A stretch of 64,000 bases of DNA, taken from Erysipelotrichaceae bacterium 66202529 (lineage in GTDB: Bacteria > Bacillota_I > Bacilli_A > Erysipelotrichales > Erysipelotrichaceae). A program made the translations under genes and the position numbers. The DNA is taken from the NCBI GenBank assembly GCA_017161075.1, contig CP046174.1:1922001-1986000 (forward strand), written 5' to 3'. The notes under the pieces are model-generated. The model was not told the origin of the DNA. It did no database searches and saw only the letters and a program-made list of their open reading frames with translations. Positions 1 through 64,000 of the stretch are shown one piece after another. The stretch's first letter is position 1; the number at the start of each line of letters is the position of its first letter.

Positions 1-2682
1 GAACAAGGACATAAAAAGCCAAACCAGATGTCCGGGGGACAGATGCAGCGTGTTGCCATCGCCCGTGCTTTGGTGAATGATCCGGATATCCTGTTGGCGG
101 ATGAGCCTACAGGTGCACTGGACAGCGATACGAGTGTACAGGTCATGAACCTGTTGAAGGAGGTTGCCAAGGATCGCCTTGTCGTCATGGTAACACACAA
201 TCCGGAGCTGGCACAGGACTATGCGACACGTATCGTGGAGCTGCGTGACGGTCGTATCCGCAGTGATTCTGATCCCTACGAGGTGAGGGAGGAGGAGCTG
301 GAACAGCCAAAGCATGAAAATATGGGAAAATCTTCCATGTCCTTTACAACCTCCTTGCTTTTGAGCTTTAATAATCTGCGTACGAAAAAGGCACGAACGA
401 TCCTGACCTCCTTTGCGGGCTCTATTGGTATTATAGGAATAGCGCTGATTCTCTCCCTATCCAACGGAGTCAATCAGTACATCCAATCCATAGAGGAGGA
501 TACTTTATCGGAATATCCGCTGCAAATACAAAGCACAGGGTTTGATATCACCTCCATGATGACGGATGGAAACCCCAATCAGAAGCAGGGGGAGAAGGAT
601 GAGACAAAGATTCATGTATCTCAGATGATCACCAATATGTTCTCCAAGATCGGATCCAACGATCTGACCTCCTTAAAGCACTATCTGGACAGTGGAAAGA
701 CGGATATTGAAAGCAATACAAATTCCATAGAATATACGTACACCGTAGCACCGCAGATTTACCGTACGGATGCGGGTACGATCCGTCAGGTACATCCGGA
801 TACGTCTTTTTCCTCGCTGGGATTTGGCTCCTCCAGCAACACCAACAGCATGATGTCCGCCATGATGAGTACAGATGTCTTCTACCAGATGCCAAGCAAT
901 GCGAAGCTGTATGAAAATCAATATGATATCAAAGCGGGAAGATGGCCAAAAGGCTACAAGGAATGTGTGCTTGTTTTAACAAAAAACGGAAATATCAATG
1001 ATTTTATGCTGTATACACTGGGTTTGCGTGATTATAAGGAGCTGGATCAGATGGTGGAACAGTTTTCGAAGGATGAAAAGGTCAAGGTTCCCGATGAAAG
1101 CCGTTCCTATTCCTATGATGAAATTGTCGGTAAGCAGTTTAAGCTTGTAAATGCAAAGGATTATTATCAATACGATGAGAAATATAATGTTTATAAGGAT
1201 AAGACAGACGATAAGAGCTATATGAAAAAGCTGGTCAACAACGGAGAGGATATTCGAATCGTCGGTGTTGTTCAGCCGGTAGAGTCCGCAACTGCAACAA
1301 TGCTGAAGGCGGGTATTGCCTATCCAGCTGATTTGACCATGCACGTGATCAATCAGGCGAAGGACAGCGATATTGTAAAAAAGCAGCTTGCAAAGCCTAA
1401 TACGGATGTGTTTACCGGAAAGTCCTTTACAGACAAAGAACACAGTAAATTTGATATGAATTCTTTATTCACAGTTGATGCGGATATGCTGAAGCAGGCA
1501 TTCTCTTTTGATCAGAGCAAGCTGAATATGGATATGTCACAGCTTGATTTAAGCAATATCAAATTGGATATGTCACAGCTCCCACAGCTTGATTTCCAAT
1601 CTGTTCTAGCCGGGATGAAGGTTACGATTTCAGAAGAACAGCTGCAGAAACTGGCCGCCACACTGCAAACGGATTTCCAGAAATATCTCATGAACAATGC
1701 ATTGCTGGATCCAACCAAAATGAATGAATACATGATTGCCTATGTACAGACACAGCCTGCACAGCAGCTCATTCAGGGAGAGCTGATGAATGTTCTGCAG
1801 GAAAGCGGACTGACACAGCAGTTTCAGACACAGCTGCAAAAGCAGATGGAAGCGATGATGACACAGTACGCATCATCCTTTACGAAGCAGCTGCAGCAGG
1901 AGCTTGGCAGACAGCTGCAAGGCCAGATGAGTAAGTTTGCGGCCAATATGCAGGATGCTATACAGATTGATGCCAGTGCATTCGCAAAGGCAATCAAAAT
2001 GAATATGAATGAAGAAGAATTATCCGAGCTGATGATGTCGTTAATGACGAGTGAGGTTTCCTCCTATGACGGAAATCTGAAAAATCTGGGATATGCCGAT
2101 CTGGATAAGCCAGGTGGTATCAGTATTTATCCAAAGGATTTTGAAAGCAAGCAGAAGGTGATTGACGTTTTGGACGGCTACAACGCTGATATGAAAAAGG
2201 TGGATGAGGATAAGGTTATTTCCTACACCGATTATGTTGGAACACTGATGTCGTCTGTTACAGATATCATTAACGTTATCAGCTATGTGCTGATTGCCTT
2301 TGTGGCAATCTCCCTAGTCGTATCCTCCATCATGATTGGTGTTATCACGTATATCAGCGTACTGGAGCGTAAGAAGGAAATCGGAATCCTGCGCGCGATC
2401 GGTGCTTCCAAGAAAAATATCTCTCAGGTATTCAATGCCGAGACGTTTATCATCGGGTTGCTGGCAGGACTTCTGGGTATTATCATTACCCTACTGCTGC
2501 TCATTCCGGGAAATATGCTGATACATCATCTTGCAGGCAATGTAGAGGTGAGTGCGGCACTGCCGATTGCCGGCGGTATCATCCTAATCGTTTTGAGTGT
2601 GATTCTGACGCTGCTCGGTGGTCTGATTCCATCTAAGAAAGCAGCACTGGAGGATCCGGTGACAGCACTTCGCACGGAATAA
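1..2682 (+). CDS. ABC transporter, fused ATP-binding and FtsX/MacB-type permease (5' truncated)
   Basis: The reading frame is open from base 1, so the N-terminus with Walker A lies outside the window. Visible at the start are the ABC signature MSGGQMQR, Walker B ILLADEPTG, the D-loop GALD and the H-loop histidine in VMVTHNPE. After a linker comes a transmembrane segment (TSFAGSIGIIGIALILSLS), a long extracytoplasmic part with a Gln/Met-rich, probably coiled stretch, and three C-terminal membrane helices of the FtsX domain with the motif ERKKEIGILRAIGAS. This is the MacB/LolCD-like layout with ATPase and permease on one chain, usual for Firmicutes exporters of peptides or antibiotics or for envelope mechanotransmission. 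The substrate cannot be read from sequence. No typical terminator follows directly; a large inverted repeat lies about 200 bases downstream. Confidence 0.9.
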   Translation, partial: EQGHKKPNQMSGGQMQRVAIARALVNDPDILLADEPTGALDSDTSVQVMNLLKEVAKDRLVVMVTHNPELAQDYATRIVELRDGRIRSDSDPYEVREEELEQPKHENMGKSSMSFTTSLLLSFNNLRTKKARTILTSFAGSIGIIGIALILSLSNGVNQYIQSIEEDTLSEYPLQIQSTGFDITSMMTDGNPNQKQGEKDETKIHVSQMITNMFSKIGSNDLTSLKHYLDSGKTDIESNTNSIEYTYTVAPQIYRTDAGTIRQVHPDTSFSSLGFGSSSNTNSMMSAMMSTDVFYQMPSNAKLYENQYDIKAGRWPKGYKECVLVLTKNGNINDFMLYTLGLRDYKELDQMVEQFSKDEKVKVPDESRSYSYDEIVGKQFKLVNAKDYYQYDEKYNVYKDKTDDKSYMKKLVNNGEDIRIVGVVQPVESATATMLKAGIAYPADLTMHVINQAKDSDIVKKQLAKPNTDVFTGKSFTDKEHSKFDMNSLFTVDADMLKQAFSFDQSKLNMDMSQLDLSNIKLDMSQLPQLDFQSVLAGMKVTISEEQLQKLAATLQTDFQKYLMNNALLDPTKMNEYMIAYVQTQPAQQLIQGELMNVLQESGLTQQFQTQLQKQMEAMMTQYASSFTKQLQQELGRQLQGQMSKFAANMQDAIQIDASAFAKAIKMNMNEEELSELMMSLMTSEVSSYDGNLKNLGYADLDKPGGISIYPKDFESKQKVIDVLDGYNADMKKVDEDKVISYTDYVGTLMSSVTDIINVISYVLIAFVAISLVVSSIMIGVITYISVLERKKEIGILRAIGASKKNISQVFNAETFIIGLLAGLLGIIITLLLLIPGNMLIHHLAGNVEVSAALPIAGGIILIVLSVILTLLGGLIPSKKAALEDPVTALRTE

Positions 2683-3166
2683 AAAGAATGCAGGTAGTAT
2701 AGTTGGACTGGGATATTTCATATGTGCCAATACTGGAAAGCAGCTGGATGGTGCTATCCTATACACGGTATGACCATAAGGCAGTTAAATGAAAAGATCA
2801 GAAAGTGATGTAAACAATCGCCACATTACACATAATGCCAGATACGATATTACCTTGCGACAGGTACTATCCTAAATCAAGCAAAGGAAAGCAGTCTTCT
2901 ATCCACAGAGGATAAACGGGCGCTTTCCTTTTCCTTTGCGAAATACGCTAACCTGTAAAAAGACAATCTGTATGCTGCTTTGCAGGTGATTGCATGTCAC
3001 TTTACACTATGCAATTCGTTCTGTTGTATTTTTCTCCAAGCTGCTGGCAGTCGGACAGATCGGTGCCGGATTCGTATGGGGCGGTATGCTGTTAAACGTG
3101 CGCTTATTTTGTATGAAATTATTTACAATCGTATGATAATTATTTTCAAAAATGTATGAAAGTATA
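2683..3166. other. Intergenic region with a long nested inverted repeat
   Basis: No supported gene. Bases 2882-2938 form a nested inverted repeat: an outer arm GCAAAGGAAAGC pairs with GCTTTCC..CCTTTGC, and an inner TATCC pairs with GGATA. It has no clear U-run, so it may be a weak terminator of the ABC gene or a degenerate RNA element. A short plus-strand open stretch (about 3002-3136) encodes membrane-like residues such as GQIGAGFVWGGMLLN without a start codon, and may be a relic of a lost gene. Confidence 0.3.
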
Positions 3167-3195
3167 TTGACAATAAGGCAAAACACCCGTATAAT
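3167..3195 (+). promoter_or_regulatory. Sigma-A promoter of the O-acetylhomoserine sulfhydrylase gene
   Basis: TTGACA at 3167-3172 and TATAAT at 3190-3195 with a 17-base spacer, an exact consensus match. The 5' UTR would be only about 40 bases, too short for a SAM riboswitch or a T-box. Confidence 0.85.
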
Positions 3196-3242
3196 CTCAC
3201 TAAACCTACTGATTTAATAGGGTTTGAAAGAGAGGAACCTAA

Positions 3243-4530
<1,288 letters not shown>

Positions 4531-4543
4531 GCTGGCAAAATAA

Positions 4544-4572
4544 ATGACATAATGAACGTTCTTGTGTATAAT
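4544..4572 (+). promoter_or_regulatory. Promoter of the rubredoxin-like gene
   Basis: ATGACA (4544-4549), a 17-base spacer and TATAAT (4567-4572), just after the sulfhydrylase stop codon. Confidence 0.7.
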
Positions 4573-4601
4573 AAAGCACAGAGAAAGTGAGGACATATGA
4601 T

Positions 4602-4781
4602 ATGACATGGATGTGCAGTATTTGTGGATATACCTATGACGGTGAAGATTTCACAAAAGAAGCGGACGATTATCTGTGCCCGTTATGCGACAGTGGAAAA
4701 GAAAATTTCCAGCAGCGTGATCTGGCTACGGAAATCGCAGCAGCGACCAATCAGTTTTTTGCCGTTCAGGAAGAGGAATAG
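4602..4781 (+). CDS. Rubredoxin-like protein
   Basis: A 59-residue protein with two CxxC knuckles: C5-S-I-C8-G-Y-x-Y-D-G and C26-P-L-C29. This is the Fe(Cys)4 rubredoxin-type fold used for one-electron transfer in anaerobes, often as electron donor in oxygen or peroxide detoxification. ATG 4602 is chosen because GTGAGG at 4587-4592 fits a Shine-Dalgarno nine bases upstream; a GTG start at 4587 would consume that site. The C-terminal tail of about 25 residues after the second knuckle is acidic and lacks a recognisable partner domain. The gene has its own promoter and a terminator, so it is probably monocistronic. Confidence 0.85.
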   Translation: MTWMCSICGYTYDGEDFTKEADDYLCPLCDSGKENFQQRDLATEIAAATNQFFAVQEEE

Positions 4782-4800
4782 AAGCCTTCAGAAACTATGA

Positions 4801-4846
4801 AAAGGATGTCAGACCTTGTAAACAGGAGAATGACATCCTTTTTTTA
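4801..4846 (+). terminator. Intrinsic terminator after the rubredoxin-like gene
   Basis: AAGGATGTCA and TGACATCCTT pair as a 10-bp stem and are followed by a run of T. The convergent gene at 4848-5207 ends next to it, so it may also act on the minus strand. Confidence 0.75.
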
Positions 4847-4847
4847 A

Positions 4848-5207
4848 TTATTTCTTATTTAATAGATATACGATTTCCTTTGCTTTTTCTCTATCCTTCT
4901 CATATTGCTCTGTACCGACCTGTGTTTTGTTTTCTGAAATATATACAGCTAGTTTAGAGCCATCTTTCATAATGATTCTAATTCCGACAAATAAATAGGG
5001 TGTTGACAGTATTCCGGTTGGCAAGCCTTTTTCAGGCATAAGAGCTAAGAATGGTTCCTGTTTCCCTTTTTTATTTGCTTTTTCATTTAACACTGCACAT
5101 CTTTCAATATGATTTAGAGAAAAAGTGCCCTTTGTTCCATTTAAAATTTGAAAAGTTTTATTTTCAAAATCAAACTTTATACTATTATATTCTGTTTCCA
5201 TATACAT
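4848..5207 (-). CDS. Hypothetical protein, 119 residues
   Basis: Not recognised. It is a soluble protein without membrane segments or signal peptide, rich in Lys and Glu, ending in a charged helix (EQYEKDREKAKEIVYLLNKK). The central part (YLFVGIRIIMKDGSKLAVYIS) looks like beta strands. No Shine-Dalgarno stands before its first ATG. That start overlaps the 3' end of an upstream small ORF (5185-5352) by 23 bases, which suggests translational coupling. Alternatively the two ORFs were once a single gene split by a frameshift. Confidence 0.6.
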   Translation of the reverse strand: MYMETEYNSIKFDFENKTFQILNGTKGTFSLNHIERCAVLNEKANKKGKQEPFLALMPEKGLPTGILSTPYLFVGIRIIMKDGSKLAVYISENKTQVGTEQYEKDREKAKEIVYLLNKK

Positions 5208-5352
5208 AATTTAAGGGGAACGGCTTTAAAATCTGGATATCGTATGGTTTACACCCTATATCTATGAAATTTACATCGCTGCTCTTTGTCTGATTGCCGA
5301 ATGAATAGGAAACTCCTGAATATGATGGTTTGTCAGTTAATGTAGGTTGCAT
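5185..5352 (-). CDS. Small hypothetical protein, 55 residues
   Basis: ATG at 5352 is preceded at the right distance by a full GGAGG (5360-5364), the strongest translation signal in this stretch. The product begins MQPTLTDKPSYSG and ends PLNYVYGNRI; one cysteine, no membrane helix. It runs into the start of the 119-residue ORF with a 23-base overlap in another frame. A TATAAT box on the minus strand (5427-5422) could be its -10 element. Function unknown. It may be the true N-terminus of a frameshifted longer protein. Confidence 0.5.
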   Translation of the reverse strand: MQPTLTDKPSYSGVSYSFGNQTKSSDVNFIDIGCKPYDIQILKPFPLNYVYGNRI

Positions 5353-5364
5353 ACTGTTTCCTCC

Positions 5365-5878
5365 TTTTGATATCGCCAGCTAGCTTAATATCTAAGTAAA
5401 GTGTAATACATATGCCTCTAAATTATAAGGCTATATCCAACTATAGAAATGTGATATAATTATAGTATTGGAATGTTTCAGAAAAGATTTTAAAGCATAC
5501 ATAATAAATCTTTGTTTGCGAAGTGCGAAAATATAAAGGCAATGATAAAGCAGCTTTTTCAGTATACTTCTAAACCTCGAATAGAAAACAAATGGCTAGT
5601 ATTTTTCATCATTGTGTGATTGCCTCATACAGTCACATCTGTCCTTTTAGCTGCGTCCGGCGTATTTATAATCTTGTGATGCTGAAAAGACGGTAGGAGG
5701 GCACAGTAATGTTTTTGAAAGGAGCTGCTTATCAATCCATACAGCAAAGCTGTCTGGCGATATATCCTTGCTTGCGTGATTTTTAATGCATAATAGCTGT
5801 TTTACACGTTTGGTGTTCTCTTTTCAGGCATATTTCTTGACAAAGGAAAAACTGAAAGGGCATACATGGAAATAATTG
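5365..5878. other. AT-rich intergenic region before the feo operon
   Basis: No convincing gene. The minus-strand -10 box mentioned for the 55-residue ORF lies at 5422-5427. A 25-codon ORF at 5709-5786 has a GGAGG-like site but no family resemblance. Confidence 0.3.
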
Positions 5879-5937
5879 TTGACAATGGGTGTTAGCCTGT
5901 GCTAATATTTGGATACAAAAGGTTAGTATAAACTAAC
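5879..5937 (+). promoter_or_regulatory. feo promoter with two TTAG-N6-CTAA operators
   Basis: TTGACA at 5879-5884 and TAATAT at 5903-5908. A first palindrome TTAGCCTGTGCTAA (5892-5905) overlaps the -10, and a second, GTTAGTATAAACTAAC (5922-5937), sits directly before the feoA RBS. Position and sequence fit repression by a metal-dependent DtxR/MntR-family protein; the regulator identity is inferred. A near-identical third copy precedes feoB and a fourth lies at 47827. Confidence 0.7.
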
Positions 5938-5952
5938 AAAGGAGGCTGACAT

Positions 5953-6165
5953 ATGGTACTGACAAGTGCACCGGTTGGAAAAAACTTTCAAATTGCAAAG
6001 GTAAACGGCAAAGACGAGGTTCGCAGTCAGCTTGCATCCCTGGGCTTTGTAGAAGGCGCTGATGTAAGTGTAGTGAACGAGCTGAGCGGGAATGTCATCA
6101 TCCATGTGAAGGATACACGCATTGCATTGGATCGAAGTCTGTCCAACCGCATTCATGTGAAATAG
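5953..6165 (+). CDS. feoA: Ferrous iron transport protein A (first copy)
   Basis: A 70-residue SH3-like FeoA domain: start MVLTSAPVGKNFQIAKVNGK, then LASLGFVEGADVSVVNE and the terminal RIALDRSLSNRIHV. FeoA proteins are small cytosolic partners needed for FeoB-dependent Fe(II) import. RBS GGAGG lies 8 bases before ATG 5953. This copy carries the LGFVEGA form of the conserved LG(F/L)xxGA/T motif and is followed after 11 bases by a second feoA, a tandem arrangement common in Firmicutes. Expression is probably derepressed at low iron through the palindromes upstream. Confidence 0.92.
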   Translation: MVLTSAPVGKNFQIAKVNGKDEVRSQLASLGFVEGADVSVVNELSGNVIIHVKDTRIALDRSLSNRIHVK

Positions 6166-6176
6166 GAGGGAAACGT

Positions 6177-6395
6177 ATGATATTAAAAGAAGTAAAACCC
6201 GGAAACAGTGTGACGATCCGTAAGCTGAATTCTACCGGATCCGTCAAGAAAAAGCTGATGGATATGGGACTGACAAAAAATACGGAAATTTATGTACGCA
6301 AGGTTGCGCCGCTGGGAGATCCCATCGAGTTAACTGTGCGCGGCTATGAACTAAGCATCCGTAAGGCAGATGCAGCACTGATTGAAGTGGAATAG
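6177..6395 (+). CDS. feoA: Ferrous iron transport protein A (second copy)
   Basis: A 72-residue FeoA/SH3-like protein with LMDMGLTKNTEIYVRKVAPLGDP and the C-terminal ELSIRKADAALIEV, closer to the classical FeoA pattern (GDP turn, LRKxxAxxI) than the first copy. Start ATG 6177 with an upstream GGAGGG. The two FeoA chains are divergent and are therefore probably not redundant; they may act as heteromeric partners of FeoB. The intergenic region to feoB (53 bases) contains another operator palindrome. Confidence 0.92.
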   Translation: MILKEVKPGNSVTIRKLNSTGSVKKKLMDMGLTKNTEIYVRKVAPLGDPIELTVRGYELSIRKADAALIEVE

Positions 6396-6418
6396 GATAT
6401 ATTTTTTTTAAGAATTGA

Positions 6419-6434
6419 GTTAGTGTAAACTAAC
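6419..6434 (+). promoter_or_regulatory. Operator palindrome in front of feoB
   Basis: GTTAGTGTAAACTAAC, differing from the operator at 5922-5937 at one base, followed by the same ACAAAGGAGG. It suggests separate metal control of feoB; a roadblock or RNA-hairpin role at the RBS is also possible. Confidence 0.6.
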
Positions 6435-6448
6435 AAAGGAGGGAACTT

Positions 6449-8596
6449 ATGAGAAGAATTGCATTGGCTGGAAACCCAAACTGTGGTAAAACAACGATGT
6501 TTAACGCATTGACAGGCAGTAATCAGTATGTTGGAAACTGGCCGGGTGTCACAGTGGAAAAAAAGGAAGGAAAGCTGAAGGGACATAAGGATATCATTCT
6601 TACAGATCTTCCAGGAATTTATTCCTTGTCTCCATATTCTCTGGATGAAGTTGTGGCAAGGAATTATCTGATTGAGGAGCGGCCCGATCTGATTATCAAT
6701 ATTATAGATGCGACCAACCTGGAACGCAATCTGTATCTGACAACACAGCTGCAGGAGACAGGGATTCCGGTGATTGCAGCATTGAATATGATGGATTTGA
6801 TTCAGCAGGAAACTACAGAAATTGATACCGGACAATTATCAAGGCTGCTGCATATTCCGGTAATTGAGGTCTCCGCATTGAAGAACCGCGGGCTGGATGA
6901 GTTGATTGAAAAAGCGGTAGGTATGCTGAAAGATGAGGCTGTTCCATATGTCAATATATACAGCGGGATGTTGAAGGATGCCCTGACACGGATTGCTGAG
7001 CTTCCATCGATTCAGGAAAAGGGTGCAAGCACCTTCTGGTATGCCGTAAAGTATTTGGAGGCTGATGAAAAAGTCCTGACGGCAGCACCGCTGAATGGTC
7101 AGGACAATGCGGTTGTAGCAAAACTGCGTAAGGAGCTGGAGGCTGCTTATGACGATGATGCAGAAAGCATTATCACAAATGAACGTTATGCATACCTTGC
7201 CGGCATCATCAAGCAAACATATGTGAAAAGACATAGCGGCATGCGTATATCTGACCGTATTGATCATATCGTAACCAATCGCTGGCTGGCACTGCCGATT
7301 TTTGCAGTTGTCATGTATCTTGTATACTACGTATCGGTAACAACGGTTGGTACGTATGTTACCGACTGGACAAATGATGTGCTGTTTGGAGATATCATTC
7401 CTCCTGCCGTGACTTCCTTTCTGGAAGGCATTGGAACCGCAGGGTGGCTGGTTTCTTTGATTGTCGATGGTATCATTGCTGGGATAGGAGCAGTTCTTGG
7501 CTTTGTTCCGCAAATGCTTGTGCTCTTTCTGTTTCTGGCTATTCTGGAGGATTGCGGCTATATGGCACGCATCGCCTTCATCATGGATCGTGTCTTTCGT
7601 AAATTTGGCTTATCCGGAAAATCCTTTATCCCGATGCTGATCGGTACCGGATGCGGTGTGCCGGGCATTATGGCAAGCCGTACGATTGAAAGTGAAAAGG
7701 ATCGCCGTATGACGATTATGACGACAACCTTTATTCCATGCAGTGCTAAGCTTCCCATCATCGCTCTGATTGCCGGGGCGTTATTTCAGGGAGCAAGCTG
7801 GGTCGCACCAAGTGCATATTTTGTCGGTATTGCGGCGGTCATCTGTTCCGGTATCATGTTAAAGAAAACACGCCTGTTCGCAGGAGATCCTTCTCCCTTT
7901 GTTATGGAGCTTCCTGCATATCATATTCCCAAAGCATTGAACGTTCTTCGCAGTATGTGGGAAAGAGGATGGAGCTTTATCAAGAAGGCGGGAAGCATTA
8001 TCCTGCTGTCTACGATTTTTATCTGGTTTACCTCTAATTTCGGCATGGTAGATGGCAGCTTCACTATGCTGGAGGAAAGCCAGCTGAATGAAAGCTTTCT
8101 TGCAAATCTGGGCTCTGCCATTGCACCGCTGTTTGCGCCGCTTGGCTGGGGAGAATGGCAGGCATCCGTTGCGGCAATTACGGGTCTGGTCGCAAAGGAA
8201 AATGTTGTTGCGACCTTTGGGATTCTGTATGGATTTGGTGAAGTGGCAGAGGATGGTGCCCAGATTTGGGGAACACTGGCCGCAGGCTTTACCGTAGCTG
8301 CTGCGTATTCCTTCCTTGTATTCAATCTGCTGTGTGCGCCCTGCTTTGCGGCGATTGGAGCAATCAAGCGGGAAATGAACAATGCAAAATGGACGATTTT
8401 CGCAGTTGCATACCAGTGTATCTTTGCTTATGCGGTTGCCTTCATGATTTTCCAGTTCGCGACCTTCTTCACAACTGGAGTCTTCACGATTGGTACAGTG
8501 ATTGCACTGCTTGTTCTGCTGGTGCTGCTTGTCCTGCTGTTTCGTCCGGAATCTAAACGACAGGTTGCCTCGGTGAAAGCAAATGCCAACGCATAG
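6449..8596 (+). CDS. feoB: Ferrous iron transporter B
   Basis: A 715-residue Fe(II) permease in the cytoplasmic membrane. The N-terminal G domain has G1 GNPNCGKTT (8-16), G3 DLPG (53-56) and G4 NMMD (113-116), followed by a GDI-like helical spacer. The membrane part has two Gate repeats, with the conserved cysteine motifs GTGCGVPGIMASRTI and NLLCAPCFAAIGAI. Length is normal for the family. RBS GGAGGG precedes ATG 6449. It lies in an operon with two feoA genes and the small Cys-rich partner, and is controlled by the adjacent TTAG-N6-CTAA operators. Confidence 0.97.
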   Translation: MRRIALAGNPNCGKTTMFNALTGSNQYVGNWPGVTVEKKEGKLKGHKDIILTDLPGIYSLSPYSLDEVVARNYLIEERPDLIINIIDATNLERNLYLTTQLQETGIPVIAALNMMDLIQQETTEIDTGQLSRLLHIPVIEVSALKNRGLDELIEKAVGMLKDEAVPYVNIYSGMLKDALTRIAELPSIQEKGASTFWYAVKYLEADEKVLTAAPLNGQDNAVVAKLRKELEAAYDDDAESIITNERYAYLAGIIKQTYVKRHSGMRISDRIDHIVTNRWLALPIFAVVMYLVYYVSVTTVGTYVTDWTNDVLFGDIIPPAVTSFLEGIGTAGWLVSLIVDGIIAGIGAVLGFVPQMLVLFLFLAILEDCGYMARIAFIMDRVFRKFGLSGKSFIPMLIGTGCGVPGIMASRTIESEKDRRMTIMTTTFIPCSAKLPIIALIAGALFQGASWVAPSAYFVGIAAVICSGIMLKKTRLFAGDPSPFVMELPAYHIPKALNVLRSMWERGWSFIKKAGSIILLSTIFIWFTSNFGMVDGSFTMLEESQLNESFLANLGSAIAPLFAPLGWGEWQASVAAITGLVAKENVVATFGILYGFGEVAEDGAQIWGTLAAGFTVAAAYSFLVFNLLCAPCFAAIGAIKREMNNAKWTIFAVAYQCIFAYAVAFMIFQFATFFTTGVFTIGTVIALLVLLVLLVLLFRPESKRQVASVKANANA

Positions 8597-8622
8597 GCTG
8601 TAAGGAAAGGAGTTGAGCCATC

Positions 8623-8793
8623 ATGGCTACACTTATCATATCGCTGCTTCTGCTTGTACTCATCGTGTTCGCTGTACGCTCTATTCGCAAGGATGATTCC
8701 TGCAGCGGAGGATGCAGTGGCTGTTCCAAAAGCTGCACACACGGACACGGGCTGTATGAAGCATACAAGCAGGGAGAAAAGCAAAACATTTAG
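8623..8793 (+). CDS. FeoB-associated Cys-rich membrane protein
   Basis: A 56-residue protein with an N-terminal membrane helix (about residues 3-19) and a Cys cluster C27-x3-C31-x2-C34-x3-C38 followed by HGHG. This is the pattern of the small FeoB-associated Cys-rich family found after feoB in Firmicutes, thought to take the FeoC position. RBS AAAGGAG precedes ATG 8623 by a normal distance. It is the last gene of the feo operon, followed at once by a terminator. Confidence 0.88.
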   Translation: MATLIISLLLLVLIVFAVRSIRKDDSCSGGCSGCSKSCTHGHGLYEAYKQGEKQNI

Positions 8794-8800
8794 AAAAGAG

Positions 8801-8834
8801 ACGTTCTCTGAAAGGAGAGCGTTTTTGCTTTTTC
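8801..8834 (+). terminator. Terminator of the feo operon
   Basis: ACGTTCTCT pairs with GGAGAGCGT, followed by TTTTTGCTTTTT. Confidence 0.8.
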
Positions 8835-8842
8835 GAAGGAAC

Positions 8843-8894
8843 GCTGTGAAGCGGGATGATGACCACATTGCAGGAGGCGGCTTCACAGCTTTTT
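8843..8894 (+). terminator. Second terminator-like hairpin after feo
   Basis: GCTGTGAAGC (8843-8852) and GCTTCACAGC (8880-8889), a perfect 10-bp stem followed by TTTTTG. It acts as a backup terminator, or on the minus strand. Confidence 0.65.
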
Positions 8895-9514
8895 GCACAT
8901 ACAAAATCACAGCTCTTGCTTCTTTGTAACTACCCTGAAAAATTTTAATCCGCTATCAGAAGAAATAAAGCTACGAGGATGCAGGGAGCATAAGGACAGC
9001 ACGCAAAAAAGCAATGTCAGACTGAATACATTGATACCATCAATCAGAAAGGAATACTACATATTGCCTGATTTCATAACGGTCTGCTGTACGATGTCCC
9101 TATTAGAGGAAGTGCTGTATATTGTATCTTGTTTAGATTACTCTCACTTATATCTATGTGATTTATATCAAGGATTAGCTTACAAGCCCCTGTAGCTGTC
9201 ATATTGCAATATTTTCTTTCATATGCTGATACCTCTCTATTTTTCAAAGGACTGTAAATCGTACCTTCTTTGGATACTGTATAGTAATTTTCATTGATAA
9301 CAGCATTTAGGAAGTGCATTAGGAAAAGTGTCTTGGGTAAAGACTGGCTGTATTTGTTTTATGACCTTTTCCACTCAATATGATTACATAAAACACTTTG
9401 TATTATTTGCCGTTTTTTTGAATAATTACAAACAAAACCATCACATAGTATAATGTTATGAAAAAAACTTTACATATGGAAATCAGACACATCGTATAAT
9501 TTTGTGAAAAAGAT
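8895..9514. other. Intergenic region without a supported gene
   Basis: No gene with a credible start, ribosome binding site or family pattern is visible. A minus-strand 81-codon ORF (9074-9319) lacks an RBS and may be a relic. Confidence 0.3.
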
Positions 9515-9543
9515 TTGACAGTAAGCGATTTCAATGATATCAT
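9515..9543 (+). promoter_or_regulatory. Promoter of the mannose-family PTS operon with embedded cre-like site
   Basis: TTGACA (9515-9520), a 17-base spacer and TATCAT (9538-9543). The spacer contains AGTAAGCGATTTCA (9520-9533), which matches the CcpA cre consensus at all fixed positions but the first, so catabolite repression is likely. Confidence 0.7.
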
Positions 9544-9568
9544 ATCCCTGTAAAAAATGAATATTCGT

Positions 9569-9666
9569 GGTGTGTTACTGTTATAAATGACAGGCATTAA
9601 CTATTCGAAAAGAAGACTTGCCATAGGGCGAGGTCTATCCTTTTGAAAAGTTATGCCTGTTTTTTT
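9569..9666 (+). promoter_or_regulatory. RAT antiterminator overlapping a leader terminator
   Basis: GGTGTGTTACTG (9569-9580) and CAGGCATTAACT (9591-9602) match the two arms of the ribonucleic antiterminator recognised by BglG/SacY/LicT proteins, here with a longer loop. The second arm also pairs with GTTATGCCTG (9650-9659), which is followed by seven T, forming a terminator. The two structures are mutually exclusive. The probable binding protein is the BglG-type gene at 14771, or a homologue elsewhere. Confidence 0.72.
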
Positions 9667-9704
9667 GCATTACGAACGATTCAAACAGAAAGGTAGGAGA
9701 AAAA

Positions 9705-10685
9705 ATGGTAGGAATTATTCTGGCAAGTCACGGTGACTTCGCGAAAGGCATCCTGCAGTCCGGTGAAATGATTTTCGGAGTACAGCAGGATGTAAAAGCA
9801 GTTACACTGCAGCCTAGCGAAGGGCCTGATGATATCCGGGCAAAAATGGAAGAAGCACTCACTACATTTGAAAATCCTGAACAGGTTTTATTTCTTGTAG
9901 ATCTTTGGGGCGGGACACCATTCAATCAGACAAGCGGATTGTTCCATGGACATGAAGCGCAGTGGGCTGTTGTAACAGGCTTGAATCTGCCGATGCTAAT
10001 TGAAGCATTTGCTTCAAGAATGTCTATGGAAACAGCACATGAAATTGCTGCACACATATTCCGTGTGGCAAAGGAAGGCGTCAGGCTGTTACCTGAACAG
10101 CTGGAGCCTGTCGAAGAACAGCCTGTAGCTGAAGCGCCAAAGCAGCAGGGAGCGATACCGGAGGGTACGATTCTTGGCGATGGACATATCGAATACGTGC
10201 TGGCACGTATTGATTCCAGACTCTTGCATGGACAGGTTGCCACCGCATGGACAAAGACGGTAAAGCCGACGCGTATCATCGTTGTGTCCGATGGTGTGGC
10301 AAAGGATGCGCTGCGTAAAAATCTGATTGAACAGGCGGCTCCTCCGGGAGTAAAGGCAAATGTCGTTCCGGTTGATAAAATGATCCAGGTCGCAAAGGAT
10401 CCGCGCTTTGGAGATACAAAAGCAATGCTGCTGTTTGAAACACCGCAGGATGCACTGCGTGCCATTGAGGGCGGCGTTGATGTAAAGGAGCTGAATATCG
10501 GCTCTATGGCACATTCCGTAGGGAAAATTGCTGTAAGCAAGGTATTGTCTTTAGGAAAAGAGGATGTAAAAACCTTTGAAAAGCTAAAGGCGAAGGGAAT
10601 CCGTTTTGATGTACGCAAGGTACCGAATGATTCCAAAGAGAATATGGAAGATATTATAAAGAAAGCCAAAGCAGAACTGGCTTGA
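9705..10685 (+). CDS. PTS mannose-family EIIAB component
   Basis: A 326-residue fused phosphotransferase. The EIIA domain (about 1-130) has the phospho-acceptor His9 in LASHGDFAKG and LVDLWGGTPFNQ. After a Pro/Glu/Ala linker (EQPVAEAPKQQGA) comes the EIIB domain with the active His175 in IDSRLLHGQVATAW. It passes phosphate from HPr to the sugar entering through EIIC/EIID; the family covers mannose, glucose, glucosamine, sorbose and fructosamines, so the sugar is uncertain. The RBS is GTAGGAG. It is the first gene of an EIIAB-EIIC-EIID-DUF956 operon, controlled by a RAT/terminator leader and a cre-like site. Confidence 0.95.
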   Translation: MVGIILASHGDFAKGILQSGEMIFGVQQDVKAVTLQPSEGPDDIRAKMEEALTTFENPEQVLFLVDLWGGTPFNQTSGLFHGHEAQWAVVTGLNLPMLIEAFASRMSMETAHEIAAHIFRVAKEGVRLLPEQLEPVEEQPVAEAPKQQGAIPEGTILGDGHIEYVLARIDSRLLHGQVATAWTKTVKPTRIIVVSDGVAKDALRKNLIEQAAPPGVKANVVPVDKMIQVAKDPRFGDTKAMLLFETPQDALRAIEGGVDVKELNIGSMAHSVGKIAVSKVLSLGKEDVKTFEKLKAKGIRFDVRKVPNDSKENMEDIIKKAKAELA

Positions 10686-10704
10686 TGAACAGGAGGAAAG
10701 CATA

Positions 10705-11520
10705 ATGTCAATTATAACAATTTTACTAATCGTTCTTGTTGCTCTGCTGGCTGGTATGGAAGGTGTATTGGATGAATTTCAGTTCCATCAGCCACTGGTA
10801 GCCTGTACGCTGATCGGTATTGTCAGCGGACATATGAAGGAAGGCATCATATTAGGAGGCTCCCTGCAGATGATGGCCCTGGGCTGGGCAAACGTCGGAG
10901 CAGCGATTGCTCCCGATGCTGCACTTGCCTCTGTCGCATCCGCAATCATCATGGTACTGGGATTACAGGGAGGCGCAACCGATGTAAATACCGCTATTTC
11001 CACATCCATTGCTGTTGCTGTACCGCTGTCTGTTGCAGGGCTGTTCTTAACAATGATCTGCCGTACCATTGCAATTCCGATGGTTCACTTTATGGATGCC
11101 GCTGCTGAAAAGGGAAATATCCGCTCTATGGAAATCTGGCAGGTGCTTGCTATCCTGCTGCAGGGTGTTCGTATCGCGATTCCTGCTGCTGCTTTATGTG
11201 TTGTATCGCCAAGTGTTGTAACCGGTGTATTGAATCAGATGCCGGACTGGCTGTCCGGTGGTATGGCTGTTGGTGGAGGCATGGTAGCTGCTGTAGGTTA
11301 TGCAATGGTTATCAATATGATGGCTACAAAAGAAACCTGGCCGTTCTTCGCTTTAGGCTTTGTATTGGCTGCCTTGAATCAGCTGACACTGATTGCACTT
11401 GGTGTCATCGGTGTTGTTATCGCTCTGGTGTATCTGAGCCTGAAGGAGCATGGTTCACAAGACGGTGGTGGAAGCAGTAACACCGGAGATCCGCTTGGTG
11501 ATATCTTAAATGACTACTAA
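10705..11520 (+). CDS. PTS mannose-family EIIC component
   Basis: A 271-residue integral membrane protein with about seven hydrophobic helices, starting MSIITILLIVLVALLAGMEG. Family motifs include HQPLVACTLIGIVSG and LGGSLQMMALGWANVGAAIAPD. Together with EIID it forms the sugar channel. RBS AGGAGG stands in the 19-base gap after EIIAB. The C-terminal tail (GSQDGGGSSNTGDPLGD) is a flexible cytosolic extension. Confidence 0.95.
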   Translation: MSIITILLIVLVALLAGMEGVLDEFQFHQPLVACTLIGIVSGHMKEGIILGGSLQMMALGWANVGAAIAPDAALASVASAIIMVLGLQGGATDVNTAISTSIAVAVPLSVAGLFLTMICRTIAIPMVHFMDAAAEKGNIRSMEIWQVLAILLQGVRIAIPAAALCVVSPSVVTGVLNQMPDWLSGGMAVGGGMVAAVGYAMVINMMATKETWPFFALGFVLAALNQLTLIALGVIGVVIALVYLSLKEHGSQDGGGSSNTGDPLGDILNDY

Positions 11521-11540
11521 TCTTGAAGGAGGAAGAAAAC

Positions 11541-12455
11541 ATGGAAAAAATTACATTATCTAAAAAAGATCGTTTGTCAGTTGCATGGCGTCATCAGTTC
11601 CTTCAGGGTTCCTGGAATTATGAGCGTATGCAAAATGGCGGCTGGTGCTATTCTATTATCCCGGCTATTAAAAAGCTGTATCCGAATAAGGAAGACCAGA
11701 TTGCCGCGTTGAAGCGTCATATGGAATTCTATAATACACATCCATATGTATCGGCACCTGTTATGGGTGTTACGCTGGCGCTTGAGGAAGAGCGTGCCAA
11801 CGGAATCGCAGTGGATGATGCTGCTATACAGGGTGTTAAGGTCGGTATGATGGGGCCGCTGGCCGGTGTCGGTGATCCCGTGTTCTGGTTTACCCTGCGT
11901 CCAATTCTGGGGGCACTGGGAGCATCCTTAGCATTATCCGGCAATATCATTGGGCCGTTGCTGTTCTTTGTGGCATGGAATGTGATCCGCTGGGCATTTA
12001 TCTGGTATACACAGGAATTCGGCTATAAGGTGGGAACCTCCATCGTACAGGATTTATCCGGCGGTCTGCTAGGAAAAATTACAAGCGGAGCCTCTATCCT
12101 GGGTATGTTTATCATCGGTTCTCTTGTTCAGCGCTGGGTAAGCATATCCTTTACACCGGTTGTATCTACGGTTACACAAGCAAAGGGTGCTTACATTGAA
12201 TGGGGAAGCCTGTCTAGTGGAATTGACGGTGTGCGTGAAGCCATTACACAGTATGATGCCCTAGGCAGTACCGGCTTGCATATGGAAAAGGTAACGACTC
12301 TGCAGCAGAATCTGGATCAGCTGATTCCGGGTCTGGCAGCTCTGCTGTTAACGCTGCTGTGCTGCTGGCTGTTAAGGAAAAAGGTATCTCCGATCGTTAT
12401 CATCGTCGCATTGTTTATCGTAGGTATTCTGGCACGTCTTGGCGGCGTGATGTAA
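11541..12455 (+). CDS. PTS mannose-family EIID component
   Basis: A 304-residue EIID with the family features WNYERMQNGGWCYSIIPAIKKLY, GVTLALEEE, MGPLAGVGDPVFW and GTSIVQDLSGG, ending in two hydrophobic helices. ATG 11541 is chosen because AAGGAGGA lies just upstream; a longer TTG start at 11523 would overlap the RBS. It builds the mannose-type translocation channel with EIIC. Co-transcription with its neighbours is clear from 20-50 base gaps without terminators. Confidence 0.95.
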   Translation: MEKITLSKKDRLSVAWRHQFLQGSWNYERMQNGGWCYSIIPAIKKLYPNKEDQIAALKRHMEFYNTHPYVSAPVMGVTLALEEERANGIAVDDAAIQGVKVGMMGPLAGVGDPVFWFTLRPILGALGASLALSGNIIGPLLFFVAWNVIRWAFIWYTQEFGYKVGTSIVQDLSGGLLGKITSGASILGMFIIGSLVQRWVSISFTPVVSTVTQAKGAYIEWGSLSSGIDGVREAITQYDALGSTGLHMEKVTTLQQNLDQLIPGLAALLLTLLCCWLLRKKVSPIVIIVALFIVGILARLGGVM

Positions 12456-12507
12456 CAAATATACACGCATATGGTTGGAAGCAGACAAGCAAGGGAGGAA
12501 AAGCGTT

Positions 12508-12903
12508 ATGGTACAATCAAGAAATACAAAGGTGGATTACACAATCAAGGGGGTATCCTATCTGGGCTTAACCAGCTATGGAAGCATCATGGTTGGAGAT
12601 AGAGCGTTTGAGTTCTACAATGAACGAAACGTGAAGGATCATATTCAGATTCCCTGGGAGGAAGTGGATCGGGTTGTTGCCTCTGTACTATTTAAGGGCC
12701 GCAGAATTTCACGCTTTGCCATTATGACGAAAAGCAGCGGTACCTTATCCTTCTCCTCACGAAACAACAAGGCTCTGCTGCGGGCAGTGAGAGTCTATGT
12801 GGAGGAGGAGCGTATCGTACGCTCGCTAAGCTTCTTCGATGTAATGAAACGGAATGTAACACACATATTTCGTAAAAAGAAGGGGGATCATGCTTCCTGT
12901 TAA
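12508..12903 (+). CDS. DUF956 (ManO-like) protein of mannose PTS operons
   Basis: A 131-residue cytosolic protein of the DUF956 family, which occurs at the end of mannose-class PTS operons in Firmicutes and is thought to have a regulatory or assembly role. Visible features are NTKVDYTIKGVSYLGLTSYG, a PH-like GDRAFEFYNERNVKDHIQIPW segment and FAIMTKSSGTLSFSSRNNKALLR. The start is ATG 12508 after AGGGAGG, not the upstream TTG. It is the last gene before the operon terminator. Confidence 0.85.
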   Translation: MVQSRNTKVDYTIKGVSYLGLTSYGSIMVGDRAFEFYNERNVKDHIQIPWEEVDRVVASVLFKGRRISRFAIMTKSSGTLSFSSRNNKALLRAVRVYVEEERIVRSLSFFDVMKRNVTHIFRKKKGDHASC

Positions 12904-12922
12904 CAATATGCGATAGCTATAG

Positions 12923-12958
12923 AAAAGGGGTTCAACAAATATGTTGTTGCCCTTTTTC
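12923..12958 (+). terminator. Terminator of the mannose-family PTS operon
   Basis: AAAAGGGG-TTCAACA pairs with TGTTG-TTGCCCTTTTT around an AATA loop. Confidence 0.75.
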
Positions 12959-13088
12959 CGTGTAGGACGCATAAATTTGGTAACACATATACAGGCTTTA
13001 CAGGAAATCAGAATTTGATTTTTCTTTACAATATCCCTTGAAATTGTTACCATATTATATATGGTTTATCTAACAAGGAAAGGAGTGT

Positions 13089-14744
13089 ATGAACGCGTTC
13101 TTATGTGTTCATACAGGTTATATGAAGGATCGTATACTCAATGTGCTGCAGCGGGTGGGGAGAAGCTTTATGCTGCCAATCGCCATTTTACCGGTTGCCG
13201 GGCTGTTGCTGGGAATCGGGGAATCGTTAAGTAATTCCAATATGATAGCGGCTTATGGGTTGCAGTGGCTTTTAGGCGAGGGTACATTTTTACATGCGGT
13301 CTTAAAGGTGATGAGCAATGCCGGCAACAGCATATTTACAAATCTGCCGCTGATCTTTGCCATGGGCGTTGCCCTTGGAATGGCAAAAAAGGAAAAAGAA
13401 GTTGCTGTGCTTGCAGCAGCAATCAGCTTTTTTATCATGCATACCTCCATTGGCACCATGCTTGATATCAGTGGCATGGCACAAAGACTGCCGCAGGGTT
13501 CGGTGACATCGGTTGTAGGCATCACTTCGTTGCAGATGGGGATGTTTGGCGGAGTGATTGTCGGATTAGGGACTGCGGCTCTGCACAATCGTTTTTACAA
13601 AATACGTCTGCCGCGGATTCTGAGCTTTTTTGGCGGGACACGCTTTGTCCCTATCATCTGTTCTATCGTGTACTTGCTTGTCGGTATTCTGATGTTTTAC
13701 ATATGGCCAATGGTTCAGGGGGGAATCTATGCGCTGGGAGAGCTTGTCCGCAGCTCCGGTTATTATGGTACATTTCTTTATGGGGTTATCGAACGCTCGT
13801 TGATTCCGTTTGGTCTTCATCACGTGTTCTATCTGCCATTCTGGCAGACGGCAGTGGGAGGAACTATGGAGGTTGCCGGTGTCAGCGTGCAGGGAGCGCA
13901 GAATATATTTTTTGCCCAGCTTGCAGATCCAAACACAGTAAGCTTCAGTGTGGAGGCGACACGCTTCATGGCAGGGAAATTTCCCCTGATGATTTTCGGA
14001 CTGCCGGGTGCTGCGCTTGCTATGTATCGCTGTGCCCGTCCTGAAAAACAAAAAATTGTTGGCGGCCTTCTGTTATCTGCTGCATTGACCAGTATGCTGA
14101 CAGGTATAACAGAGCCGCTGGAATATACCTTTCTATTCGCAGCACCATTGCTCTATGTCCTGCACTGCCTTCTGGCAGGCCTTGCTTTCATGCTGATGCA
14201 TATTCTGAAAGTCGGTGTTGGACTGACCTTTTCCGGCGGCTTGATCGATATGGTATTGTTCGGTGTTTTACAGGGAAATGCCAAAACCAACTGGATCATG
14301 ATCGTTATTGTCGGTATATTTTATTTTGCCGTCTACTATCTGCTGTTTCATTATCTGATCATAAAATTTGATTATAAAACACCGGGAAGGGAATTGGAAA
14401 GTGAAGAAGTGAAGCTGTTCACGAAAAAGGATATGGCAGAGAAAAAGGATGCGGATAAGAAAGCAGAAAAAACCGTGAATTCATCGGATGCGCTGTCCTC
14501 GCTGATTTGTGCAGGACTTGGCGGAAAGGATAATATCATCGGTCTGGATTGCTGCGCAACACGGCTTCATGTAACGATGAAGGATACAGCACTTACGGAT
14601 GATATTCTGCTCAAAGCTAGCGGAGCAGCCGGGATTTATAAGAAAAGCCGCGGTCTGCAGATTATATACGGCCCGCGCGTCACAATCATAAAATCTGATT
14701 TGGAGGATTATCTCTCTCGCCATACTACTGGTGAGGGCTTATAG
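13089..14744 (+). CDS. PTS glucose-superfamily EIICB component
   Basis: A 551-residue permease. The EIIC domain (about 10-430) starts RVGRSFMLPIAILPVAGLLLGIG and carries the substrate-site motif LTGITEPLEYTFLFAAP and a FGLHHVFYLPFW segment. After a Lys-rich linker the EIIB domain shows C489-A-T-R-L, with the phosphocysteine at 489. No EIIA domain is present, so a separate EIIA (Crr-like) is required. The relatives are glucose, maltose/glucoside and N-acetylglucosamine transporters; the substrate is not decided. ATG 13089 has the strong RBS AAAGGAG; an internal ATG at 13122 (MKDRILN) is a possible alternative. A BglG-type antiterminator gene follows after 26 bases, and a palindrome ACCATAT-t-ATATGGT lies upstream at 13049-13065. 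Confidence 0.92.
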   Translation: MNAFLCVHTGYMKDRILNVLQRVGRSFMLPIAILPVAGLLLGIGESLSNSNMIAAYGLQWLLGEGTFLHAVLKVMSNAGNSIFTNLPLIFAMGVALGMAKKEKEVAVLAAAISFFIMHTSIGTMLDISGMAQRLPQGSVTSVVGITSLQMGMFGGVIVGLGTAALHNRFYKIRLPRILSFFGGTRFVPIICSIVYLLVGILMFYIWPMVQGGIYALGELVRSSGYYGTFLYGVIERSLIPFGLHHVFYLPFWQTAVGGTMEVAGVSVQGAQNIFFAQLADPNTVSFSVEATRFMAGKFPLMIFGLPGAALAMYRCARPEKQKIVGGLLLSAALTSMLTGITEPLEYTFLFAAPLLYVLHCLLAGLAFMLMHILKVGVGLTFSGGLIDMVLFGVLQGNAKTNWIMIVIVGIFYFAVYYLLFHYLIIKFDYKTPGRELESEEVKLFTKKDMAEKKDADKKAEKTVNSSDALSSLICAGLGGKDNIIGLDCCATRLHVTMKDTALTDDILLKASGAAGIYKKSRGLQIIYGPRVTIIKSDLEDYLSRHTTGEGL

Positions 14745-14770
14745 CTTTAGGTTCAGGAAGGGGGTTTTTC

Positions 14771-15619
14771 ATGTATACGGTTATGAAGGCATTAAACAAT
14801 AACAGTGTGCTGGTGCAGGATGAGACCGGCACCTCCATGATTTTTCTTGGCAAAGGCATCGGGTTTGGAAAAAAGAACGGCGATTCTATAGCATGTGGAG
14901 CAGGCGTGGAGGTGTATCGCTTTACGGAAACCAATGATCATGGGGATGCAATGGAAATCATTCAGGGCGTAAATCCGTTGTTTATTGAGGTTGCCGGGAA
15001 AATTTTAAAGCTGGCGCAAATACGGTTTCATGAGGTGGATAAGAATATATTGCTGCCGCTTGCGGATCACATTGCTTTTTCCATCGAGCGTATGAAGGCG
15101 GATATGGATATATCCAATCCCTTTGCCAGTGAAATCGCATTGCTTTATAAAGAGGAATATGAGGTTGCTTTACAGGGGAAGGCGATCATTGAGGAAATGT
15201 GCGGCTATACCATTAATGAAGGAGAGGTTGGCTATATCACACTGCATGTCCATTCTGCCAGAGGTGAGGATAAGGTCTCAGAGGCTATGCAGACCGCGGT
15301 CATAATACGTGACAGCATTGAGGAGGTGGAGCGGGATTACAACATCACGATCAATACCAATTCCATGTCCTATACACGTCTCATGAATCATATGAAATTT
15401 CTGATGCTGCGTCTGCAGGGGAATGAAGAGCTGCAGATCGATGTCGGTGATTATGTATCCAAACAGTTTCCATATGCGTATCACACCGCACAGAAAATCT
15501 GTGAGGAGCTGCGAAAGGTTTATCAAAAGGATGTTCCGGAAACAGAAATCGGATATCTTGCTCTGCATATCGAACGGGTACGTACCAGCGAGCTGCAGGA
15601 AGATAAGGCATCCGCATAA
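14771..15619 (+). CDS. BglG/LicT-family transcriptional antiterminator
   Basis: A 282-residue regulator: an N-terminal CAT RNA-binding domain (about 1-58, VMKALNNNSVLVQDETG, GKGIGFGKKNGDSI) followed by two PRD domains with phosphorylatable histidines, in FHEVDKNILLPLADHIAFSIER and GYITLHVHSARGE (PRD1) and NHMKFLMLRL and EIGYLALHIERV (PRD2). Such proteins dimerise on a RAT RNA hairpin and prevent early termination, with activity set by PTS phosphorylation. It follows the EIICB gene and is probably co-transcribed. The only clear RAT in this window is in front of the mannose-family operon at 9569, which makes that operon a likely target. Confidence 0.93.
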   Translation: MYTVMKALNNNSVLVQDETGTSMIFLGKGIGFGKKNGDSIACGAGVEVYRFTETNDHGDAMEIIQGVNPLFIEVAGKILKLAQIRFHEVDKNILLPLADHIAFSIERMKADMDISNPFASEIALLYKEEYEVALQGKAIIEEMCGYTINEGEVGYITLHVHSARGEDKVSEAMQTAVIIRDSIEEVERDYNITINTNSMSYTRLMNHMKFLMLRLQGNEELQIDVGDYVSKQFPYAYHTAQKICEELRKVYQKDVPETEIGYLALHIERVRTSELQEDKASA

Positions 15620-15664
15620 ACTTCGCCAGGACTGGATATTTCCTGCAGCAATTTATGGCAGATA

Positions 15665-15673
15665 TGATATAAT
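15665..15673 (+). promoter_or_regulatory. Extended -10 promoter element
   Basis: TGATATAAT, an extended -10 without a good -35, about 165 bases before the ATG at 15838. Confidence 0.5.
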
Positions 15674-15837
15674 AGGGAAAAGGTTTATAGCATACGTGTA
15701 TAAACTATGCGCAAGGCAGGGGATTGTGCAGGAGGCTGTTATGAAGCTGCCATCTGATCTGCCAGCCTGTGAAAAGCGCTAACCATGGCAGAGAAGCGGT
15801 TTCCTGCCACGACAGCGATATAAAAGGAGTACAAACT

Positions 15838-16455
15838 ATGGATGAAATAATGAGCGGAACGCTCTTTGATGAGGAGCTGGAGGCAGTATGGCAGGATTTT
15901 CTTATTCTGTCTCAGCATCAGGGTGTTGAACTGCAGACACGGCTGAACAGGCTGATCCGGCTGCACAAGGAAGACCTGGATGATGCTGCCTATATGAAGC
16001 TCATGTATATGAAGGGAATCAGCTATGAGGAGCAGGAGAATAAGAATGCGGCGCGCTATTGTGCTATGCGCATGCGTTCTATACGGGAATGTATACAAAA
16101 TCCCAGAAAAAAACGTCCACGCTTCCTCGATATACAGGGTTTCTCCTGTGATGCTGACATGGATTCCTTCATTGAGCGGTATACGGATTTTCTGGAGGAT
16201 ACCTACAGGGGCATTAACCGCCGTCTGCTGCTGATTGTAGGTGTTCTGTTTCTGATCGTTTTTCTGGTTCTGGTGCTTGTTCTTAAAATCTATATCGTGA
16301 TTGCGGCTCTGGAGGCTTTGATGCTGGGAATGCTGACGTATCTGCTGCAGAAGCGCAGAATGCCGGATATCTTTCAGAAAAATCAGCTGAATGCCATAGA
16401 GAAATATGTTGAGGAGACTGTTCTGGAATTTGACCGTCCCATCCGCTTTTCCTGA
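15838..16455 (+). CDS. Hypothetical membrane protein, 205 residues
   Basis: Not recognised. The N-terminal about 125 residues are soluble and probably helical, with many acidic and Met residues (EELEAVWQDFLILSQHQ, YMKLMYMKGISYEEQE). Two closely spaced membrane helices follow (LLLIVGVLFLIVFLVLVLV and IYIVIAALEALMLGMLTYLL), and then a short charged tail. ATG 15838 follows AAAAGGAG; the longer ORF from 15769 has no RBS. A single gene with its own promoter and terminator; function unknown. Confidence 0.7.
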   Translation: MDEIMSGTLFDEELEAVWQDFLILSQHQGVELQTRLNRLIRLHKEDLDDAAYMKLMYMKGISYEEQENKNAARYCAMRMRSIRECIQNPRKKRPRFLDIQGFSCDADMDSFIERYTDFLEDTYRGINRRLLLIVGVLFLIVFLVLVLVLKIYIVIAALEALMLGMLTYLLQKRRMPDIFQKNQLNAIEKYVEETVLEFDRPIRFS

Positions 16456-16576
16456 TCAACATATTGATCATACGTATATAGAGGAATTATCTGTATGCGT
16501 TTTTTTTACTGGAATCGGTGCATGGAAATGCGCGGATAGAAAACATCCCTGTATCAGTTAGAAGGAACTATGTAGA

Positions 16577-16612
16577 AAATGGAAGGAATCAGATATCCCT
16601 TCCGTTTTTTTT
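16577..16612. terminator. Terminator between convergent genes
   Basis: GGAAGG (16581-16586) pairs with CCTTCC (16598-16603), followed on the plus strand by GTTTTTTTTT. It lies just before the stop of the minus-strand peptidoglycan-binding gene. Confidence 0.65.
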
Positions 16613-16615
16613 TAT

Positions 16616-17122
16616 TTACAGCTTGTTTCGTTCATTTACGATAGCATCCCAGGTAGCCTTTCCGATCACACCGTCGATATTGAGGTCATATAAATACTGG
16701 AACTGCTGTACCATCGTTGTCGTTCTTGAGCCATACATGCCATCCACCGGGATCGGACGCAGACATTTGTTGGATGCAGCGATCTCATTTAGATATTCCT
16801 GCATTTTAAATACGGAAATGCCCTGTGCTCCGGAGCTGAGATAAAAGGTATTGCTTGCGACAGGAATATTGGTGGTAATCTGCAAATCACGCAGCTTATT
16901 CACGATGGAATCCCAAGTATCATTGCCGATTTCACCATCAATTGGAAGATTTGCATATTTCTGCCATTCCCGAACAGCCTGTTCTGTTCTTGTTCCGTAT
17001 ACACCATCCTGCAGGTTTCTGGTTGTGATAAATCCCTTTTCCTGCATCATATTCAAATATGCCTGTTGTTTATTTACGCCAATTCCGATATTTCCCGGTT
17101 TTAATGCCGCTTTTGAAATCAT
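16616..17122 (-). CDS. Protein with two peptidoglycan-binding (PGB_1) domains
   Basis: A 168-residue protein made of two PGB_1 repeats: repeat 1 ends DGVYGTRTEQAVREWQKYA...DGEIGNDTWDSI, repeat 2 ends DGMYGSRTTTMVQQFQYLY...DGVIGKATWDAIV. The alternating DGxxGxxT pattern is typical. No catalytic domain and no evident signal peptide from the start at 17122, which has GGAGATG upstream; a longer in-frame extension to 17233 has no signal peptide either. It might be a cell-wall or spore-coat-associated protein, or the wall-binding part of a lost lysin. Transcribed away from the T-box operon. Confidence 0.8.
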   Translation of the reverse strand: MISKAALKPGNIGIGVNKQQAYLNMMQEKGFITTRNLQDGVYGTRTEQAVREWQKYANLPIDGEIGNDTWDSIVNKLRDLQITTNIPVASNTFYLSSGAQGISVFKMQEYLNEIAASNKCLRPIPVDGMYGSRTTTMVQQFQYLYDLNIDGVIGKATWDAIVNERNKL

Positions 17123-17271
17123 GTTATTACATCTCCTTTCCCTACAGTATATGGGGATTCGGGAAAAGGCCCTATATACTCGCCCAGCAAACATATCTTT
17201 CATCATATTTCTGTTGAAAATACTTTGAAACAAGTGTTTGAAATATTTTTCAGGAAATTTACAGAAAAGTG

Positions 17272-17299
17272 TTGCAATCTGTTCGCTTCCGTGTATAAT
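17272..17299 (+). promoter_or_regulatory. Promoter of the T-box operon
   Basis: TTGCAA (17272-17277), a 16-base spacer and TATAAT (17294-17299). Confidence 0.75.
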
Positions 17300-17310
17300 A
17301 ATACTATATT

Positions 17311-17558
17311 AACAACAACTGAGAACAGAAGTAGTACATTTCAAGCACTGCAAAGAGAGCCTGCATAACGGTGAAAGCAGGAGAGTGATGAGAAATGGAA
17401 CGTGTCTGGGAGTTGAATTGTCGAACGCAGATATGCATGAGGCAGTTCCGTATGACCTGACGTTACAGGGAAAGCGTCGTTCGTTTATATATAACGAGCG
17501 GAAGTAAGGTGGTACCGCGAGCAATCGTCCTTTATTTTTGAAGGACGATTTTATTTTT
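17311..17558 (+). promoter_or_regulatory. T-box leader, apparent Arg (CGU) specifier
   Basis: Stem I can be drawn: CAACT (17316) with AGTTG (17411), CAGA (17326) with TCTG (17405), an AGTA loop-E motif, and CATTTC (17337) with GAAATG (17392). This leaves the specifier loop GAA-CGT-G, with CGT at 17401-17403, the codon for Arg. The T-box proper is AAGGTGGTACCGCG (17506-17519), and the terminator is AATCGTCCTT (17523) with AAGGACGATT (17541) plus T-rich tail. Uncharged cognate tRNA would favour the antiterminator and transporter expression. Confidence 0.92.
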
Positions 17559-17578
17559 ATAGAGAGGAAGGAGATTTT

Positions 17579-18232
17579 ATGAGTTTTAATATAACGATTA
17601 TTCAAAGGTTCTGGCAGCTGCTTCTAAGCGGTGTGCCGGTCATTCTATATTTGTCTCTGGCATCAGCATTCTTTGGAACGCTGATTGGACTGGCAACCGT
17701 ATTTCTGAGAAGGATGAACAAGGTGTTCAATGCCATCGTTGCGGCATATATCGATCTGTTTCGTGGAACGCCGGTCTATGTACAGATGTTTGTGATCTAT
17801 TTCGGTATTCCTGGTCTGATCGGCTTAAATATCAACAACTGGGTGGCGGCAATCCTGGTGTTCTCCTTGAACTCCGGAGCGTATATGTCTGAAATTATGC
17901 GTGCGGGTATCGATGGTATTGACAAGGGGCAGATTGAGGCAGCTAAGGCACTTGGTGTTTCGGGAACAGACATCGCAAAGGACATCATCATTCCCCAGGC
18001 GTTTCGCAATGTGCTGCCGGCGGTGATCAATGAATTTATCACGCTGACAAAGGAAACATCCATCGTTTCCGTATTGGGACTGCATGATATGATGTACTGG
18101 TTCTATGCGGTCAAGAATCAGACCTATGCGGATTTTGAACCGCTGCTGATTGTGTTCCTTGTTTACTATATTATGAATAAGATTTTATCTCTGATTGGTA
18201 AAATGATAGAAAGGAAGCTGAAATATGATTAG
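17579..18232 (+). CDS. Amino-acid ABC transporter, permease
   Basis: A 217-residue HisM/GlnP-family permease with about five membrane helices and the EAA loop EAAKALGVSGTDIAKDIIIPQAFRNVLPA, which docks on the ATPase. The early motif DLFRGTPVYVQMFVIYFG is typical of polar amino-acid uptake systems. RBS GGAAGGAG precedes ATG 17579. It is the first gene behind the T-box and overlaps the ATPase gene by 8 bases. With an Arg specifier, arginine or another basic amino acid is the likely substrate (inference). Confidence 0.94.
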   Translation: MSFNITIIQRFWQLLLSGVPVILYLSLASAFFGTLIGLATVFLRRMNKVFNAIVAAYIDLFRGTPVYVQMFVIYFGIPGLIGLNINNWVAAILVFSLNSGAYMSEIMRAGIDGIDKGQIEAAKALGVSGTDIAKDIIIPQAFRNVLPAVINEFITLTKETSIVSVLGLHDMMYWFYAVKNQTYADFEPLLIVFLVYYIMNKILSLIGKMIERKLKYD

Positions 18233-18950
18233 GATTGAGCATTTATATAAAAATTATGGTGACAGTGTAAAGGTTCTGTTCGATGTCAATTTCACCTTTG
18301 AGGATGGAAAGACCTATGCCATTATCGGAAGCAGCGGCGGTGGGAAGTCTACGCTGATTCGTTGTCTGAATATGCTGGAGGTGCCGACTAGTGGTGATAT
18401 CTATTATAATGATACAAAGATCAATGATCCGAAAACGGATTTAGCCAGCGTACGTGAGAAAATCGGAATGGTGTTTCAGAACTTCAACCTGTTTGATCAC
18501 ATGAAGGCGATTGATAATGTGACCTATGCCCTTCGTAAGGTAAAAAAAATGCCGGTAGAGGAAGCAAGGCAAAAAGGGATACAGCTGTTGGAAAAGGTGG
18601 GGCTGGGGCATCGTATCGATGCATATCCGCATCAGCTCTCCGGTGGAGAAAAGCAGCGCTGTGCCATTGCAAGGGCATTGGCGATGGAGCCGGATGTTCT
18701 CCTGTTCGATGAACCGACCAGTGCGCTGGATCCGGAAATGACCGGAGAGGTGCTGAAGGTTTTGCAGGATTTGAATCATACGGGTATTACCATGATTGTT
18801 GTTACGCATGAGATGAACTTTGCCAAGAAGGTGGCAGATTATGTAATCTATATGGATAAGGGCAACATTGAAGAATGCAGTAAGGCAGCAGACTTCTTCG
18901 AGGAGCCGAAAACGGCGCGTGCGAAGGAATTTCTGTCAAAAATGATATAG
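18225..18950 (+). CDS. Amino-acid ABC transporter, ATP-binding protein
   Basis: A 241-residue GlnQ/HisP-type ATPase: Walker A GSSGGGKST, Q-loop MVFQNFNLF, signature LSGGEKQRCAIARAL, Walker B VLLFDEPTSALDPE and H-loop VVTHEM. Note GGG where many relatives have GSGKS, a harmless variant. It energises uptake with the overlapping permease and the lipoprotein encoded 24 bases downstream. Confidence 0.96.
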   Translation: MIRIEHLYKNYGDSVKVLFDVNFTFEDGKTYAIIGSSGGGKSTLIRCLNMLEVPTSGDIYYNDTKINDPKTDLASVREKIGMVFQNFNLFDHMKAIDNVTYALRKVKKMPVEEARQKGIQLLEKVGLGHRIDAYPHQLSGGEKQRCAIARALAMEPDVLLFDEPTSALDPEMTGEVLKVLQDLNHTGITMIVVTHEMNFAKKVADYVIYMDKGNIEECSKAADFFEEPKTARAKEFLSKMI

Positions 18951-18974
18951 TAAAGGAAAGAGAGGAAATAGAAA

Positions 18975-19754
18975 ATGAAAAAGCTTATTACTGGGATGAT
19001 GGCTGTCGTTATGATGGCAGGACTTGCGGGCTGCGGCAGCAAGGATGATGGAAACAAGGAAGGCGGCAATACCGAGAAAAAGGAACTGACGGTGTATACG
19101 AATTCCGGCTACAAGCCATACGAAATGGTGGATGAAAAGGGAAATCTGTACGGTTTTGATATTGATGTGATGAATGAGGCGGCTAAACTGGCCGGCTATA
19201 CAGTAAAATGGGAGGATGTTGATTTTGACGGTATCGTTCCTTCTGTTAAGCAGGGCAAGGCAGATATCGGTATTGCGGGAATCACCTATACGGAGGAACG
19301 TGCAGAGCAGGTGGATTTCTCTGAGGTATACTACGCAGGTGAGGATGCACAGAACTACGTGCTGACGATGAAGGACAGCGGCATGAAAAAAACAGAAGAT
19401 ATCAAGGGAAAGAAAATCGGTACGCAGATGGGTACGATTCAGGAGTCTATTCTGAATTCCTTACAGGATGAATATAAGCTGAAGCTGGATAAGAGAAAAG
19501 CATATTCCGATATGGTTCTGGAAATGAAAAAGGGTGTTATTGATGCCATGGTAGTTGAAAAAGCAGTTGCTGAGGAGCTGGCTGCCGACAACAGCGATTT
19601 AACCTTTTATAAATTTGAAGCAGGAGCTGAGCTGGCTGGAAATGCTATGATTTTTCAAAAAGATAACAAGCTGAAGGACGAATTCAATACAGCTATTCAG
19701 ACCATGAAGGATAATGGAAAGATGGATGAGCTGGTAAAGAAATATTTTAAATAA
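18975..19754 (+). CDS. Amino-acid ABC transporter, substrate-binding lipoprotein
   Basis: A 259-residue SBP of family 3. The N-terminus is a lipoprotein signal with lipobox LAGC, Cys20 being the lipidated residue. The mature part begins after a charged linker with LTVYTNSGYKPYEMVDEKGNLYGFDIDVMNE, and includes GIAGITYTEERAEQVDFSEVYY, the family-3 signature region. It captures the amino acid outside the membrane and delivers it to the permease. Last gene of the T-box operon. Confidence 0.95.
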   Translation: MKKLITGMMAVVMMAGLAGCGSKDDGNKEGGNTEKKELTVYTNSGYKPYEMVDEKGNLYGFDIDVMNEAAKLAGYTVKWEDVDFDGIVPSVKQGKADIGIAGITYTEERAEQVDFSEVYYAGEDAQNYVLTMKDSGMKKTEDIKGKKIGTQMGTIQESILNSLQDEYKLKLDKRKAYSDMVLEMKKGVIDAMVVEKAVAEELAADNSDLTFYKFEAGAELAGNAMIFQKDNKLKDEFNTAIQTMKDNGKMDELVKKYFK

Positions 19755-19815
19755 TGACCAAAACCGTATGCGTAAGGAAGGCAATTTCCTCCCTTACGGT
19801 ACAAGCAGACAGGAT

Positions 19816-19858
19816 GAACAAGGAAGGAACGCTCTACAAAGCTTCCTTCTTTTTCATT
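19816..19858 (+). terminator. Terminator of the amino-acid transporter operon
   Basis: AAGGAAG (19820-19826) pairs with CTTCCTT (19842-19848), followed by CTTTTTC. A second hairpin without U-run, ACCGTA...TACGGT, lies just upstream. Confidence 0.65.
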
Positions 19859-19860
19859 TT

Positions 19861-20306
19861 ATAAATACAGCATATCTCCATTCCTGTGTGAGAAACGCAA
19901 GGAATGCTCTGCGTTTTTTTTCACGATAAGCTAAATTTTCGGGTTTGTGATATCGTATGACAGCTGTTGTCATATTTCTGTTATACAGTGTAAGTGCCCT
20001 GAATTATTTTCGTATGGAAAAATTCATTCGTATACAGGATAAACGTATTTTTGAATGCATTGTCTATGCAAAAAATGCAGATGTAAAACAGGTGAAGCTA
20101 TCGCTTGCAAAGATCATATGCGAGGCTGCTTTCCTCATCCGCAATGTGCTTTTTGCAGTGATTTTCAAGCAGAAGCCCTGCTCAGGAAGCATTTCTAGAC
20201 ATCCAGGGAAGAAAAAGCTTGCATTATCAAAGCATTTGCCGTATGGTTAAGCTGTACAGGGGGAGACACCCATCACAAAAAGACGAAGGTACAAAGGAAA
20301 ATAACT
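19861..20306. other. Intergenic region without a supported gene
   Basis: Contains a 97-codon ORF (19957-20250) lacking a ribosome binding site and starting inside the palindrome ATGACA-gctgt-TGTCAT. Its codon use and protein are not convincing; it may be a decayed gene. Confidence 0.3.
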
Positions 20307-20702
20307 ATGAAAAGAATAGAGGTCGTTGATGCATGCGGTGTTTTCATGCATAACACTTATGAACGCCGTGCAAGAGGACTGGTAAAAAAAGGCAGGGCGC
20401 AGTTTTTGACAGCATCCAAAATCTGTCTGCGGCCACTGCCGGAAAAATTGGAGGACTGGATGATGGAGACTATACAGAAGGAAGAAGTATTGAATCGTAT
20501 CGATCAGATTTTACATCAGAAGGAGCATCTGCAGGAAGCATTTTCTGCCATTGAGAAAATACCGCAGGATCTGGATGAGCATACTTGTGAGCTGCGCACT
20601 AGGGCGATTTATGAGATCGTTGAAGCAAGAGAAAAAACAAATCGAGAGGTGCTGGCATTACTGCAAGCAATGCTGGATAAAAGCGCAGTACAAACCGATT
20701 GA
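20307..20702 (+). CDS. Conserved hypothetical protein, 131 residues
   Basis: Family not named with certainty. The N-terminus (VVDACGVFMHNTYERRARGLVKKGRAQFLTASKICLRP) has a basic RRARxLVKKGRA motif seen in small Firmicutes proteins of unknown role. The remainder is a charged helical region (VLNRIDQILHQKEHLQEAF) likely to form a coiled coil. RBS AAAGGAAA precedes ATG 20307. The basic N-terminal motif might bind nucleic acid, but this is a guess. Confidence 0.65.
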   Translation: MKRIEVVDACGVFMHNTYERRARGLVKKGRAQFLTASKICLRPLPEKLEDWMMETIQKEEVLNRIDQILHQKEHLQEAFSAIEKIPQDLDEHTCELRTRAIYEIVEAREKTNREVLALLQAMLDKSAVQTD

Positions 20703-20741
20703 CAGAAATGACAATATCGTTTCCTGCATAAGCATTATAAG

Positions 20742-20772
20742 GGCGGCATGAGAAATCGTGCTGCTTTTTTTG
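20742..20772 (+). terminator. Terminator after the 131-residue gene
   Basis: GGCGGCATGA-gaaa-TCGTGCTGC hairpin followed by TTTTTTTG. Confidence 0.75.
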
Positions 20773-20850
20773 TATACCTTGCAGTTTTTGTCGAAGGAAA
20801 TACGGGCTAAAGGAATGCATACACACATAGGATAGAGTGAGGTGAAGCGG

Positions 20851-21591
20851 ATGATCCGAGAATGTATCCTATGTGGGTTATGTATGTCGGCTTTCCTGGT
20901 GCCTCTGCAGGGGAAGGAAGAAGCCGTGCAGGGCGTTGTCCAGGTACAGGATGATACTGGCAGACCTTTACAGGGCGCACAGTTTCAGCTATACAGCTAT
21001 GGGGAGCTGAAGCAGGAGCTCATCAGTGATAAAGCGGGAAATATTATATTGCACGATCTTGCATATGGAGAATACCAGCTGATTCAGACAGAGGCTGACT
21101 ACGGCTATCAGAAAACTAAGAAGCGGATCAGCTTTGTATACGATGGAACACAAAAGGAAAAGCAAAGCTGGAAGGTGGTGAATAAACGAATGCGGGGGAC
21201 AGTGAAGCTGCGCATTCGTACAGAAAACGATGAAGTGATACCAAATGTAACCATGCAGCTGCTGGATGCACAGGAAAAAAAGCTGCGCAATATAAAAAGC
21301 GATAAGAAAACGGTGGAATTAAAAGATTTGTCCATTGGAGCGTACCGGCTGCATTTGGATGAGGATGAAACGAGATACCGCCTGCGAGAGGATGTCACCT
21401 TTGCCATCACTCCTTATAACTATAATCGTGACTATGTGCTGACCCTGCATCTGGAACCGGTCGTAAAGCAGCAGGAGAGCTATACCTTTGCCATCCTTTT
21501 TATTGCTGCAGTACTGTCCTTGTTCTCCTGGCTTGTCTGGTTTTTTAGAAAACACAGTCTCACACAATTCCTCGACGATTTCATGGTATAA
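20851..21591 (+). CDS. Membrane-anchored CnaB/SpaA-like surface protein
   Basis: A 246-residue exported protein: signal peptide (ILCGLCMSAFLVPLQG), a prealbumin-like CnaB domain (VQVQDDTGRPLQGAQFQLYSYGE...LAYGEYQLIQTEAD), a second similar beta domain (KLRIRTENDEVIPNVTMQLLD...LSIGAYRLHLDED), then a C-terminal membrane helix (FAILFIAAVLSLFSWLVWFF) and a short tail. No LPxTG sorting motif is visible, so it is probably held by the helix rather than sortase-linked. ATG 20851 follows GAGGTG; a GTG at 20842 is possible. Adhesin-like domain use suggests an envelope or pilus-accessory role. Confidence 0.75.
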   Translation: MIRECILCGLCMSAFLVPLQGKEEAVQGVVQVQDDTGRPLQGAQFQLYSYGELKQELISDKAGNIILHDLAYGEYQLIQTEADYGYQKTKKRISFVYDGTQKEKQSWKVVNKRMRGTVKLRIRTENDEVIPNVTMQLLDAQEKKLRNIKSDKKTVELKDLSIGAYRLHLDEDETRYRLREDVTFAITPYNYNRDYVLTLHLEPVVKQQESYTFAILFIAAVLSLFSWLVWFFRKHSLTQFLDDFMV

Positions 21592-21621
21592 TTTCTCCAC
21601 ATGAAAAAAAGGAGAAGCTAT

Positions 21622-22173
21622 ATGATTGAAGAACTTCTGAAATACAATACGGAATTTGTTGAGAATAAGCGTTATGAGCCATACCAGACAAGCAAATATC
21701 CCGACCGCCGTATGGCAATCGTGACATGTATGGATACCCGGCTGATTGAACTGCTGCCGGCAGCGCTGGGAATCCGCAACGGCGATGCTAAGATTATTAA
21801 GAATGCCGGTGGAGTTATCACACACCCTTTTGGCAGCGTGGTGCGAAGTCTTTTGATTGCTGTTTATGAGCTGGGTGTTGAGGAAATTCTGGTCATTGGA
21901 CATACAGATTGCGGTGTTCAGCACATGGATAGTGAGGCACTGCTGCAGGATATGCGTAAGCGCGGTATTCCAGAGAGTGCCATTGCCTCTCTGCGTTATT
22001 GCGGAATTGATTTTGAACGCTGGCTGGAGGGCTTCGATGATGGCGTCGTCAGCGTACAAAAAAGTGTAGAGCTGTTGAAAAAACATCCGCTGATACCAGA
22101 GGATGTCCGTATTTATGGATTTATGATGGATTCCACGACTGGAAAGCTAAGCAGCGTTTCAGAAGAGGGATAG
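21622..22173 (+). CDS. Beta-class carbonic anhydrase-like protein
   Basis: A 183-residue zinc enzyme of the beta-carbonic anhydrase superfamily, which interconverts CO2 and bicarbonate. Zinc-binding pattern: C36-M-D38-T-R40, then H94-T-D-C97-G. The start at 21622 is supported by AAAGGAG just upstream; the earlier ATG at 21601 lacks an RBS. The bicarbonate would serve carboxylations, including carbamoyl-phosphate synthesis. The gene ends 15 bases inside the convergent PfkB kinase gene. Confidence 0.9.
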   Translation: MIEELLKYNTEFVENKRYEPYQTSKYPDRRMAIVTCMDTRLIELLPAALGIRNGDAKIIKNAGGVITHPFGSVVRSLLIAVYELGVEEILVIGHTDCGVQHMDSEALLQDMRKRGIPESAIASLRYCGIDFERWLEGFDDGVVSVQKSVELLKKHPLIPEDVRIYGFMMDSTTGKLSSVSEEG

Positions 22174-23061
22174 GGAAGCAAGCTCCTCTTGTGTCATGAG
22201 TGCTCCAGGAAGGGTAACGATATGGGAAGCAATGCGGTTGGCGAGCTGCAATGTATCCGGCCAGGAATAGCCCAGATTGCGCAAAGCGATGATGCTGCCG
22301 ATATGGGCATCGCCTGCACCTATCGTATCGCATACGACCGCAGCGCGTTGTGATGGAATGTGTGTGCAGTGTGCCCCGTCGTACCAAAGACAGCCGTTTG
22401 CTCCGAGTGTGATGATAACGGTGTTCTGCGTGCGGTCGTACAAAGCCTTCGCTGCCTGTGCAGCAGTTTGACACCCGGTGAAGGTGCAGGCTTCCTCCTC
22501 GTTTAAATGCAAAATACAGTGCAGGGAAAAAAGCGTGTCTATATGTGTGGTTAAAAGCTTCGCAAAGCGCGGGCCTGGTGCGAAATATATGCGCAGGCCT
22601 TTATGGGTACACAGGTAGTTTAGAATATGGATGCCACTGGGCTCCTCCAGCTCCAGACCGCATACATAAACGGTCGTGATATCATAGGAATCCAGCAGGG
22701 AAAACCATTCCTTTTGGAACCGGTATTCCGCACCATGATAGCTGAGGAAGGTGCGTTCTCCGTTTGGCTCTACCAGACAGTAACAGCAGCCGTTTTCTTC
22801 TTCTGCTTCCAGCAGAATCGTGATGCCGTGCTTTTTATACTGTTTGCGGACAAAGTCTCCGTAAATACCGGTTCCGATTGGAGAAAACAAAAGCGGTTCG
22901 GTATGGAGCAGGCGGCACATCCAGGCCGCATTAAAGGCACACCCGCCCAGTGAAAGCGTCTGTGTCCCGATATTGATATCCTCCTGATGTTTTGGAAGAT
23001 GGGGGAGCTTTATAATTACATCGGCAACACTGGAGCCGATGAAGGCTATCTGCTTTGTCAT
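22159..23061 (-). CDS. PfkB-family carbohydrate/nucleoside kinase
   Basis: A 300-residue ribokinase-like kinase. The N-terminal IAFIGSSVADVIIKLP and LSLGGCAFNAAW substrate region and the C-terminal signature DTIGAGDAHIG with catalytic Asp are present. The substrate (sugar, nucleoside or pseudouridine) is not evident. The start at 23061 is preferred: a minus-strand TATAAT lies at 23083-23078, so the upstream ATG at 23073 would lie at or before the transcription start, and GGTGAT fits as RBS for 23061. Divergent from the phosphoesterase gene, convergent with carbonic anhydrase. Confidence 0.9.
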   Translation of the reverse strand: MTKQIAFIGSSVADVIIKLPHLPKHQEDINIGTQTLSLGGCAFNAAWMCRLLHTEPLLFSPIGTGIYGDFVRKQYKKHGITILLEAEEENGCCYCLVEPNGERTFLSYHGAEYRFQKEWFSLLDSYDITTVYVCGLELEEPSGIHILNYLCTHKGLRIYFAPGPRFAKLLTTHIDTLFSLHCILHLNEEEACTFTGCQTAAQAAKALYDRTQNTVIITLGANGCLWYDGAHCTHIPSQRAAVVCDTIGAGDAHIGSIIALRNLGYSWPDTLQLANRIASHIVTLPGALMTQEELASLSLF

Positions 23062-23110
23062 ATTTATCACCATACGTATTATACCGTAAATCAGGCAAGG
23101 AGGGAATGAT

Positions 23111-23953
23111 ATGAATAAAAAACGATGTGCAACAGCCGCAGCAGGAGCAGCGCTGGGGGCTGCGTGGCTTTCCCATTATGAAAACCACTGTCTGGATGTA
23201 TGTCATGTGACAGTACGCAATGCCCTGCTGCCTGCTTCCTTTGCAGGCTACCGTATCCTGCATATATCCGATTTGCATGCCGCACGGTTTGGCTTTCGTC
23301 AGAAAAAGCTGATACGGCAGCTTCGTATGAGTGCGGCGGATGGAATCGTTATTACAGGTGATCTGATTGACCGCTGCCGCACGACCAAGGAGCATCTGAA
23401 GCCAGTGCAGCAGCTGATTGAACAGGCAGTGAAGCTTGCGCCTGTCTATTATGTGCCGGGAAATCATGAAGCCGTATCCAGCGTATATCCCTATTTGAAA
23501 CAGCTTTTGCTGGATCAGGGAGTGCAGGTGTTGGAAAACAGTAAGCTGGAGCTGTCACGCAATGCACAGACGATTTCGCTTGTCGGGCTGAAGGATAAAA
23601 AATTTTATCCCTATGAGTCGGAGCGCTTCCTGCAGAATCTGCATAATCTCATGCAGAGTGTGGAAACCCCGTTTTCCATCCTTCTGTCCCATCGTCCGGA
23701 ATATTTTGCGGCCTATGCACAGGAGCAGGTAAGTCTTGCCTTCTGCGGACATGCGCATGGCGGCCAGATCGTGGTGCCCGGGCTTGGAGGATTGTATGCG
23801 CCGGATCAGGGAATCCTGCCCTCCTATACCGACGGTGCCTATGAGCAGCAGGGCTGTACCATGATCGTATCCCGCGGTCTGGGAAACAGCCGTGCCCCGC
23901 AGCGTATCAATAACCATCCTCAGCTGATTGTCGTAACTTTGCAAAATGAGTAA
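23111..23953 (+). CDS. Metallophosphoesterase, YkuE/YaeI-like
   Basis: A 280-residue calcineurin-like phosphoesterase. Metal ligands occur in HISDLHAARFG, GIVITGDLID, VYYVPGNHEA, LLSHRPE and CGHAHGGQ, which is the complete metal-site set. The N-terminus has a short hydrophobic, Ala-rich segment (CATAAAGAALGAAWL), likely a signal or membrane anchor; relatives act at the membrane, for example on lipid intermediates. RBS AAGGAGG precedes ATG 23111. Confidence 0.92.
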   Translation: MNKKRCATAAAGAALGAAWLSHYENHCLDVCHVTVRNALLPASFAGYRILHISDLHAARFGFRQKKLIRQLRMSAADGIVITGDLIDRCRTTKEHLKPVQQLIEQAVKLAPVYYVPGNHEAVSSVYPYLKQLLLDQGVQVLENSKLELSRNAQTISLVGLKDKKFYPYESERFLQNLHNLMQSVETPFSILLSHRPEYFAAYAQEQVSLAFCGHAHGGQIVVPGLGGLYAPDQGILPSYTDGAYEQQGCTMIVSRGLGNSRAPQRINNHPQLIVVTLQNE

Positions 23954-24071
23954 GGTGCAGTGCAGCCTGTGGCGTTCCTGCAGGGATGGCATGGACATCA
24001 TATGGATTGTGTACTGTGTGCCGTTATCCTTTCTCGTGCGTCATGTACAGGCTGTGCATGGCGTTCTTTGT

Positions 24072-24100
24072 TTGCGTATTCATCATGCGTTTGCTATAAT
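24072..24100 (+). promoter_or_regulatory. Promoter of the rRNA methyltransferase gene
   Basis: TTGCGT (24072-24077), a 17-base spacer and TATAAT (24095-24100). Confidence 0.6.
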
Positions 24101-24174
24101 ATGTCCATATGAATTTGCGAGGAATGCGCATTTGTGCAGAGATAGTGGAATCATAGGAAATGGAAGATATACAT

Positions 24175-25407
24175 ATGAAAACAATACGTGAATGGAAACA
24201 GGTTACCATAACCAAAAAAGGAACAAAAAAACTGCAGAGCGGACATCCTTGGGTATATGAAGGGGAAGTTTTGGCTCAGGAGCGTGATATACAAAACGGA
24301 GACATTGTGGATGTGTTTTCAGAAAAGGGCAGTTATCAGGGAAGCGGATTTTACAATGCTTCATCCCGTATCCGCATCCGTCTGATTTCCCGCAATGCCA
24401 ATGACAATTTTGATGCGGATTTCTTTTACCGTCGTCTGCAGCATGCAATCAGCTATCGTGCAACAGTCATGGAGGAGGATTTTGATTCCTGCCGGCTGAT
24501 ATTTGGAGAAGCGGATCATTTTCCAGGCTTGACCGTCGACCGCTTTCATGATCTGCTCGTCGTACAGATTCTCTCCTATGGCATTGAGCAGCGTAAGGAT
24601 TTGCTGTTGCCGATGCTGGTAGGCATACTGAAGGAGGATTACGGCGTAGATATACGAGGCATTTATGAACGAAACGATGTGGCGATTCGAAAGTTGGAGG
24701 GACTTGCGGAATATAAGGGATGGTATACGCATTCCACCTTGCCAGAGCATCCCAACAGCTGTGTGACTTCGATTTTGGAAAACGGTATCCGTTATGATGT
24801 AGATGTGGAAAATGGTCAGAAAACAGGCTTTTTTCTGGATCAGAAATATAACCGGGCAGCAATCGCACGCATCGCAAAGGGAAAGCATGTCCTGGATTGC
24901 TTTACCCATACAGGCAGCTTTGCGCTGAATGCCGCAAGGGGAGGCGCCAAACATGTGCATGCCGTGGATATTTCACAGACGGCTATTGACATGGCACAGG
25001 AGCATGCGAAACGGAATCATTTAGAAGAGCGCATGTCCTTTGAAACCGCCGATGTATTTGAGCTGTTAAAGGAGCTGAAAAAGCAGCCGCGTATCTACGA
25101 TATGATTATTTTGGATCCCCCGGCTTTTACCAAATCCAGAGAAACCATATCCCATGCGGTTAAGGGCTATCGTCAAATCAATACGGCAGCTATGAAGCTG
25201 CTGCCAAGAGGCGGTTATCTGGCAACCTGCTCATGCTCACATTTTATGAATGAGGGCTTGTTTAAGAGCATGCTGCATGAATCAGCAGCTGTAGCAGGGG
25301 TGGAGCTGCGCCAGGTGGAGGCCAGACAGCAGTGCTGTGATCATCCTATTTTGTGGAATGTTCCGGAGACCGCTTATCTGAAATTTTATATTTTCCAGAT
25401 TGCATAG
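24175..25407 (+). CDS. Class I SAM-dependent rRNA methyltransferase, RlmI-like
   Basis: A 410-residue protein with an N-terminal PUA domain (VTITKKGTKKLQSGHPWVYEGEV) and a C-terminal Rossmann methyltransferase: VLDCFTHTGSFALNAARGGA is motif I, HAVDISQTAIDMAQEHA motif II and MIILDPPAFTK the DPP motif; TCSCSHFMNE carries the family catalytic cysteine region. The relatives methylate 23S rRNA C1962 at C5 (RlmI). ATG 24175 is preferred, with GGAAG as RBS; ATG 24160 is a second option. Confidence 0.93.
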   Translation: MKTIREWKQVTITKKGTKKLQSGHPWVYEGEVLAQERDIQNGDIVDVFSEKGSYQGSGFYNASSRIRIRLISRNANDNFDADFFYRRLQHAISYRATVMEEDFDSCRLIFGEADHFPGLTVDRFHDLLVVQILSYGIEQRKDLLLPMLVGILKEDYGVDIRGIYERNDVAIRKLEGLAEYKGWYTHSTLPEHPNSCVTSILENGIRYDVDVENGQKTGFFLDQKYNRAAIARIAKGKHVLDCFTHTGSFALNAARGGAKHVHAVDISQTAIDMAQEHAKRNHLEERMSFETADVFELLKELKKQPRIYDMIILDPPAFTKSRETISHAVKGYRQINTAAMKLLPRGGYLATCSCSHFMNEGLFKSMLHESAAVAGVELRQVEARQQCCDHPILWNVPETAYLKFYIFQIA

Positions 25408-25454
25408 CATCTGGCACAGGCTGTTCATACTAGAAACGAACGAGGTATTGAAAT

Positions 25455-26417
25455 ATGGTGCATATATATATGGATACGGAATTTGATGCAGTGAAAATAA
25501 ATGGAAGGCATTGTCAGATGGTCGTATCTCTGGGAGCTGTTTTAAAATGGGAGGAGCATGAGGAAACCTTTTATTCTCTGGTCTGTCCGCAGAATTTTCA
25601 CCGTTTAACAAGCGTTGTACGGAAAATGACACATTTACGCGATCGTGATATCCGCGCGGCTGAGAGCTTTCCTGCGGTATTGGCTGCATTTATGAAATGG
25701 CTGCAGCCATTTCATGGGGATGATTTTAAGGTATATAGCTTTGGACCGGATGATCGAAGAACACTGCTGCAGGAATGTGAACGGTATCATTGTGATCCGA
25801 CTCTGTTTCAGAATATGATTGATTTACAAAAGCAGATATCCGCACAGGTGATCTATCAGCAGGTCATTGTTTCGTCTACGCTCTCTCTGGATGATTTAAA
25901 AACGGCGTATCTCATTGAGGGAACGGTGGAGCATAATGCACTGACGGATGCACGAGATCTGATGCTGATTCATCAGGCGTCCATGAAGCGAAAGCCGGAT
26001 ACAGAGGCTGTTTGCGGGATTGTGGAGCGTAAGCTTGCCAAGCAGCAGGAGGTCGCAAGAAAACAGCGGGAAAAGCTGTTTCGCATAATGAAGGAGCGCT
26101 TTTCCTCATATCCTTTTCTGCAATGCGAGGTGCTTCTGTTTCCTGAGATTGTTGAGCAGCTGCGCTTATGGGAAGAACGTGACCGTAATTTTCACATTAC
26201 AATTCAAAAGGATACACTTACCATTGATGGCAGGGAACAGCTGCGTGCACATATCCGGATTCATATGAGGATTGATATTGAGCATGAGATTCCCAGTGTT
26301 ACGCTGCGCTTTCAAAGCAGAGATACGACACTGGAGAAGAAATATCTTCTGCAATACCGCAATGCTACAATTGTCGAAAATATACTGAAAAGGATGCTGC
26401 AGCATGGAAACAGCTGA
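25455..26417 (+). CDS. DEDDh 3'-5' exonuclease domain protein with C-terminal extension
   Basis: A 320-residue protein. The N-terminal about 180 residues are a DnaQ/KapD-like exonuclease: D7-T-E9 in MDTEFDAVK, an internal Asp in KVYSFGPDDRRTLLQE, and the final H-x4-D in HNALTDARDL. The remaining about 140 residues are a Lys/Arg-rich helix (RKLAKQQEVARKQREKLFRIM) followed by a beta-rich region not recognised, ending YLLQYRNATIVENILKRMLQ. The extension may bind RNA or a partner. It overlaps the next ORF by 14 bases, implying coupled translation. Confidence 0.82.
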   Translation: MVHIYMDTEFDAVKINGRHCQMVVSLGAVLKWEEHEETFYSLVCPQNFHRLTSVVRKMTHLRDRDIRAAESFPAVLAAFMKWLQPFHGDDFKVYSFGPDDRRTLLQECERYHCDPTLFQNMIDLQKQISAQVIYQQVIVSSTLSLDDLKTAYLIEGTVEHNALTDARDLMLIHQASMKRKPDTEAVCGIVERKLAKQQEVARKQREKLFRIMKERFSSYPFLQCEVLLFPEIVEQLRLWEERDRNFHITIQKDTLTIDGREQLRAHIRIHMRIDIEHEIPSVTLRFQSRDTTLEKKYLLQYRNATIVENILKRMLQHGNS

Positions 26418-26820
26418 AAAGCAGGCACAGCTGCTGCGGCTTTATGTGCTGGAGCTGAAGGGATGTCTGCAGCAGATGGATGCCTTGTCTGTATTTCAGC
26501 GCAATCCATATCTGAGAAGTCCCAGGGCAAAGAAATTGTTAAATGATGTATGTGAAAGCATGCAGCATTGTCTCGATGCTTCTCTGATGTTTATGGCAGT
26601 GGCCTGCCGTACAAAGCTGTATGATGCAGCGGCGTTAAAGGGCTATCACGGCGCCTGCCAGATTCTTTTTGATTTTCAGGATGCGCTGCAGCGGCAGGAA
26701 ATTCTGCATCTTCTGCTCGTGAGGGATCGCAGTGTACAGCGACGGCTGGAGCAATTTCTTACGGTAAGTGAACGAATGACCGGCATGCTACTGCAGCAGC
26801 ATATGGAACAGGCCTCTTAG
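26404..26820 (+). CDS. Hypothetical helical protein, 138 residues
   Basis: Not recognised. An almost wholly helical, soluble protein rich in Leu, Gln and Arg (LLRLYVLELKGCLQQMDAL, ALQRQEILHLLLVRDRSVQRRLEQFL), with four Cys not arranged as a metal site. AAAAGGATG precedes ATG 26404, which lies inside the 3' end of the exonuclease gene. The overlap suggests the two products work together, perhaps as subunits. Confidence 0.65.
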   Translation: METAEKQAQLLRLYVLELKGCLQQMDALSVFQRNPYLRSPRAKKLLNDVCESMQHCLDASLMFMAVACRTKLYDAAALKGYHGACQILFDFQDALQRQEILHLLLVRDRSVQRRLEQFLTVSERMTGMLLQQHMEQAS

Positions 26821-27048
26821 CTGCCTTATGGAGAAGCTATCTGCTATTTGTATTTATTTGTATCAAACTTTTGTAAATACATATGCAGGTATAGATAGGA
26901 AGTGTTCAAAAATCGTGGAATGCGTAAACGGTGAAGGAAAAGCCGTTTTTTAAACTATATGCGTATATGTAAAATTGCAGATAAATAGCTTGTCAGATAA
27001 CAGCGTCAGTGTAATAATATAGATAATAAATAAGCAGAGGTGCAAGGT

Positions 27049-28608
27049 ATGGCGGATTACAAATACAATGCGTGGAGCGTACAGCAGCTTCAGGATGAAA
27101 TCCTGCGCGTACGTATGATAAATCTGGAGAAGGAACAGGAATTATGCTTTACACTCACAGAAAAAGCAAAGCTGAAAAATGATCATTCTGCACTTGCATT
27201 TTCATATACCTTTTTAGCTGATTATTATCTTGCTATTAGACATAACAAGGAATGCATCGCTTATCTTTCCCATGCAAAATTACTGAGTGAGGCCATGCAT
27301 TATGATGAGCTTCTCGTACGAATTTATAATTTCTATGGCATGCTCTGTAATTCTATTTATGATGAAATAACAGCCCTGGATTATTATTTGAAATGTCTTG
27401 ATACCGCTGTCAAGCTCGATGATGTTATTTTGATGGCAACAGCCTATAACAATATAGCGACCTGCTTTGATTTAAAGCATAATTACATTGAAGCAATTAA
27501 CTATTATCAGAGGAGCTATGACCTGCTTCGTGCAGGGAAAAAGAATACGGCATATTCCAAAGCCGTATCCTTAACAAATTTATGTAATTGTTCATTCAAG
27601 CTGCAAAGGCTGAAGGATGTACAGCGCTATCTTGCCTGTTTCCAATCCATAGACCAAAAGGAATTTGTGGAGGGCATGGAGCTGTTATATGAATATTGTA
27701 AATTTCTGGTAGGCTATTTGAAAAAGGACACATCGTGTTACCGTCTGGCAGATGGTATGCTGGACTTACAGAAAAGGGTGGAGAACCGCCTGCTCGTGCA
27801 TCAGATTATAACGAATATCTGTGATTTGTTTCTTGATAGGGATGAATGCAGCTATGCGCAAAGCTGTCTGGAAATATTGGCTGATATCAATAAGGATGAT
27901 GATCTGAAATCAAAGAAAGAGCTGCAAAAGCTGATTGTCAAATATAATGAAAAATTTTGCAGTAAGGAAGAACAGCGGAAGGCTTACCGGGATTTTTATA
28001 AAATCATTTTGGCGATTGAAGATATGGAAACGGATGATTATAGTGCCGGGTTATCAGCAAAAATGGAGCTGTACCGCAGCAAGGCTGTACAGGTGGATTT
28101 GGAAAAGGAAAATCAGCTGCTGGAAAAACTGATGAGCCAGGATGATCTTACACAGATTTCAAACCGCCGCTGCTTTAACAATGCAATGACAAATCCCATA
28201 CTTATGCAGGCGGATATAGTTGCCATCGCCATGCTCGATATCGATTATTTTAAGGAATATAATGATATGTACGGTCATCAGATGGGGGATCAGGCACTCA
28301 TTGAGGTGGGTAATGTTTTGCGAAGTATAGAAAAAAGCGGTCATATTCGGGCTTACCGTTATGGCGGTGATGAATTTTCTATCATTTTTCTAAATCAGTG
28401 TGAGGATGAAGTAAAGAGAATCCTGCAGCTGGTCAAAGCCCGTGTTCTTGATAAAAAAATACCGCACGCCGCATCACATACCGGCTCTGTTTTATCTCTA
28501 TCCTGCGGGTATGCTATAACACACGATAAGGGCGGGGATTTCACACAGCTTTTAAAAGAAGCTGACACTGCCTTATATAAAAGCAAGGAATTGCGTGTAC
28601 GTCGCTAG
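27049..28608 (+). CDS. TPR-GGDEF diguanylate cyclase
   Basis: A 519-residue cytosolic protein. About 350 N-terminal residues form TPR-like helical repeats (ALDYYLKCLDTAVKLDDVIL, EAINYYQRSYDLLRAGKKN), then a short coiled coil (KAVQVDLEKENQLLEKLMSQ) leads into a GGDEF domain starting DDLTQISNRRCF with the active site R-Y-G-G-D-E-F (GGDEF 439-443). The intact motif predicts c-di-GMP synthesis. No RxxD inhibitory site lies before it (SGHIRAYRYGGDEF). TPR modules suggest control by a peptide or protein ligand. ATG 27049 is chosen with AGAGGTG as RBS. Confidence 0.9.
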   Translation: MADYKYNAWSVQQLQDEILRVRMINLEKEQELCFTLTEKAKLKNDHSALAFSYTFLADYYLAIRHNKECIAYLSHAKLLSEAMHYDELLVRIYNFYGMLCNSIYDEITALDYYLKCLDTAVKLDDVILMATAYNNIATCFDLKHNYIEAINYYQRSYDLLRAGKKNTAYSKAVSLTNLCNCSFKLQRLKDVQRYLACFQSIDQKEFVEGMELLYEYCKFLVGYLKKDTSCYRLADGMLDLQKRVENRLLVHQIITNICDLFLDRDECSYAQSCLEILADINKDDDLKSKKELQKLIVKYNEKFCSKEEQRKAYRDFYKIILAIEDMETDDYSAGLSAKMELYRSKAVQVDLEKENQLLEKLMSQDDLTQISNRRCFNNAMTNPILMQADIVAIAMLDIDYFKEYNDMYGHQMGDQALIEVGNVLRSIEKSGHIRAYRYGGDEFSIIFLNQCEDEVKRILQLVKARVLDKKIPHAASHTGSVLSLSCGYAITHDKGGDFTQLLKEADTALYKSKELRVRR

Positions 28609-28774
28609 TATGCAAAAAGATATAACAGCCTGTGGAAACATATGCTTTAAGATTTTATCATATTGCTTCTTATTATACTTCTTATATAAGAATAGGTAGT
28701 ATCAAATGCTATGGATATAACCGGCATCCACTGCGTAAGGGATATATAGCTGAAGCCTGTAAGGAGGTATGCAT

Positions 28775-30097
28775 ATGCAGATGATTCGGTTGATCAACTT
28801 ATCACTGGAGCTTTTCGGAGCATTGCTTTCCCTTGTGATTGCCTGCAGCCTACTGATTATCCGAAATACGGAAAAGGATCGCTGTCACACGCTGTTCCTT
28901 GCCATTCTGGTCTGCAACTGTTTTTTGCTGTTGAGCGATGCAGCCGCATGGGGCTTTAAGGGACAACTGGATAGCTGCTCCCGTGTCATTGTCCCACTGG
29001 CTAATTTTTTTGTGTTTACACTTGGCTATGTACTGATGCTTCTGTACTCCTGCTACCTGTATACCTATCTGAAAAAGAAAGCAACGATATCCAGTCGGCT
29101 ATTGAGCATGATCTTCCTTCTTGTCACTGCTGCTGTTTTGCTTGTAATAGTTTCTTTATTCAATGGAATGTATTATTTTATAGATGCAGACAACTGGTAT
29201 CACCGGGGGGATTTTTTCTGGCTATCCCAGGTGCTGGCGATTTTGTGCATGCTGGCAAACGGATGGTTTCTTTTATGCTATCGAAAGTATATGACAAAAA
29301 TCGAATTTTTCTCTCTTTCCATGCAAATTGTCTTGCCCATTATCGCTATGGCGATTCAGATTTATTTGTATGGAATAGCACTGCTGTATATCGCAACCAC
29401 GGTTTCCACTCTGATTGTGTATTTGAATATTCAGGCACAAATAGCAAATAGGATGCAGGAGAAGGAGCTGGCGCTTTTAAACAGCCAGCTTCATAATATG
29501 CTGGCCGTTATCCAGCCGCATTTCCTATGCAATTCGCTGACTGCCATTTCCCAGTTTTGTGAAGCTGATCCAAAAAAAGCCCAGCTTGGCATTCATGTTA
29601 TGGCAAGCTATTTGCGTGAAAATGTCAATGCACTCGTCCATGAGGAAAAGATTCCATTTTCACAGGAGAAACGTCATATTGAGTTGTATCTTTCCTTGCA
29701 AAAGCTGCGGTTTGAGCATTTGATTACAGTCGTTTATGATATCGAAACGGATGCGTTTCTGATTCCCTCCCTGCTGTTACAGCCGCTTGTAGAAAATGCG
29801 GTATGTCACGGAATTCTGAAAAAGGAAAGCGGAGGTACTGTGCTTCTTCGTGTACGAAGGCTGAGCACTGAAATTATGATTCAGGTGTGTGATGATGGCG
29901 CTGGCTTTGATACTGCTAGATTGAACACTATAGGAAAGGAGCATATCGGCATCCGAAACGTAGAGGAACGCTGCCGGCTGCTGTGCAAAGGCAGAATGGA
30001 AATCCAGAGCAAGCCCGGTAAGGGGACAGCTGTTACGCTGTATCTTTCTAGGGACTGCTGTATGCCTGAGGAAACACAGCAGGAAAGTTTCGTGTAA
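28775..30097 (+). CDS. LytS/YehU-type sensor histidine kinase, orphan
   Basis: A 440-residue membrane kinase: about seven N-terminal hydrophobic helices, then a His_kinase domain with QPHFLCNSLTAI (phospho-acceptor His249 from this start), LLLQPLVENAVCHG (N box) and CDDGAGFD (G1). The E/D residue usually after the His is replaced by Phe, normal for this family. ATG 28775 sits 7 bases after AAGGAGG; ATG 28769 would be too close. No response regulator is encoded next to it, so its LytR-type partner, if any, lies elsewhere. The multi-helix sensor could detect a membrane or small-molecule signal. Confidence 0.88.
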   Translation: MQMIRLINLSLELFGALLSLVIACSLLIIRNTEKDRCHTLFLAILVCNCFLLLSDAAAWGFKGQLDSCSRVIVPLANFFVFTLGYVLMLLYSCYLYTYLKKKATISSRLLSMIFLLVTAAVLLVIVSLFNGMYYFIDADNWYHRGDFFWLSQVLAILCMLANGWFLLCYRKYMTKIEFFSLSMQIVLPIIAMAIQIYLYGIALLYIATTVSTLIVYLNIQAQIANRMQEKELALLNSQLHNMLAVIQPHFLCNSLTAISQFCEADPKKAQLGIHVMASYLRENVNALVHEEKIPFSQEKRHIELYLSLQKLRFEHLITVVYDIETDAFLIPSLLLQPLVENAVCHGILKKESGGTVLLRVRRLSTEIMIQVCDDGAGFDTARLNTIGKEHIGIRNVEERCRLLCKGRMEIQSKPGKGTAVTLYLSRDCCMPEETQQESFV

Positions 30098-30267
30098 ATA
30101 AGGCAGCCTGCACATATTGCTGTTTACAGCCTCAAGCATAACCAAAACGGCTGCAGGAGCTAATACAACGCAATAAAGCCGCTTACTGTACAAATACGTT
30201 TTAATCATTTTGATATTAAACAAGAAAGGTTTAAACGGGCTGTATGATGGCTTTTCTGCTAAAAAAA

Positions 30268-30298
30268 GCATTTCTGTTATAGAAAGGCTTTTTTTGCA
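30268..30298 (+). terminator. Terminator in the 3' region of the kinase gene
   Basis: AGCATTTCT and AGAAAGGCT around GTTAT, followed by seven T. Confidence 0.7.
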
Positions 30299-30346
30299 TA
30301 TACAGGATAACCAGCACGAGGCTCCCTCATCCTTGATATTTGGCAA

Positions 30347-30727
30347 TCAGATTTTGCGTGTGCCGTCTTTATGAAACATTTTATGCATTGTCCGCTCTAC
30401 CGGAAGCAGAGCCAGTAACAGGATCACACACTCAATCATGCAGAGAAGGCCGCCATAAATTCCGCAGGCGGTATCATCTTTTCCATATAGAAAAGACATT
30501 CCAATCAGGGCGATTCCCGTATTGATAAATCCCCAGGAGAACCAGACCTTGCCGCATACCAGATGCGCTGTTTTCCAGGTATCCTCATTTTTCATTGAAA
30601 GTGCTGTGCGATAGCCGTAAATTCCGTTTATATCCTTTGGCGGATGCTTCTGAAATATATAACCAAACATAATCATCGTCGCAGGAATCAAAAGATTCAT
30701 AATGAGCATAAATAACCAGAATGCCAT
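30347..30727 (-). CDS. SdpI/YfhL-family membrane protein
   Basis: A 126-residue protein with three to four membrane helices and the family signature GIYGYRTALSMKNEDTWKTAH. SdpI of Bacillus protects against the toxin SdpC and acts as receptor; short stand-alone homologues are common and mostly uncharacterised. ATG 30727 has GAGAGGTG upstream. A possible promoter (ATGACA, 18-base spacer, TATACT) lies just beyond. No toxin gene is visible nearby, so an immunity role is not supported by context. Confidence 0.85.
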   Translation of the reverse strand: MAFWLFMLIMNLLIPATMIMFGYIFQKHPPKDINGIYGYRTALSMKNEDTWKTAHLVCGKVWFSWGFINTGIALIGMSFLYGKDDTACGIYGGLLCMIECVILLLALLPVERTMHKMFHKDGTRKI

Positions 30728-31102
30728 AATACACACCTCTCTGTTTCCAGTATACCATTGTTCAAATTCTGTGTCATTCCTTTTTCATACAAGCCAACCT
30801 TATTAAAAAAGGAAATAAATTCAGAACCTTTTCTATAAAAGCGCTCGGTTTCCAATGAGGGATAAGCATACAGCTTATATGAGAACTGAGCGAACTTTCA
30901 GCATTGCTAATTCTATTATGGCTTTTGTGTAGGTGATATCGAAGAGAAGGGTATTTTACCATACCTTCCATTTTCCGGCTTTGGTAAGGCGGCATATTAT
31001 GAAATATATAAAGAATTTTTCTAATTTTTTAGGAATTTTACATTTTCCTTACGTATGTAGTAGTGTAAAGCATAAGACTGTATACGAAAGGATGTGAAGA
31101 AT

Positions 31103-32064
31103 ATGCTTACAAAAGATGTAACAGAGAATAAAGATATGAAGGTAGAGGTGCAGGAACGACTGAAATATGATAACGATATTTTTTTTAAGTTCGCTCTTGG
31201 CACAGAGGATGAAGATGCTGCGTTTATCCGTAACACCATTATTGAACGAGTGACAGGAATCCATCCTAAGGAGAGTACCGTATTAAATCCTAATCTGGAT
31301 CCTGCTATACTCAAAAAGAAAAAATGGTATTGGACATCCGTGTGAAGGACTGCGAAGGAAGAGAATACGGCATCGAGATGCAGACTACCTATTCAAAGCA
31401 ATCAGAGTTAAAACGCTTTGAACTGTACGGAGCCAGAATGTTATCGAATCAGCTCGATAGCGGAGATAGGTATTATGATCTTCTCCCTGTTTATCAAATA
31501 ATCTTTCTTGATTCCTATGCAGAACACACGAAGAAGTTAATTGATGCCTATCAGATGAGAAATGCGGAAGGAGAAGTAGAAAGTAAGCGCAGTTTAATGA
31601 AGCGAATTTACATCTATCTGCCGGAGATAGATGCAATCGTTAAGCGCAAAGGATTTGAGAAGCTGAATGACTTTGAACAATTGTGTTATTTGTTTAAAAA
31701 TAATGATAAAGATGGTATACTAAAAACAGAGGAAAGGCTGGTGAAGAAGGTAATGGAAAAGTACAAGAAATTTCATGACGCAGAAGACCTCTGGTCGATA
31801 GCGATGGCAACGCAGATACAGGAACAGCGCGAAAAAAATGCCATTTTGGATAGTTTCAAGGATGGCGTTGAGCATGGAATTGAACAGGGGCAAAAAGAGG
31901 GTGAAAGAATGCTGTTGAATAGACAAATGGTAAAGAAATATCATGAAGACTGCTCAACATGGTTATGTTCTTTAACAACAGAACAGCTCGACCTTGTATT
32001 CAATTTGTTATTCACCTGTGATACCTTGCAGGAACTAAAGGATCAGCTTACGGGCAACAAATAA
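31103..32064 (+). pseudogene. Rpn-family/PD-(D/E)XK nuclease family transposase, frameshifted
   Basis: The first part reads MLTKDVTENKDMKV...YDNDIFFKFALGTEDEDAAF from ATG 31103 (RBS AAGGATG). The frame breaks in the A-rich tract at 31311-31324, and the continuation in the -1 frame starts MVLDIRVKDCEGREYGIEMQTT, i.e. the D...E-x-Q catalytic core of the PD-(D/E)XK nuclease. One missing A explains it. Restored length is about 320 residues, normal for the family. The C-terminus (HGIEQGQKEGE) has the usual linker. These proteins promote RecA-independent recombination in E. coli Rpn; here the gene is probably inactive, or the tract is a sequencing error. Confidence 0.82.
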
Positions 32065-32076
32065 TACATATAAAGC

Positions 32077-32119
32077 CACAAAAAAACTGTTTTATGTGAA
32101 CGAAAACAGTTTTTTTGTG
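32077..32119. terminator. Long bidirectional terminator
   Basis: CACAAAAAAACTGTTTT pairs perfectly with AAAACAGTTTTTTTGTG around a 9-base loop, giving T-runs on both strands. Confidence 0.85.
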
Positions 32120-32377
32120 CAGTTTTTATACGAGATGTTTATGAAACAGAGCCTCAAGATATGCAGATTTTATCAGGGAATACAGTATAGTATAAATAAA
32201 AGCAGGCAATCATGCTCTTTTGATTCATCTGATATCTATTCTATATAGGTGATTTTTAGCTTTAAGATAATGTGACTTCTCTAAGGCGCATTTCATAACG
32301 CTTTTCCTAAATGCTATCTTTTATCGGTGAATAGTAACGGCAGCCTTTTCCTGCATGATAAGTCATGTAAAAAAATC
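32120..32377. other. AT-rich spacer before the pyr promoter
   Basis: I see no gene, hairpin with U-run or recognisable site in this stretch, except for an isolated -10-like TATAGTATAAAT at about 32186-32198. Confidence 0.3.
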
Positions 32378-32405
32378 TTGCAATACGACAGATATATGGT
32401 AAAAT
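32378..32405 (+). promoter_or_regulatory. Promoter of the pyrimidine operon
   Basis: TTGCAA (32378-32383), a 16-base spacer and TAAAAT (32400-32405). Confidence 0.7.
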
Positions 32406-32421
32406 ATTGAGTGATAAAAGG

Positions 32422-32517
32422 TCCTTTAAGATAATCCAGAGAGGTTATGAAGGCAATCAGCAAACCTGAAGTGTATAGAAAGGGTCCTTTTGTGTATCAA
32501 AACGGATCTTTTTTTGT
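32422..32517 (+). promoter_or_regulatory. PyrR-binding leader with attenuator
   Basis: AATCCAGAGAGGTT (32433-32446) matches the PyrR anti-antiterminator loop consensus ARUCCNGNGAGGYU exactly, and is closed by ATAA/TTAT and CCTT/AAGG. A terminator follows: GGGTCC-TTTTG pairs with CAAAA-C-GGATC, then TTTTTTT (32477-32517). UMP-bound PyrR would stabilise the first hairpin and cause termination. An ORF reading through this leader is not the true pyrB start. Confidence 0.88.
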
Positions 32518-32539
32518 AGGACCGGCAGGAGGAGAGCAT

Positions 32540-33430
32540 ATGAATACGAACAGTTTACTGAGAATCTGCGATTTAACGAGTGAAGAGATTTTTCATATTC
32601 TCGAGGATGCTGCTGTTTTTTCCAGTTCCCAGTCAGATTGGCAATTTCCGCGTAAGACGCTGATTGCTAATCTTTTTTTTGAGCCAAGCACCCGGACGCA
32701 TTTTTCCTTTGCGAGTGCTGAGCATCAGCTGGGAGCTTGCGTTGAGAATTTCAGTGCTCAAGGAAGCAGCGTGGAAAAAGGGGAGACCCTGTATGACACC
32801 GTTAAAACCTTTGAAAGCATTGGATATGATGCAGTCGTCATACGGCATCGTACGGATGAATATTTCAAGGAGCTTGAAAATATCACCATTCCAATTCTGA
32901 ATGCAGGGGATGGCTGCGGGAATCATCCGACACAGTGTCTGTTAGATCTGCTTACATTGTATCAGGAATTTGGCACGTTTCAGGGTATTAAGGTGGCTGT
33001 CATTGGAGATATTGTACATTCCCGTGTCGCAAACAGCCTGCGGGAAGCACTTGAGCTGCTCGGCGGTGAAATTGCATTCTCCGGCCCGGATAAATGGGTT
33101 GCCCGGGACGCGTACTATAAAAGCGTGGATGAAGCGGTACAGTGGGCAGATGCGGTCATGATGCTTCGAATACAGCATGAGCGTCATCAGGAAACCATGG
33201 CCATGAGCAAGGCTGAATATCTGAAGCGCTACGGTTTGACCAAAGCGCGTGCAGCGATGATGAAGCCGCATGCGATCATCATGCATCCGGCTCCGGTCAA
33301 TCGCGGAGTGGAAATCGACAGTGATCTGGTGGAAGCGCCAAACAGCCGCATATTCAAGCAGATGAGCAATGGTGTACTCGTGCGTAAGGCAGTGATCAAA
33401 CGCGCACTCGGCTATACCTTTGATCGCTAG
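32540..33430 (+). CDS. pyrB: Aspartate carbamoyltransferase catalytic subunit
   Basis: A 296-residue enzyme joining carbamoyl phosphate and aspartate to carbamoyl-aspartate. Carbamoyl-phosphate site FEPSTRTHFSFASAE and SSVEKGETLYDTVKTFESIG; later HPTQCLLDLLTLYQE and MHPAPVNRGVEI. No regulatory-subunit gene pyrI follows, as in Bacillus. ATG 32540 has GGAGGAG upstream; the longer ORF from 32447 begins within the PyrR leader. First gene of the pyr operon. Confidence 0.96.
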   Translation: MNTNSLLRICDLTSEEIFHILEDAAVFSSSQSDWQFPRKTLIANLFFEPSTRTHFSFASAEHQLGACVENFSAQGSSVEKGETLYDTVKTFESIGYDAVVIRHRTDEYFKELENITIPILNAGDGCGNHPTQCLLDLLTLYQEFGTFQGIKVAVIGDIVHSRVANSLREALELLGGEIAFSGPDKWVARDAYYKSVDEAVQWADAVMMLRIQHERHQETMAMSKAEYLKRYGLTKARAAMMKPHAIIMHPAPVNRGVEIDSDLVEAPNSRIFKQMSNGVLVRKAVIKRALGYTFDR

Positions 33431-33463
33431 TGCTACATAAAACAAAAGGAAAGAGGTGCGCAT

Positions 33464-34756
33464 ATGAAGCTGATACAGCAGGCACAAATCATCACAAAGG
33501 GGAATGCCACAGAGGCAATGGATGTTCTCTTTGACGAAACACAGATTATCAAAATCGCGAAGCATATTGATCCCGCACTGGCAGAGGAGGTCATTGCGGC
33601 AGAGCATAAGGTACTGCTTCCCGGGCTGATTGATGTCCATGCACATTTACGTGAGCCAGGCTACGCACATAAGGAAACGATCAAAAGCGGTACAGCGGCC
33701 GCAGCACATGGCGGCTTTACGACGATAATGGCTATGCCCAATGTCATTCCCTATCCGGATAATACCGAAACCATGCGTGCCTATCTGGAAAAAATCAAAC
33801 AGGACGCACTGGTACATGTTCTTCCCTATGCCTGTATCACAAAGGCGGAAGCCAGTAAGGAGCTGAGTGATATGGAGGGACTGAGTGCTATGGGAATCCA
33901 AGCATTCAGCGATGACGGTGTTGGTGTGGCAACGGCGGACATGATGCAGTGTGCGATGCGTAAATGCCGCGAGGTTGACGGTATCATCGTTGCTCATACT
34001 GAGGACATGCGTTACCGTCTGCCGAAGGCATGCATGCATGAGGGAAGCCGCAGCAAGGAGCTGGGACTTACCGGCATTCCAAGCGCCTGTGAATATGTAC
34101 AGCTACAGCGTGATCTGAAGCTGGCCGCAGAAACCGGCTGCCGCTATCACGTATGCCATATGAGTGCACAGGAAAGCGTGGAGGCACTGCGAAAGGCCAA
34201 GGCGGAAGGCTTAGATGTGAGCGGCGAGGTAACAGCACACCATCTGCTGTTAAACGAAACGGCAGTTGAGAATCCCAATCATAAAATGAATCCGCCGCTG
34301 CGCAGGGAGGAAGACCGTCAGGCATTGATTCAGGGACTGCTGGATGGTACCATCGATATGATTGCGAACGACCATGCACCGCACAGCGAGGAAGAAAAAA
34401 ACAGAGGTATGGAGCAGGCACCGTTTGGGATCGTAGCTCTGGAAACGGCATTTCCACTGCTGTATACCCGCTTTGTTGCGCAGGAGAAAATCTTCACGCT
34501 GGAACAGCTGGTAACCTGGATGAGTGAGGCAGCCACAAAGCGTTTCCGTATGGAGCGTAAGGGAAAGCTGAAGGAAGGCTATACCGCAGACTTTATCCTG
34601 GTGGATTTGGACAGTGTGAAAAAGATAGACAAACAGGAATTCTATTCCATGGGTAAAAATACGCCGTTTGACGGTGTTGCCTGCAAGGGCTTTGTTGTTA
34701 AGACATTTGTGGATGGAATTTGCGTATATGATAACAGGGAGGGCTTGCTGAAATGA
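33464..34756 (+). CDS. pyrC: Dihydroorotase
   Basis: A 430-residue type I dihydroorotase that cyclises carbamoyl-aspartate. Zinc ligands in DVHAHLREPG, and later HTED, HVCHMS and ANDHAPHSEEEK. The N- and C-terminal parts form the small composite domain typical of the family. RBS AAGAGGTG. Its stop overlaps the start of carA1 by 4 bases, so translation is coupled. Confidence 0.96.
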   Translation: MKLIQQAQIITKGNATEAMDVLFDETQIIKIAKHIDPALAEEVIAAEHKVLLPGLIDVHAHLREPGYAHKETIKSGTAAAAHGGFTTIMAMPNVIPYPDNTETMRAYLEKIKQDALVHVLPYACITKAEASKELSDMEGLSAMGIQAFSDDGVGVATADMMQCAMRKCREVDGIIVAHTEDMRYRLPKACMHEGSRSKELGLTGIPSACEYVQLQRDLKLAAETGCRYHVCHMSAQESVEALRKAKAEGLDVSGEVTAHHLLLNETAVENPNHKMNPPLRREEDRQALIQGLLDGTIDMIANDHAPHSEEEKNRGMEQAPFGIVALETAFPLLYTRFVAQEKIFTLEQLVTWMSEAATKRFRMERKGKLKEGYTADFILVDLDSVKKIDKQEFYSMGKNTPFDGVACKGFVVKTFVDGICVYDNREGLLK

Positions 34757-35832
34757 AAAAGCGACTATTGATTCTTGAAGACGGCAGTGTTTATGAGGGT
34801 ATCGCCTTTGGTGGTGATACATATCAGATGGGAGAGCTGATCTTCCAGACGGGAATGAGCGGCTATCAGGAGATTATTTCCGATCTGTCCTATTACGGAC
34901 AAATCGTTATGATGACCTATCCGGCAATGGGAAACTGCGGTATTAACCGCGATGATTTTGAAAGCATCTCTCCGAAGATGTTTGGCTTTGTGGTAAAGGA
35001 ATACTGTGAAACACCAAGCAATTTCCGCAGTGATATGACACTGGATGCTTTCATGAAGCTGAAGGGGATTCCGGGTATTGCGGATATTGATACACGCGAA
35101 ATTACAAGAAAAATCAGAGATCACGGTACCTGTAAGGCAATTATGGCAGATGCGGATGCAGACGTGGATGCAATCGTAGCGATGCTGAAGGAAAGCGAGC
35201 TGCCAAGTGATGGCGTACAGGCTGTTTCCACAGTGAAGCCGTTTCCGATTCCATCCCGCGGACAGAAGGTCGTCATGGTGGATATCGGCACCAAATTCGC
35301 AGTTATCCGGGAGTTTAATATGCGTGGCTGTGATCTGATCGTCGTTCCTTATAATATGAGTGCTGCGGATATTCTGGCCATTCATCCGGACGGGATCGTG
35401 TTAAGCGGCGGCCCGGGTGCACCACAGGACATTCCGGAAACAGTAGCCACCTGCCGTGAGCTGCTTGGCAGTGTCCCAATGCTTGGAATCGGTCTGGGAC
35501 ATGAGGTGATTGCGGCAGCCTGCGGGGCAACGGTTGTGAAAATGAAGGTTGGACATCATGGAAATTCCTCTCCGGTTCGCAATCTGAAGAAAAATAAAAT
35601 TGAATTTACTGCACAGAACCACGGCTATGAGGTAGCGCCGGATTCCCTGGAGGGAACCGGACTGATTACGACCTATACGGCATTGAATGACGGTTCTATT
35701 GAGGGCTTTACACATGAAACCTATCCGCTGTTTTCCTATTCCTTTGAACCGGAGGCAGCACCGGGTGCAGACGACTGTACTTATATATTTGATGATTTCT
35801 GCAAGGTGATGAAAGAAAGGAGTGCTGAGTAA
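34753..35832 (+). CDS. carA: Carbamoyl-phosphate synthase small subunit, copy 1, glutaminase-dead
   Basis: A 359-residue CarA with a normal N-terminal domain ([44 protein letters not shown]). The C-terminal class I amidotransferase domain is degenerate: the nucleophile elbow GICLGHQ is GIGLGHE, with Gly247 (GGT) where copy 2 has Cys247 (TGT); catalytic His332 of copy 2 is Glu332 (SFEPEAAPG), and the oxyanion-loop SNGPGDP is SGGPGAP. Glu334 is kept. Such a chain cannot hydrolyse glutamine by the known mechanism. The reading frame is intact and ungapped relative to copy 2, so it is maintained, probably to support an ammonia-driven CarB or as a regulatory or structural subunit. It overlaps pyrC and lies 1 base before carB1. 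Confidence 0.93.
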
Positions 35833-35833
35833 A

Positions 35834-38800
35834 ATGCCAAAAAGAAGCGATATTAAGAAAATTATGGTGATTGGCTCCGGGCCGATCGTCATTGGACAGG
35901 CTGCGGAATTTGACTATGCCGGCTGTCAGGCATGTACGGCACTGCGTGAGGAGGGCTATGAGGTTATTCTGATCAACTCCAACCCTGCCACCATCATGAC
36001 CGATACGGTGATTGCGGATCGTGTCTACATTGAACCGCTGACACTGGAATTTGCGAGCCGTGTCATTTATAAGGAGCGTCCGGATGCGATTCTGGGAAGT
36101 CTGGGCGGACAGACCGGGTTAAATCTGGTTGTCGAGCTGGCAGAAAGCGGAATTCTGGACGAATATCAGGTAGAAATTCTGGGAACAGCGCTGGATGCGA
36201 TTGAAAAAGCGGAGGATCGTGATAAATTCCGTGAGCTGATGTATGAAATCGGAGAACCGGTTCCGGAAAGTGTGATCGTACATACCATTGAGGAGGCTGT
36301 GGCCTTTGCCGAAAGCAACGGCTATCCGGTTGTTGTCCGTCCTGCATTCACCCTGGGAGGAACCGGGGGAGGCTTTGCCCACAGTGAGGAGGAGCTGCGT
36401 ACCATTTGTGATAACGGCTTGAAGATTTCACCGGTACACCAGTGTCTGATCGAACAAAGCATTGCCGGCTATAAGGAAATCGAATATGAGGTTATGCGTG
36501 ACAATGCGGATAATGCCATTGTTGTCTGCAATATGGAAAATGTCGATCCGGTTGGTATCCATACCGGAGACTCCATTGTTGTGGCGCCTACGCAGACGCT
36601 AACCGATCGGGAATGCGGCATCATGCGTGCATCTGCATTAAAAATCATACGTGCATTGAAAATCTGCGGCGGCTGCAATGTGCAGCTGGCGCTGGATCCT
36701 AACAGCTTTAACTACTATGTTATCGAGGTAAATCCACGCGTATCCCGTTCCTCAGCACTTGCCTCCAAGGCCACCGGATATCCGATTGCCAAGCTGGCAG
36801 CCAAGGTTGCTGTTGGTCTGACGCTGGATGAAATCATCAATCCGGTTACCACGACGAGCTATGCCTGTGTGGAGCCATGCATTGACTATGTTGTTGCGAA
36901 ATTCCCGCGCTTTGCCTTTGATAAATTCCCGAAGGCAGATCGCACGCTGGGAACCCAGATGAAGGCGACCGGAGAGGTTATGTCCATCGGGCGTACCTTT
37001 GATGAGGCAATTTTAAAGGCAATCCGTTCTCTGGAAATGAAGACGGATCATCTGGAACAGAAGGAAATCAATGAAATGAGCGAGGAAGCCCTGTGGAAGA
37101 AGCTTGCTCAGTGTGATGATGAGCGCATTTATGTCATTACCGCTCTGCTGCGAAAGGGAGCGGATATCGAAAAGATCTTCGATGTGACGAAAATGGATCG
37201 CTATTTCCTGAACCGTTTCAAGAATATCGTGGAGCAGGAGGCACAGATCAAAGCGCATCCGATGAATCTGGATGTGTTGAAGGCTTCCAAGAAAATGGGC
37301 TTTGCGGACTCCTGGATTGCGAGAAGCTGGGGTGTTGAGGAAGCGGATATTTATAATACAAGAAAACAGAACGCAATCGTTCCGGTATATAAAAACGTGG
37401 ATACCTGTGCGGGAGAATATATTTCTCATACGCCGTATCTGTATTCCACCTATGAGCATGAAAATGAGTCCGTACGCAGTGACAACCGCAAAATTATCGT
37501 TTTAGGATCCGGGCCGATCCGTATCGGTCAGGGTGTGGAATTTGACTATGCGACAGTACATTGTGTGAAAACGATTCGTGAACGCGGCTATGAGGCAATC
37601 GTTATTAACAACAACCCGGAAACCGTGTCAACAGATTATTCTATTTCCGATAAGCTGTACTTTGAACCGCTGACGATCGAGGATGTCATGCATGTCATCG
37701 ATCTGGAGCAGCCGCTGGGCGTTGTGGTGCAGTTTGGTGGACAGACGGCCATCAATCTGGCTGATCAGCTGGTGGAGCGCGGTGTTAAAATCCTGGGAAC
37801 CTCTCTGGAAAACATCGACCGTGCAGAGGATCGCCATGAATTTGAGGAAATGCTGCATAAGCTGAACATCCCGCAGCCGCAGGGGGAAACTGCAGTCGAG
37901 GTAGAGGAAGCGGTGAGCATCGCCAACCGTATCGGATATCCAGTACTGGTGCGTCCATCCTATGTACTGGGCGGACGTGCGATGGAAATCGTACACAACG
38001 ATGACGATCTGCGTGTCTATATGGCAACGGCAGTAAAGGAAATCAGCCACGATGCACCGATTCTGGTTGATAAATATATCATCGGTAAGGAAATGGAGGT
38101 CGATGCGATCTGTGATGGAGAGCATGTGTACATTCCTGGTATCATGGAGCATATCGAACGTGCGGGCGTGCATTCCGGTGACTCCATCAGCGTTTATCCT
38201 GCTCCAACGGCAAGTCAGAAGGTCAAGGATACAATTACCGATTATGCCATCCGTATTGGAAAAGGCTTCCACTTCATCGGTCTGTACAACATTCAGTTTA
38301 TCGTTGAAACGGATAAGCAAAGTGGTGAGGAGCGCGTCTATGTGCTGGAGGTCAATCCGCGAAGCTCCCGTACCGTTCCATTCTTAAGCAAGGTGACCAA
38401 TGTGCCGATGTCCTATGTGGCAACACGCTGTGTCCTTGGTGATTCTTTAGCGGAACAGGGCTATGAGGAAGGTGTGCATCCGGAAGGGGAGCGTGTCTTT
38501 GTCAAGGCACCGGTATTCTCCTTTGCGAAGCTGAGAAGTGTCGATACGACCTTAGGTCCGGAGATGAAATCCACCGGAGAAGCACTCGGCGGGGATGTGA
38601 CGCTGGAAAAAGCCTTATACAAGGCGCTGCTGGCAAGCGGTGTGAAAATTCCGCTGCACGGCAATGTGCTGATCACTGTTGCGGATGATGACAAGCAGGA
38701 GGGGCTGAAGATTGCGAAGCGCTTCTCTGCCATCGGCTATGGCATCTATGCGACAAAGGGAACGGCACAGTATTTGTGTGAAAACGGCATCTATGTAAAA

Positions 38801-39049
38801 ACCGTGGATAAGGTAAAGGAAGAAACCGACAACAACGTCATTGATGTGATCCGTAAGGGGCGTGTCAATTATGTAGTGAATACGATGAGCATATCCAGTG
38901 AGGTCAGCAGGGATGGGTTTGAAATCCGCCGTGCTGCCGCTGAGAACAATATCAGCTGCTTCACATCGCTGGATACGGCAAATGCAATCCTGCGCGTGCT
39001 GGAATCACAGACCTTTACAACGATATCTATGAATGAACTGGAGGGGTAA
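35834..39049 (+). CDS. carB: Carbamoyl-phosphate synthase large subunit, copy 1
   Basis: A 1071-residue synthetase with two homologous ATP-grasp halves: [17 protein letters not shown]...[14 protein letters not shown] in the first (carboxyphosphate) half and [20 protein letters not shown]...[14 protein letters not shown] in the second (carbamoyl-phosphate) half, followed by an MGS-like allosteric domain ([19 protein letters not shown]). The ATP- and metal-binding motifs [18 protein letters not shown] and [15 protein letters not shown] are intact, so it should be active. It is paired with the glutaminase-dead CarA. AAAGGAGTG lies in the end of carA1. Very similar to copy 2, with long identical DNA runs in the C-terminal half. 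Confidence 0.96.
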
Positions 39050-39050
39050 G

Positions 39051-40704
<1,654 letters not shown>

Positions 40705-40705
<1 letters not shown>

Positions 40706-41406
40706 TGAGCAGAACAATCGTTGCCCTGGATTTTTCCAGAAAAGAAGATGTCATGAATTTCCTCGACAAGTTTGAGGAGCCGATTTATGTAAAGGTCGGA
40801 ATGGAGCTGACCTATGCCTTCGGATTTGAAATGATTCGCGAAATCAAGAGCCGCGGTCACAAGATCTTTCTGGATCTGAAGCTGCATGATATTCCAAACA
40901 CCGTGAAAAACGGAATGAAAAATCTGGCAAAGCTGGATGTCGATATCGTCAATCTGCATGCGGCCGGAGGTAGTGCCATGATGAAGGCTGCTATGGAGGG
41001 TCTTGCGGAGGGTGCTGTAAACGGAAAGCGTCCGCTGTGTATCGCCGTGACGCAGCTTACCAGTACATCACAGGAAGCGATGAATGAAGAGCTTCTGATT
41101 CCGGGTGAGGTAAAGGATGTCGTGATTTCCTATGCTAAGCTGGCAAAGGAAAGCGGTCTGGATGGCGTCGTATGCTCTGTGCATGAGGCAAGAGGAATTC
41201 ATGAGGCATGCGGTGCAGATTTTCTGACGGTAACACCGGGTATTCGCTTATCCGATGATTCCAAGGATGACCAGAAGCGTGTTGCGACGCCGGCATTCGC
41301 CAAAGAGGAGGGCTGTGACTACATCGTTGTGGGACGCAGTATCACCAAGAGTGCGGACCCGCTGGCTACCTATCACGAAATTGAACAGACAATGGAGGGA
41401 AACTAA
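40705..41406 (+). CDS. pyrF: Orotidine 5'-phosphate decarboxylase
   Basis: A 233-residue decarboxylase forming UMP. The catalytic charged network is visible in FLDLKLHDIPNTVKNG (Lys-Asp-x-Asp pattern), with YVKVGMEL and VTPGIRLSDDSKDDQKR for substrate phosphate binding. Its ATG overlaps the end of pyrD by one base. Confidence 0.96.
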
Positions 41407-42045
41407 ATGCAAATCGAAAAAACTATTGCGAAAAACCTGCTGGATATCAAGGCGGTATCCCTGCAGCCAAACGCTCCGTTTACATGGGCGAGCGGTATCA
41501 AGTCACCGATTTACTGTGACAACCGTCTGGTGCTTTCCTTTCCGGAAAAACGCAGTGTGGTCGTAGACGGCTTTGTGGAGCTGATCAAAAAGGAATATGC
41601 CGATGCAGAGGTAATCGTCGGAACGGCTACTGCCGGGATTCCATGGGGAGCTATGGTTGCGGATAAGCTGGATAAGCCGTTTGGCTATGTACGCAGCTCC
41701 AACAAGAGCCATGGCAAAGGAAATAAAATAGAAGGAAAAATTGAAAAGGGCGCAAAGGTCGTCGTGGTTGAGGATCTGATCTCTACCGGTGGCTCCGTTA
41801 AGGATGTTATTGAATCCCTGCGCGAGGCTGGTGCTCAGGTGCTGGGCGTTGTGGCAATCTTCACCTATCTGTTACCGGCATCTACCGAATTATTTAACAG
41901 CATTCAGTGTGAATTTAAGACCTTGAGCAATTACGATGTATTGATCGATGTAGCGCTGGAAAACGAGTATATAAAGGATGCAGACCTTGAAAAATTAAAG
42001 GCCTGGAAACAGGATCCAAAGGATGAGTCCTGGATGGAAAAATAA
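41407..42045 (+). CDS. pyrE: Orotate phosphoribosyltransferase
   Basis: A 212-residue enzyme making OMP from orotate and PRPP. PRPP-binding motif VVVVEDLISTGGSVKDVI; FTWASGIKSPIYCDNR and YVRSSNKSHGKGNKIEG (flexible loop with Lys and His). ATG follows the pyrF stop directly. It completes the six-step pathway before the second carAB pair. Confidence 0.96.
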   Translation: MQIEKTIAKNLLDIKAVSLQPNAPFTWASGIKSPIYCDNRLVLSFPEKRSVVVDGFVELIKKEYADAEVIVGTATAGIPWGAMVADKLDKPFGYVRSSNKSHGKGNKIEGKIEKGAKVVVVEDLISTGGSVKDVIESLREAGAQVLGVVAIFTYLLPASTELFNSIQCEFKTLSNYDVLIDVALENEYIKDADLEKLKAWKQDPKDESWMEK

Positions 42046-42061
42046 GAGAAGAAACAAACGC

Positions 42062-42099
42062 AAAGGGGCGTAGGATGTGCATGCATTCTATGCCCTTTT
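42062..42099 (+). terminator. Internal hairpin between pyrE and carA2
   Basis: AAAGGGGC-TAG pairs with CTA-GCCCTTT around a GC-containing loop and is followed by TG, so the U-run is short (TTTT). It may be a leaky attenuator lowering carA2-carB2 expression, or an RNA processing site. Confidence 0.5.
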
Positions 42100-42139
42100 G
42101 GTGGAAACAGGATTTGTAAGGACTTACAGGAGGAGCTAT

Positions 42140-43216
42140 ATGAAAAAACGTTTACTGATATTGGAAGACGGCAGTGTATATGAAGGCTATGGCTTTGGAT
42201 CGGATCATTATCAGGTAGGTGAGCTGGTGTTCAATACCGGAATGAGCGGCTATCAGGAGGTACTGTCCGATTTATCATATTGCGGACAGATCGTCATGAT
42301 GACCTACCCGATGATTGGCAATTACGGCATCAACCGTGATGATTTTGAGAGTCTGGACCCAGCGGTGTTCGGCTTTGTGGTAAAGGAATACTGTGAACAG
42401 CCAAGCAATTTCCGCTGTGATCTTTCACTGGATGAATTTCTGAAATTAAAGGATATTCCCGGTATTTCCCATGTGGATACACGCGCAATCACCAGAAAGC
42501 TGCGCAGCAGTGGAACGATGCGTGCCATTATGGCAGAGGAGGATGCGGATGTGGAAGCAGCTGTAGCGATGCTGAAGGAAACGGATTTTCTCCACGATCA
42601 GGTTGCCAGAGTATCTACGCAGAAGCCGTTCCCGATTCCATCCCGCGGGAAAAAGGTCGTACTTATGGACTTCGGGGCAAAGCACGGCATCATTCGTGAG
42701 CTGTCCGCAAGAAGCTGTGATTTGATCGTTGTTCCCTACAATACAAGCGCGAAGGCTATTCTGGCATTGCATCCGGATGGGGTGATGCTGAGCAACGGTC
42801 CCGGGGATCCCAAGGATATGGGAGATGCAATCGAGGTTATCCGTGAGCTGATTGGACAGGTAGTGATATTCGGCATCTGTCTGGGACACCAGTTGATTTC
42901 ACTGGCATGTGGGGCAAATACCGTAAAGCTGAAATTCGGACACCGCGGCTGCAATCATCCGGTTGTAAATCTGGCAACCGGAAAGGTGGAAATCACCTCT
43001 CAGAATCACGGCTATGCTGTCGAGGCGGAAAGTCTGGCAGGTACACAGCTGGAAATGACACACCAGGCATTAAACGATAAGAGTGTGGAGGGTGTCCGCC
43101 ATAAGCAATATCCGGTTTTCAGTGTGCAGTACCATCCGGAGGCTGCACCGGGGCCGGAGGATGCGAACTATCTGTTTGATGCGTTCATGGAACTGATGGA
43201 AAAGGAGACTGCATAA
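42140..43216 (+). CDS. carA: Carbamoyl-phosphate synthase small subunit, copy 2, intact glutaminase
   Basis: A 358-residue glutaminase subunit with the complete triad: Cys247 in FGICLGHQ, His332 and Glu334 in YHPEAAPGP, and the oxyanion motif SNGPGDP. It releases ammonia from glutamine and channels it into CarB. The closest relative in the window is the dead copy at 34753, aligned without gaps through the catalytic residues. ATG 42140 follows AGGAGGAG; the longer ORF from 42077 runs through the upstream hairpin region. Two bases separate its stop from carB2. Confidence 0.96.
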
Positions 43217-43217
43217 T

Positions 43218-46200
43218 ATGACAAAGCGTATGGACATTAAGAAAATACTCGTGATCGGTTCCGGACCGATTGTAATCGGACAGGCCGCTGAATTTGACTA
43301 TGCAGGAAGCCAGGCATGCCAGTCTCTGCGTGAGGAGGGCTATGAGGTCATTCTGATCAACTCCAATCCGGCAACGATTATGACGGATACAGCAATCGCA
43401 GACCGCGTTTACATCGAACCGCTGACACTGGAGTTTGCGAGTCGTATCATATACAAGGAGCGCCCGGATGCTATCCTGGGAAGTCTGGGCGGTCAGACCG
43501 GGTTAAATCTGGTCGTAGAGCTTGCCAATTCCGGTATACTAAAGGAGTATGAGGTGGAAATTCTGGGTACGGACCTGGATGCGATCAACAAGGCTGAGGA
43601 TCGCGAGCTTTTCCGTGATCTGATGTATGAAATCAAGGAGCCTGTACCGGAAAGCGATATTGTACATACCGTAGAGGAGGCCATTTCCTTTGCGAATGAA
43701 ATTGGCTATCCGGTTGTCGTTCGCCCGGCCTATACGCTGGGAGGAACTGGAGGAGGCTTTGCGGATAATGAGGAGGAGCTGCGTGTCATTGCGGACAACG
43801 GGTTAAAGCTGTCACCGGTGCACCAGTGCCTGATTGAACGCAGCATTGCCGGCTTTAAGGAAATTGAATATGAGGTCATGCGTGATTACAATGATAACGC
43901 CATTGTCGTCTGCAATATGGAAAATATCGACCCGGTCGGTATTCATACCGGAGATTCCATGGTTGTCGCACCGGTACAGACGTTATCCGACCGTGAGCAT
44001 CAGATGCTGCGCAATGCCAGTCTGAAAATCATTCGTGCATTGAAGATATGCGGCGGCTGCAATGTCCAGCTGGCACTGGATCCAAACAGCTTCAAATATT
44101 ACATTATTGAGGTGAACCCGCGTGTATCGCGTTCCTCTGCATTGGCAAGTAAGGCGACCGGCTATCCGATTGCCAAGCTGGCTGCGAAAATTGCGGTCGG
44201 TATGACGCTGGATGAAATTATCAATCCGATCACAAAAACAAGCTATGCCTGCTTTGAGCCTTCTCTAGATTACATCGTTACCAAGCTGGCACGCTTCCCG
44301 TTTGATAAATTCGAGCGTGCTGATCGCCGTTTGGGAACCCAGATGAAGGCAACCGGAGAGGTTATGTCCATCGGACGAACCTTTGAGGAAAGCTTTCTGA
44401 AGGCGGTACGCTCTCTGGAAATGAAATGCGATCATATTGACAATAAGGAAATTGATGGCTGTACAACAGAGGAACTGTGGGAGAAAATTGCAGTGAAGGA
44501 TGATCTGCGTATGTTTGGTATCGCTGAGCTAATCCGTCGTAAGGAATCCCTAGAGCGCATTCATGAGATTACCAAAATCGACTTCTTCTTCCTGCATAAA
44601 TTCGCAAATATCATTGCACTGGAACAGGAAATGATGAAGAATCCGCAGGATGTGCAGGTTTTACGTCATATCAAGGAAAACGGCTTCGCGGATTCCTACA
44701 TCGCCCGTAAGTGGGGGATGGATGAGCGTGCAGTATATGAGCTGCGTAAGGCAAACGGCATTGTACCGGTATACAAAATGGTCGATACGTGTGCGGCGGA
44801 GTTTGAAAGTGCGACACCGTATTTCTATTCCACCTATGAGCAGGAGAATGAATCCTATCGCAGTGACCGTAAGAAAATTATCGTATTAGGCTCCGGCCCA
44901 ATCCGTATCGGACAAGGTGTGGAGTTTGACTATGCGACGGTGCACTGCGTCATGACCCTGCGTGAGTGCGGCTATGAGGCGATTGTAATCAATAACAATC
45001 CGGAAACGGTATCCACGGATTTCTCCATTTCCGATAAGCTTTACTTTGAGCCGCTGACGATAGAGGATGTCATGCATGTTGTCGATCTGGAGCAGCCGCT
45101 GGGCGTTGTGGTGCAATTTGGCGGTCAGACGGCAATCAACCTGGCTGATCAGCTGGTAGAGCGCGGTGTCAAAATTCTGGGAACCTCTCTGGAAAATATC
45201 GACCGTGCGGAGGATCGTCACGCCTTTGAAGCGATGCTGCATGAGCTGGATATTCCTCAGCCAACCGGACAGACTGCCGTTGAGGTGGAGGAAGCTGTAA
45301 AGATTGCGAATCGCATTGGATATCCGGTACTGGTGCGCCCATCCTATGTATTGGGTGGACGTGCGATGGAAATCGTACACAACGATGAGGACTTACGTAT
45401 CTATATGGCAACGGCAGTAAAGGAAATCAGCCACGATGCACCGATTCTGGTCGATAAATATATCGTTGGCAAGGAATTGGAAATCGATGCGATCTGTGAC
45501 GGGGAGCAGGTATATATACCGGGCATTATGGAGCATATCGAGCGTGCCGGTATCCATTCCGGAGATTCCATCAGTGTCTATCCGCCGCAAACTATTTCCG
45601 ACAAGGTACGCGATACCATTATTGACTATGGTATCCGCATCGGGAAAGGCTTTCACTTTATCGGTCTGTACAATATCCAGTTTATTGTAGAGGCTGACAC
45701 TGAGCAGGTCTATGTGCTGGAGGTCAATCCGCGAAGCTCCCGTACTGTACCGTTTTTAAGCAAAATCACAGGGGTGCCGATGAGTCATATCGCAACGCGC
45801 TGTGTGCTGGGCGATACTTTGGCGGAACAGGGCTATGAGGAAGGTATTCGTCCATTTGCGGATCGTGTGTTTGTGAAGGCTCCGGTATTCTCCTTTGCGA
45901 AGCTGCGCAGTGTGGATACGGTGCTGGGGCCAGAAATGAAGTCCACCGGAGAAGCGCTGGGCGGTGATGTGACACTGGAAAAGGCATTGTACAAGGCATT
46001 GCTGGCAAGCGGTGTCCGCATTCCGAATCACGGGAATGTATTGATGACCATAGCGGATGATGATAAGGAAGAGGGCCTGACGATAGCGAAGCGTTTTTCT
46101 GCCATCGGATATGGTATTTATGCGACCAGCGGTACCGCCAGCTTCCTGCAGGAAAACGGACTGTTCGTAAAGAATGTCAATAAGATCGCACAAAGCGGTG

Positions 46201-46424
46201 ATCTGAATGTGCTGGATGTCATCCGTAAGGGAAAGGTGAATTATGTAATCAATACCATGTCGAGCGGAAACAAAGAGGCAACCAATGACGGCTTCCTGAT
46301 CCGCCGGGTATCCGCGGAAAACAATATCAGCTGCTTTACCTCCTTTGATACGGCAAATGCAATATTGAAGGTGCTGGAATCGTTGAATTTTACAACGATT
46401 TCCATGAATGAGCTGGAAAAATAA
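43218..46424 (+). CDS. carB: Carbamoyl-phosphate synthase large subunit, copy 2
   Basis: A 1068-residue CarB with both ATP-grasp halves intact ([70 protein letters not shown]) and the C-terminal allosteric MGS-like domain ([19 protein letters not shown]). It makes carbamoyl phosphate from bicarbonate, ammonia and two ATP for both pyrimidine and arginine synthesis. Paired with the intact CarA. Last gene of the operon, followed by a clear terminator. Confidence 0.97.
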
Positions 46425-46432
46425 TATGAATA

Positions 46433-46478
46433 AACAGGAGAGTGCAGACAATCGCAGCTGTACTTTCCTGTTTTTCTA
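46433..46478 (+). terminator. Terminator of the pyr operon
   Basis: ACAGGAGAGTGCAG pairs with CTGTACTTTCCTGT, followed by TTTTCT. Confidence 0.8.
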
Positions 46479-46685
46479 TGTCTGTTCACAATTCGTTGCA
46501 TCCCCATAGCGGTATAGCTTATAGAAAATAAGGAGCACTCATACGGGTGTGCTGTCTGCTGATGCAGGAAGGAAATTATACAGCGAAAGACTTTCGTTTT
46601 CCATAAAGCAGCGGATACTGACTTCATTGTTCACCTGCAAGTCTATAAAGCGCTGAAATACGGGGGAATACTGGCTTTTTCGTAC

Positions 46686-46700
46686 TGAAAGCGCTATAAT
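46686..46700 (+). promoter_or_regulatory. -10 element and possible cre site of the SDR gene
   Basis: TATAAT at 46695-46700 overlaps TGAAAGCGCTATAA (46686-46699), which deviates from the cre consensus at one fixed position. No good -35 is visible. Confidence 0.4.
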
Positions 46701-46729
46701 TAAGACAAGAAAACAGAAAGGAGCTTTCT

Positions 46730-47551
46730 ATGTTTACACAACGTTTCAAGGACAAGGTTATGGTCGTAACAGGAGGTACTTCCGGAATTGGGAAGGCCGT
46801 ATGCATCAGAGCCGGCGCTGAGGGTGCAGCAGTGGTTATCGCCGGTAGAAATGAGAATCGCGGAAAAGCGATTGAAAAGACGATTACTGACAATGGAGGA
46901 ACAGCATTGTTTGTTCGCTGTGATGTGACTAAAAAAGAGGATATTCTTGCCCTGTATGCAAAAACCATGGAGGTATACGGGCGCTTGGATATTGCGGTGA
47001 ACAATGCAGGGATTGTCGGTGATTCTAAGAAAATCGAGGATTTAACTGATGATGACTGGTTCAGTGTGGTAAATGCCAACCTGACAGCGATGTTTTACTG
47101 CATACGCGAGGAAGTAAAGTACATGATGCAAAATGAGAACGGCGGCTGTATTGTGAACACAGCTTCCGTAGCCGGTATTCGTGCGACACCAGCCGGCCCT
47201 GCTTATGTTGCCAGCAAGCACGGTGTTGTTGGTTTGACAAAGTCCACAGCAATGGATTATGCCAATAGGAACATCACATGTAATGCTGTCTGTCCGGCAG
47301 GTACGGATACACCGCTGACAGAGGCAGCAAAAGAAAAAATTTATGCTAAGATTGCGGAGCTAAAGGCACAGGGCAAGGATCCGCAGGAATTTATGAAAAA
47401 TTCCATGATTGCCGGTAAGACAGAAACGCTGCAGCATCGCAATGCGACGAGTGAGGAGCAGGCAGCGACCATTCTGTACTTTGCCAGTGATGAGGCAAGA
47501 CATATCACCGGAAGCATCGTGGCAAGCGATGGCGGCTTTACGGTGTATTGA
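46730..47551 (+). CDS. Short-chain dehydrogenase/reductase
   Basis: A 273-residue classical SDR: cofactor motif TGGTSGIGKA, NNAG in IAVNNAGIVGD, catalytic Ser in NTASVAGIRA and the Y-x3-K motif YVASK. Many homologues act on 3-oxoacyl, sugar-alcohol or steroid substrates; the bile-acid hydroxysteroid dehydrogenases of gut bacteria are also SDRs, but nothing here decides the substrate. The segment of about 30 residues before EETATI-like EEQAATILYFASDE is longer than in minimal SDRs (EKIYAKIAELKAQGKDPQEF). RBS AAAGGAG. Monocistronic, with a terminator. Confidence 0.92.
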   Translation: MFTQRFKDKVMVVTGGTSGIGKAVCIRAGAEGAAVVIAGRNENRGKAIEKTITDNGGTALFVRCDVTKKEDILALYAKTMEVYGRLDIAVNNAGIVGDSKKIEDLTDDDWFSVVNANLTAMFYCIREEVKYMMQNENGGCIVNTASVAGIRATPAGPAYVASKHGVVGLTKSTAMDYANRNITCNAVCPAGTDTPLTEAAKEKIYAKIAELKAQGKDPQEFMKNSMIAGKTETLQHRNATSEEQAATILYFASDEARHITGSIVASDGGFTVY

Positions 47552-47565
47552 TATGTAAAGCACGG

Positions 47566-47600
47566 ACGAAGAGAGCACAGCCTTCTCTTCGTTTTTTCTT
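47566..47600 (+). terminator. Terminator of the SDR gene
   Basis: ACGAAGAGA (47566-47574) and TCTCTTCGT (47584-47592), followed by TTTTTC. Confidence 0.85.
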
Positions 47601-47788
47601 TCTTCGCGCTTGCAGGGAGCTTCCTGCACAGAACGATTGCTTCCGTACTGTAAGCGAAGAGTCAAAGTTAGAAGTTGCTTGGTCTGGATACAGTATTATG
47701 AGCTATCTGGCAGAATTCAGAAGTGCAGTCGTTATATCGCTGCTTCCTAAGCAAGAAGGACACTTCGATCAAAAAATAATCGTTTGTA

Positions 47789-47842
47789 TTGACAGAAGCT
47801 GGAAATTGTGGTATTCTATATATGGAGTTAGATAAAACTAAC
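47789..47842 (+). promoter_or_regulatory. Promoter with feo-type operator
   Basis: TTGACA (47789-47794), a 17-base spacer and TATTCT (47812-47817); GTTAGATAAAACTAAC (47827-47842) lies over the expected transcription start. It is the same palindrome as in front of feoA and feoB and is also followed by ACAAAG. Confidence 0.7.
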
Positions 47843-47956
47843 AAAGAGATTGCAGTGTCTTTGTTTTCCTTATAACCTTACAACCAGCCAAAGATCTGAC
47901 TTCATTACAGACTGTCTGTTTCTGCTTTGTACAGCAGCTCTCAGTCTGCTTTTTTG
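47825..47956 (+). ncRNA. Candidate metal-regulated small RNA
   Basis: The transcript from the 47789 promoter would be about 130 bases and ends at a terminator made of CAGACTG (47908-47914) and CAGTCTG (47942-47948), with an inner CTGCT/AGCAG hairpin, followed by CTTTTTTG. An early hairpin AACAAAGA/TCTTTGTT is also present. No ATG occurs in it; a TTG-initiated frame exists but does not end before the next promoter. This is the expected anatomy of an sRNA under a Fe- or Mn-responsive repressor. Function is inference. Confidence 0.5.
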
Positions 47957-47981
47957 TAAGCTTTTTTTCAATGCATGCCTA

Positions 47982-48010
47982 TTGACGTTCGGCAAAAAAA
48001 ATGATACAGT
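47982..48010 (+). promoter_or_regulatory. Promoter of the ZTP riboswitch-pfl operon
   Basis: TTGACG (47982-47987), a 17-base spacer and TACAGT (48005-48010). Confidence 0.6.
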
Positions 48011-48021
48011 TTAGGCAGTTA

Positions 48022-48118
48022 TATGACTGACGGAAGTGGAATTGACCACAGGGAGTATAATGGATAAGAGCCGACCGTCTGGGCAGAAGAGCTCGGGACA
48101 ACTGTCGGCTCTTTTCTT
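48022..48118 (+). promoter_or_regulatory. ZTP riboswitch (pfl motif) with terminator
   Basis: The conserved parts of the pfl RNA are present in order: TGACTGACGG, the hairpin GTGGA-ATTGA-CCAC, AGGGAG, and CCGACCGTCTGGGCA at 48071-48085. The latter overlaps the left arm of a terminator, AAGAGCCGAC (48066-48075) with GTCGGCTCTT (48104-48113) and a T-rich tail. ZTP/ZMP, the folate-stress signal, would block the terminator and raise pfl expression, supplying formate for one-carbon metabolism. Confidence 0.9.
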
Positions 48119-48192
48119 GTGGATGAATCAGTCCTATGATTTATCTTACGAAACCATTTCATAACAGAATGAAACAGGAGGACGCAGGATTT

Positions 48193-50448
48193 ATGATGAA
48201 TGAACGCAAAGAATGGGAAGGCTTTACAGGCCGCCTCTGGAAAGAGGAAATCAATGTTCGGGATTTTATTCAGAACAACTACAAGCCATACGATGGAGAT
48301 GAGGCTTTTCTGGCAGAGCCTACGGAAGCAACAAACAAGCTGTGGGGAGAACTGCAGAAGCTGCAGAAGGAAGAACGCGCTAAAAACGGTGTTCTTGATA
48401 TGGAAACAGAAATCGTTTCCTCTTTGACTTCCTATGGGCCGGGCTATATCAGGGATGAATTAAAGGATCTGGAAGCGGTAGTCGGTCTGCAGACAGACAA
48501 GCCGCTGAAACGTGCTTTCATGCCATACGGCGGTATCAAAATGAGTGAGGAAGCATGTACGACATACGGCTATGAGCCAAGTGAAAAGCTGCATGAAATC
48601 TTCCATGAATACCACAAGACACACAACGATGCTGTATTCGATTGCTATACACCGGAAATGCGTCTTGCCAGACGTAATAAAATCGTTACCGGACTTCCGG
48701 ATACCTATGGCCGCGGGCGAATCGTCGGTGATTACCGCCGTGTTGCGCTGTATGGTATCGATTATCTGATTGAGCAGAAGCAAAAGGATAAAGCCAACTG
48801 CGGCTGTGGTGTCATGAGCGATGACATCATCCGTCAGCGGGAAGAGCTGGCAGAGCAGATCAAGGCACTGAAGGGTATGAAGGCGATGGCTGCCCTGTAC
48901 GGCTTTGATATCAGCGGGCCTGCACACAATGCAAAGGAAGCGGTACAGTGGCTGTATTTCGGCTATCTGGCTGCCATTAAAACACAAAACGGTGCTGCTA
49001 TGAGTGTCGGCCGTGTTTCCACCTTCCTGGATATTTATATCGAACGTGATCTGGAAGCAGGCATTCTTAATGAAAGCGAAGCACAGGAGCTGATTGACCA
49101 TATGACTATGAAATTCCGTATGGTGAAATTCGCGCGTATTCCTTCCTATAACCAGCTGTTCTCCGGTGACCCGGTATGGGCTACGCTGGATTTGGCAGGA
49201 CTTGGAATGGATGGACGTCACATGGTTACTAAATCCGATTTCCGCTTCCTGCATACACTGGAAAACATGGGGCCTGCACCGGAACCTAATCTGACGGTGC
49301 TGTATTCCTCCCATCTACCGGAAAACTTCAAGACCTATTCCGCACGTATCTCTATTGAGACAAGCTCTGTCCAGTATGAAAACGATGATGTCATGCGTCC
49401 GGTATGGGGCGATGACTATGCGGTATGCTGCTGTGTAAGTGCAACCCAGACCGGTAAGGAAATGCAGTTCTTCGGAGCACGCGCAAACCTTGCAAAATGT
49501 CTGCTGTATGCGATCAACGGCGGTATTGACGAAAAGACAAAGGCACAGGTTGGCCCGGAATATCGTCCAATCACAAGTGAATATTTGGATTACGATGAGG
49601 TTATGCACAAGTATGACAACATGATGGAATGGCTGGCTGATCTGTATGTCAACATTTTGAACCTGATTCAGTATATGCATGATAAATATTATTACGAAAG
49701 CTCTTTGATGGCACTGATCGACACCGATGTGCGCAGAACCTTCGCAACCGGTATTGCCGGCTTCTCCCATGTCGTGGATTCTTTAGCAGCAATCAAATAT
49801 GCCAAGGTAAAAACAATTCGTGATGAGGATGGACTGGTTATTGATTATGAAATCGAAGGGGATTTCCCTCGCTATGGAAATGATGATGACCGTGCGGATG
49901 ATATTGCGGTATGGCTGTTAAAAACCTTTATGGAAAAAATCGAAAAGCGTCACACCTATCGTGATTCTGAGCCGACAACCTCAATTCTCACCATTACCTC
50001 AAACGTTGTATACGGTAAGGCAACTGGAGCACTTCCGGATGGACGTAAGGCCGGAGAGCCGTTATCACCGGGAGCGAATCCTTCCTATGGCGCAGAGCAG
50101 AACGGTCTGCTGGCATCTTTAAATTCCGTAACCAAGCTGCCGTATGAATATGCGCTTGATGGTATCAGCAATACGCAGACAATCAACCCGGATGCACTGG
50201 GACATGATGAGGATGAACGCGCAAATAATCTGGTGAATGTTCTGGATGGTTATTTTGACCAGGGTGCTCACCATCTGAATGTTAATGTGTTCGGTATTGA
50301 AAAATTGAAGGATGCCATGGAGCATCCGGAAAAAGAGGAATATGCGAATTTCACGATCCGCGTTTCTGGATATGCCGTTAAATTTATTGACCTGACCCGT
50401 GAGCAGCAGATGGATGTTATTTCCAGAACCTGCCATGCAAGTCTGTAA
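48193..50448 (+). CDS. pflB: Formate C-acetyltransferase (pyruvate formate-lyase)
   Basis: A 751-residue glycyl-radical enzyme converting pyruvate and CoA to acetyl-CoA and formate. The tandem active cysteines are in [12 protein letters not shown] (C412-C414, three in a row), and the radical glycine is Gly726 in RVSGYAVKF near the C-terminus. GGAGG (48177-48181) supports ATG 48193 or 48196; the ORF from 48136 lacks an RBS. It is preceded by a ZTP riboswitch and followed by its activating enzyme. Confidence 0.97.
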
Positions 50449-50458
50449 TGAATTGATA

Positions 50459-50484
50459 AGGTCTGTTTAAAAACAGACCTTTCT
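50459..50484 (+). terminator. Attenuating hairpin between pflB and pflA
   Basis: AGGTCTGTTT and AAACAGACCT, followed by TTCTACTTTT. The weak U-tract suggests partial termination or mRNA stabilisation. Confidence 0.5.
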
Positions 50485-50503
50485 ACTTTTGGGAGGTAAA
50501 AGC

Positions 50504-51244
50504 ATGAGTGTAAAGGGTGCTGTTCATTCGATTGAAACCTTCGGCTCTGTCGACGGGCCGGGTGTACGCTTTGTCATATTTTTAAAGGGCTGTGCGCTGC
50601 GCTGTCAATATTGTCATAATCCGGATACCTGGAAATGCGGGGAACCGGATACAGACAGCGAGCAGCTGCTGAAAAAAGCGCTGCGCTATCGCAGCTACTG
50701 GGGGAAAAACGGCGGGATTACCGTCAGCGGGGGAGAGCCGCTGCTGCAGATTGATTTTCTGCTGGATTTGTTTCAACAGGCTAAAAAAGAGGGCATCCAT
50801 ACCGTTATTGATACCGCGGGAAATCCATTTACCACAGAGGATATATTCTTTGAGAAATTCCAGAAGCTGATGGAGGTCAGTGATCTTCTGCTTTTGGATC
50901 TCAAGGTATTGGATGAACAAAAGCATATTGCCCTGACCGGAAAGAGCAATCAGAATATTTTGGATATGGCAAGGTATCTGTCTAAGATTAACAAGCCGGT
51001 CTGGATCCGTCATGTTCTGGTGCCGGGTATCAATGACAGCGATGAGGATTTGAAACAGCTGGATACCTTTATTCAAACGCTGCATAATGTAAAACGCGTG
51101 GAAATTCTTCCTTATCATTCCCTGGGTGCCTACAAATGGAAGGAGCTGGGATATTCCTATGCATTACATGATGTGCAGCCTCCAAAAAAGGAGCTTATAG
51201 CACATGCTAATGCACTGCTTCATACAGCCGATTACAAAGGGTAA
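50504..51244 (+). CDS. pflA: Pyruvate formate-lyase-activating enzyme
   Basis: A 246-residue radical-SAM activase that installs the glycyl radical in PflB. The [4Fe-4S] motif is C30-x3-C34-x2-C37 in KGCALRCQYCHNP. SGGEPLLQ is the SAM-binding GGE motif. ATG 50504 has GGGAGG upstream, about 55 bases after pflB. No extra ferredoxin domain is inserted, so it is the simple PflA type. Confidence 0.96.
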   Translation: MSVKGAVHSIETFGSVDGPGVRFVIFLKGCALRCQYCHNPDTWKCGEPDTDSEQLLKKALRYRSYWGKNGGITVSGGEPLLQIDFLLDLFQQAKKEGIHTVIDTAGNPFTTEDIFFEKFQKLMEVSDLLLLDLKVLDEQKHIALTGKSNQNILDMARYLSKINKPVWIRHVLVPGINDSDEDLKQLDTFIQTLHNVKRVEILPYHSLGAYKWKELGYSYALHDVQPPKKELIAHANALLHTADYKG

Positions 51245-51263
51245 GATCATACTATGACACATA

Positions 51264-51312
51264 CGAGTGTGCAGCTGCTTATTATTTACACAAAAGCAGC
51301 TGCACACTGTTT
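51264..51312 (+). terminator. Hairpin after pflA
   Basis: AGTGTGCAGCTGCTT pairs with AAGCAGCTGCACACT; followed by GTTTGTTTG, a weak U-tract. Confidence 0.6.
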
Positions 51313-51425
51313 GTTTGCGGAATTTTTTGCTTTGTATTTGAAAGGGTTCTTTGCATACAGGATGTTTTACTATCCTTCCTCCTGAAAAAGTGGTATGATG
51401 ACAATAGATGGAAGGAGGTAGTATC

Positions 51426-52313
51426 ATGAAGGATTCTAAACGTATTCGCATGCACACAGGCAAAGGGTTTATTGCTGCACTCGATCAGAGCGGAGGCAGT
51501 ACACCCAAAGCACTTCGACTGTATGGTATCGCAGAAGATGCGTATCATAACGATGAAGAAATGTTTGATTTGGTTCATGAAATGAGAACCAGAATTATGA
51601 CGTGCCCTTCCTTTACAAGCGAGCATATACTCGCAGCTATTCTGTTTGAGAACACCATGGATCGTAAGGTGAACGGGGAGTATACGGCAGATTATCTGTG
51701 GAATCAGAAGGAGATTCTCCCTATTCTGAAGGTTGACAAGGGGCTGGCTCCGTTGGAACATGGTGTACAGCTTATGAAGCCGATGCCACAGCTTGATGAA
51801 CTGCTTGAACGAGCAAAGGAACGCCATATTTTCGGTACGAAAATGCGTTCTATCATTAAGGAAAGCAATACTGATGGTATCCGTGCAATCGTAGAACAGC
51901 AGTTTGCAATCGGTAAGAGAATTTGTGCTACAGGTCTTGTTCCGATTCTGGAGCCTGAGGTGGATATCAATGCAGCGGATAAGGCAGATTGTGAAATCCT
52001 GTTAAAAGCGGAAATCAAAAAGCATCTGGCGTTATTGCAGGACGATGAAATCATCATGTTTAAGCTGAGTATTCCAAGTGTTGACGGTTTCTACAGTGAG
52101 CTGATGGAGGATCCGCATGTACTGCGTGTTGTCGCATTATCCGGCGGCTATACAAGAGATGAAGCAAACGCGCGTCTTGCAAGAAACCCAGGATTGATTG
52201 CCAGCTTCTCCCGTGCTCTGTCACAGGGGCTCAGTGTTACGCAGAGTGATGAGGAATTTGAGGCGTTGTTAAAGGAATCCATTCAGTCCATTTACGATGC
52301 CAGCATCACCTAG
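51426..52313 (+). CDS. fda: Class I fructose-1,6-bisphosphate aldolase
   Basis: A 295-residue Schiff-base aldolase of the bacterial class I type (FbaB/Fda-like). Motifs: [46 protein letters not shown], and Lys213 in [10 protein letters not shown] as probable Schiff-base lysine; [12 protein letters not shown] and [10 protein letters not shown] close the phosphate site. GGAGG precedes ATG 51426. No cofactor metal needed, unlike FbaA. Confidence 0.93.
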
Positions 52314-52349
52314 AAAGATGCAATATCAAATATAATATACGGGTATGAA

Positions 52350-52386
52350 AAAAGATGCAGAGTGAGGCTACTCTGCATCTTTTGCG
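52350..52386. terminator. Shared terminator of convergent genes
   Basis: GATGCAGAGT (52354-52363) and ACTCTGCATC (52370-52379). The plus strand continues TTTTGC; on the minus strand the arm is preceded by AAAAAA, giving a T-run. The stem includes the last codons of the PAP2 gene. Confidence 0.8.
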
Positions 52387-53054
52387 TTGCGGTAAAGAAG
52401 CCGTTTATATGGTATTCTTTGCATATATCTCAGCCAGTCCGTCTGCATGCAGACACGATATAAAAGCAGCGTCAGAATAAGTCCGAGAATTACATCGATG
52501 ACAGAATGCTGTTTTAAAACGACCGTAGACAGGCAGATGGCAATACCGGTGAATATCGTAATGCCTTTGATCAGTACAGGATGGCGAAAATTTTGATAAC
52601 GCTGTACGATCATCATGATGGCAACCGTGCTGGAAACATGAATGGAAGGACAGACATTGGTCGGCGTATCAATGGCATACAGCAGGCTTGCGATTTTGGC
52701 AAGCAGGTTGTCATGCTCCACAACCGGACGCAGCTGCAGGCCGTTGGGAAGCAGGGTATAGATTATGAGACAGATGGTCATACCGCTGAACATGATAAAG
52801 CACAGGTCCAGAAAATCCTTACGCGAGTGAAACAGAAAATAGCCAAGGGATACTGCAAGCATGGGGAACCATGCAAAATAAGGAATTACAAAGCCCTCAT
52901 GAAAGGGAATCCAGTCGTCCAGCGGACAGTGTATGATAAATCTGGGAACCGCAAAGTTTTCCAGAAGCTCAAAATAAATTAAATAGGGAATAAAATACAG
53001 AAGACACAGAGAATAGGGATGCTCTCTGATCCAGGCTGCTGTTTTTTTAAGCAT
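52368..53054 (-). CDS. PAP2-family phosphatase, membrane-bound
   Basis: A 228-residue protein with about six membrane helices. The PAP2 core is represented by CPSIHVSSTVAIMM (motif 2, Ser-x-His) and LKQHSVIDVILG (motif 3 with catalytic His and Asp); motif 1 is less clear. It probably dephosphorylates a lipid such as phosphatidate or undecaprenyl diphosphate. ATG 53054 has GGAGG at the right distance; upstream ATGs at 53060 and beyond are too close to or before it. Confidence 0.85.
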   Translation of the reverse strand: MLKKTAAWIREHPYSLCLLYFIPYLIYFELLENFAVPRFIIHCPLDDWIPFHEGFVIPYFAWFPMLAVSLGYFLFHSRKDFLDLCFIMFSGMTICLIIYTLLPNGLQLRPVVEHDNLLAKIASLLYAIDTPTNVCPSIHVSSTVAIMMIVQRYQNFRHPVLIKGITIFTGIAICLSTVVLKQHSVIDVILGLILTLLLYRVCMQTDWLRYMQRIPYKRLLYRNAKDAE

Positions 53055-53110
53055 AGGCATCCTCCTTTTACGAATAGTATTTATTATAGTACGAAATTCC
53101 ATTTCTTTCA

Positions 53111-53138
53111 ATAAAAAAATCCGACCTGTGCCGGATTA
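53111..53138 (-). terminator. Terminator of the DsrE-like gene
   Basis: Read on the minus strand, ATCCGGC-acag-GTCGGAT is followed by TTTTTTATT; the stop codon forms part of the stem. Confidence 0.75.
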
Positions 53139-53486
53139 TGGTTTGATGTAGGAATATCCCTCCTGCTGTTTTAGTGCCAGCTCAACAACGCCGCTTGCCA
53201 CGGTGGCAACACCGTCTAACAGCTCCTGCTCCTCTACCTTTTGCCCTTTCATCGCATTACGGCAGGCGGCAATGACGACACCGCGCTTCATAAAGTCACA
53301 AAAGATATCGCTGTATTCCAGCTGGACTGCTGCTTCCTTGCGCAGCTGGCGGACAGCTCTGCCGTTGACAACGATTTCGATGTGAAATGCTTCACCTGAT
53401 TGTTCACAGTATGCAAGCATATGCGTAACATTTCCCTGCACAAGCGGCCACCGCTTTTCTTCATCAATGTGAAATACCACGTTCAT
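53136..53486 (-). CDS. DsrE/DsrF-like family protein
   Basis: A 116-residue single-domain protein of the DsrE/YchN type: VVFHIDEEKRWPLVQGNVTHML at the start, HIEIVVNGRAVRQL and FCDFMKRGVVIAACRNAMKG, in which the last Cys (AACRNAM) is the family's conserved sulfur-handling position. Such small trimeric or hexameric proteins bind or relay sulfane sulfur; many homologues are uncharacterised. The start at 53486 follows GAGGT; ATG 53492 would be adjacent to it. Confidence 0.82.
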   Translation of the reverse strand: MNVVFHIDEEKRWPLVQGNVTHMLAYCEQSGEAFHIEIVVNGRAVRQLRKEAAVQLEYSDIFCDFMKRGVVIAACRNAMKGQKVEEQELLDGVATVASGVVELALKQQEGYSYIKP

Positions 53487-53599
53487 GAACATACCTCTTT
53501 TCTGTTTTTTTTTGTTAAGGTCATTGTACGACACAACGGCAGCTACTTGCAAGAGAAATCCTTAATTTCGTGTTGTGAAAAAATTCATAAAGTTTTTAT

Positions 53600-53627
53600 T
53601 TGAAAGCGATTCCACAGGTGGTAGAAT
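53600..53627 (+). promoter_or_regulatory. Promoter of pta with cre-like site
   Basis: TTGAAA (53600-53605), a 16-base spacer and TAGAAT (53622-53627). TGAAAGCGATTCCA (53601-53614) matches the cre consensus with one mismatch and overlaps the -35, arguing for CcpA control, more likely repression than activation from this position. Confidence 0.55.
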
Positions 53628-53659
53628 AGCTACAGAGGAAAGTTGAGTGTGATGATAAT

Positions 53660-54628
53660 ATGAAGAATCTGGAGCATCATCTGCTGGGAAAGCATCCCAG
53701 AATCGGATTTGCGGAGGGAGCCAACCCCGATGTGATACAGGCAGCCATACGGCATGTGGAAAATGGGTTTATATTACCTGTTCTGATTGGACATAAAAAG
53801 GAGATTCTCTGGCATGCGAAGGAAATGGGCGTGGATGTTAGCGGTGTGGAAATAGCCGATATCGAGAGCTTTGCGAATAAGCATGAAATGGTGGCGCGTA
53901 TGCTGATGATCCGCCGCGGTGACTGGAGTCAGGAGGAATGTGAAAAAAAGCTGCAGGATGTTAACTACTTCTCGACGATGTACCTGGAGCTTGGCTATAT
54001 CGACGGCCTGGTTGGAGGTGTTGTGGCGACTACCGCACAAACCATGCGGCCGGCCCTGCAGCTGATTCGGACAGCGGAAGGAGAGCGTACGGTATCCAGC
54101 TGTGTTTTGCTGGAGAAGGAGAATGTTCATTATATCATGGGGGACTGCACATTGAATGTGGATCCGAATGTGCAGGAGCTTGTGGAAATCACCTTGCAGT
54201 GCGCACGTACAGCACGGCAGTTCGGTATTGAACCAAGGGTAGGGATTTTATCCTATTCCACCTTTGGCTCAGGTAGCGGGGCAAGCGTTGACAAGGTGCG
54301 TGTTGTGGCTGAGCATCTGAAACGCATGCCGCTGGATTTTGCAGTTGACGGAGAAATTCAGGTAGATGCCGCCATATCCCCGCTTGTCGCAAAGGTGAAA
54401 GCACCGGATTCCAGCATTGCTGGAAAGATGAATACCTTGATTTTTCCTAATATTGATGCCGGGAATATCGGTTATAAAATTGCAGTGGAGCTTGGCGGCT
54501 TTACCATGTTTGGACCGATCCTGCAGGGCTTGCGTAAGCCGGTCAATATTCTGACAAGAAGAGCAAGTGTGGATACGATATATTCCATCGGCATCATTAC
54601 CGGTGTGCAGGCAGTGGAGATGAGATAG
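53660..54628 (+). CDS. pta: Phosphate acetyltransferase
   Basis: A 322-residue Pta/Ptb-family acyltransferase converting acetyl-CoA to acetyl phosphate: RIGFAEGANPDVIQAA, DGLVGGVVATTAQTMRPALQLI, VGILSYSTFGSGSGAS and ANTLIFPNIDAGNIGYK-like MNTLIFPNIDAGNIGYK. Size fits the short Pta form without the N-terminal DRTGG domain. It follows PFL in the acetate/ATP branch. No ackA is adjacent. The RBS is weak (GTGATGA). Confidence 0.92.
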   Translation: MKNLEHHLLGKHPRIGFAEGANPDVIQAAIRHVENGFILPVLIGHKKEILWHAKEMGVDVSGVEIADIESFANKHEMVARMLMIRRGDWSQEECEKKLQDVNYFSTMYLELGYIDGLVGGVVATTAQTMRPALQLIRTAEGERTVSSCVLLEKENVHYIMGDCTLNVDPNVQELVEITLQCARTARQFGIEPRVGILSYSTFGSGSGASVDKVRVVAEHLKRMPLDFAVDGEIQVDAAISPLVAKVKAPDSSIAGKMNTLIFPNIDAGNIGYKIAVELGGFTMFGPILQGLRKPVNILTRRASVDTIYSIGIITGVQAVEMR

Positions 54629-54671
54629 TGATACCGGTAGGGAAGTCCCCAAGATATTTTGAAAACTAAAA

Positions 54672-54725
54672 AAGAGCTGTTTCAAACACTTTTTAAGAAG
54701 TGTAAAGGAACAGCTCCTTTGTTTT
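54672..54725 (+). terminator. Terminator of pta
   Basis: GAGCTGTTTC and GGAACAGCTC enclose CACTT/AAGTG and are followed by CTTTGTTTTG. Confidence 0.75.
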
Positions 54726-54832
54726 GCAATGCTGCTGTTGGAGGCCTGCTCCAGTGATATGCTTTCAGAAAGCGATATATCTGAAATACGCACCTGCTTT
54801 GAAAAGTCTGCATAGTAAGGGGAATATAAAGC

Positions 54833-55729
54833 CTACGCCTTCTTTCTTCTTCCCTCTGTATCCGCAAAGGATAAAAAAGCATTCATATGCGGCGTCAGCC
54901 ATTTACTTTTGTGATAGACGATCTGCCGGTATACATGAAGCTGGAAGTCTTTTGGGTGAAGGATGGACAGACGCTTCTGCTCCACATAGGGCCGCACACA
55001 GAAGGCAGGAAGAAACGAAATTTCCGGTTCACTCAGCAGCTCCCTTATGATAAATTCCGTATTGCCGATTTCCAGATACGGGTGAACCTGCTGCTTCATG
55101 GATAAGGCGTACTGCTCCAGTTCATAGCGGTAGCTGGCAGCGCTTTCCGTAAGAATCAGCTCCTCCTGCAGTATATCCTTTAATAGAATGGATTTTTTTT
55201 GTGTGAGAGGATGCTGCGGATGACATACAAACACAATTTCCTCCGGTTCATCCACAACACGGATCCAGTCGTGATGATACTGACGGCGGTCAATAAAATA
55301 AACGATATCCAGCTCGTTATGATTCATCATATCCAGCAAAATCTCCGGTGATGAGGTTTCCACGCTGATAGTAATTCGCGGATACGCTTTATGAAACGCA
55401 TGGAGCAGCTTGGGAAAGGACGATGCGCAAAGGGATTCGGTCATACCGATTCGTAAATGTCCCGCTAACTCCTGTGCCTCCTGCAAAGCGAGCTTGGCTT
55501 TTTCACTCTCCTCTAAAATACGGCACGCATAGGCATAGAAGATATCTCCCTGCTGCGTAAGGGAAATGGATTTTCCAAATCGGTCAAACAATCTGGTATG
55601 CAGCTCCTTTTCCAGCTGCTGAATCTGAATTGTGACGGCTGCCTGTGTATATCCCAATGCTGCGGCAGCCTTTGAGAAGCTCTTGAGCTGAGCCACCCGT
55701 TGAAATGTTCGCAATGTACGCAGTTCCAT
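54833..55729 (-). CDS. LysR-family transcriptional regulator
   Basis: A 298-residue LTTR with an N-terminal winged helix-turn-helix (MELRTLRTFQRVAQLKSFSKAAAALGYTQAAVTIQIQQLE) and a C-terminal substrate-binding domain (LRIGMTESLCASSFPKLL). ATG 55729 has GGGAGG upstream. Divergently transcribed from the cysteine desulfidase gene with a 122-base spacer, so it probably controls that gene in response to a sulfur metabolite or amino acid. Confidence 0.92.
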   Translation of the reverse strand: MELRTLRTFQRVAQLKSFSKAAAALGYTQAAVTIQIQQLEKELHTRLFDRFGKSISLTQQGDIFYAYACRILEESEKAKLALQEAQELAGHLRIGMTESLCASSFPKLLHAFHKAYPRITISVETSSPEILLDMMNHNELDIVYFIDRRQYHHDWIRVVDEPEEIVFVCHPQHPLTQKKSILLKDILQEELILTESAASYRYELEQYALSMKQQVHPYLEIGNTEFIIRELLSEPEISFLPAFCVRPYVEQKRLSILHPKDFQLHVYRQIVYHKSKWLTPHMNAFLSFADTEGRRKKA

Positions 55730-55796
55730 AAATCCTCCCATAAAGATAATTTAACTATCTCATAAAATATATAAAATTTTCATAATTATATGACGA

Positions 55797-55805
55797 TGAT
55801 ATAAT
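55797..55805 (+). promoter_or_regulatory. Extended -10 promoter of the desulfidase gene
   Basis: TGATATAAT at 55797-55805 in the divergent spacer; upstream AT-rich repeats (ATAATTTAACTATC, TTTTCATAATTATAT) could hold the LysR sites. Confidence 0.6.
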
Positions 55806-55851
55806 ACATTTACCAAGAAGTCAACGTGAAACGTGAAAAGGGAGAAAAATT

Positions 55852-57126
55852 ATGGAAAGACACGATGCACAATATACAGCGTATGTCAATCTGCTGAAAA
55901 AAGAGCTTGTTCCGGCGATGGGATGCACAGAGCCGATCGCAATCGCGTATGCGGCGGCACAGGCGGCAGCACGGTTACAGGGGGAAGTGGAGCAGGTTGA
56001 TATTTATGCCAGCGGAAACATTATCAAAAATGTGAAAAGTGTCACAGTGCCGAATACCGGAGGGCGCAAGGGTATTCAAAGCGCAGCCGCAATCGGTATC
56101 GTTGCAGGTGATCCTGATCTGGGACTGGAGGTAATTTCCCACGTCCGCACGGAACAGATCAAAGAAATGGAGGAGCTTTTGAACCGGGCTGCATTTCATG
56201 TCCATCATGAGCAGTGCAGCTGTGCCCTGCAGGTTGGTGTAAAGGTGAGCGGGAAGGGGCATTCTGTTCTTGTATGTATTCAGAATGAGCATTCTCATAT
56301 TGTTCGCATTGTAGAGGATGGCATATGCATTCTTGATGAAGAAGCACAGGAGGATGCACAGGAGCTGCCGGATGCTGTACAGTTTTCCATGAAGGGAATA
56401 TATGAATTTGCCAGTATGGCTGACATAAAGGATGTCAGAGCTATACTGGAACGCCAGATTGCGTGTAATACTGCCATTGCCAAGGAAGGGCTGGAACATT
56501 CCTATGGGGCAAATATTGGTTCCGTACTGCTTTCCACCTACGGAGACCGTGTACAGATTCGTGCGCGTGCACTGGCTGCGGCAGGAAGTGATGCAAGGAT
56601 GAGCGGGTGTGAGCTGCCTGTCATTATTAACAGCGGGAGCGGTAATCAGGGGATGACCTGTTCCCTGCCTGTGATTGCATATGCAAAGGAGCTGCATTCC
56701 AGTGAGGAGCAGCTGTTTCGGGCCCTCCTGATTTCCAATTTATCCACATTGTATCAGAAAAAGTTTATCGGCAGACTGTCTGCCTATTGCGGTGCAGTGA
56801 GTGCCGGTGCGGGAGCAGGAGCTGGCATTGCGTATTTATTAGGAGGCGATTATGAGCATATCTGCCACACGATTGTAAATGCGCTGGCGATTACCTCCGG
56901 CATGATCTGTGATGGTGCCAAGCCTTCCTGTGCAGCGAAAATTGCAACTGCAGTCGATGCCGGAATTATGGGCTGCATGATGTATCAGAAGGGTAAGCAG
57001 TTTTACCGTGGAGAAGGGATTGTATGCCGGGATATTGAGGAGACCATCATGGGGGTTGGTCAGTTGGCAAGAGACGGTATGAAGGAAACAGATGATGAAA
57101 TCATACGGCTGATGATCAATAACTAG
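55852..57126 (+). CDS. L-cysteine desulfidase / UPF0597 family (CyuA-like)
   Basis: A 424-residue protein of the UPF0597/serine dehydratase-alpha-like family: LVPAMGCTEPIAIAYAAAQAA, SVTVPNTGGRKGIQSAAAIG, INSGSGNQGMTCSLPVIAYA and ALAITSGMICDGAKPSCAAKIA. Conserved Cys at GCTEP, CDG and SCAAK would bind a [4Fe-4S] cluster. Relatives split cysteine to sulfide, ammonia and pyruvate; some act on serine. A divergent LysR gene supports amino-acid-dependent control. Confidence 0.9.
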   Translation: MERHDAQYTAYVNLLKKELVPAMGCTEPIAIAYAAAQAAARLQGEVEQVDIYASGNIIKNVKSVTVPNTGGRKGIQSAAAIGIVAGDPDLGLEVISHVRTEQIKEMEELLNRAAFHVHHEQCSCALQVGVKVSGKGHSVLVCIQNEHSHIVRIVEDGICILDEEAQEDAQELPDAVQFSMKGIYEFASMADIKDVRAILERQIACNTAIAKEGLEHSYGANIGSVLLSTYGDRVQIRARALAAAGSDARMSGCELPVIINSGSGNQGMTCSLPVIAYAKELHSSEEQLFRALLISNLSTLYQKKFIGRLSAYCGAVSAGAGAGAGIAYLLGGDYEHICHTIVNALAITSGMICDGAKPSCAAKIATAVDAGIMGCMMYQKGKQFYRGEGIVCRDIEETIMGVGQLARDGMKETDDEIIRLMINN

Positions 57127-57157
57127 GCTTTGCTGTATCAGTGAAACCATATACATA

Positions 57158-57197
57158 GAAAACGCCTGTCGCAATAGTTTTGTACAGGCGTTTTATG
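57158..57197 (+). terminator. Terminator of the desulfidase gene
   Basis: AAAACGCCTGT and ACAGGCGTTTT around CGCAATAGTTTTGT; the arm itself supplies the T-run. Confidence 0.75.
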
Positions 57198-57418
57198 TAT
57201 GCAATGCTTTATCGTTTGTGATTTTGCTTAACCGGTGAAAAAGCAGACAGCGTTCTGTGATTTCGTTTGAGGCTTTTTGTATGCTGCTTGCCGACATTGT
57301 ATGAGATAGGGCAGAGATTGATCGTGAAGAAAGCGGTTTTTGCCATAATTGAGTGTCACAGGAAACAGCGTTTCGCATGCCGATGCTTTATACAGCCTTA
57401 TACAGATAAAAGGAGGAC

Positions 57419-58462
57419 TTACGTGGTTTTCTTCAGTGCCTTTAAACTGCTGCGGCTGATATCAGGAGAGAGAATCATGACGATACCGCCAAGAATCGTA
57501 TTGGTGTAAAAGGTAACCACTCTCCATACAAGCATCATGCTGGCTGCTCCCGCTGCACCGACGAACGGTGTGAATACGAGGGTGAAGGTTGTTTCGGCAA
57601 CCCCGTGCTTACCATAAACCGGAAGCGCTGATAAGATCAGATCTACAAAAAAGGAGGCCGAGAAAAACAGAGGAATATCCTGCAGATGGATATCAAGCTT
57701 CAAACAGAATGCAATCAGCAGCGGCAGAGAGTGCCGTACCGTCAGCTTCGCCGTATTCAGTAGATGCACCTTCATAAGCAATCGGGAATCCTTCTTATAA
57801 AGATCATTTGCAGTTTGCAGGGAATCACTGAAGTGCTGCAGGCCATGCTGAATGCTGTCTTTTTGTAAGGGCAGATGAATGGTATCTATGAGAACGCTGA
57901 CAAATGCAATCAGCCATGTGAAAACCCTTGGCCATAAAAACAGCATGGCAACTGCAGCGATAGGAAAGATGCTGATCACAAAGCCGGTAAGCGCCAGTAT
58001 GCTTTCTTCAGGAAACAGGGAAAACAGATGATCATAGCTGATAAGCACTGCGCAGGCACTCAGTGCCATATAGGAGAGCTGATATAAAATCTGATCCATG
58101 ACAAGAATGCTGCAGCCCTGCTCCCACTGTATGCCTTTTACCTTGAACAGCAGCATCTGTGCCGTCTTTGCCAGGGCCGAGGCACTGACATTCATTAGGA
58201 ATACAGCAATAAAGGAATTGGATATCCCGCTCGTCACAGAATAATCAGGATTCACTTTTCTGCATAAAACACGGATACCGATGCCGCCAATGACATAAAC
58301 CGAGGCACTGATTCCTATGAGCAGGAGGATATCAAACAGATGTAAATGCTGCAAAATCTGCAATATATCTGCAGTATGGTCTTTGATATTGAAATACAGC
58401 ATACATATAACAAAAAGTATCAGCAGTGTATACTTTCCGATATGCTTCATCCAGTTTTTCAT
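57419..58462 (-). CDS. YbhN/UPF0104-type membrane protein (LPG synthase flippase-like domain)
   Basis: A 347-residue protein with eight or so membrane helices and no soluble domain. Family patterns: YVIGGIGIRVLCRKVNP, SNSFIAVFLMNVSASALAKTAQ and SALPVYGKHGVAETTFTLVF, the latter close to the LPxxGGxGxxE motif of the MprF flippase domain. Such proteins export or flip lipids; this copy lacks the MprF synthase part. ATG 58462 has GAGGG. Single gene between convergent and divergent neighbours. Confidence 0.85.
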   Translation of the reverse strand: MKNWMKHIGKYTLLILFVICMLYFNIKDHTADILQILQHLHLFDILLLIGISASVYVIGGIGIRVLCRKVNPDYSVTSGISNSFIAVFLMNVSASALAKTAQMLLFKVKGIQWEQGCSILVMDQILYQLSYMALSACAVLISYDHLFSLFPEESILALTGFVISIFPIAAVAMLFLWPRVFTWLIAFVSVLIDTIHLPLQKDSIQHGLQHFSDSLQTANDLYKKDSRLLMKVHLLNTAKLTVRHSLPLLIAFCLKLDIHLQDIPLFFSASFFVDLILSALPVYGKHGVAETTFTLVFTPFVGAAGAASMMLVWRVVTFYTNTILGGIVMILSPDISRSSLKALKKTT

Positions 58463-58778
58463 GGCAATCCCTCTTATGTTATGATAACGATTCAACAGCT
58501 GGCGTACATTGAAGATGCGGTAGTGTTAAAGGCATTATCGCTTTTTTACAGTGCTTAAGAAGTCGTGAATCGTAATCTCTTAACCATAAGAATACTACAA
58601 ATTTATGAAAAATAACAGATATCACGGGGAAATATGATAAAATACTGTCAGAAATATTTATGTGTTATCGGCTGCAGGGATGCTTTTACCGGATATCCTT
58701 TGTGTGTTAACACAAACGCTTACCGCAAAAAGACCTGTGCCTGTCAGAGGTAAAAAAGAGAAAGGAAAGGGATACTTT

Positions 58779-59729
58779 ATGAAAGGGAAAATTTGTATTT
58801 TGAATATTGGCTGCATCAATTACGATCACAAGCTGGATACAGGCTGTATCCAGGGGAATCCTGTATGCTATGAGGAAAGCGGGCCTGATGAAATTCTGGA
58901 ACGGGTGCAGGGCTGTGAAATCGTTGTCACAAAGGAGCTTGCATTACCGCGAAGTCTGCTTGAACAGTTCCCTGACAGTGTGCGGCTGATTTGTGAAGCT
59001 GGAACCGGTTATAACAATATTGATCTGGAGGCCTGTCGCCAGAAGGGAATCATGGTATGCAATACGCCGGCTTATTCCACAAAACGGGTGGCGCATACTG
59101 CTATGATGCTGCTTCTGAATCTGAGCAGCTCTATGCGAAAGCAGCTGCAAATGCTGGAGAAACACGATTACCGTAATTTCACAGAGCATATGCTGGTGGA
59201 TCACACGGAGGTCAATGATAAAACGCTCGGGATCATCGGTTATGGAAGCATCGGTCAGGAAGTGATACGGATTGCAAGCGTACTGGGAATGAAAATTCTG
59301 GTTTCTACGAGAACAGCCCGCAGGGATACGGAGAATGTGAGCTTTGTTTCTCTGGAGGAGTTGCTGAGGGAAAGTGATTATGTCTCTTTGCACTGTCCCT
59401 TAAATGCGTCTACGCATCATCTGCTGGATGCAGAAAAGCTGGCTCTCATGAAGTCATCAGCGTTCCTAATCAATACAGCCCGCGGTGCTTTGATCGATGA
59501 GCAGGCACTGATTGCAGCCCTGCAAGCGGGAGGTATAGCCGGAGCCGGCTTGGATGTTCAGGAGAATGAGCCAATGGATGCCACAAATCCTCTTTATACG
59601 ATGTCCAATGTCATTGTTACACCGCATATGGGTTGGAGAGGTTTGGAGACCAGACAGCGGCTGTTGCGGCTGGTGGCTGAGAATATAGAAGCCTATCTGC
59701 AGGGCACCCCTATCCATCGTGTAGACTGA
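58779..59729 (+). CDS. D-2-hydroxyacid dehydrogenase
   Basis: A 316-residue NAD-dependent enzyme of the D-isomer 2-hydroxyacid dehydrogenase family. NAD motif GIIGYGSIGQE, catalytic Arg in NTARGALIDE, Glu in DVQENEPM and His in VTPHMGW. The order R-E-H and the Gly-rich motif favour hydroxypyruvate/glycerate or D-lactate-like substrates; the exact one is not decided. ATG 58779 follows AAAGGAAAGGG; the longer ORF from 58662 has no start signal. Monocistronic. Confidence 0.92.
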   Translation: MKGKICILNIGCINYDHKLDTGCIQGNPVCYEESGPDEILERVQGCEIVVTKELALPRSLLEQFPDSVRLICEAGTGYNNIDLEACRQKGIMVCNTPAYSTKRVAHTAMMLLLNLSSSMRKQLQMLEKHDYRNFTEHMLVDHTEVNDKTLGIIGYGSIGQEVIRIASVLGMKILVSTRTARRDTENVSFVSLEELLRESDYVSLHCPLNASTHHLLDAEKLALMKSSAFLINTARGALIDEQALIAALQAGGIAGAGLDVQENEPMDATNPLYTMSNVIVTPHMGWRGLETRQRLLRLVAENIEAYLQGTPIHRVD

Positions 59730-59755
59730 CTACAATCGTAGTCTTTTTATTTTCG
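59728..59755 (+). terminator. Terminator of the hydroxyacid dehydrogenase gene
   Basis: GACTAC-aatc-GTAGTC, then TTTTTATTTT; the left arm starts within the stop codon. Confidence 0.8.
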
Positions 59756-59805
59756 GGCATTTCTATTTAACATTATCAGAATCCACATATAATAGAGGGG
59801 AGAGG

Positions 59806-60726
59806 ATGATGATTATGGATAAGCTGGAAACAGCCTTTCAATTTCTTTGTGATGTAGGAATTGAAGCAAACAGACATATAGCATTAAAGGAATATACAAC
59901 TCTGCACATAGGCGGGGAGGCACAGATTCTTGCAGAGCCCTCCAGTATCCTGCAGATTCAGCAGTGTATAGCGGTATGTAAGCAATATCGCATTGATTGG
60001 TATCTGCTGGGAAATGGAAGTAATGTGCTTGCCATGGATGAAGGCTTTGATGGAATGGTGATCGTTCTATCATCGAATTTTCACAGCATTGTGCTGGAGG
60101 ATGCAGTGCATGTGCGTGCGCAAAGTGGTGCAGCTATAAAGGCTGTGAGTGCTTTTTGTGCCGCTCACGCGTTAAGCGGTCTGGAGTTTGCCTGCGGAAT
60201 TCCGGGCAGTGTAGGCGGGGCAGTGTATATGAATGCCGGGGCATATGGCAAAGAAACCAGGGATGTGCTGTGTGAGGCTGTGTGGATGGATGAGCAGGGA
60301 GCGCTTCATACAAGCAGCGCAGTTGAGCTGCAGCTGGGATACCGCCACAGCCGCTTTAGCGAGCAGGGGGGAATCATATTGGAGGCAGTATTTGAGGTAC
60401 AGCCGAAAAATCAAACGGAGATCATACAGCACATGGAGGAGCTGATGCGCCGCAGAAGGGAAAAGCAGCCACTTGATGCGTACAGTGCAGGCTCCACCTT
60501 TAAGCGTCCGCAGGGAGCGTATGCCTCTGCTTTGATCCGTGATGCCGGGTTGATGGGATATCATATCCGGGATGCACAGGTATCAGAAAAGCATGCAGGC
60601 TTTCTGATCAATCAAAATGCCGCAAGCAGTCAGGATTTTCTGGAGCTGATCCAGCAGGTGAAGGAGACGGTGAAGGCACATAGCGGATATGAGCTGGAGT
60701 GTGAAATTCGTTTTTTGAAAAAATAG
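59806..60726 (+). CDS. murB: UDP-N-acetylenolpyruvoylglucosamine reductase
   Basis: A 306-residue FAD enzyme of peptidoglycan precursor synthesis. FAD-binding YLLGNGSNVLAMDEGFDG, LEFACGIPGSVGGAVYMNAGAYG, LGYRHSRF, and the catalytic Ser in SAGSTFKRP with the final Glu in LECEIRFLK; type II MurB by lacking the long Tyr loop. TATAAT at 59788-59793 gives a promoter. Starts at 59806, 59809 and 59815 are all near AGAGGGGAGAGG; 59815 (MDKLETAF) is a good alternative. Confidence 0.95.
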   Translation: MMIMDKLETAFQFLCDVGIEANRHIALKEYTTLHIGGEAQILAEPSSILQIQQCIAVCKQYRIDWYLLGNGSNVLAMDEGFDGMVIVLSSNFHSIVLEDAVHVRAQSGAAIKAVSAFCAAHALSGLEFACGIPGSVGGAVYMNAGAYGKETRDVLCEAVWMDEQGALHTSSAVELQLGYRHSRFSEQGGIILEAVFEVQPKNQTEIIQHMEELMRRRREKQPLDAYSAGSTFKRPQGAYASALIRDAGLMGYHIRDAQVSEKHAGFLINQNAASSQDFLELIQQVKETVKAHSGYELECEIRFLKK

Positions 60727-60950
60727 ATGAACTGCAGCTTTTGAAAGGCCGCTACCGGTATGAAACAGGAAATCAGCGATATGCTGTATATATCGAAAAT
60801 CTATCCGGGACTTTTTGAAATCACTTTATCTTACGAGGTAGGGTTGTATATACTTGCCTGTATATGGCATTTAAGGTATATACAAAGGAAAGGAACAGGG
60901 TCCTTATCAAATGAAGCAGCGAATGATTTTTATACATGCTGCGGTTGTGC

Positions 60951-60979
60951 TTGCGTATACATGAAAATCATGCTATTGT
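60951..60979 (+). promoter_or_regulatory. Promoter of the 39-residue membrane protein
   Basis: TTGCGT (60951-60956), a 17-base spacer and TATTGT (60974-60979), preceded by TGC. Confidence 0.45.
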
Positions 60980-61006
60980 GTAGATAATTGCATGGGAGGA
61001 GCTTTT

Positions 61007-61126
61007 ATGAATAAGCAGCATAAGGCGGTATATCTGATGAATGCGTTTTTGCTTGGCGTGATTACAGGATTTTTTCTGACACCGCTCAAGAACGGTATTC
61101 AGGTCTATGTCAGTAATAAAAAATAA
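61007..61126 (+). CDS. Small membrane protein, 39 residues
   Basis: An intact short ORF with GGGAGGAG 6 bases before ATG 61007 and its own promoter. The product is MNKQHKAVYLMNAF followed by a single hydrophobic segment (FLLGVITGFFLTPL) and a basic end (SNKK). The hydrophobic helix with GxxxG-like GVITGFF recalls the N-terminus of YtxH-type proteins, but the coiled-coil part is absent. Function unknown; a membrane-associated regulator of a larger complex is conceivable. Confidence 0.6.
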   Translation: MNKQHKAVYLMNAFLLGVITGFFLTPLKNGIQVYVSNKK

Positions 61127-61785
61127 GCAAACACTCATTGCCAGGATGAGGGATTGAAGAAACAGGATTTCAGGAGATGGTCTGAAGTCCTTTTCTTTGC
61201 AGTTTTTTTGTGGGAGCTGCGTGTTTTTATCAGAATTGAGGAAGGCAGGGATTTTATAGGGAGGAGCCTGCATACAGTGAGCAGTCGATTGATAACGTGT
61301 ACATAAATGACGGCTATATTTGATATATCGTGATAAGGTATCCTGCATCTTCCTTAAATAAAGGCAATGATATTTTATACTTCTGAAAATGCAGGCAGAA
61401 TAGCTTCTGATACAAGCTTCTGGTACGGCAAAAAGTATTTGTCTTTTTTGAACAGAGGAAGTACGAACTATTGTTCCTTATGATACAAGGTAGTCTGTGA
61501 ATGCAACATCTAATCATAAATTTTGAGAGAACTCATAAAATAGTATTACTTATTTTTTCAGTTTTTAAAAATATACGATTTATAAAATAATCATGGTATC
61601 CTACATGATGGTAAAGATGTTTTTCTTCCTTAAAAACAGCGGAATTCTATAAAGGACAAGATATATAAAACGATATCGAAAAAAGCCTTAAAAAAAGGCA
61701 TTTTTCACACTTTTTTGTATTTATTTTTAATCCGGTTAATGGTATCATGAGTCATAGAAAAAGAAAGAAATAAGGAGGAATGTCC
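61127..61785. other. AT-rich intergenic region
   Basis: No gene with start signal and family pattern. A hairpin GCCTT-aaaaa-AAGGC followed by ATTTTT (61684-61706) is terminator-like; TATCAT at 61743-61748 may be the -10 of the bactofilin gene. Confidence 0.35.
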
Positions 61786-62475
61786 GTGAACTGGTATCAG
61801 CGTCAAAAAAAAGAATATGAATCAAAACGACCAGAGTCTGATGAACAGCAGATTAAGGAACGGAAGGATAACGAAGTCCACGCAGAGGAATTGAACAATG
61901 CAGAATCAATTCATCAATCTGATATAGGAATACAGCGAAAAGCAGAAAAATGGCTGGGCAATATTACAAATAAGAGGGAGACGGAAGCTATTATGGATGA
62001 AAACAAAATGAATGACGGAAATGAAAATGAATGGAAAGCCTCCACGGTAGGAGAGCATACAGAGCTGGTAGGTGATTTGAATACAGATGATGATCTCATT
62101 ATTTATGGGTGTATCAAAGGAAATATCAAGTGCAGCCGCAGTATCCAATTATATGGCAGCGTTGAGGGTGATATTATCTGTCAGGAAGCTGTCGTCGTAA
62201 AGGCGAGTATCAATGGGAATGTTGAGTGTAAGAATACTCTGAAAATCTCTCAGGAGACCAAGGTGGAAGGAAATATTATAACAGCTTCATTGGAAAACGG
62301 CGGCAGTATCCATGGTGATGTTATCGCATCAGATGTTATGCGACTGAGCTCGGAATCACAGATTATCGGTGATATAGAAGCAGGCTCAATCAGTGTTGAA
62401 CAGGGAGCCTGCATACAGGGTAATATAGTAATAGGCGCAAAAGTCGATATGCCATCCGGTAAAGCTGCGGAATGA
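61786..62475 (+). CDS. Bactofilin-family polymer-forming protein
   Basis: A 229-residue protein. The first about 85 residues are charged and disordered (RQKKEYESKRPESDEQQIKE). The remainder is a bactofilin beta-helix with repeating G-D/N-I/V and G-x-I turns (LVGDLNTDDDLIIYGCIKGNIKCS, GSVEGDIICQEAVVVKASINGNVECK, GDVIASDVMRLSSESQIIGDIEAG). Bactofilins self-assemble into cytoskeletal filaments and organise cell shape or surface structures. GTG 61786 is preferred since AAGGAGG ends 7 bases before it, while ATG 61780 is too close. No M23 peptidase partner is adjacent. Confidence 0.88.
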   Translation: MNWYQRQKKEYESKRPESDEQQIKERKDNEVHAEELNNAESIHQSDIGIQRKAEKWLGNITNKRETEAIMDENKMNDGNENEWKASTVGEHTELVGDLNTDDDLIIYGCIKGNIKCSRSIQLYGSVEGDIICQEAVVVKASINGNVECKNTLKISQETKVEGNIITASLENGGSIHGDVIASDVMRLSSESQIIGDIEAGSISVEQGACIQGNIVIGAKVDMPSGKAAE

Positions 62476-62595
62476 TTGCTGTGCTAAGGTTGCAGTATTA
62501 TGCATAATCTGTGATAGAAGGCCATGCTCTTGTTTATGATAAGAGCTATTGGTGCAGCTTTCTTCATGGGGGTAATCGGCATATACGGATTTAGA

Positions 62596-62634
62596 AACGA
62601 TACAATCTACAGAAAAGAATGTATCGTTTTTTTA
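62596..62634 (+). terminator. Terminator after the bactofilin gene
   Basis: AACGATACA and TGTATCGTT around an AT-rich loop, followed by TTTTTT. The 342-base gap to the next gene (62476-62817) holds nothing else recognisable. Confidence 0.75.
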
Positions 62635-62817
62635 TGCAATCTGAATGTATAGGTGAAGGTAATAAAACCTTATAGGATATATAATCAGGGGCTATAAAGA
62701 ATAAGGTAATAGAGCTTTTCAGAATGAAATTGGGAAGGACTGTAAAGCATTATGTGTGAGTATTCATGCACAGGATCATGACGAGAAAAATCTTCCCTGA
62801 AATCCTCTATAGCTACG

Positions 62818-63504
62818 CTAGCATTCCTTTTTATACACCGTCAGCTTCTCTTGTTCATCCAGGACGGCAAGAAGGATATCTTCTAATTCCGACGCATCGG
62901 TATTCTGCTTTCCAAGCTCTCTATAAAGCCATCGTTCATCCTTTTTCAGCTTGCTTAGATTCTCATGCAGGATTACACCATCCAGTATTACAGAATAAAC
63001 CTGTACAGGCTCAATGGTTACCGAATGCATATCCTCCTTTCGCACATTCCTAGCGTATTCCTTGGGCTGCACGGATAATTTACCGGTAGGCTCCAGTAAG
63101 ACTGTATATACATCATTGATATTAAAATATCCGCAATAGCGCAGATTACTCAGCAGCTCGGAAACAGTCATCTTTGATTTACGAAGACCCTTTTCATTTA
63201 TAGTACCCTGTTCCATTAAACAAATAGGCTTTCCTGTCAATATGGTGTTTGCAGTCAGATTGACCTGCGTAGCTTTATTTAATAGCAGACTTGTTCCAAG
63301 AAACAGAATGATTGCGAATAAGCCAGCGAAAAAGGATACACTGGAGTTTATACTGATGGTTGCTGCAATGGAGCCGACAGTGATTCCGGAAACATAATCA
63401 TAAAAGCTCATCTGTGCAATTTGCTTTGGGCCGTTTATACGTGCCATAAGCAGCATTACTGCTATGGTTATTACAACACGAAGAAATATTTCAACCAAAT
63501 TCAT
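62818..63504 (-). CDS. YetF/DUF421-family membrane protein
   Basis: A 228-residue protein with three N-terminal membrane helices (IFLRVVITIAVMLLMARING; VGSIAATISINSS; FFAGLFAIILFLGTSLLL) and a cytosolic part with the family motifs GPKQIAQMSFYDYVSGITVGSIA and LRKSKMTVSELLSNLR. YetF-like proteins are implicated in spore germination and membrane functions in Bacillus. AAGGATG lies before ATG 63504. The C-terminal extension (ERWLYRELGKQNTDASELEDI) resembles the DUF3290-like tails of relatives only weakly. Confidence 0.87.
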   Translation of the reverse strand: MNLVEIFLRVVITIAVMLLMARINGPKQIAQMSFYDYVSGITVGSIAATISINSSVSFFAGLFAIILFLGTSLLLNKATQVNLTANTILTGKPICLMEQGTINEKGLRKSKMTVSELLSNLRYCGYFNINDVYTVLLEPTGKLSVQPKEYARNVRKEDMHSVTIEPVQVYSVILDGVILHENLSKLKKDERWLYRELGKQNTDASELEDILLAVLDEQEKLTVYKKEC

Positions 63505-64000
63505 ACATGCTCATCCTTTCTGTGTGTATGCATACCTTAGTATTTACACAAACGAACCACTTAAACAAAAAGAAATACAACCAACCGAATGCGGTCTGGA
63601 AAAAAGACAGCCATATGGTGAAAATTCACTTTAACATGTTTAGCTTTTTTGCGTATGCGAAGTATCTGCAGCATAACCGAATGAGTACAGAGCACAGCCA
63701 AAACTCATAATCCAGCATTGCCTTGAAACCCTTTTAAGGTAAGGCTTTAAATGTGTGAAATCATGCAGCTTATTTCTTTACATGTGCTTACAAAGGCAGT
63801 GTATCAAAAACAGCTAAAAAACACAGACAGCTATGATAAACGGCTTTCCTGTGTTTTGAAATCGTAAAAAAGTCAGCTGTACACTATGCAGGAATTCATT
63901 AGCTGACTTATGCTGTATTTATATAAGGATGATGAATGATAAAGATGTACATATGATGGTATGGGAGCTAGTAGCTTTACTTACAGGCAGTTAACTATTT
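63505..64000. other. Intergenic region to the end of the window
   Basis: Only a terminator-like inverted repeat is visible: AAAACACAG (63818-63826) and CTGTGTTTT (63849-63857). A 67-codon ORF at 63507-63710 has no RBS and no family pattern. Confidence 0.35.

Follow-up and report, generated by a model that had tools for sequence, protein, structure and literature searches.

Two carbamoyl-phosphate synthetases in one bacterial pyrimidine operon, one with a small subunit that lacks the catalytic residues for glutamine hydrolysis

The sequence analysed here (the window) is a stretch of 64,000 nucleotides from Erysipelotrichaceae bacterium 66202529, a gut-type bacterium. Two carA-carB pairs, each encoding a carbamoyl-phosphate synthetase (CPSase), share one operon, as the initial annotation had proposed. 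The gene order is pyrB-pyrC-carA1-carB1-pyrK-pyrD-pyrF-pyrE-carA2-carB2, with every gene on the + strand; the count of two CPSases applies to the 64-kb window, and a third elsewhere in the genome is possible. The first genes are pyrB (aspartate carbamoyltransferase, 32540..33430), whose start was set at Met32 of the listed open reading frame, 3′ of a PyrR-like element, and pyrC (dihydroorotase, 33464..34756). The carA1 gene (34753..35832, 359 aa) encodes a CPSase small subunit without the catalytic cysteine and histidine (Gly247, Glu332, Glu251, Asn271) and carB1 (35834..39049) encodes its large-subunit partner, with the ATG at 35834 as the probable start (the listed frame begins with GTG at 35822). 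These are followed by pyrK (dihydroorotate dehydrogenase electron-transfer subunit, 39033..39797; best NCBIfam match NF000799, 264.7 bits against a cut-off of 314), pyrD (dihydroorotate dehydrogenase, 39797..40705), pyrF (OMP decarboxylase, 40705..41406) and pyrE (orotate phosphoribosyltransferase, 41407..42045). The second pair consists of carA2 (42140..43216, 358 aa), a small subunit with Cys247 and His332 intact (CLGHQ, HPEAAPG), and its large-subunit partner carB2 (43218..46424). The carA2 start was placed at the ATG at 42140, with AGGAGG just 5′ of it; the listed frame begins at 42077. We assigned pyrB, pyrC, pyrD, pyrF and pyrE from sequence and context.

Upstream of pyrB there is a leader resembling a PyrR-binding site (32419..32517, + strand; Rfam RF00515, 45 bits, E 4.4e-5, under the gathering score of 54). 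Since this was the sole Rfam match at E ≤ 0.5 in the region scanned (32000-46750), one PyrR-like attenuator probably serves both CPSases. A separate leader or promoter for carA2 was considered and rejected: there was no Rfam match at that point, and site prediction gave no promoter-like or terminator-like site in the pyrE-carA2 gap (42046-42139). Over the operon region as a whole there were 32 promoter-like sites, compared with 20.7 (sd 5.0) in shuffled sequences, and 10 terminator-like sites, compared with 11.4.

The two small subunits align without an internal gap, with 224 of 359 columns identical, and the active-site differences listed in the initial annotation were all found. Residue 247 is Gly in CarA1 (GGT, window 35491) and Cys in CarA2 (TGT, window 42878); residue 332 is Glu in CarA1 (GAA, window 35746) and His in CarA2 (CAT, window 43133). 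The Gln that follows GH in CarA2 (CLGHQ) is Glu in CarA1 (GLGHE), and GPGDP in CarA2 is GPGAP in CarA1. A further change, absent from that annotation, is at residue 271, where CarA1 has Asn and CarA2 has Cys; the aligned residue of Escherichia coli is Gly293, which lies in the ammonia tunnel. CarA1 retains QNHGYE, the stretch that surrounds Asn311. By alignment, residues 247 and 332 occupy the positions of E. coli Cys269 and His353. Mutants made by Rubino reportedly carry Gly or Ser in place of Cys269. Cys269 and His353 are both required for glutamine hydrolysis by E. coli CPSase (PMC6245113); CarA2 has this residue pair of a glutamine-hydrolysing (type II) CPSase and CarA1 does not.

By domain content and fold, CarA1 is a CPSase small subunit. 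It has the N-terminal CPSase_sm_chain domain and the class-I GATase fold, with scores above the curated cut-offs (TIGR01368, 398.7 bits, cut-off 307.35; PF00988, 164.1, cut-off 27; PF00117, 131.0, cut-off 22.8). An AlphaFold2 model (pLDDT 90.7) retains the small-subunit fold, with a TM-score of 0.95 to E. coli CarA (1jdb) and 0.89 to human CPS1. In the two NCBIfam models that it passes, CarA1 is named either as ‘glutamine-hydrolyzing’ or as a plain CPSase small subunit, so the difference from CarA2 is invisible in such annotation.

CarB1 and CarB2 are identical at 849 of 1072 columns and, as had been claimed, both are intact at the catalytic and gate residues checked. Each has two ATP-grasp halves with their catalytic residues, together with the gate residues Cys232, Ala251 and Ala314. 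The checked residues were also kept in all 22 CarB partners of Cys-less CarA proteins, one of which is truncated and only partly readable. In the CarB tree, CarB1 clusters with the partners of catalytically dead CarA (seven rows); CarA1 and CarB1 have been inherited together as a pair. Gene conversion between carB1 and carB2 was also considered, but the variation in their identity (0.53-0.92 in 150-nt windows) is inseparable from conservation.

Excluding three short TrpG/PabA-like rows (L160, L162 and L163), the catalytic Cys is absent from 78 of the 120 nearest CarA homologues, and in 77 of these it is replaced by Gly. None of the 78 keeps the His. At the Gly293 position, 76 of the Cys-less rows have Asn, and all 42 of the Cys-containing rows have Cys, Ser or Gly. 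The Gln273 position is Glu in 52 of the 78; Glu is also found at this position in frog CPS1. The initial annotation had raised recent pseudogenisation, with Cys and His restored in relatives. This is not what we found: the loss is fixed in the near-relative clade, and is not recent decay. Within the window's clade, both copies are present in the window, L001 and L022, and in all three the two car pairs share one operon; L002-L005 have only the dead copy, and L023 and L024 only the intact one. When CarA2 was used as the query, the single CarA found was Cys-less in five of seven genomes: Amedibacillus dolichus, three more members of the window's clade (two of them near-identical) and one Traorella MAG.

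The dN/dS values for the dead GATase domains were far below 1, whereas the initial annotation had named a value near 1 as a refuting result. For three close pairs from other clades, dN/dS was ∼0.03-0.08; within the window's clade it was ∼0.06-0.07, with dS near saturation. For most pairs, saturation of dS leaves dN/dS doubtful or without a usable value. Comparing the window with L022, the dN of the GATase domain was 0.265 for CarA1 and 0.114 for CarA2, and that of the N-terminal domain was 0.152 and 0.128, respectively. The CarA1 GATase domain is thus under weaker constraint than that of CarA2, as for partly relaxed selection.

This roughly two-fold faster change is what would be expected if carA1 were a decaying duplicate, kept merely through its position inside the operon, and elsewhere CarA has indeed been reduced to its N-terminal domain or was not found. 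Against this, the carA1 frame is open, carB1 is intact, the dead GATase domains of the three close pairs have a low dN/dS, Gly and Asn are all but invariant at the 247 and 271 positions of the Cys-less homologues, and in A. dolichus and other genomes no CarA but a dead one was found. The open frame, low dN/dS, fixed residues and sole-CarA genomes largely refute decay, which we consider very unlikely.

We then looked at the spread of the loss in the order. The active site was read in 131 of the 153 genomes with a CarA match (20 were not retrieved and two gave fragments only). The Cys and/or His was lost in 30 of the 131, and in 27, including A. dolichus, a dead CarA was found and no intact copy; most of these 27 are of unstated completeness and many are probably MAGs. 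Their dead carA-carB pairs adjoin pyr genes, although many of the loci compared yielded no pyrE. A cleaned CarA tree, from which L152, L154 and the TrpG/PabA-like rows were left out, required at least eight changes, and Oceanobacillus and Virgibacillus add another 4-8. The count varies with the tree: nine with L152/L154, eight without, 13 on the N-terminal domain alone and 11 on CarB; the active sites of L153, L158 and L159 were unreadable. L062 (G185) is a special case, as the window's CarA clade includes its CarA, on a long branch, whereas its CarB groups elsewhere. Its pyrimidine pathway may be failing, since pyrB is in two frames and pyrC is missing from the locus. As judged from these alignments, loss of the glutaminase is recurrent in Bacillota.

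A further 40 genomes had a CarB match and no CarA match, most again without known completeness and many probably MAGs, with some of the CarB matches ending at contig ends. Three of the 40 retain the CarA N-terminal domain alone; in the other 37 no CarA was found. The 13 CarB proteins read from these genomes kept all 20 of the residues checked. Some genomes thus seem to have gone beyond loss of the glutaminase domain and to have lost the whole small subunit.

These relatives bear on what CarA1 might do in the window. CarB1 could work with CarA2, or receive ammonia from it in a mixed oligomer, with CarA1 in a regulatory or structural role. The window, L001 and L022 each have both pairs in one operon, and the identities between the two CarA and the two CarB proteins given above also count in favour of such a complex. 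However, the dead CarA is the only CarA found in five of seven genomes, where there can be no dependence on an active partner, and CarA1 and CarB1 are co-inherited; we regard mixed complexes as unlikely. The earlier suggestion that CarA1 is a mere regulator or scaffold of CarB2 is likewise weakened, because CarA1B1 is the only CPSase found in relatives. Another possibility is that the remodelled pocket (Gly247, Glu251, Glu332 and Asn271) has become a non-hydrolysing allosteric sensor, e.g. of nitrogen status. The preference of the window's clade for set residues at the Gln273 and Gly293 positions would fit a new ligand, as would the retained QNHGYE stretch. Among other dead-CarA lineages, though, the His site is variously E, Y, N, D, Q, H or T, so no common new site is visible, and a sensor is quite unlikely.

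The best-supported reading, to which we give a probability of roughly three in four, is the one put forward in the initial annotation: that CarA1B1 is an independently evolved bacterial CPSase that depends on ammonia and accompanies the glutamine-dependent CarA2B2. The fixed loss and the low dN/dS both agree with it. CarA1 would have kept the small-subunit fold, and presumably its contact with CarB1, while no longer hydrolysing glutamine. Free NH3 would reach the carboxyphosphate site of CarB1, bypassing the former glutaminase pocket, and CarB1 would convert 2 ATP, bicarbonate and NH3 to carbamoyl phosphate for the pyr pathway. CarA2B2 would be the ordinary glutamine-dependent enzyme, and the operon would therefore hold two nitrogen-donor versions of one step. 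Here we infer the use of NH3, its route of entry, complex formation and a physiological advantage. E. coli CPSase needs a very high, probably unphysiological, ammonia concentration (PMC6245113), and its tunnel-blocked or perforated variants are active with external ammonia (PMC4655335). As the window, L001 and L022 also have an intact glutamine-dependent CPSase, CarA1B1 could be dispensable there or have another role. The dead-only and apparently subunit-less relatives suggest that bacterial CPSases have repeatedly switched to free ammonia.

Other sources of carbamoyl phosphate and possible drivers were also considered. No carbamate kinase scored above the cut-off in 25 of the 27 dead-only genomes, nor in a set of 29 (these 25, three both-copy genomes and O. 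rekensis); in a control, two of 14 named genomes passed. In G195 the score was just under the cut-off (351 against 358), so arginine catabolism may supply carbamoyl phosphate there. Loss of glutamine synthetase as a driver was rejected: of 315 genomes in the order, 228 have PF00120, A. dolichus among them, and no simple link emerged; absences of PF00120 are unreliable because a divergent form of ∼700 aa scores close to the threshold. The ammonia-rich anaerobic niche proposed earlier is unsupported as a general driver, as O. rekensis, which is aerobic, shows the same loss and no second CarA was found in it.

The closest known parallel is vertebrate CPS I. In human CPS1 (PDB 5dot/5dou) the catalytic Cys is replaced by Ser294, corresponding to Gly247 of CarA1, and Gln318, like Asn271, replaces Gly293 of the E. 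coli tunnel (for CarA1, as predicted from the alignment). Both enzymes have a glutaminase-like domain without a complete catalytic triad, and both retain the glutaminase fold and the residues for large-subunit chemistry. The tunnel of human CPS1 is closed by Gln318, and another point of entry has been proposed for NH3 (PMC4655335). Whereas CPS I is one fused polypeptide, CarA1 and CarB1 are encoded by separate genes in a pyrimidine operon. CarA1 has also lost the His, while frog CPS1 retains the whole triad (same source); with human CPS1 lacking the Cys, triad loss is therefore not universal in CPS I. CarA1B1 would be functionally like CPS I, with an origin that we take as independent. E. coli CarAB and CarA2B2 have the same two subunits, domains, ATP-grasp and gate residues as CarA1B1; unlike their small subunits, CarA1 lacks the Cys and His and is altered at the Gln273 and Gly293 positions. 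The NAD synthetase family also has glutamine- and ammonia-dependent forms, but in that family the ancestral form is taken to be the ammonia-dependent one, to which the glutaminase was added (PMC3376133), whereas in CarA1 it would have been lost secondarily, often with the dead subunit kept. The small CPSase of Methanobrevibacter smithii (41 kDa) and the carbamate-kinase-like CPSase of Pyrococcus make carbamoyl phosphate without a CarA glutaminase (PMC6022934 and PMC6245113); these have another architecture or fold and are not CarAB enzymes with CarA function lost.

Taken across Bacillota, we put at even odds a broader scheme in which CPSases were converted from glutamine to ammonia at least a dozen times, with CarA becoming non-catalytic, reduced to its N-terminal domain or lost; in the window's lineage the tunnel would have changed at the site closed in human CPS1, and the two donor types in the window's operon would act as a nitrogen-source switch. 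In a 2018 review, glutamine is the donor for all bacterial CPSases, and our literature searches, which covered few subscription journals, brought up neither a bacterial CarA without the Cys nor a pyr operon with CarB alone. Bacteria with only a Cys-less CarA, or only CarB, would contradict a universal glutamine donor if de novo pyrimidine synthesis takes place in them. Vertebrate CPS I is the known case of a glutamine-to-ammonia switch, and such bacteria would add many natural replicates of it, in which the order of changes, the route of ammonia entry and any drop in the Km for NH3 would become open to testing.

The pyr operon of the window lies on the + strand in the order pyrB-pyrC-carA1-carB1-pyrK-pyrD-pyrF-pyrE-carA2-carB2, and upstream of it is a leader resembling a PyrR-binding site (32419–32517; E 4.4e-5, 45 bits and so short of the curated threshold of 54). 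Aligned without internal gaps, CarA1 and CarA2 have the same residue in 224 of 359 columns. CarA1 has Gly (GGT) at residue 247, where CarA2 has Cys (TGT), and Glu (GAA) at residue 332, where CarA2 has His (CAT). In addition, Gln251 of CarA2 is Glu in CarA1, the Asp of the GPGDP motif is Ala, and residue 271, which aligns with the ammonia-tunnel residue Gly293 of E. coli, is Asn in CarA1 and Cys in CarA2. Residue-by-residue alignment showed that the initial annotation had described these differences, apart from residue 271, which it did not list, and the gap-free alignment, exactly. Catalytic residues apart, CarA1 is a CPSase small subunit. It scores above cut-off for TIGR01368, PF00988 and PF00117, and its AlphaFold2 model (pLDDT 90.7, pTM 0.92) gave TM-scores of 0.95 against E. 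coli CarA and 0.89 against human CPS1. The Longicatena caecimuris homologue of CarA1 is 88% identical, and the window appears to belong to Erysipelotrichaceae close to that species.

Elsewhere in the window there is a T-box leader (17312–17535; RF00230, 112 bits), in a region (16800–20000) whose sole ORF of at least 250 aa, 18975–19754, presumably resembles an amino-acid-type substrate-binding protein. A ZMP/ZTP riboswitch (48013–48091; RF01750, 56.9 bits) lies shortly upstream of a gene (48136–50448) that we take to be pyruvate formate-lyase-like.

Among the 120 best CarA1 homologues, 78 lack the Cys (Gly 77, Ala 1); the His is missing from all 78, its place taken by Glu (45), Asn (26), Gln (5), Ala (1) or Asp (1). 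The Gly293 position is Asn in 76 of the 78 and Cys, Ser or Gly in all 42 Cys-bearing homologues. Tests for fixed loss of Cys and His and for purifying selection on carA1 both came out in favour. In the window's clade, dN/dS for the dead GATase domain (dead meaning without the catalytic Cys and/or His) was ∼0.06 (L003–L005) and ∼0.07 (window–L002), with dS near saturation. Outside this clade, three closely related pairs of dead CarA gave ∼0.05 (L077–L083), ∼0.03 (L089–L132) and ∼0.08 (L125–L129) for this domain, and three intact pairs ∼0.01–0.03. Because these ratios are low, yet GATase-domain dN between the window and L022 is 0.265 for CarA1 versus 0.114 for CarA2 with the N-domains alike (0.152 and 0.128), selection on dead CarA is purifying but somewhat relaxed. 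On this evidence carA1 appears fixed, not decaying.

The CarA1 query matched 153 of the 315 genomes of the order. After leaving out 20 genomes, each with matches at 35–39% identity to CarA1, and two with fragments only, 135 copies with a visible active site remained, from 131 genomes. Both Cys and His were kept in 105, Cys was missing in 29, and one kept Cys but had lost His. The 30 genomes with a dead copy comprise three that also have an intact copy (G001, G220 and G214) and 27 that do not; CarA proteins of G003 and G004 are identical, and therefore genome counts are not independent. Among the 27, G075 has an extra N-terminal CarA fragment whose active site is not visible, and G185 carries, at a distance from the Cys-less gene, a short carA relic, a match of 57 residues interrupted by two stops (L161:1501–1659). 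The G185 operon also has pyrB spread over two frames (L062:5099–5994), and no pyrC was seen adjoining. Across the order, the window and Oceanobacillus rekensis, the Cys was replaced by Gly in 26 of 31 cases, by Ser in four and by Asp in one. Gly and Ser codons are one base away from Cys, and Gly may additionally ease the strained nucleophile elbow. A small residue (G, A or C) occupies the Gly293 position in 98/105 intact versus 4/29 dead copies; since the rows are related, the associated P value should not be read literally.

The loss is recurrent, both within the order and outside it. A tree built without the active-site columns, including O. rekensis, required at least eight state changes excluding the two most degenerate rows and nine including them; the count of independent losses varies with the tree (8, 9, 11 with CarB, 13 with the N-domain alone). 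In the pyr-operon CarA of O. rekensis, Cys is Gly and His is Gln, and no second CarA was found in this genome at E≤1e-15, the sole other match being a short GATase. The Cys is missing from 3 of 25 Oceanobacillus pyr-type CarA loci read, and 15 of 120 homologues of O. rekensis CarA lack Cys and/or His. A quick tree of these homologues gave at least eight changes, four of them forced by well-supported branches. Among the 15, the CarA named from O. senegalensis has Ser for Cys and retains His; those named from Virgibacillus ainsalahensis and V. natechei retain Cys and lack His. Within these two genera, L009:10001–11077 and proteins P0136, P0155 and P0163 have lost Cys and/or His amid near relatives whose CarA is intact. 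In this set the tunnel residue is less altered: at the Gly293 position, 7 of the 15 retain Ala or Gly and the other 8 have S, T, V or L. Our guess is that the tunnel-residue change would come after Cys loss.

CarB was matched at E≤1e-150 in 192 of the 315 genomes, 40 of which gave no CarA match. A PF00988 search found nothing in 37 of the 40; both added positive-control genomes and 14/14 named control genomes were matched. In G190, G191 and G196 the CarA N-terminal domain stands alone between pyrC and carB (open frame of 147–163 codons; L221, L222, L223), with no GATase domain. Of carB loci fetched from 20 of the 40 genomes, one is such a case (L215:4085–4477, the same genome as L221), six have carB adjoining pyrC with no gene between (L204, L213, L214, L216, L217 and L218), and 13 have carB away from pyrC without an adjoining carA match. 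Some missing carA genes may reflect MAG gaps or contig ends; this would not explain the six direct junctions, unless carA sits elsewhere undetected. All 20 checked residues are retained in 13 CarB proteins (12 without CarA, one with the N-domain), and CarB-only proteins are possibly ammonia CPSases. Dead CarA, N-domain-only CarA and CarB without CarA would form a graded series. In the open full-text literature we found no report of Cys-less bacterial CarA or of CarB-only pyr operons.

According to PMC6245113, Cys269 and His353 of E. coli CPS are both essential to hydrolyse glutamine. In human CPS1, PMC4655335 places Ser294 at the catalytic Cys position and Gln318 in place of Gly293, blocking the tunnel, and another NH3 entry path is proposed; it also describes E. 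coli variants whose tunnel is blocked or perforated and which remain active on external ammonia. CarA1 is altered at the same two positions as human CPS1. All 22 CarB partners of dead CarA (one truncated) retain the checked residues, including the gate Cys232/Ala251/Ala314. With a non-hydrolysing CarA1, CarB1 would make carbamoyl phosphate from NH3, and NH3-dependent synthesis by CarA1B1 is the simplest reading of the sequences. In the window's clade some relatives have both enzymes, others the dead one alone (L002–L005) or the intact one alone (L023, L024), as expected if either can carry the step; this pattern is the strongest support for the NH3-dependent reading. CarA1B1 belongs by descent to bacterial CarAB and, lacking both catalytic residues, does not qualify as a glutamine-hydrolysing CPSase. 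It is predicted to work like vertebrate CPS I, yet is no member of that group, having separate subunits and a presumably independent origin. NAD synthetase (PMC3376133) is a precedent for nitrogen-donor differences inside one family.

The placement of CarB1 in the CarB tree parallels that of CarA1. G214 (locus L041) shows the window's layout a second time, its dead carA-carB occupying the canonical operon position and an intact pair following downstream. This apparently independent case seems to stem from a later duplication of its own. Ornithine carbamoyltransferase (TIGR00658 over cut-off; 49 hand-chosen genomes) was found in 0/16 dead-only, 12/23 intact-only and 2/3 both-copy genomes of the order, uncorrected for relatedness; not included in this count are G245 (with a fragment), O. 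rekensis, and five genomes that have CarB alone or only the N-domain of CarA. The enzyme does occur in O. rekensis and in three of these five, so the link is not general. These data suggest that glutamine use is easier to abandon where carbamoyl phosphate serves pyrimidines alone, and that the window's close relatives may have retained the glutamine enzyme for arginine.
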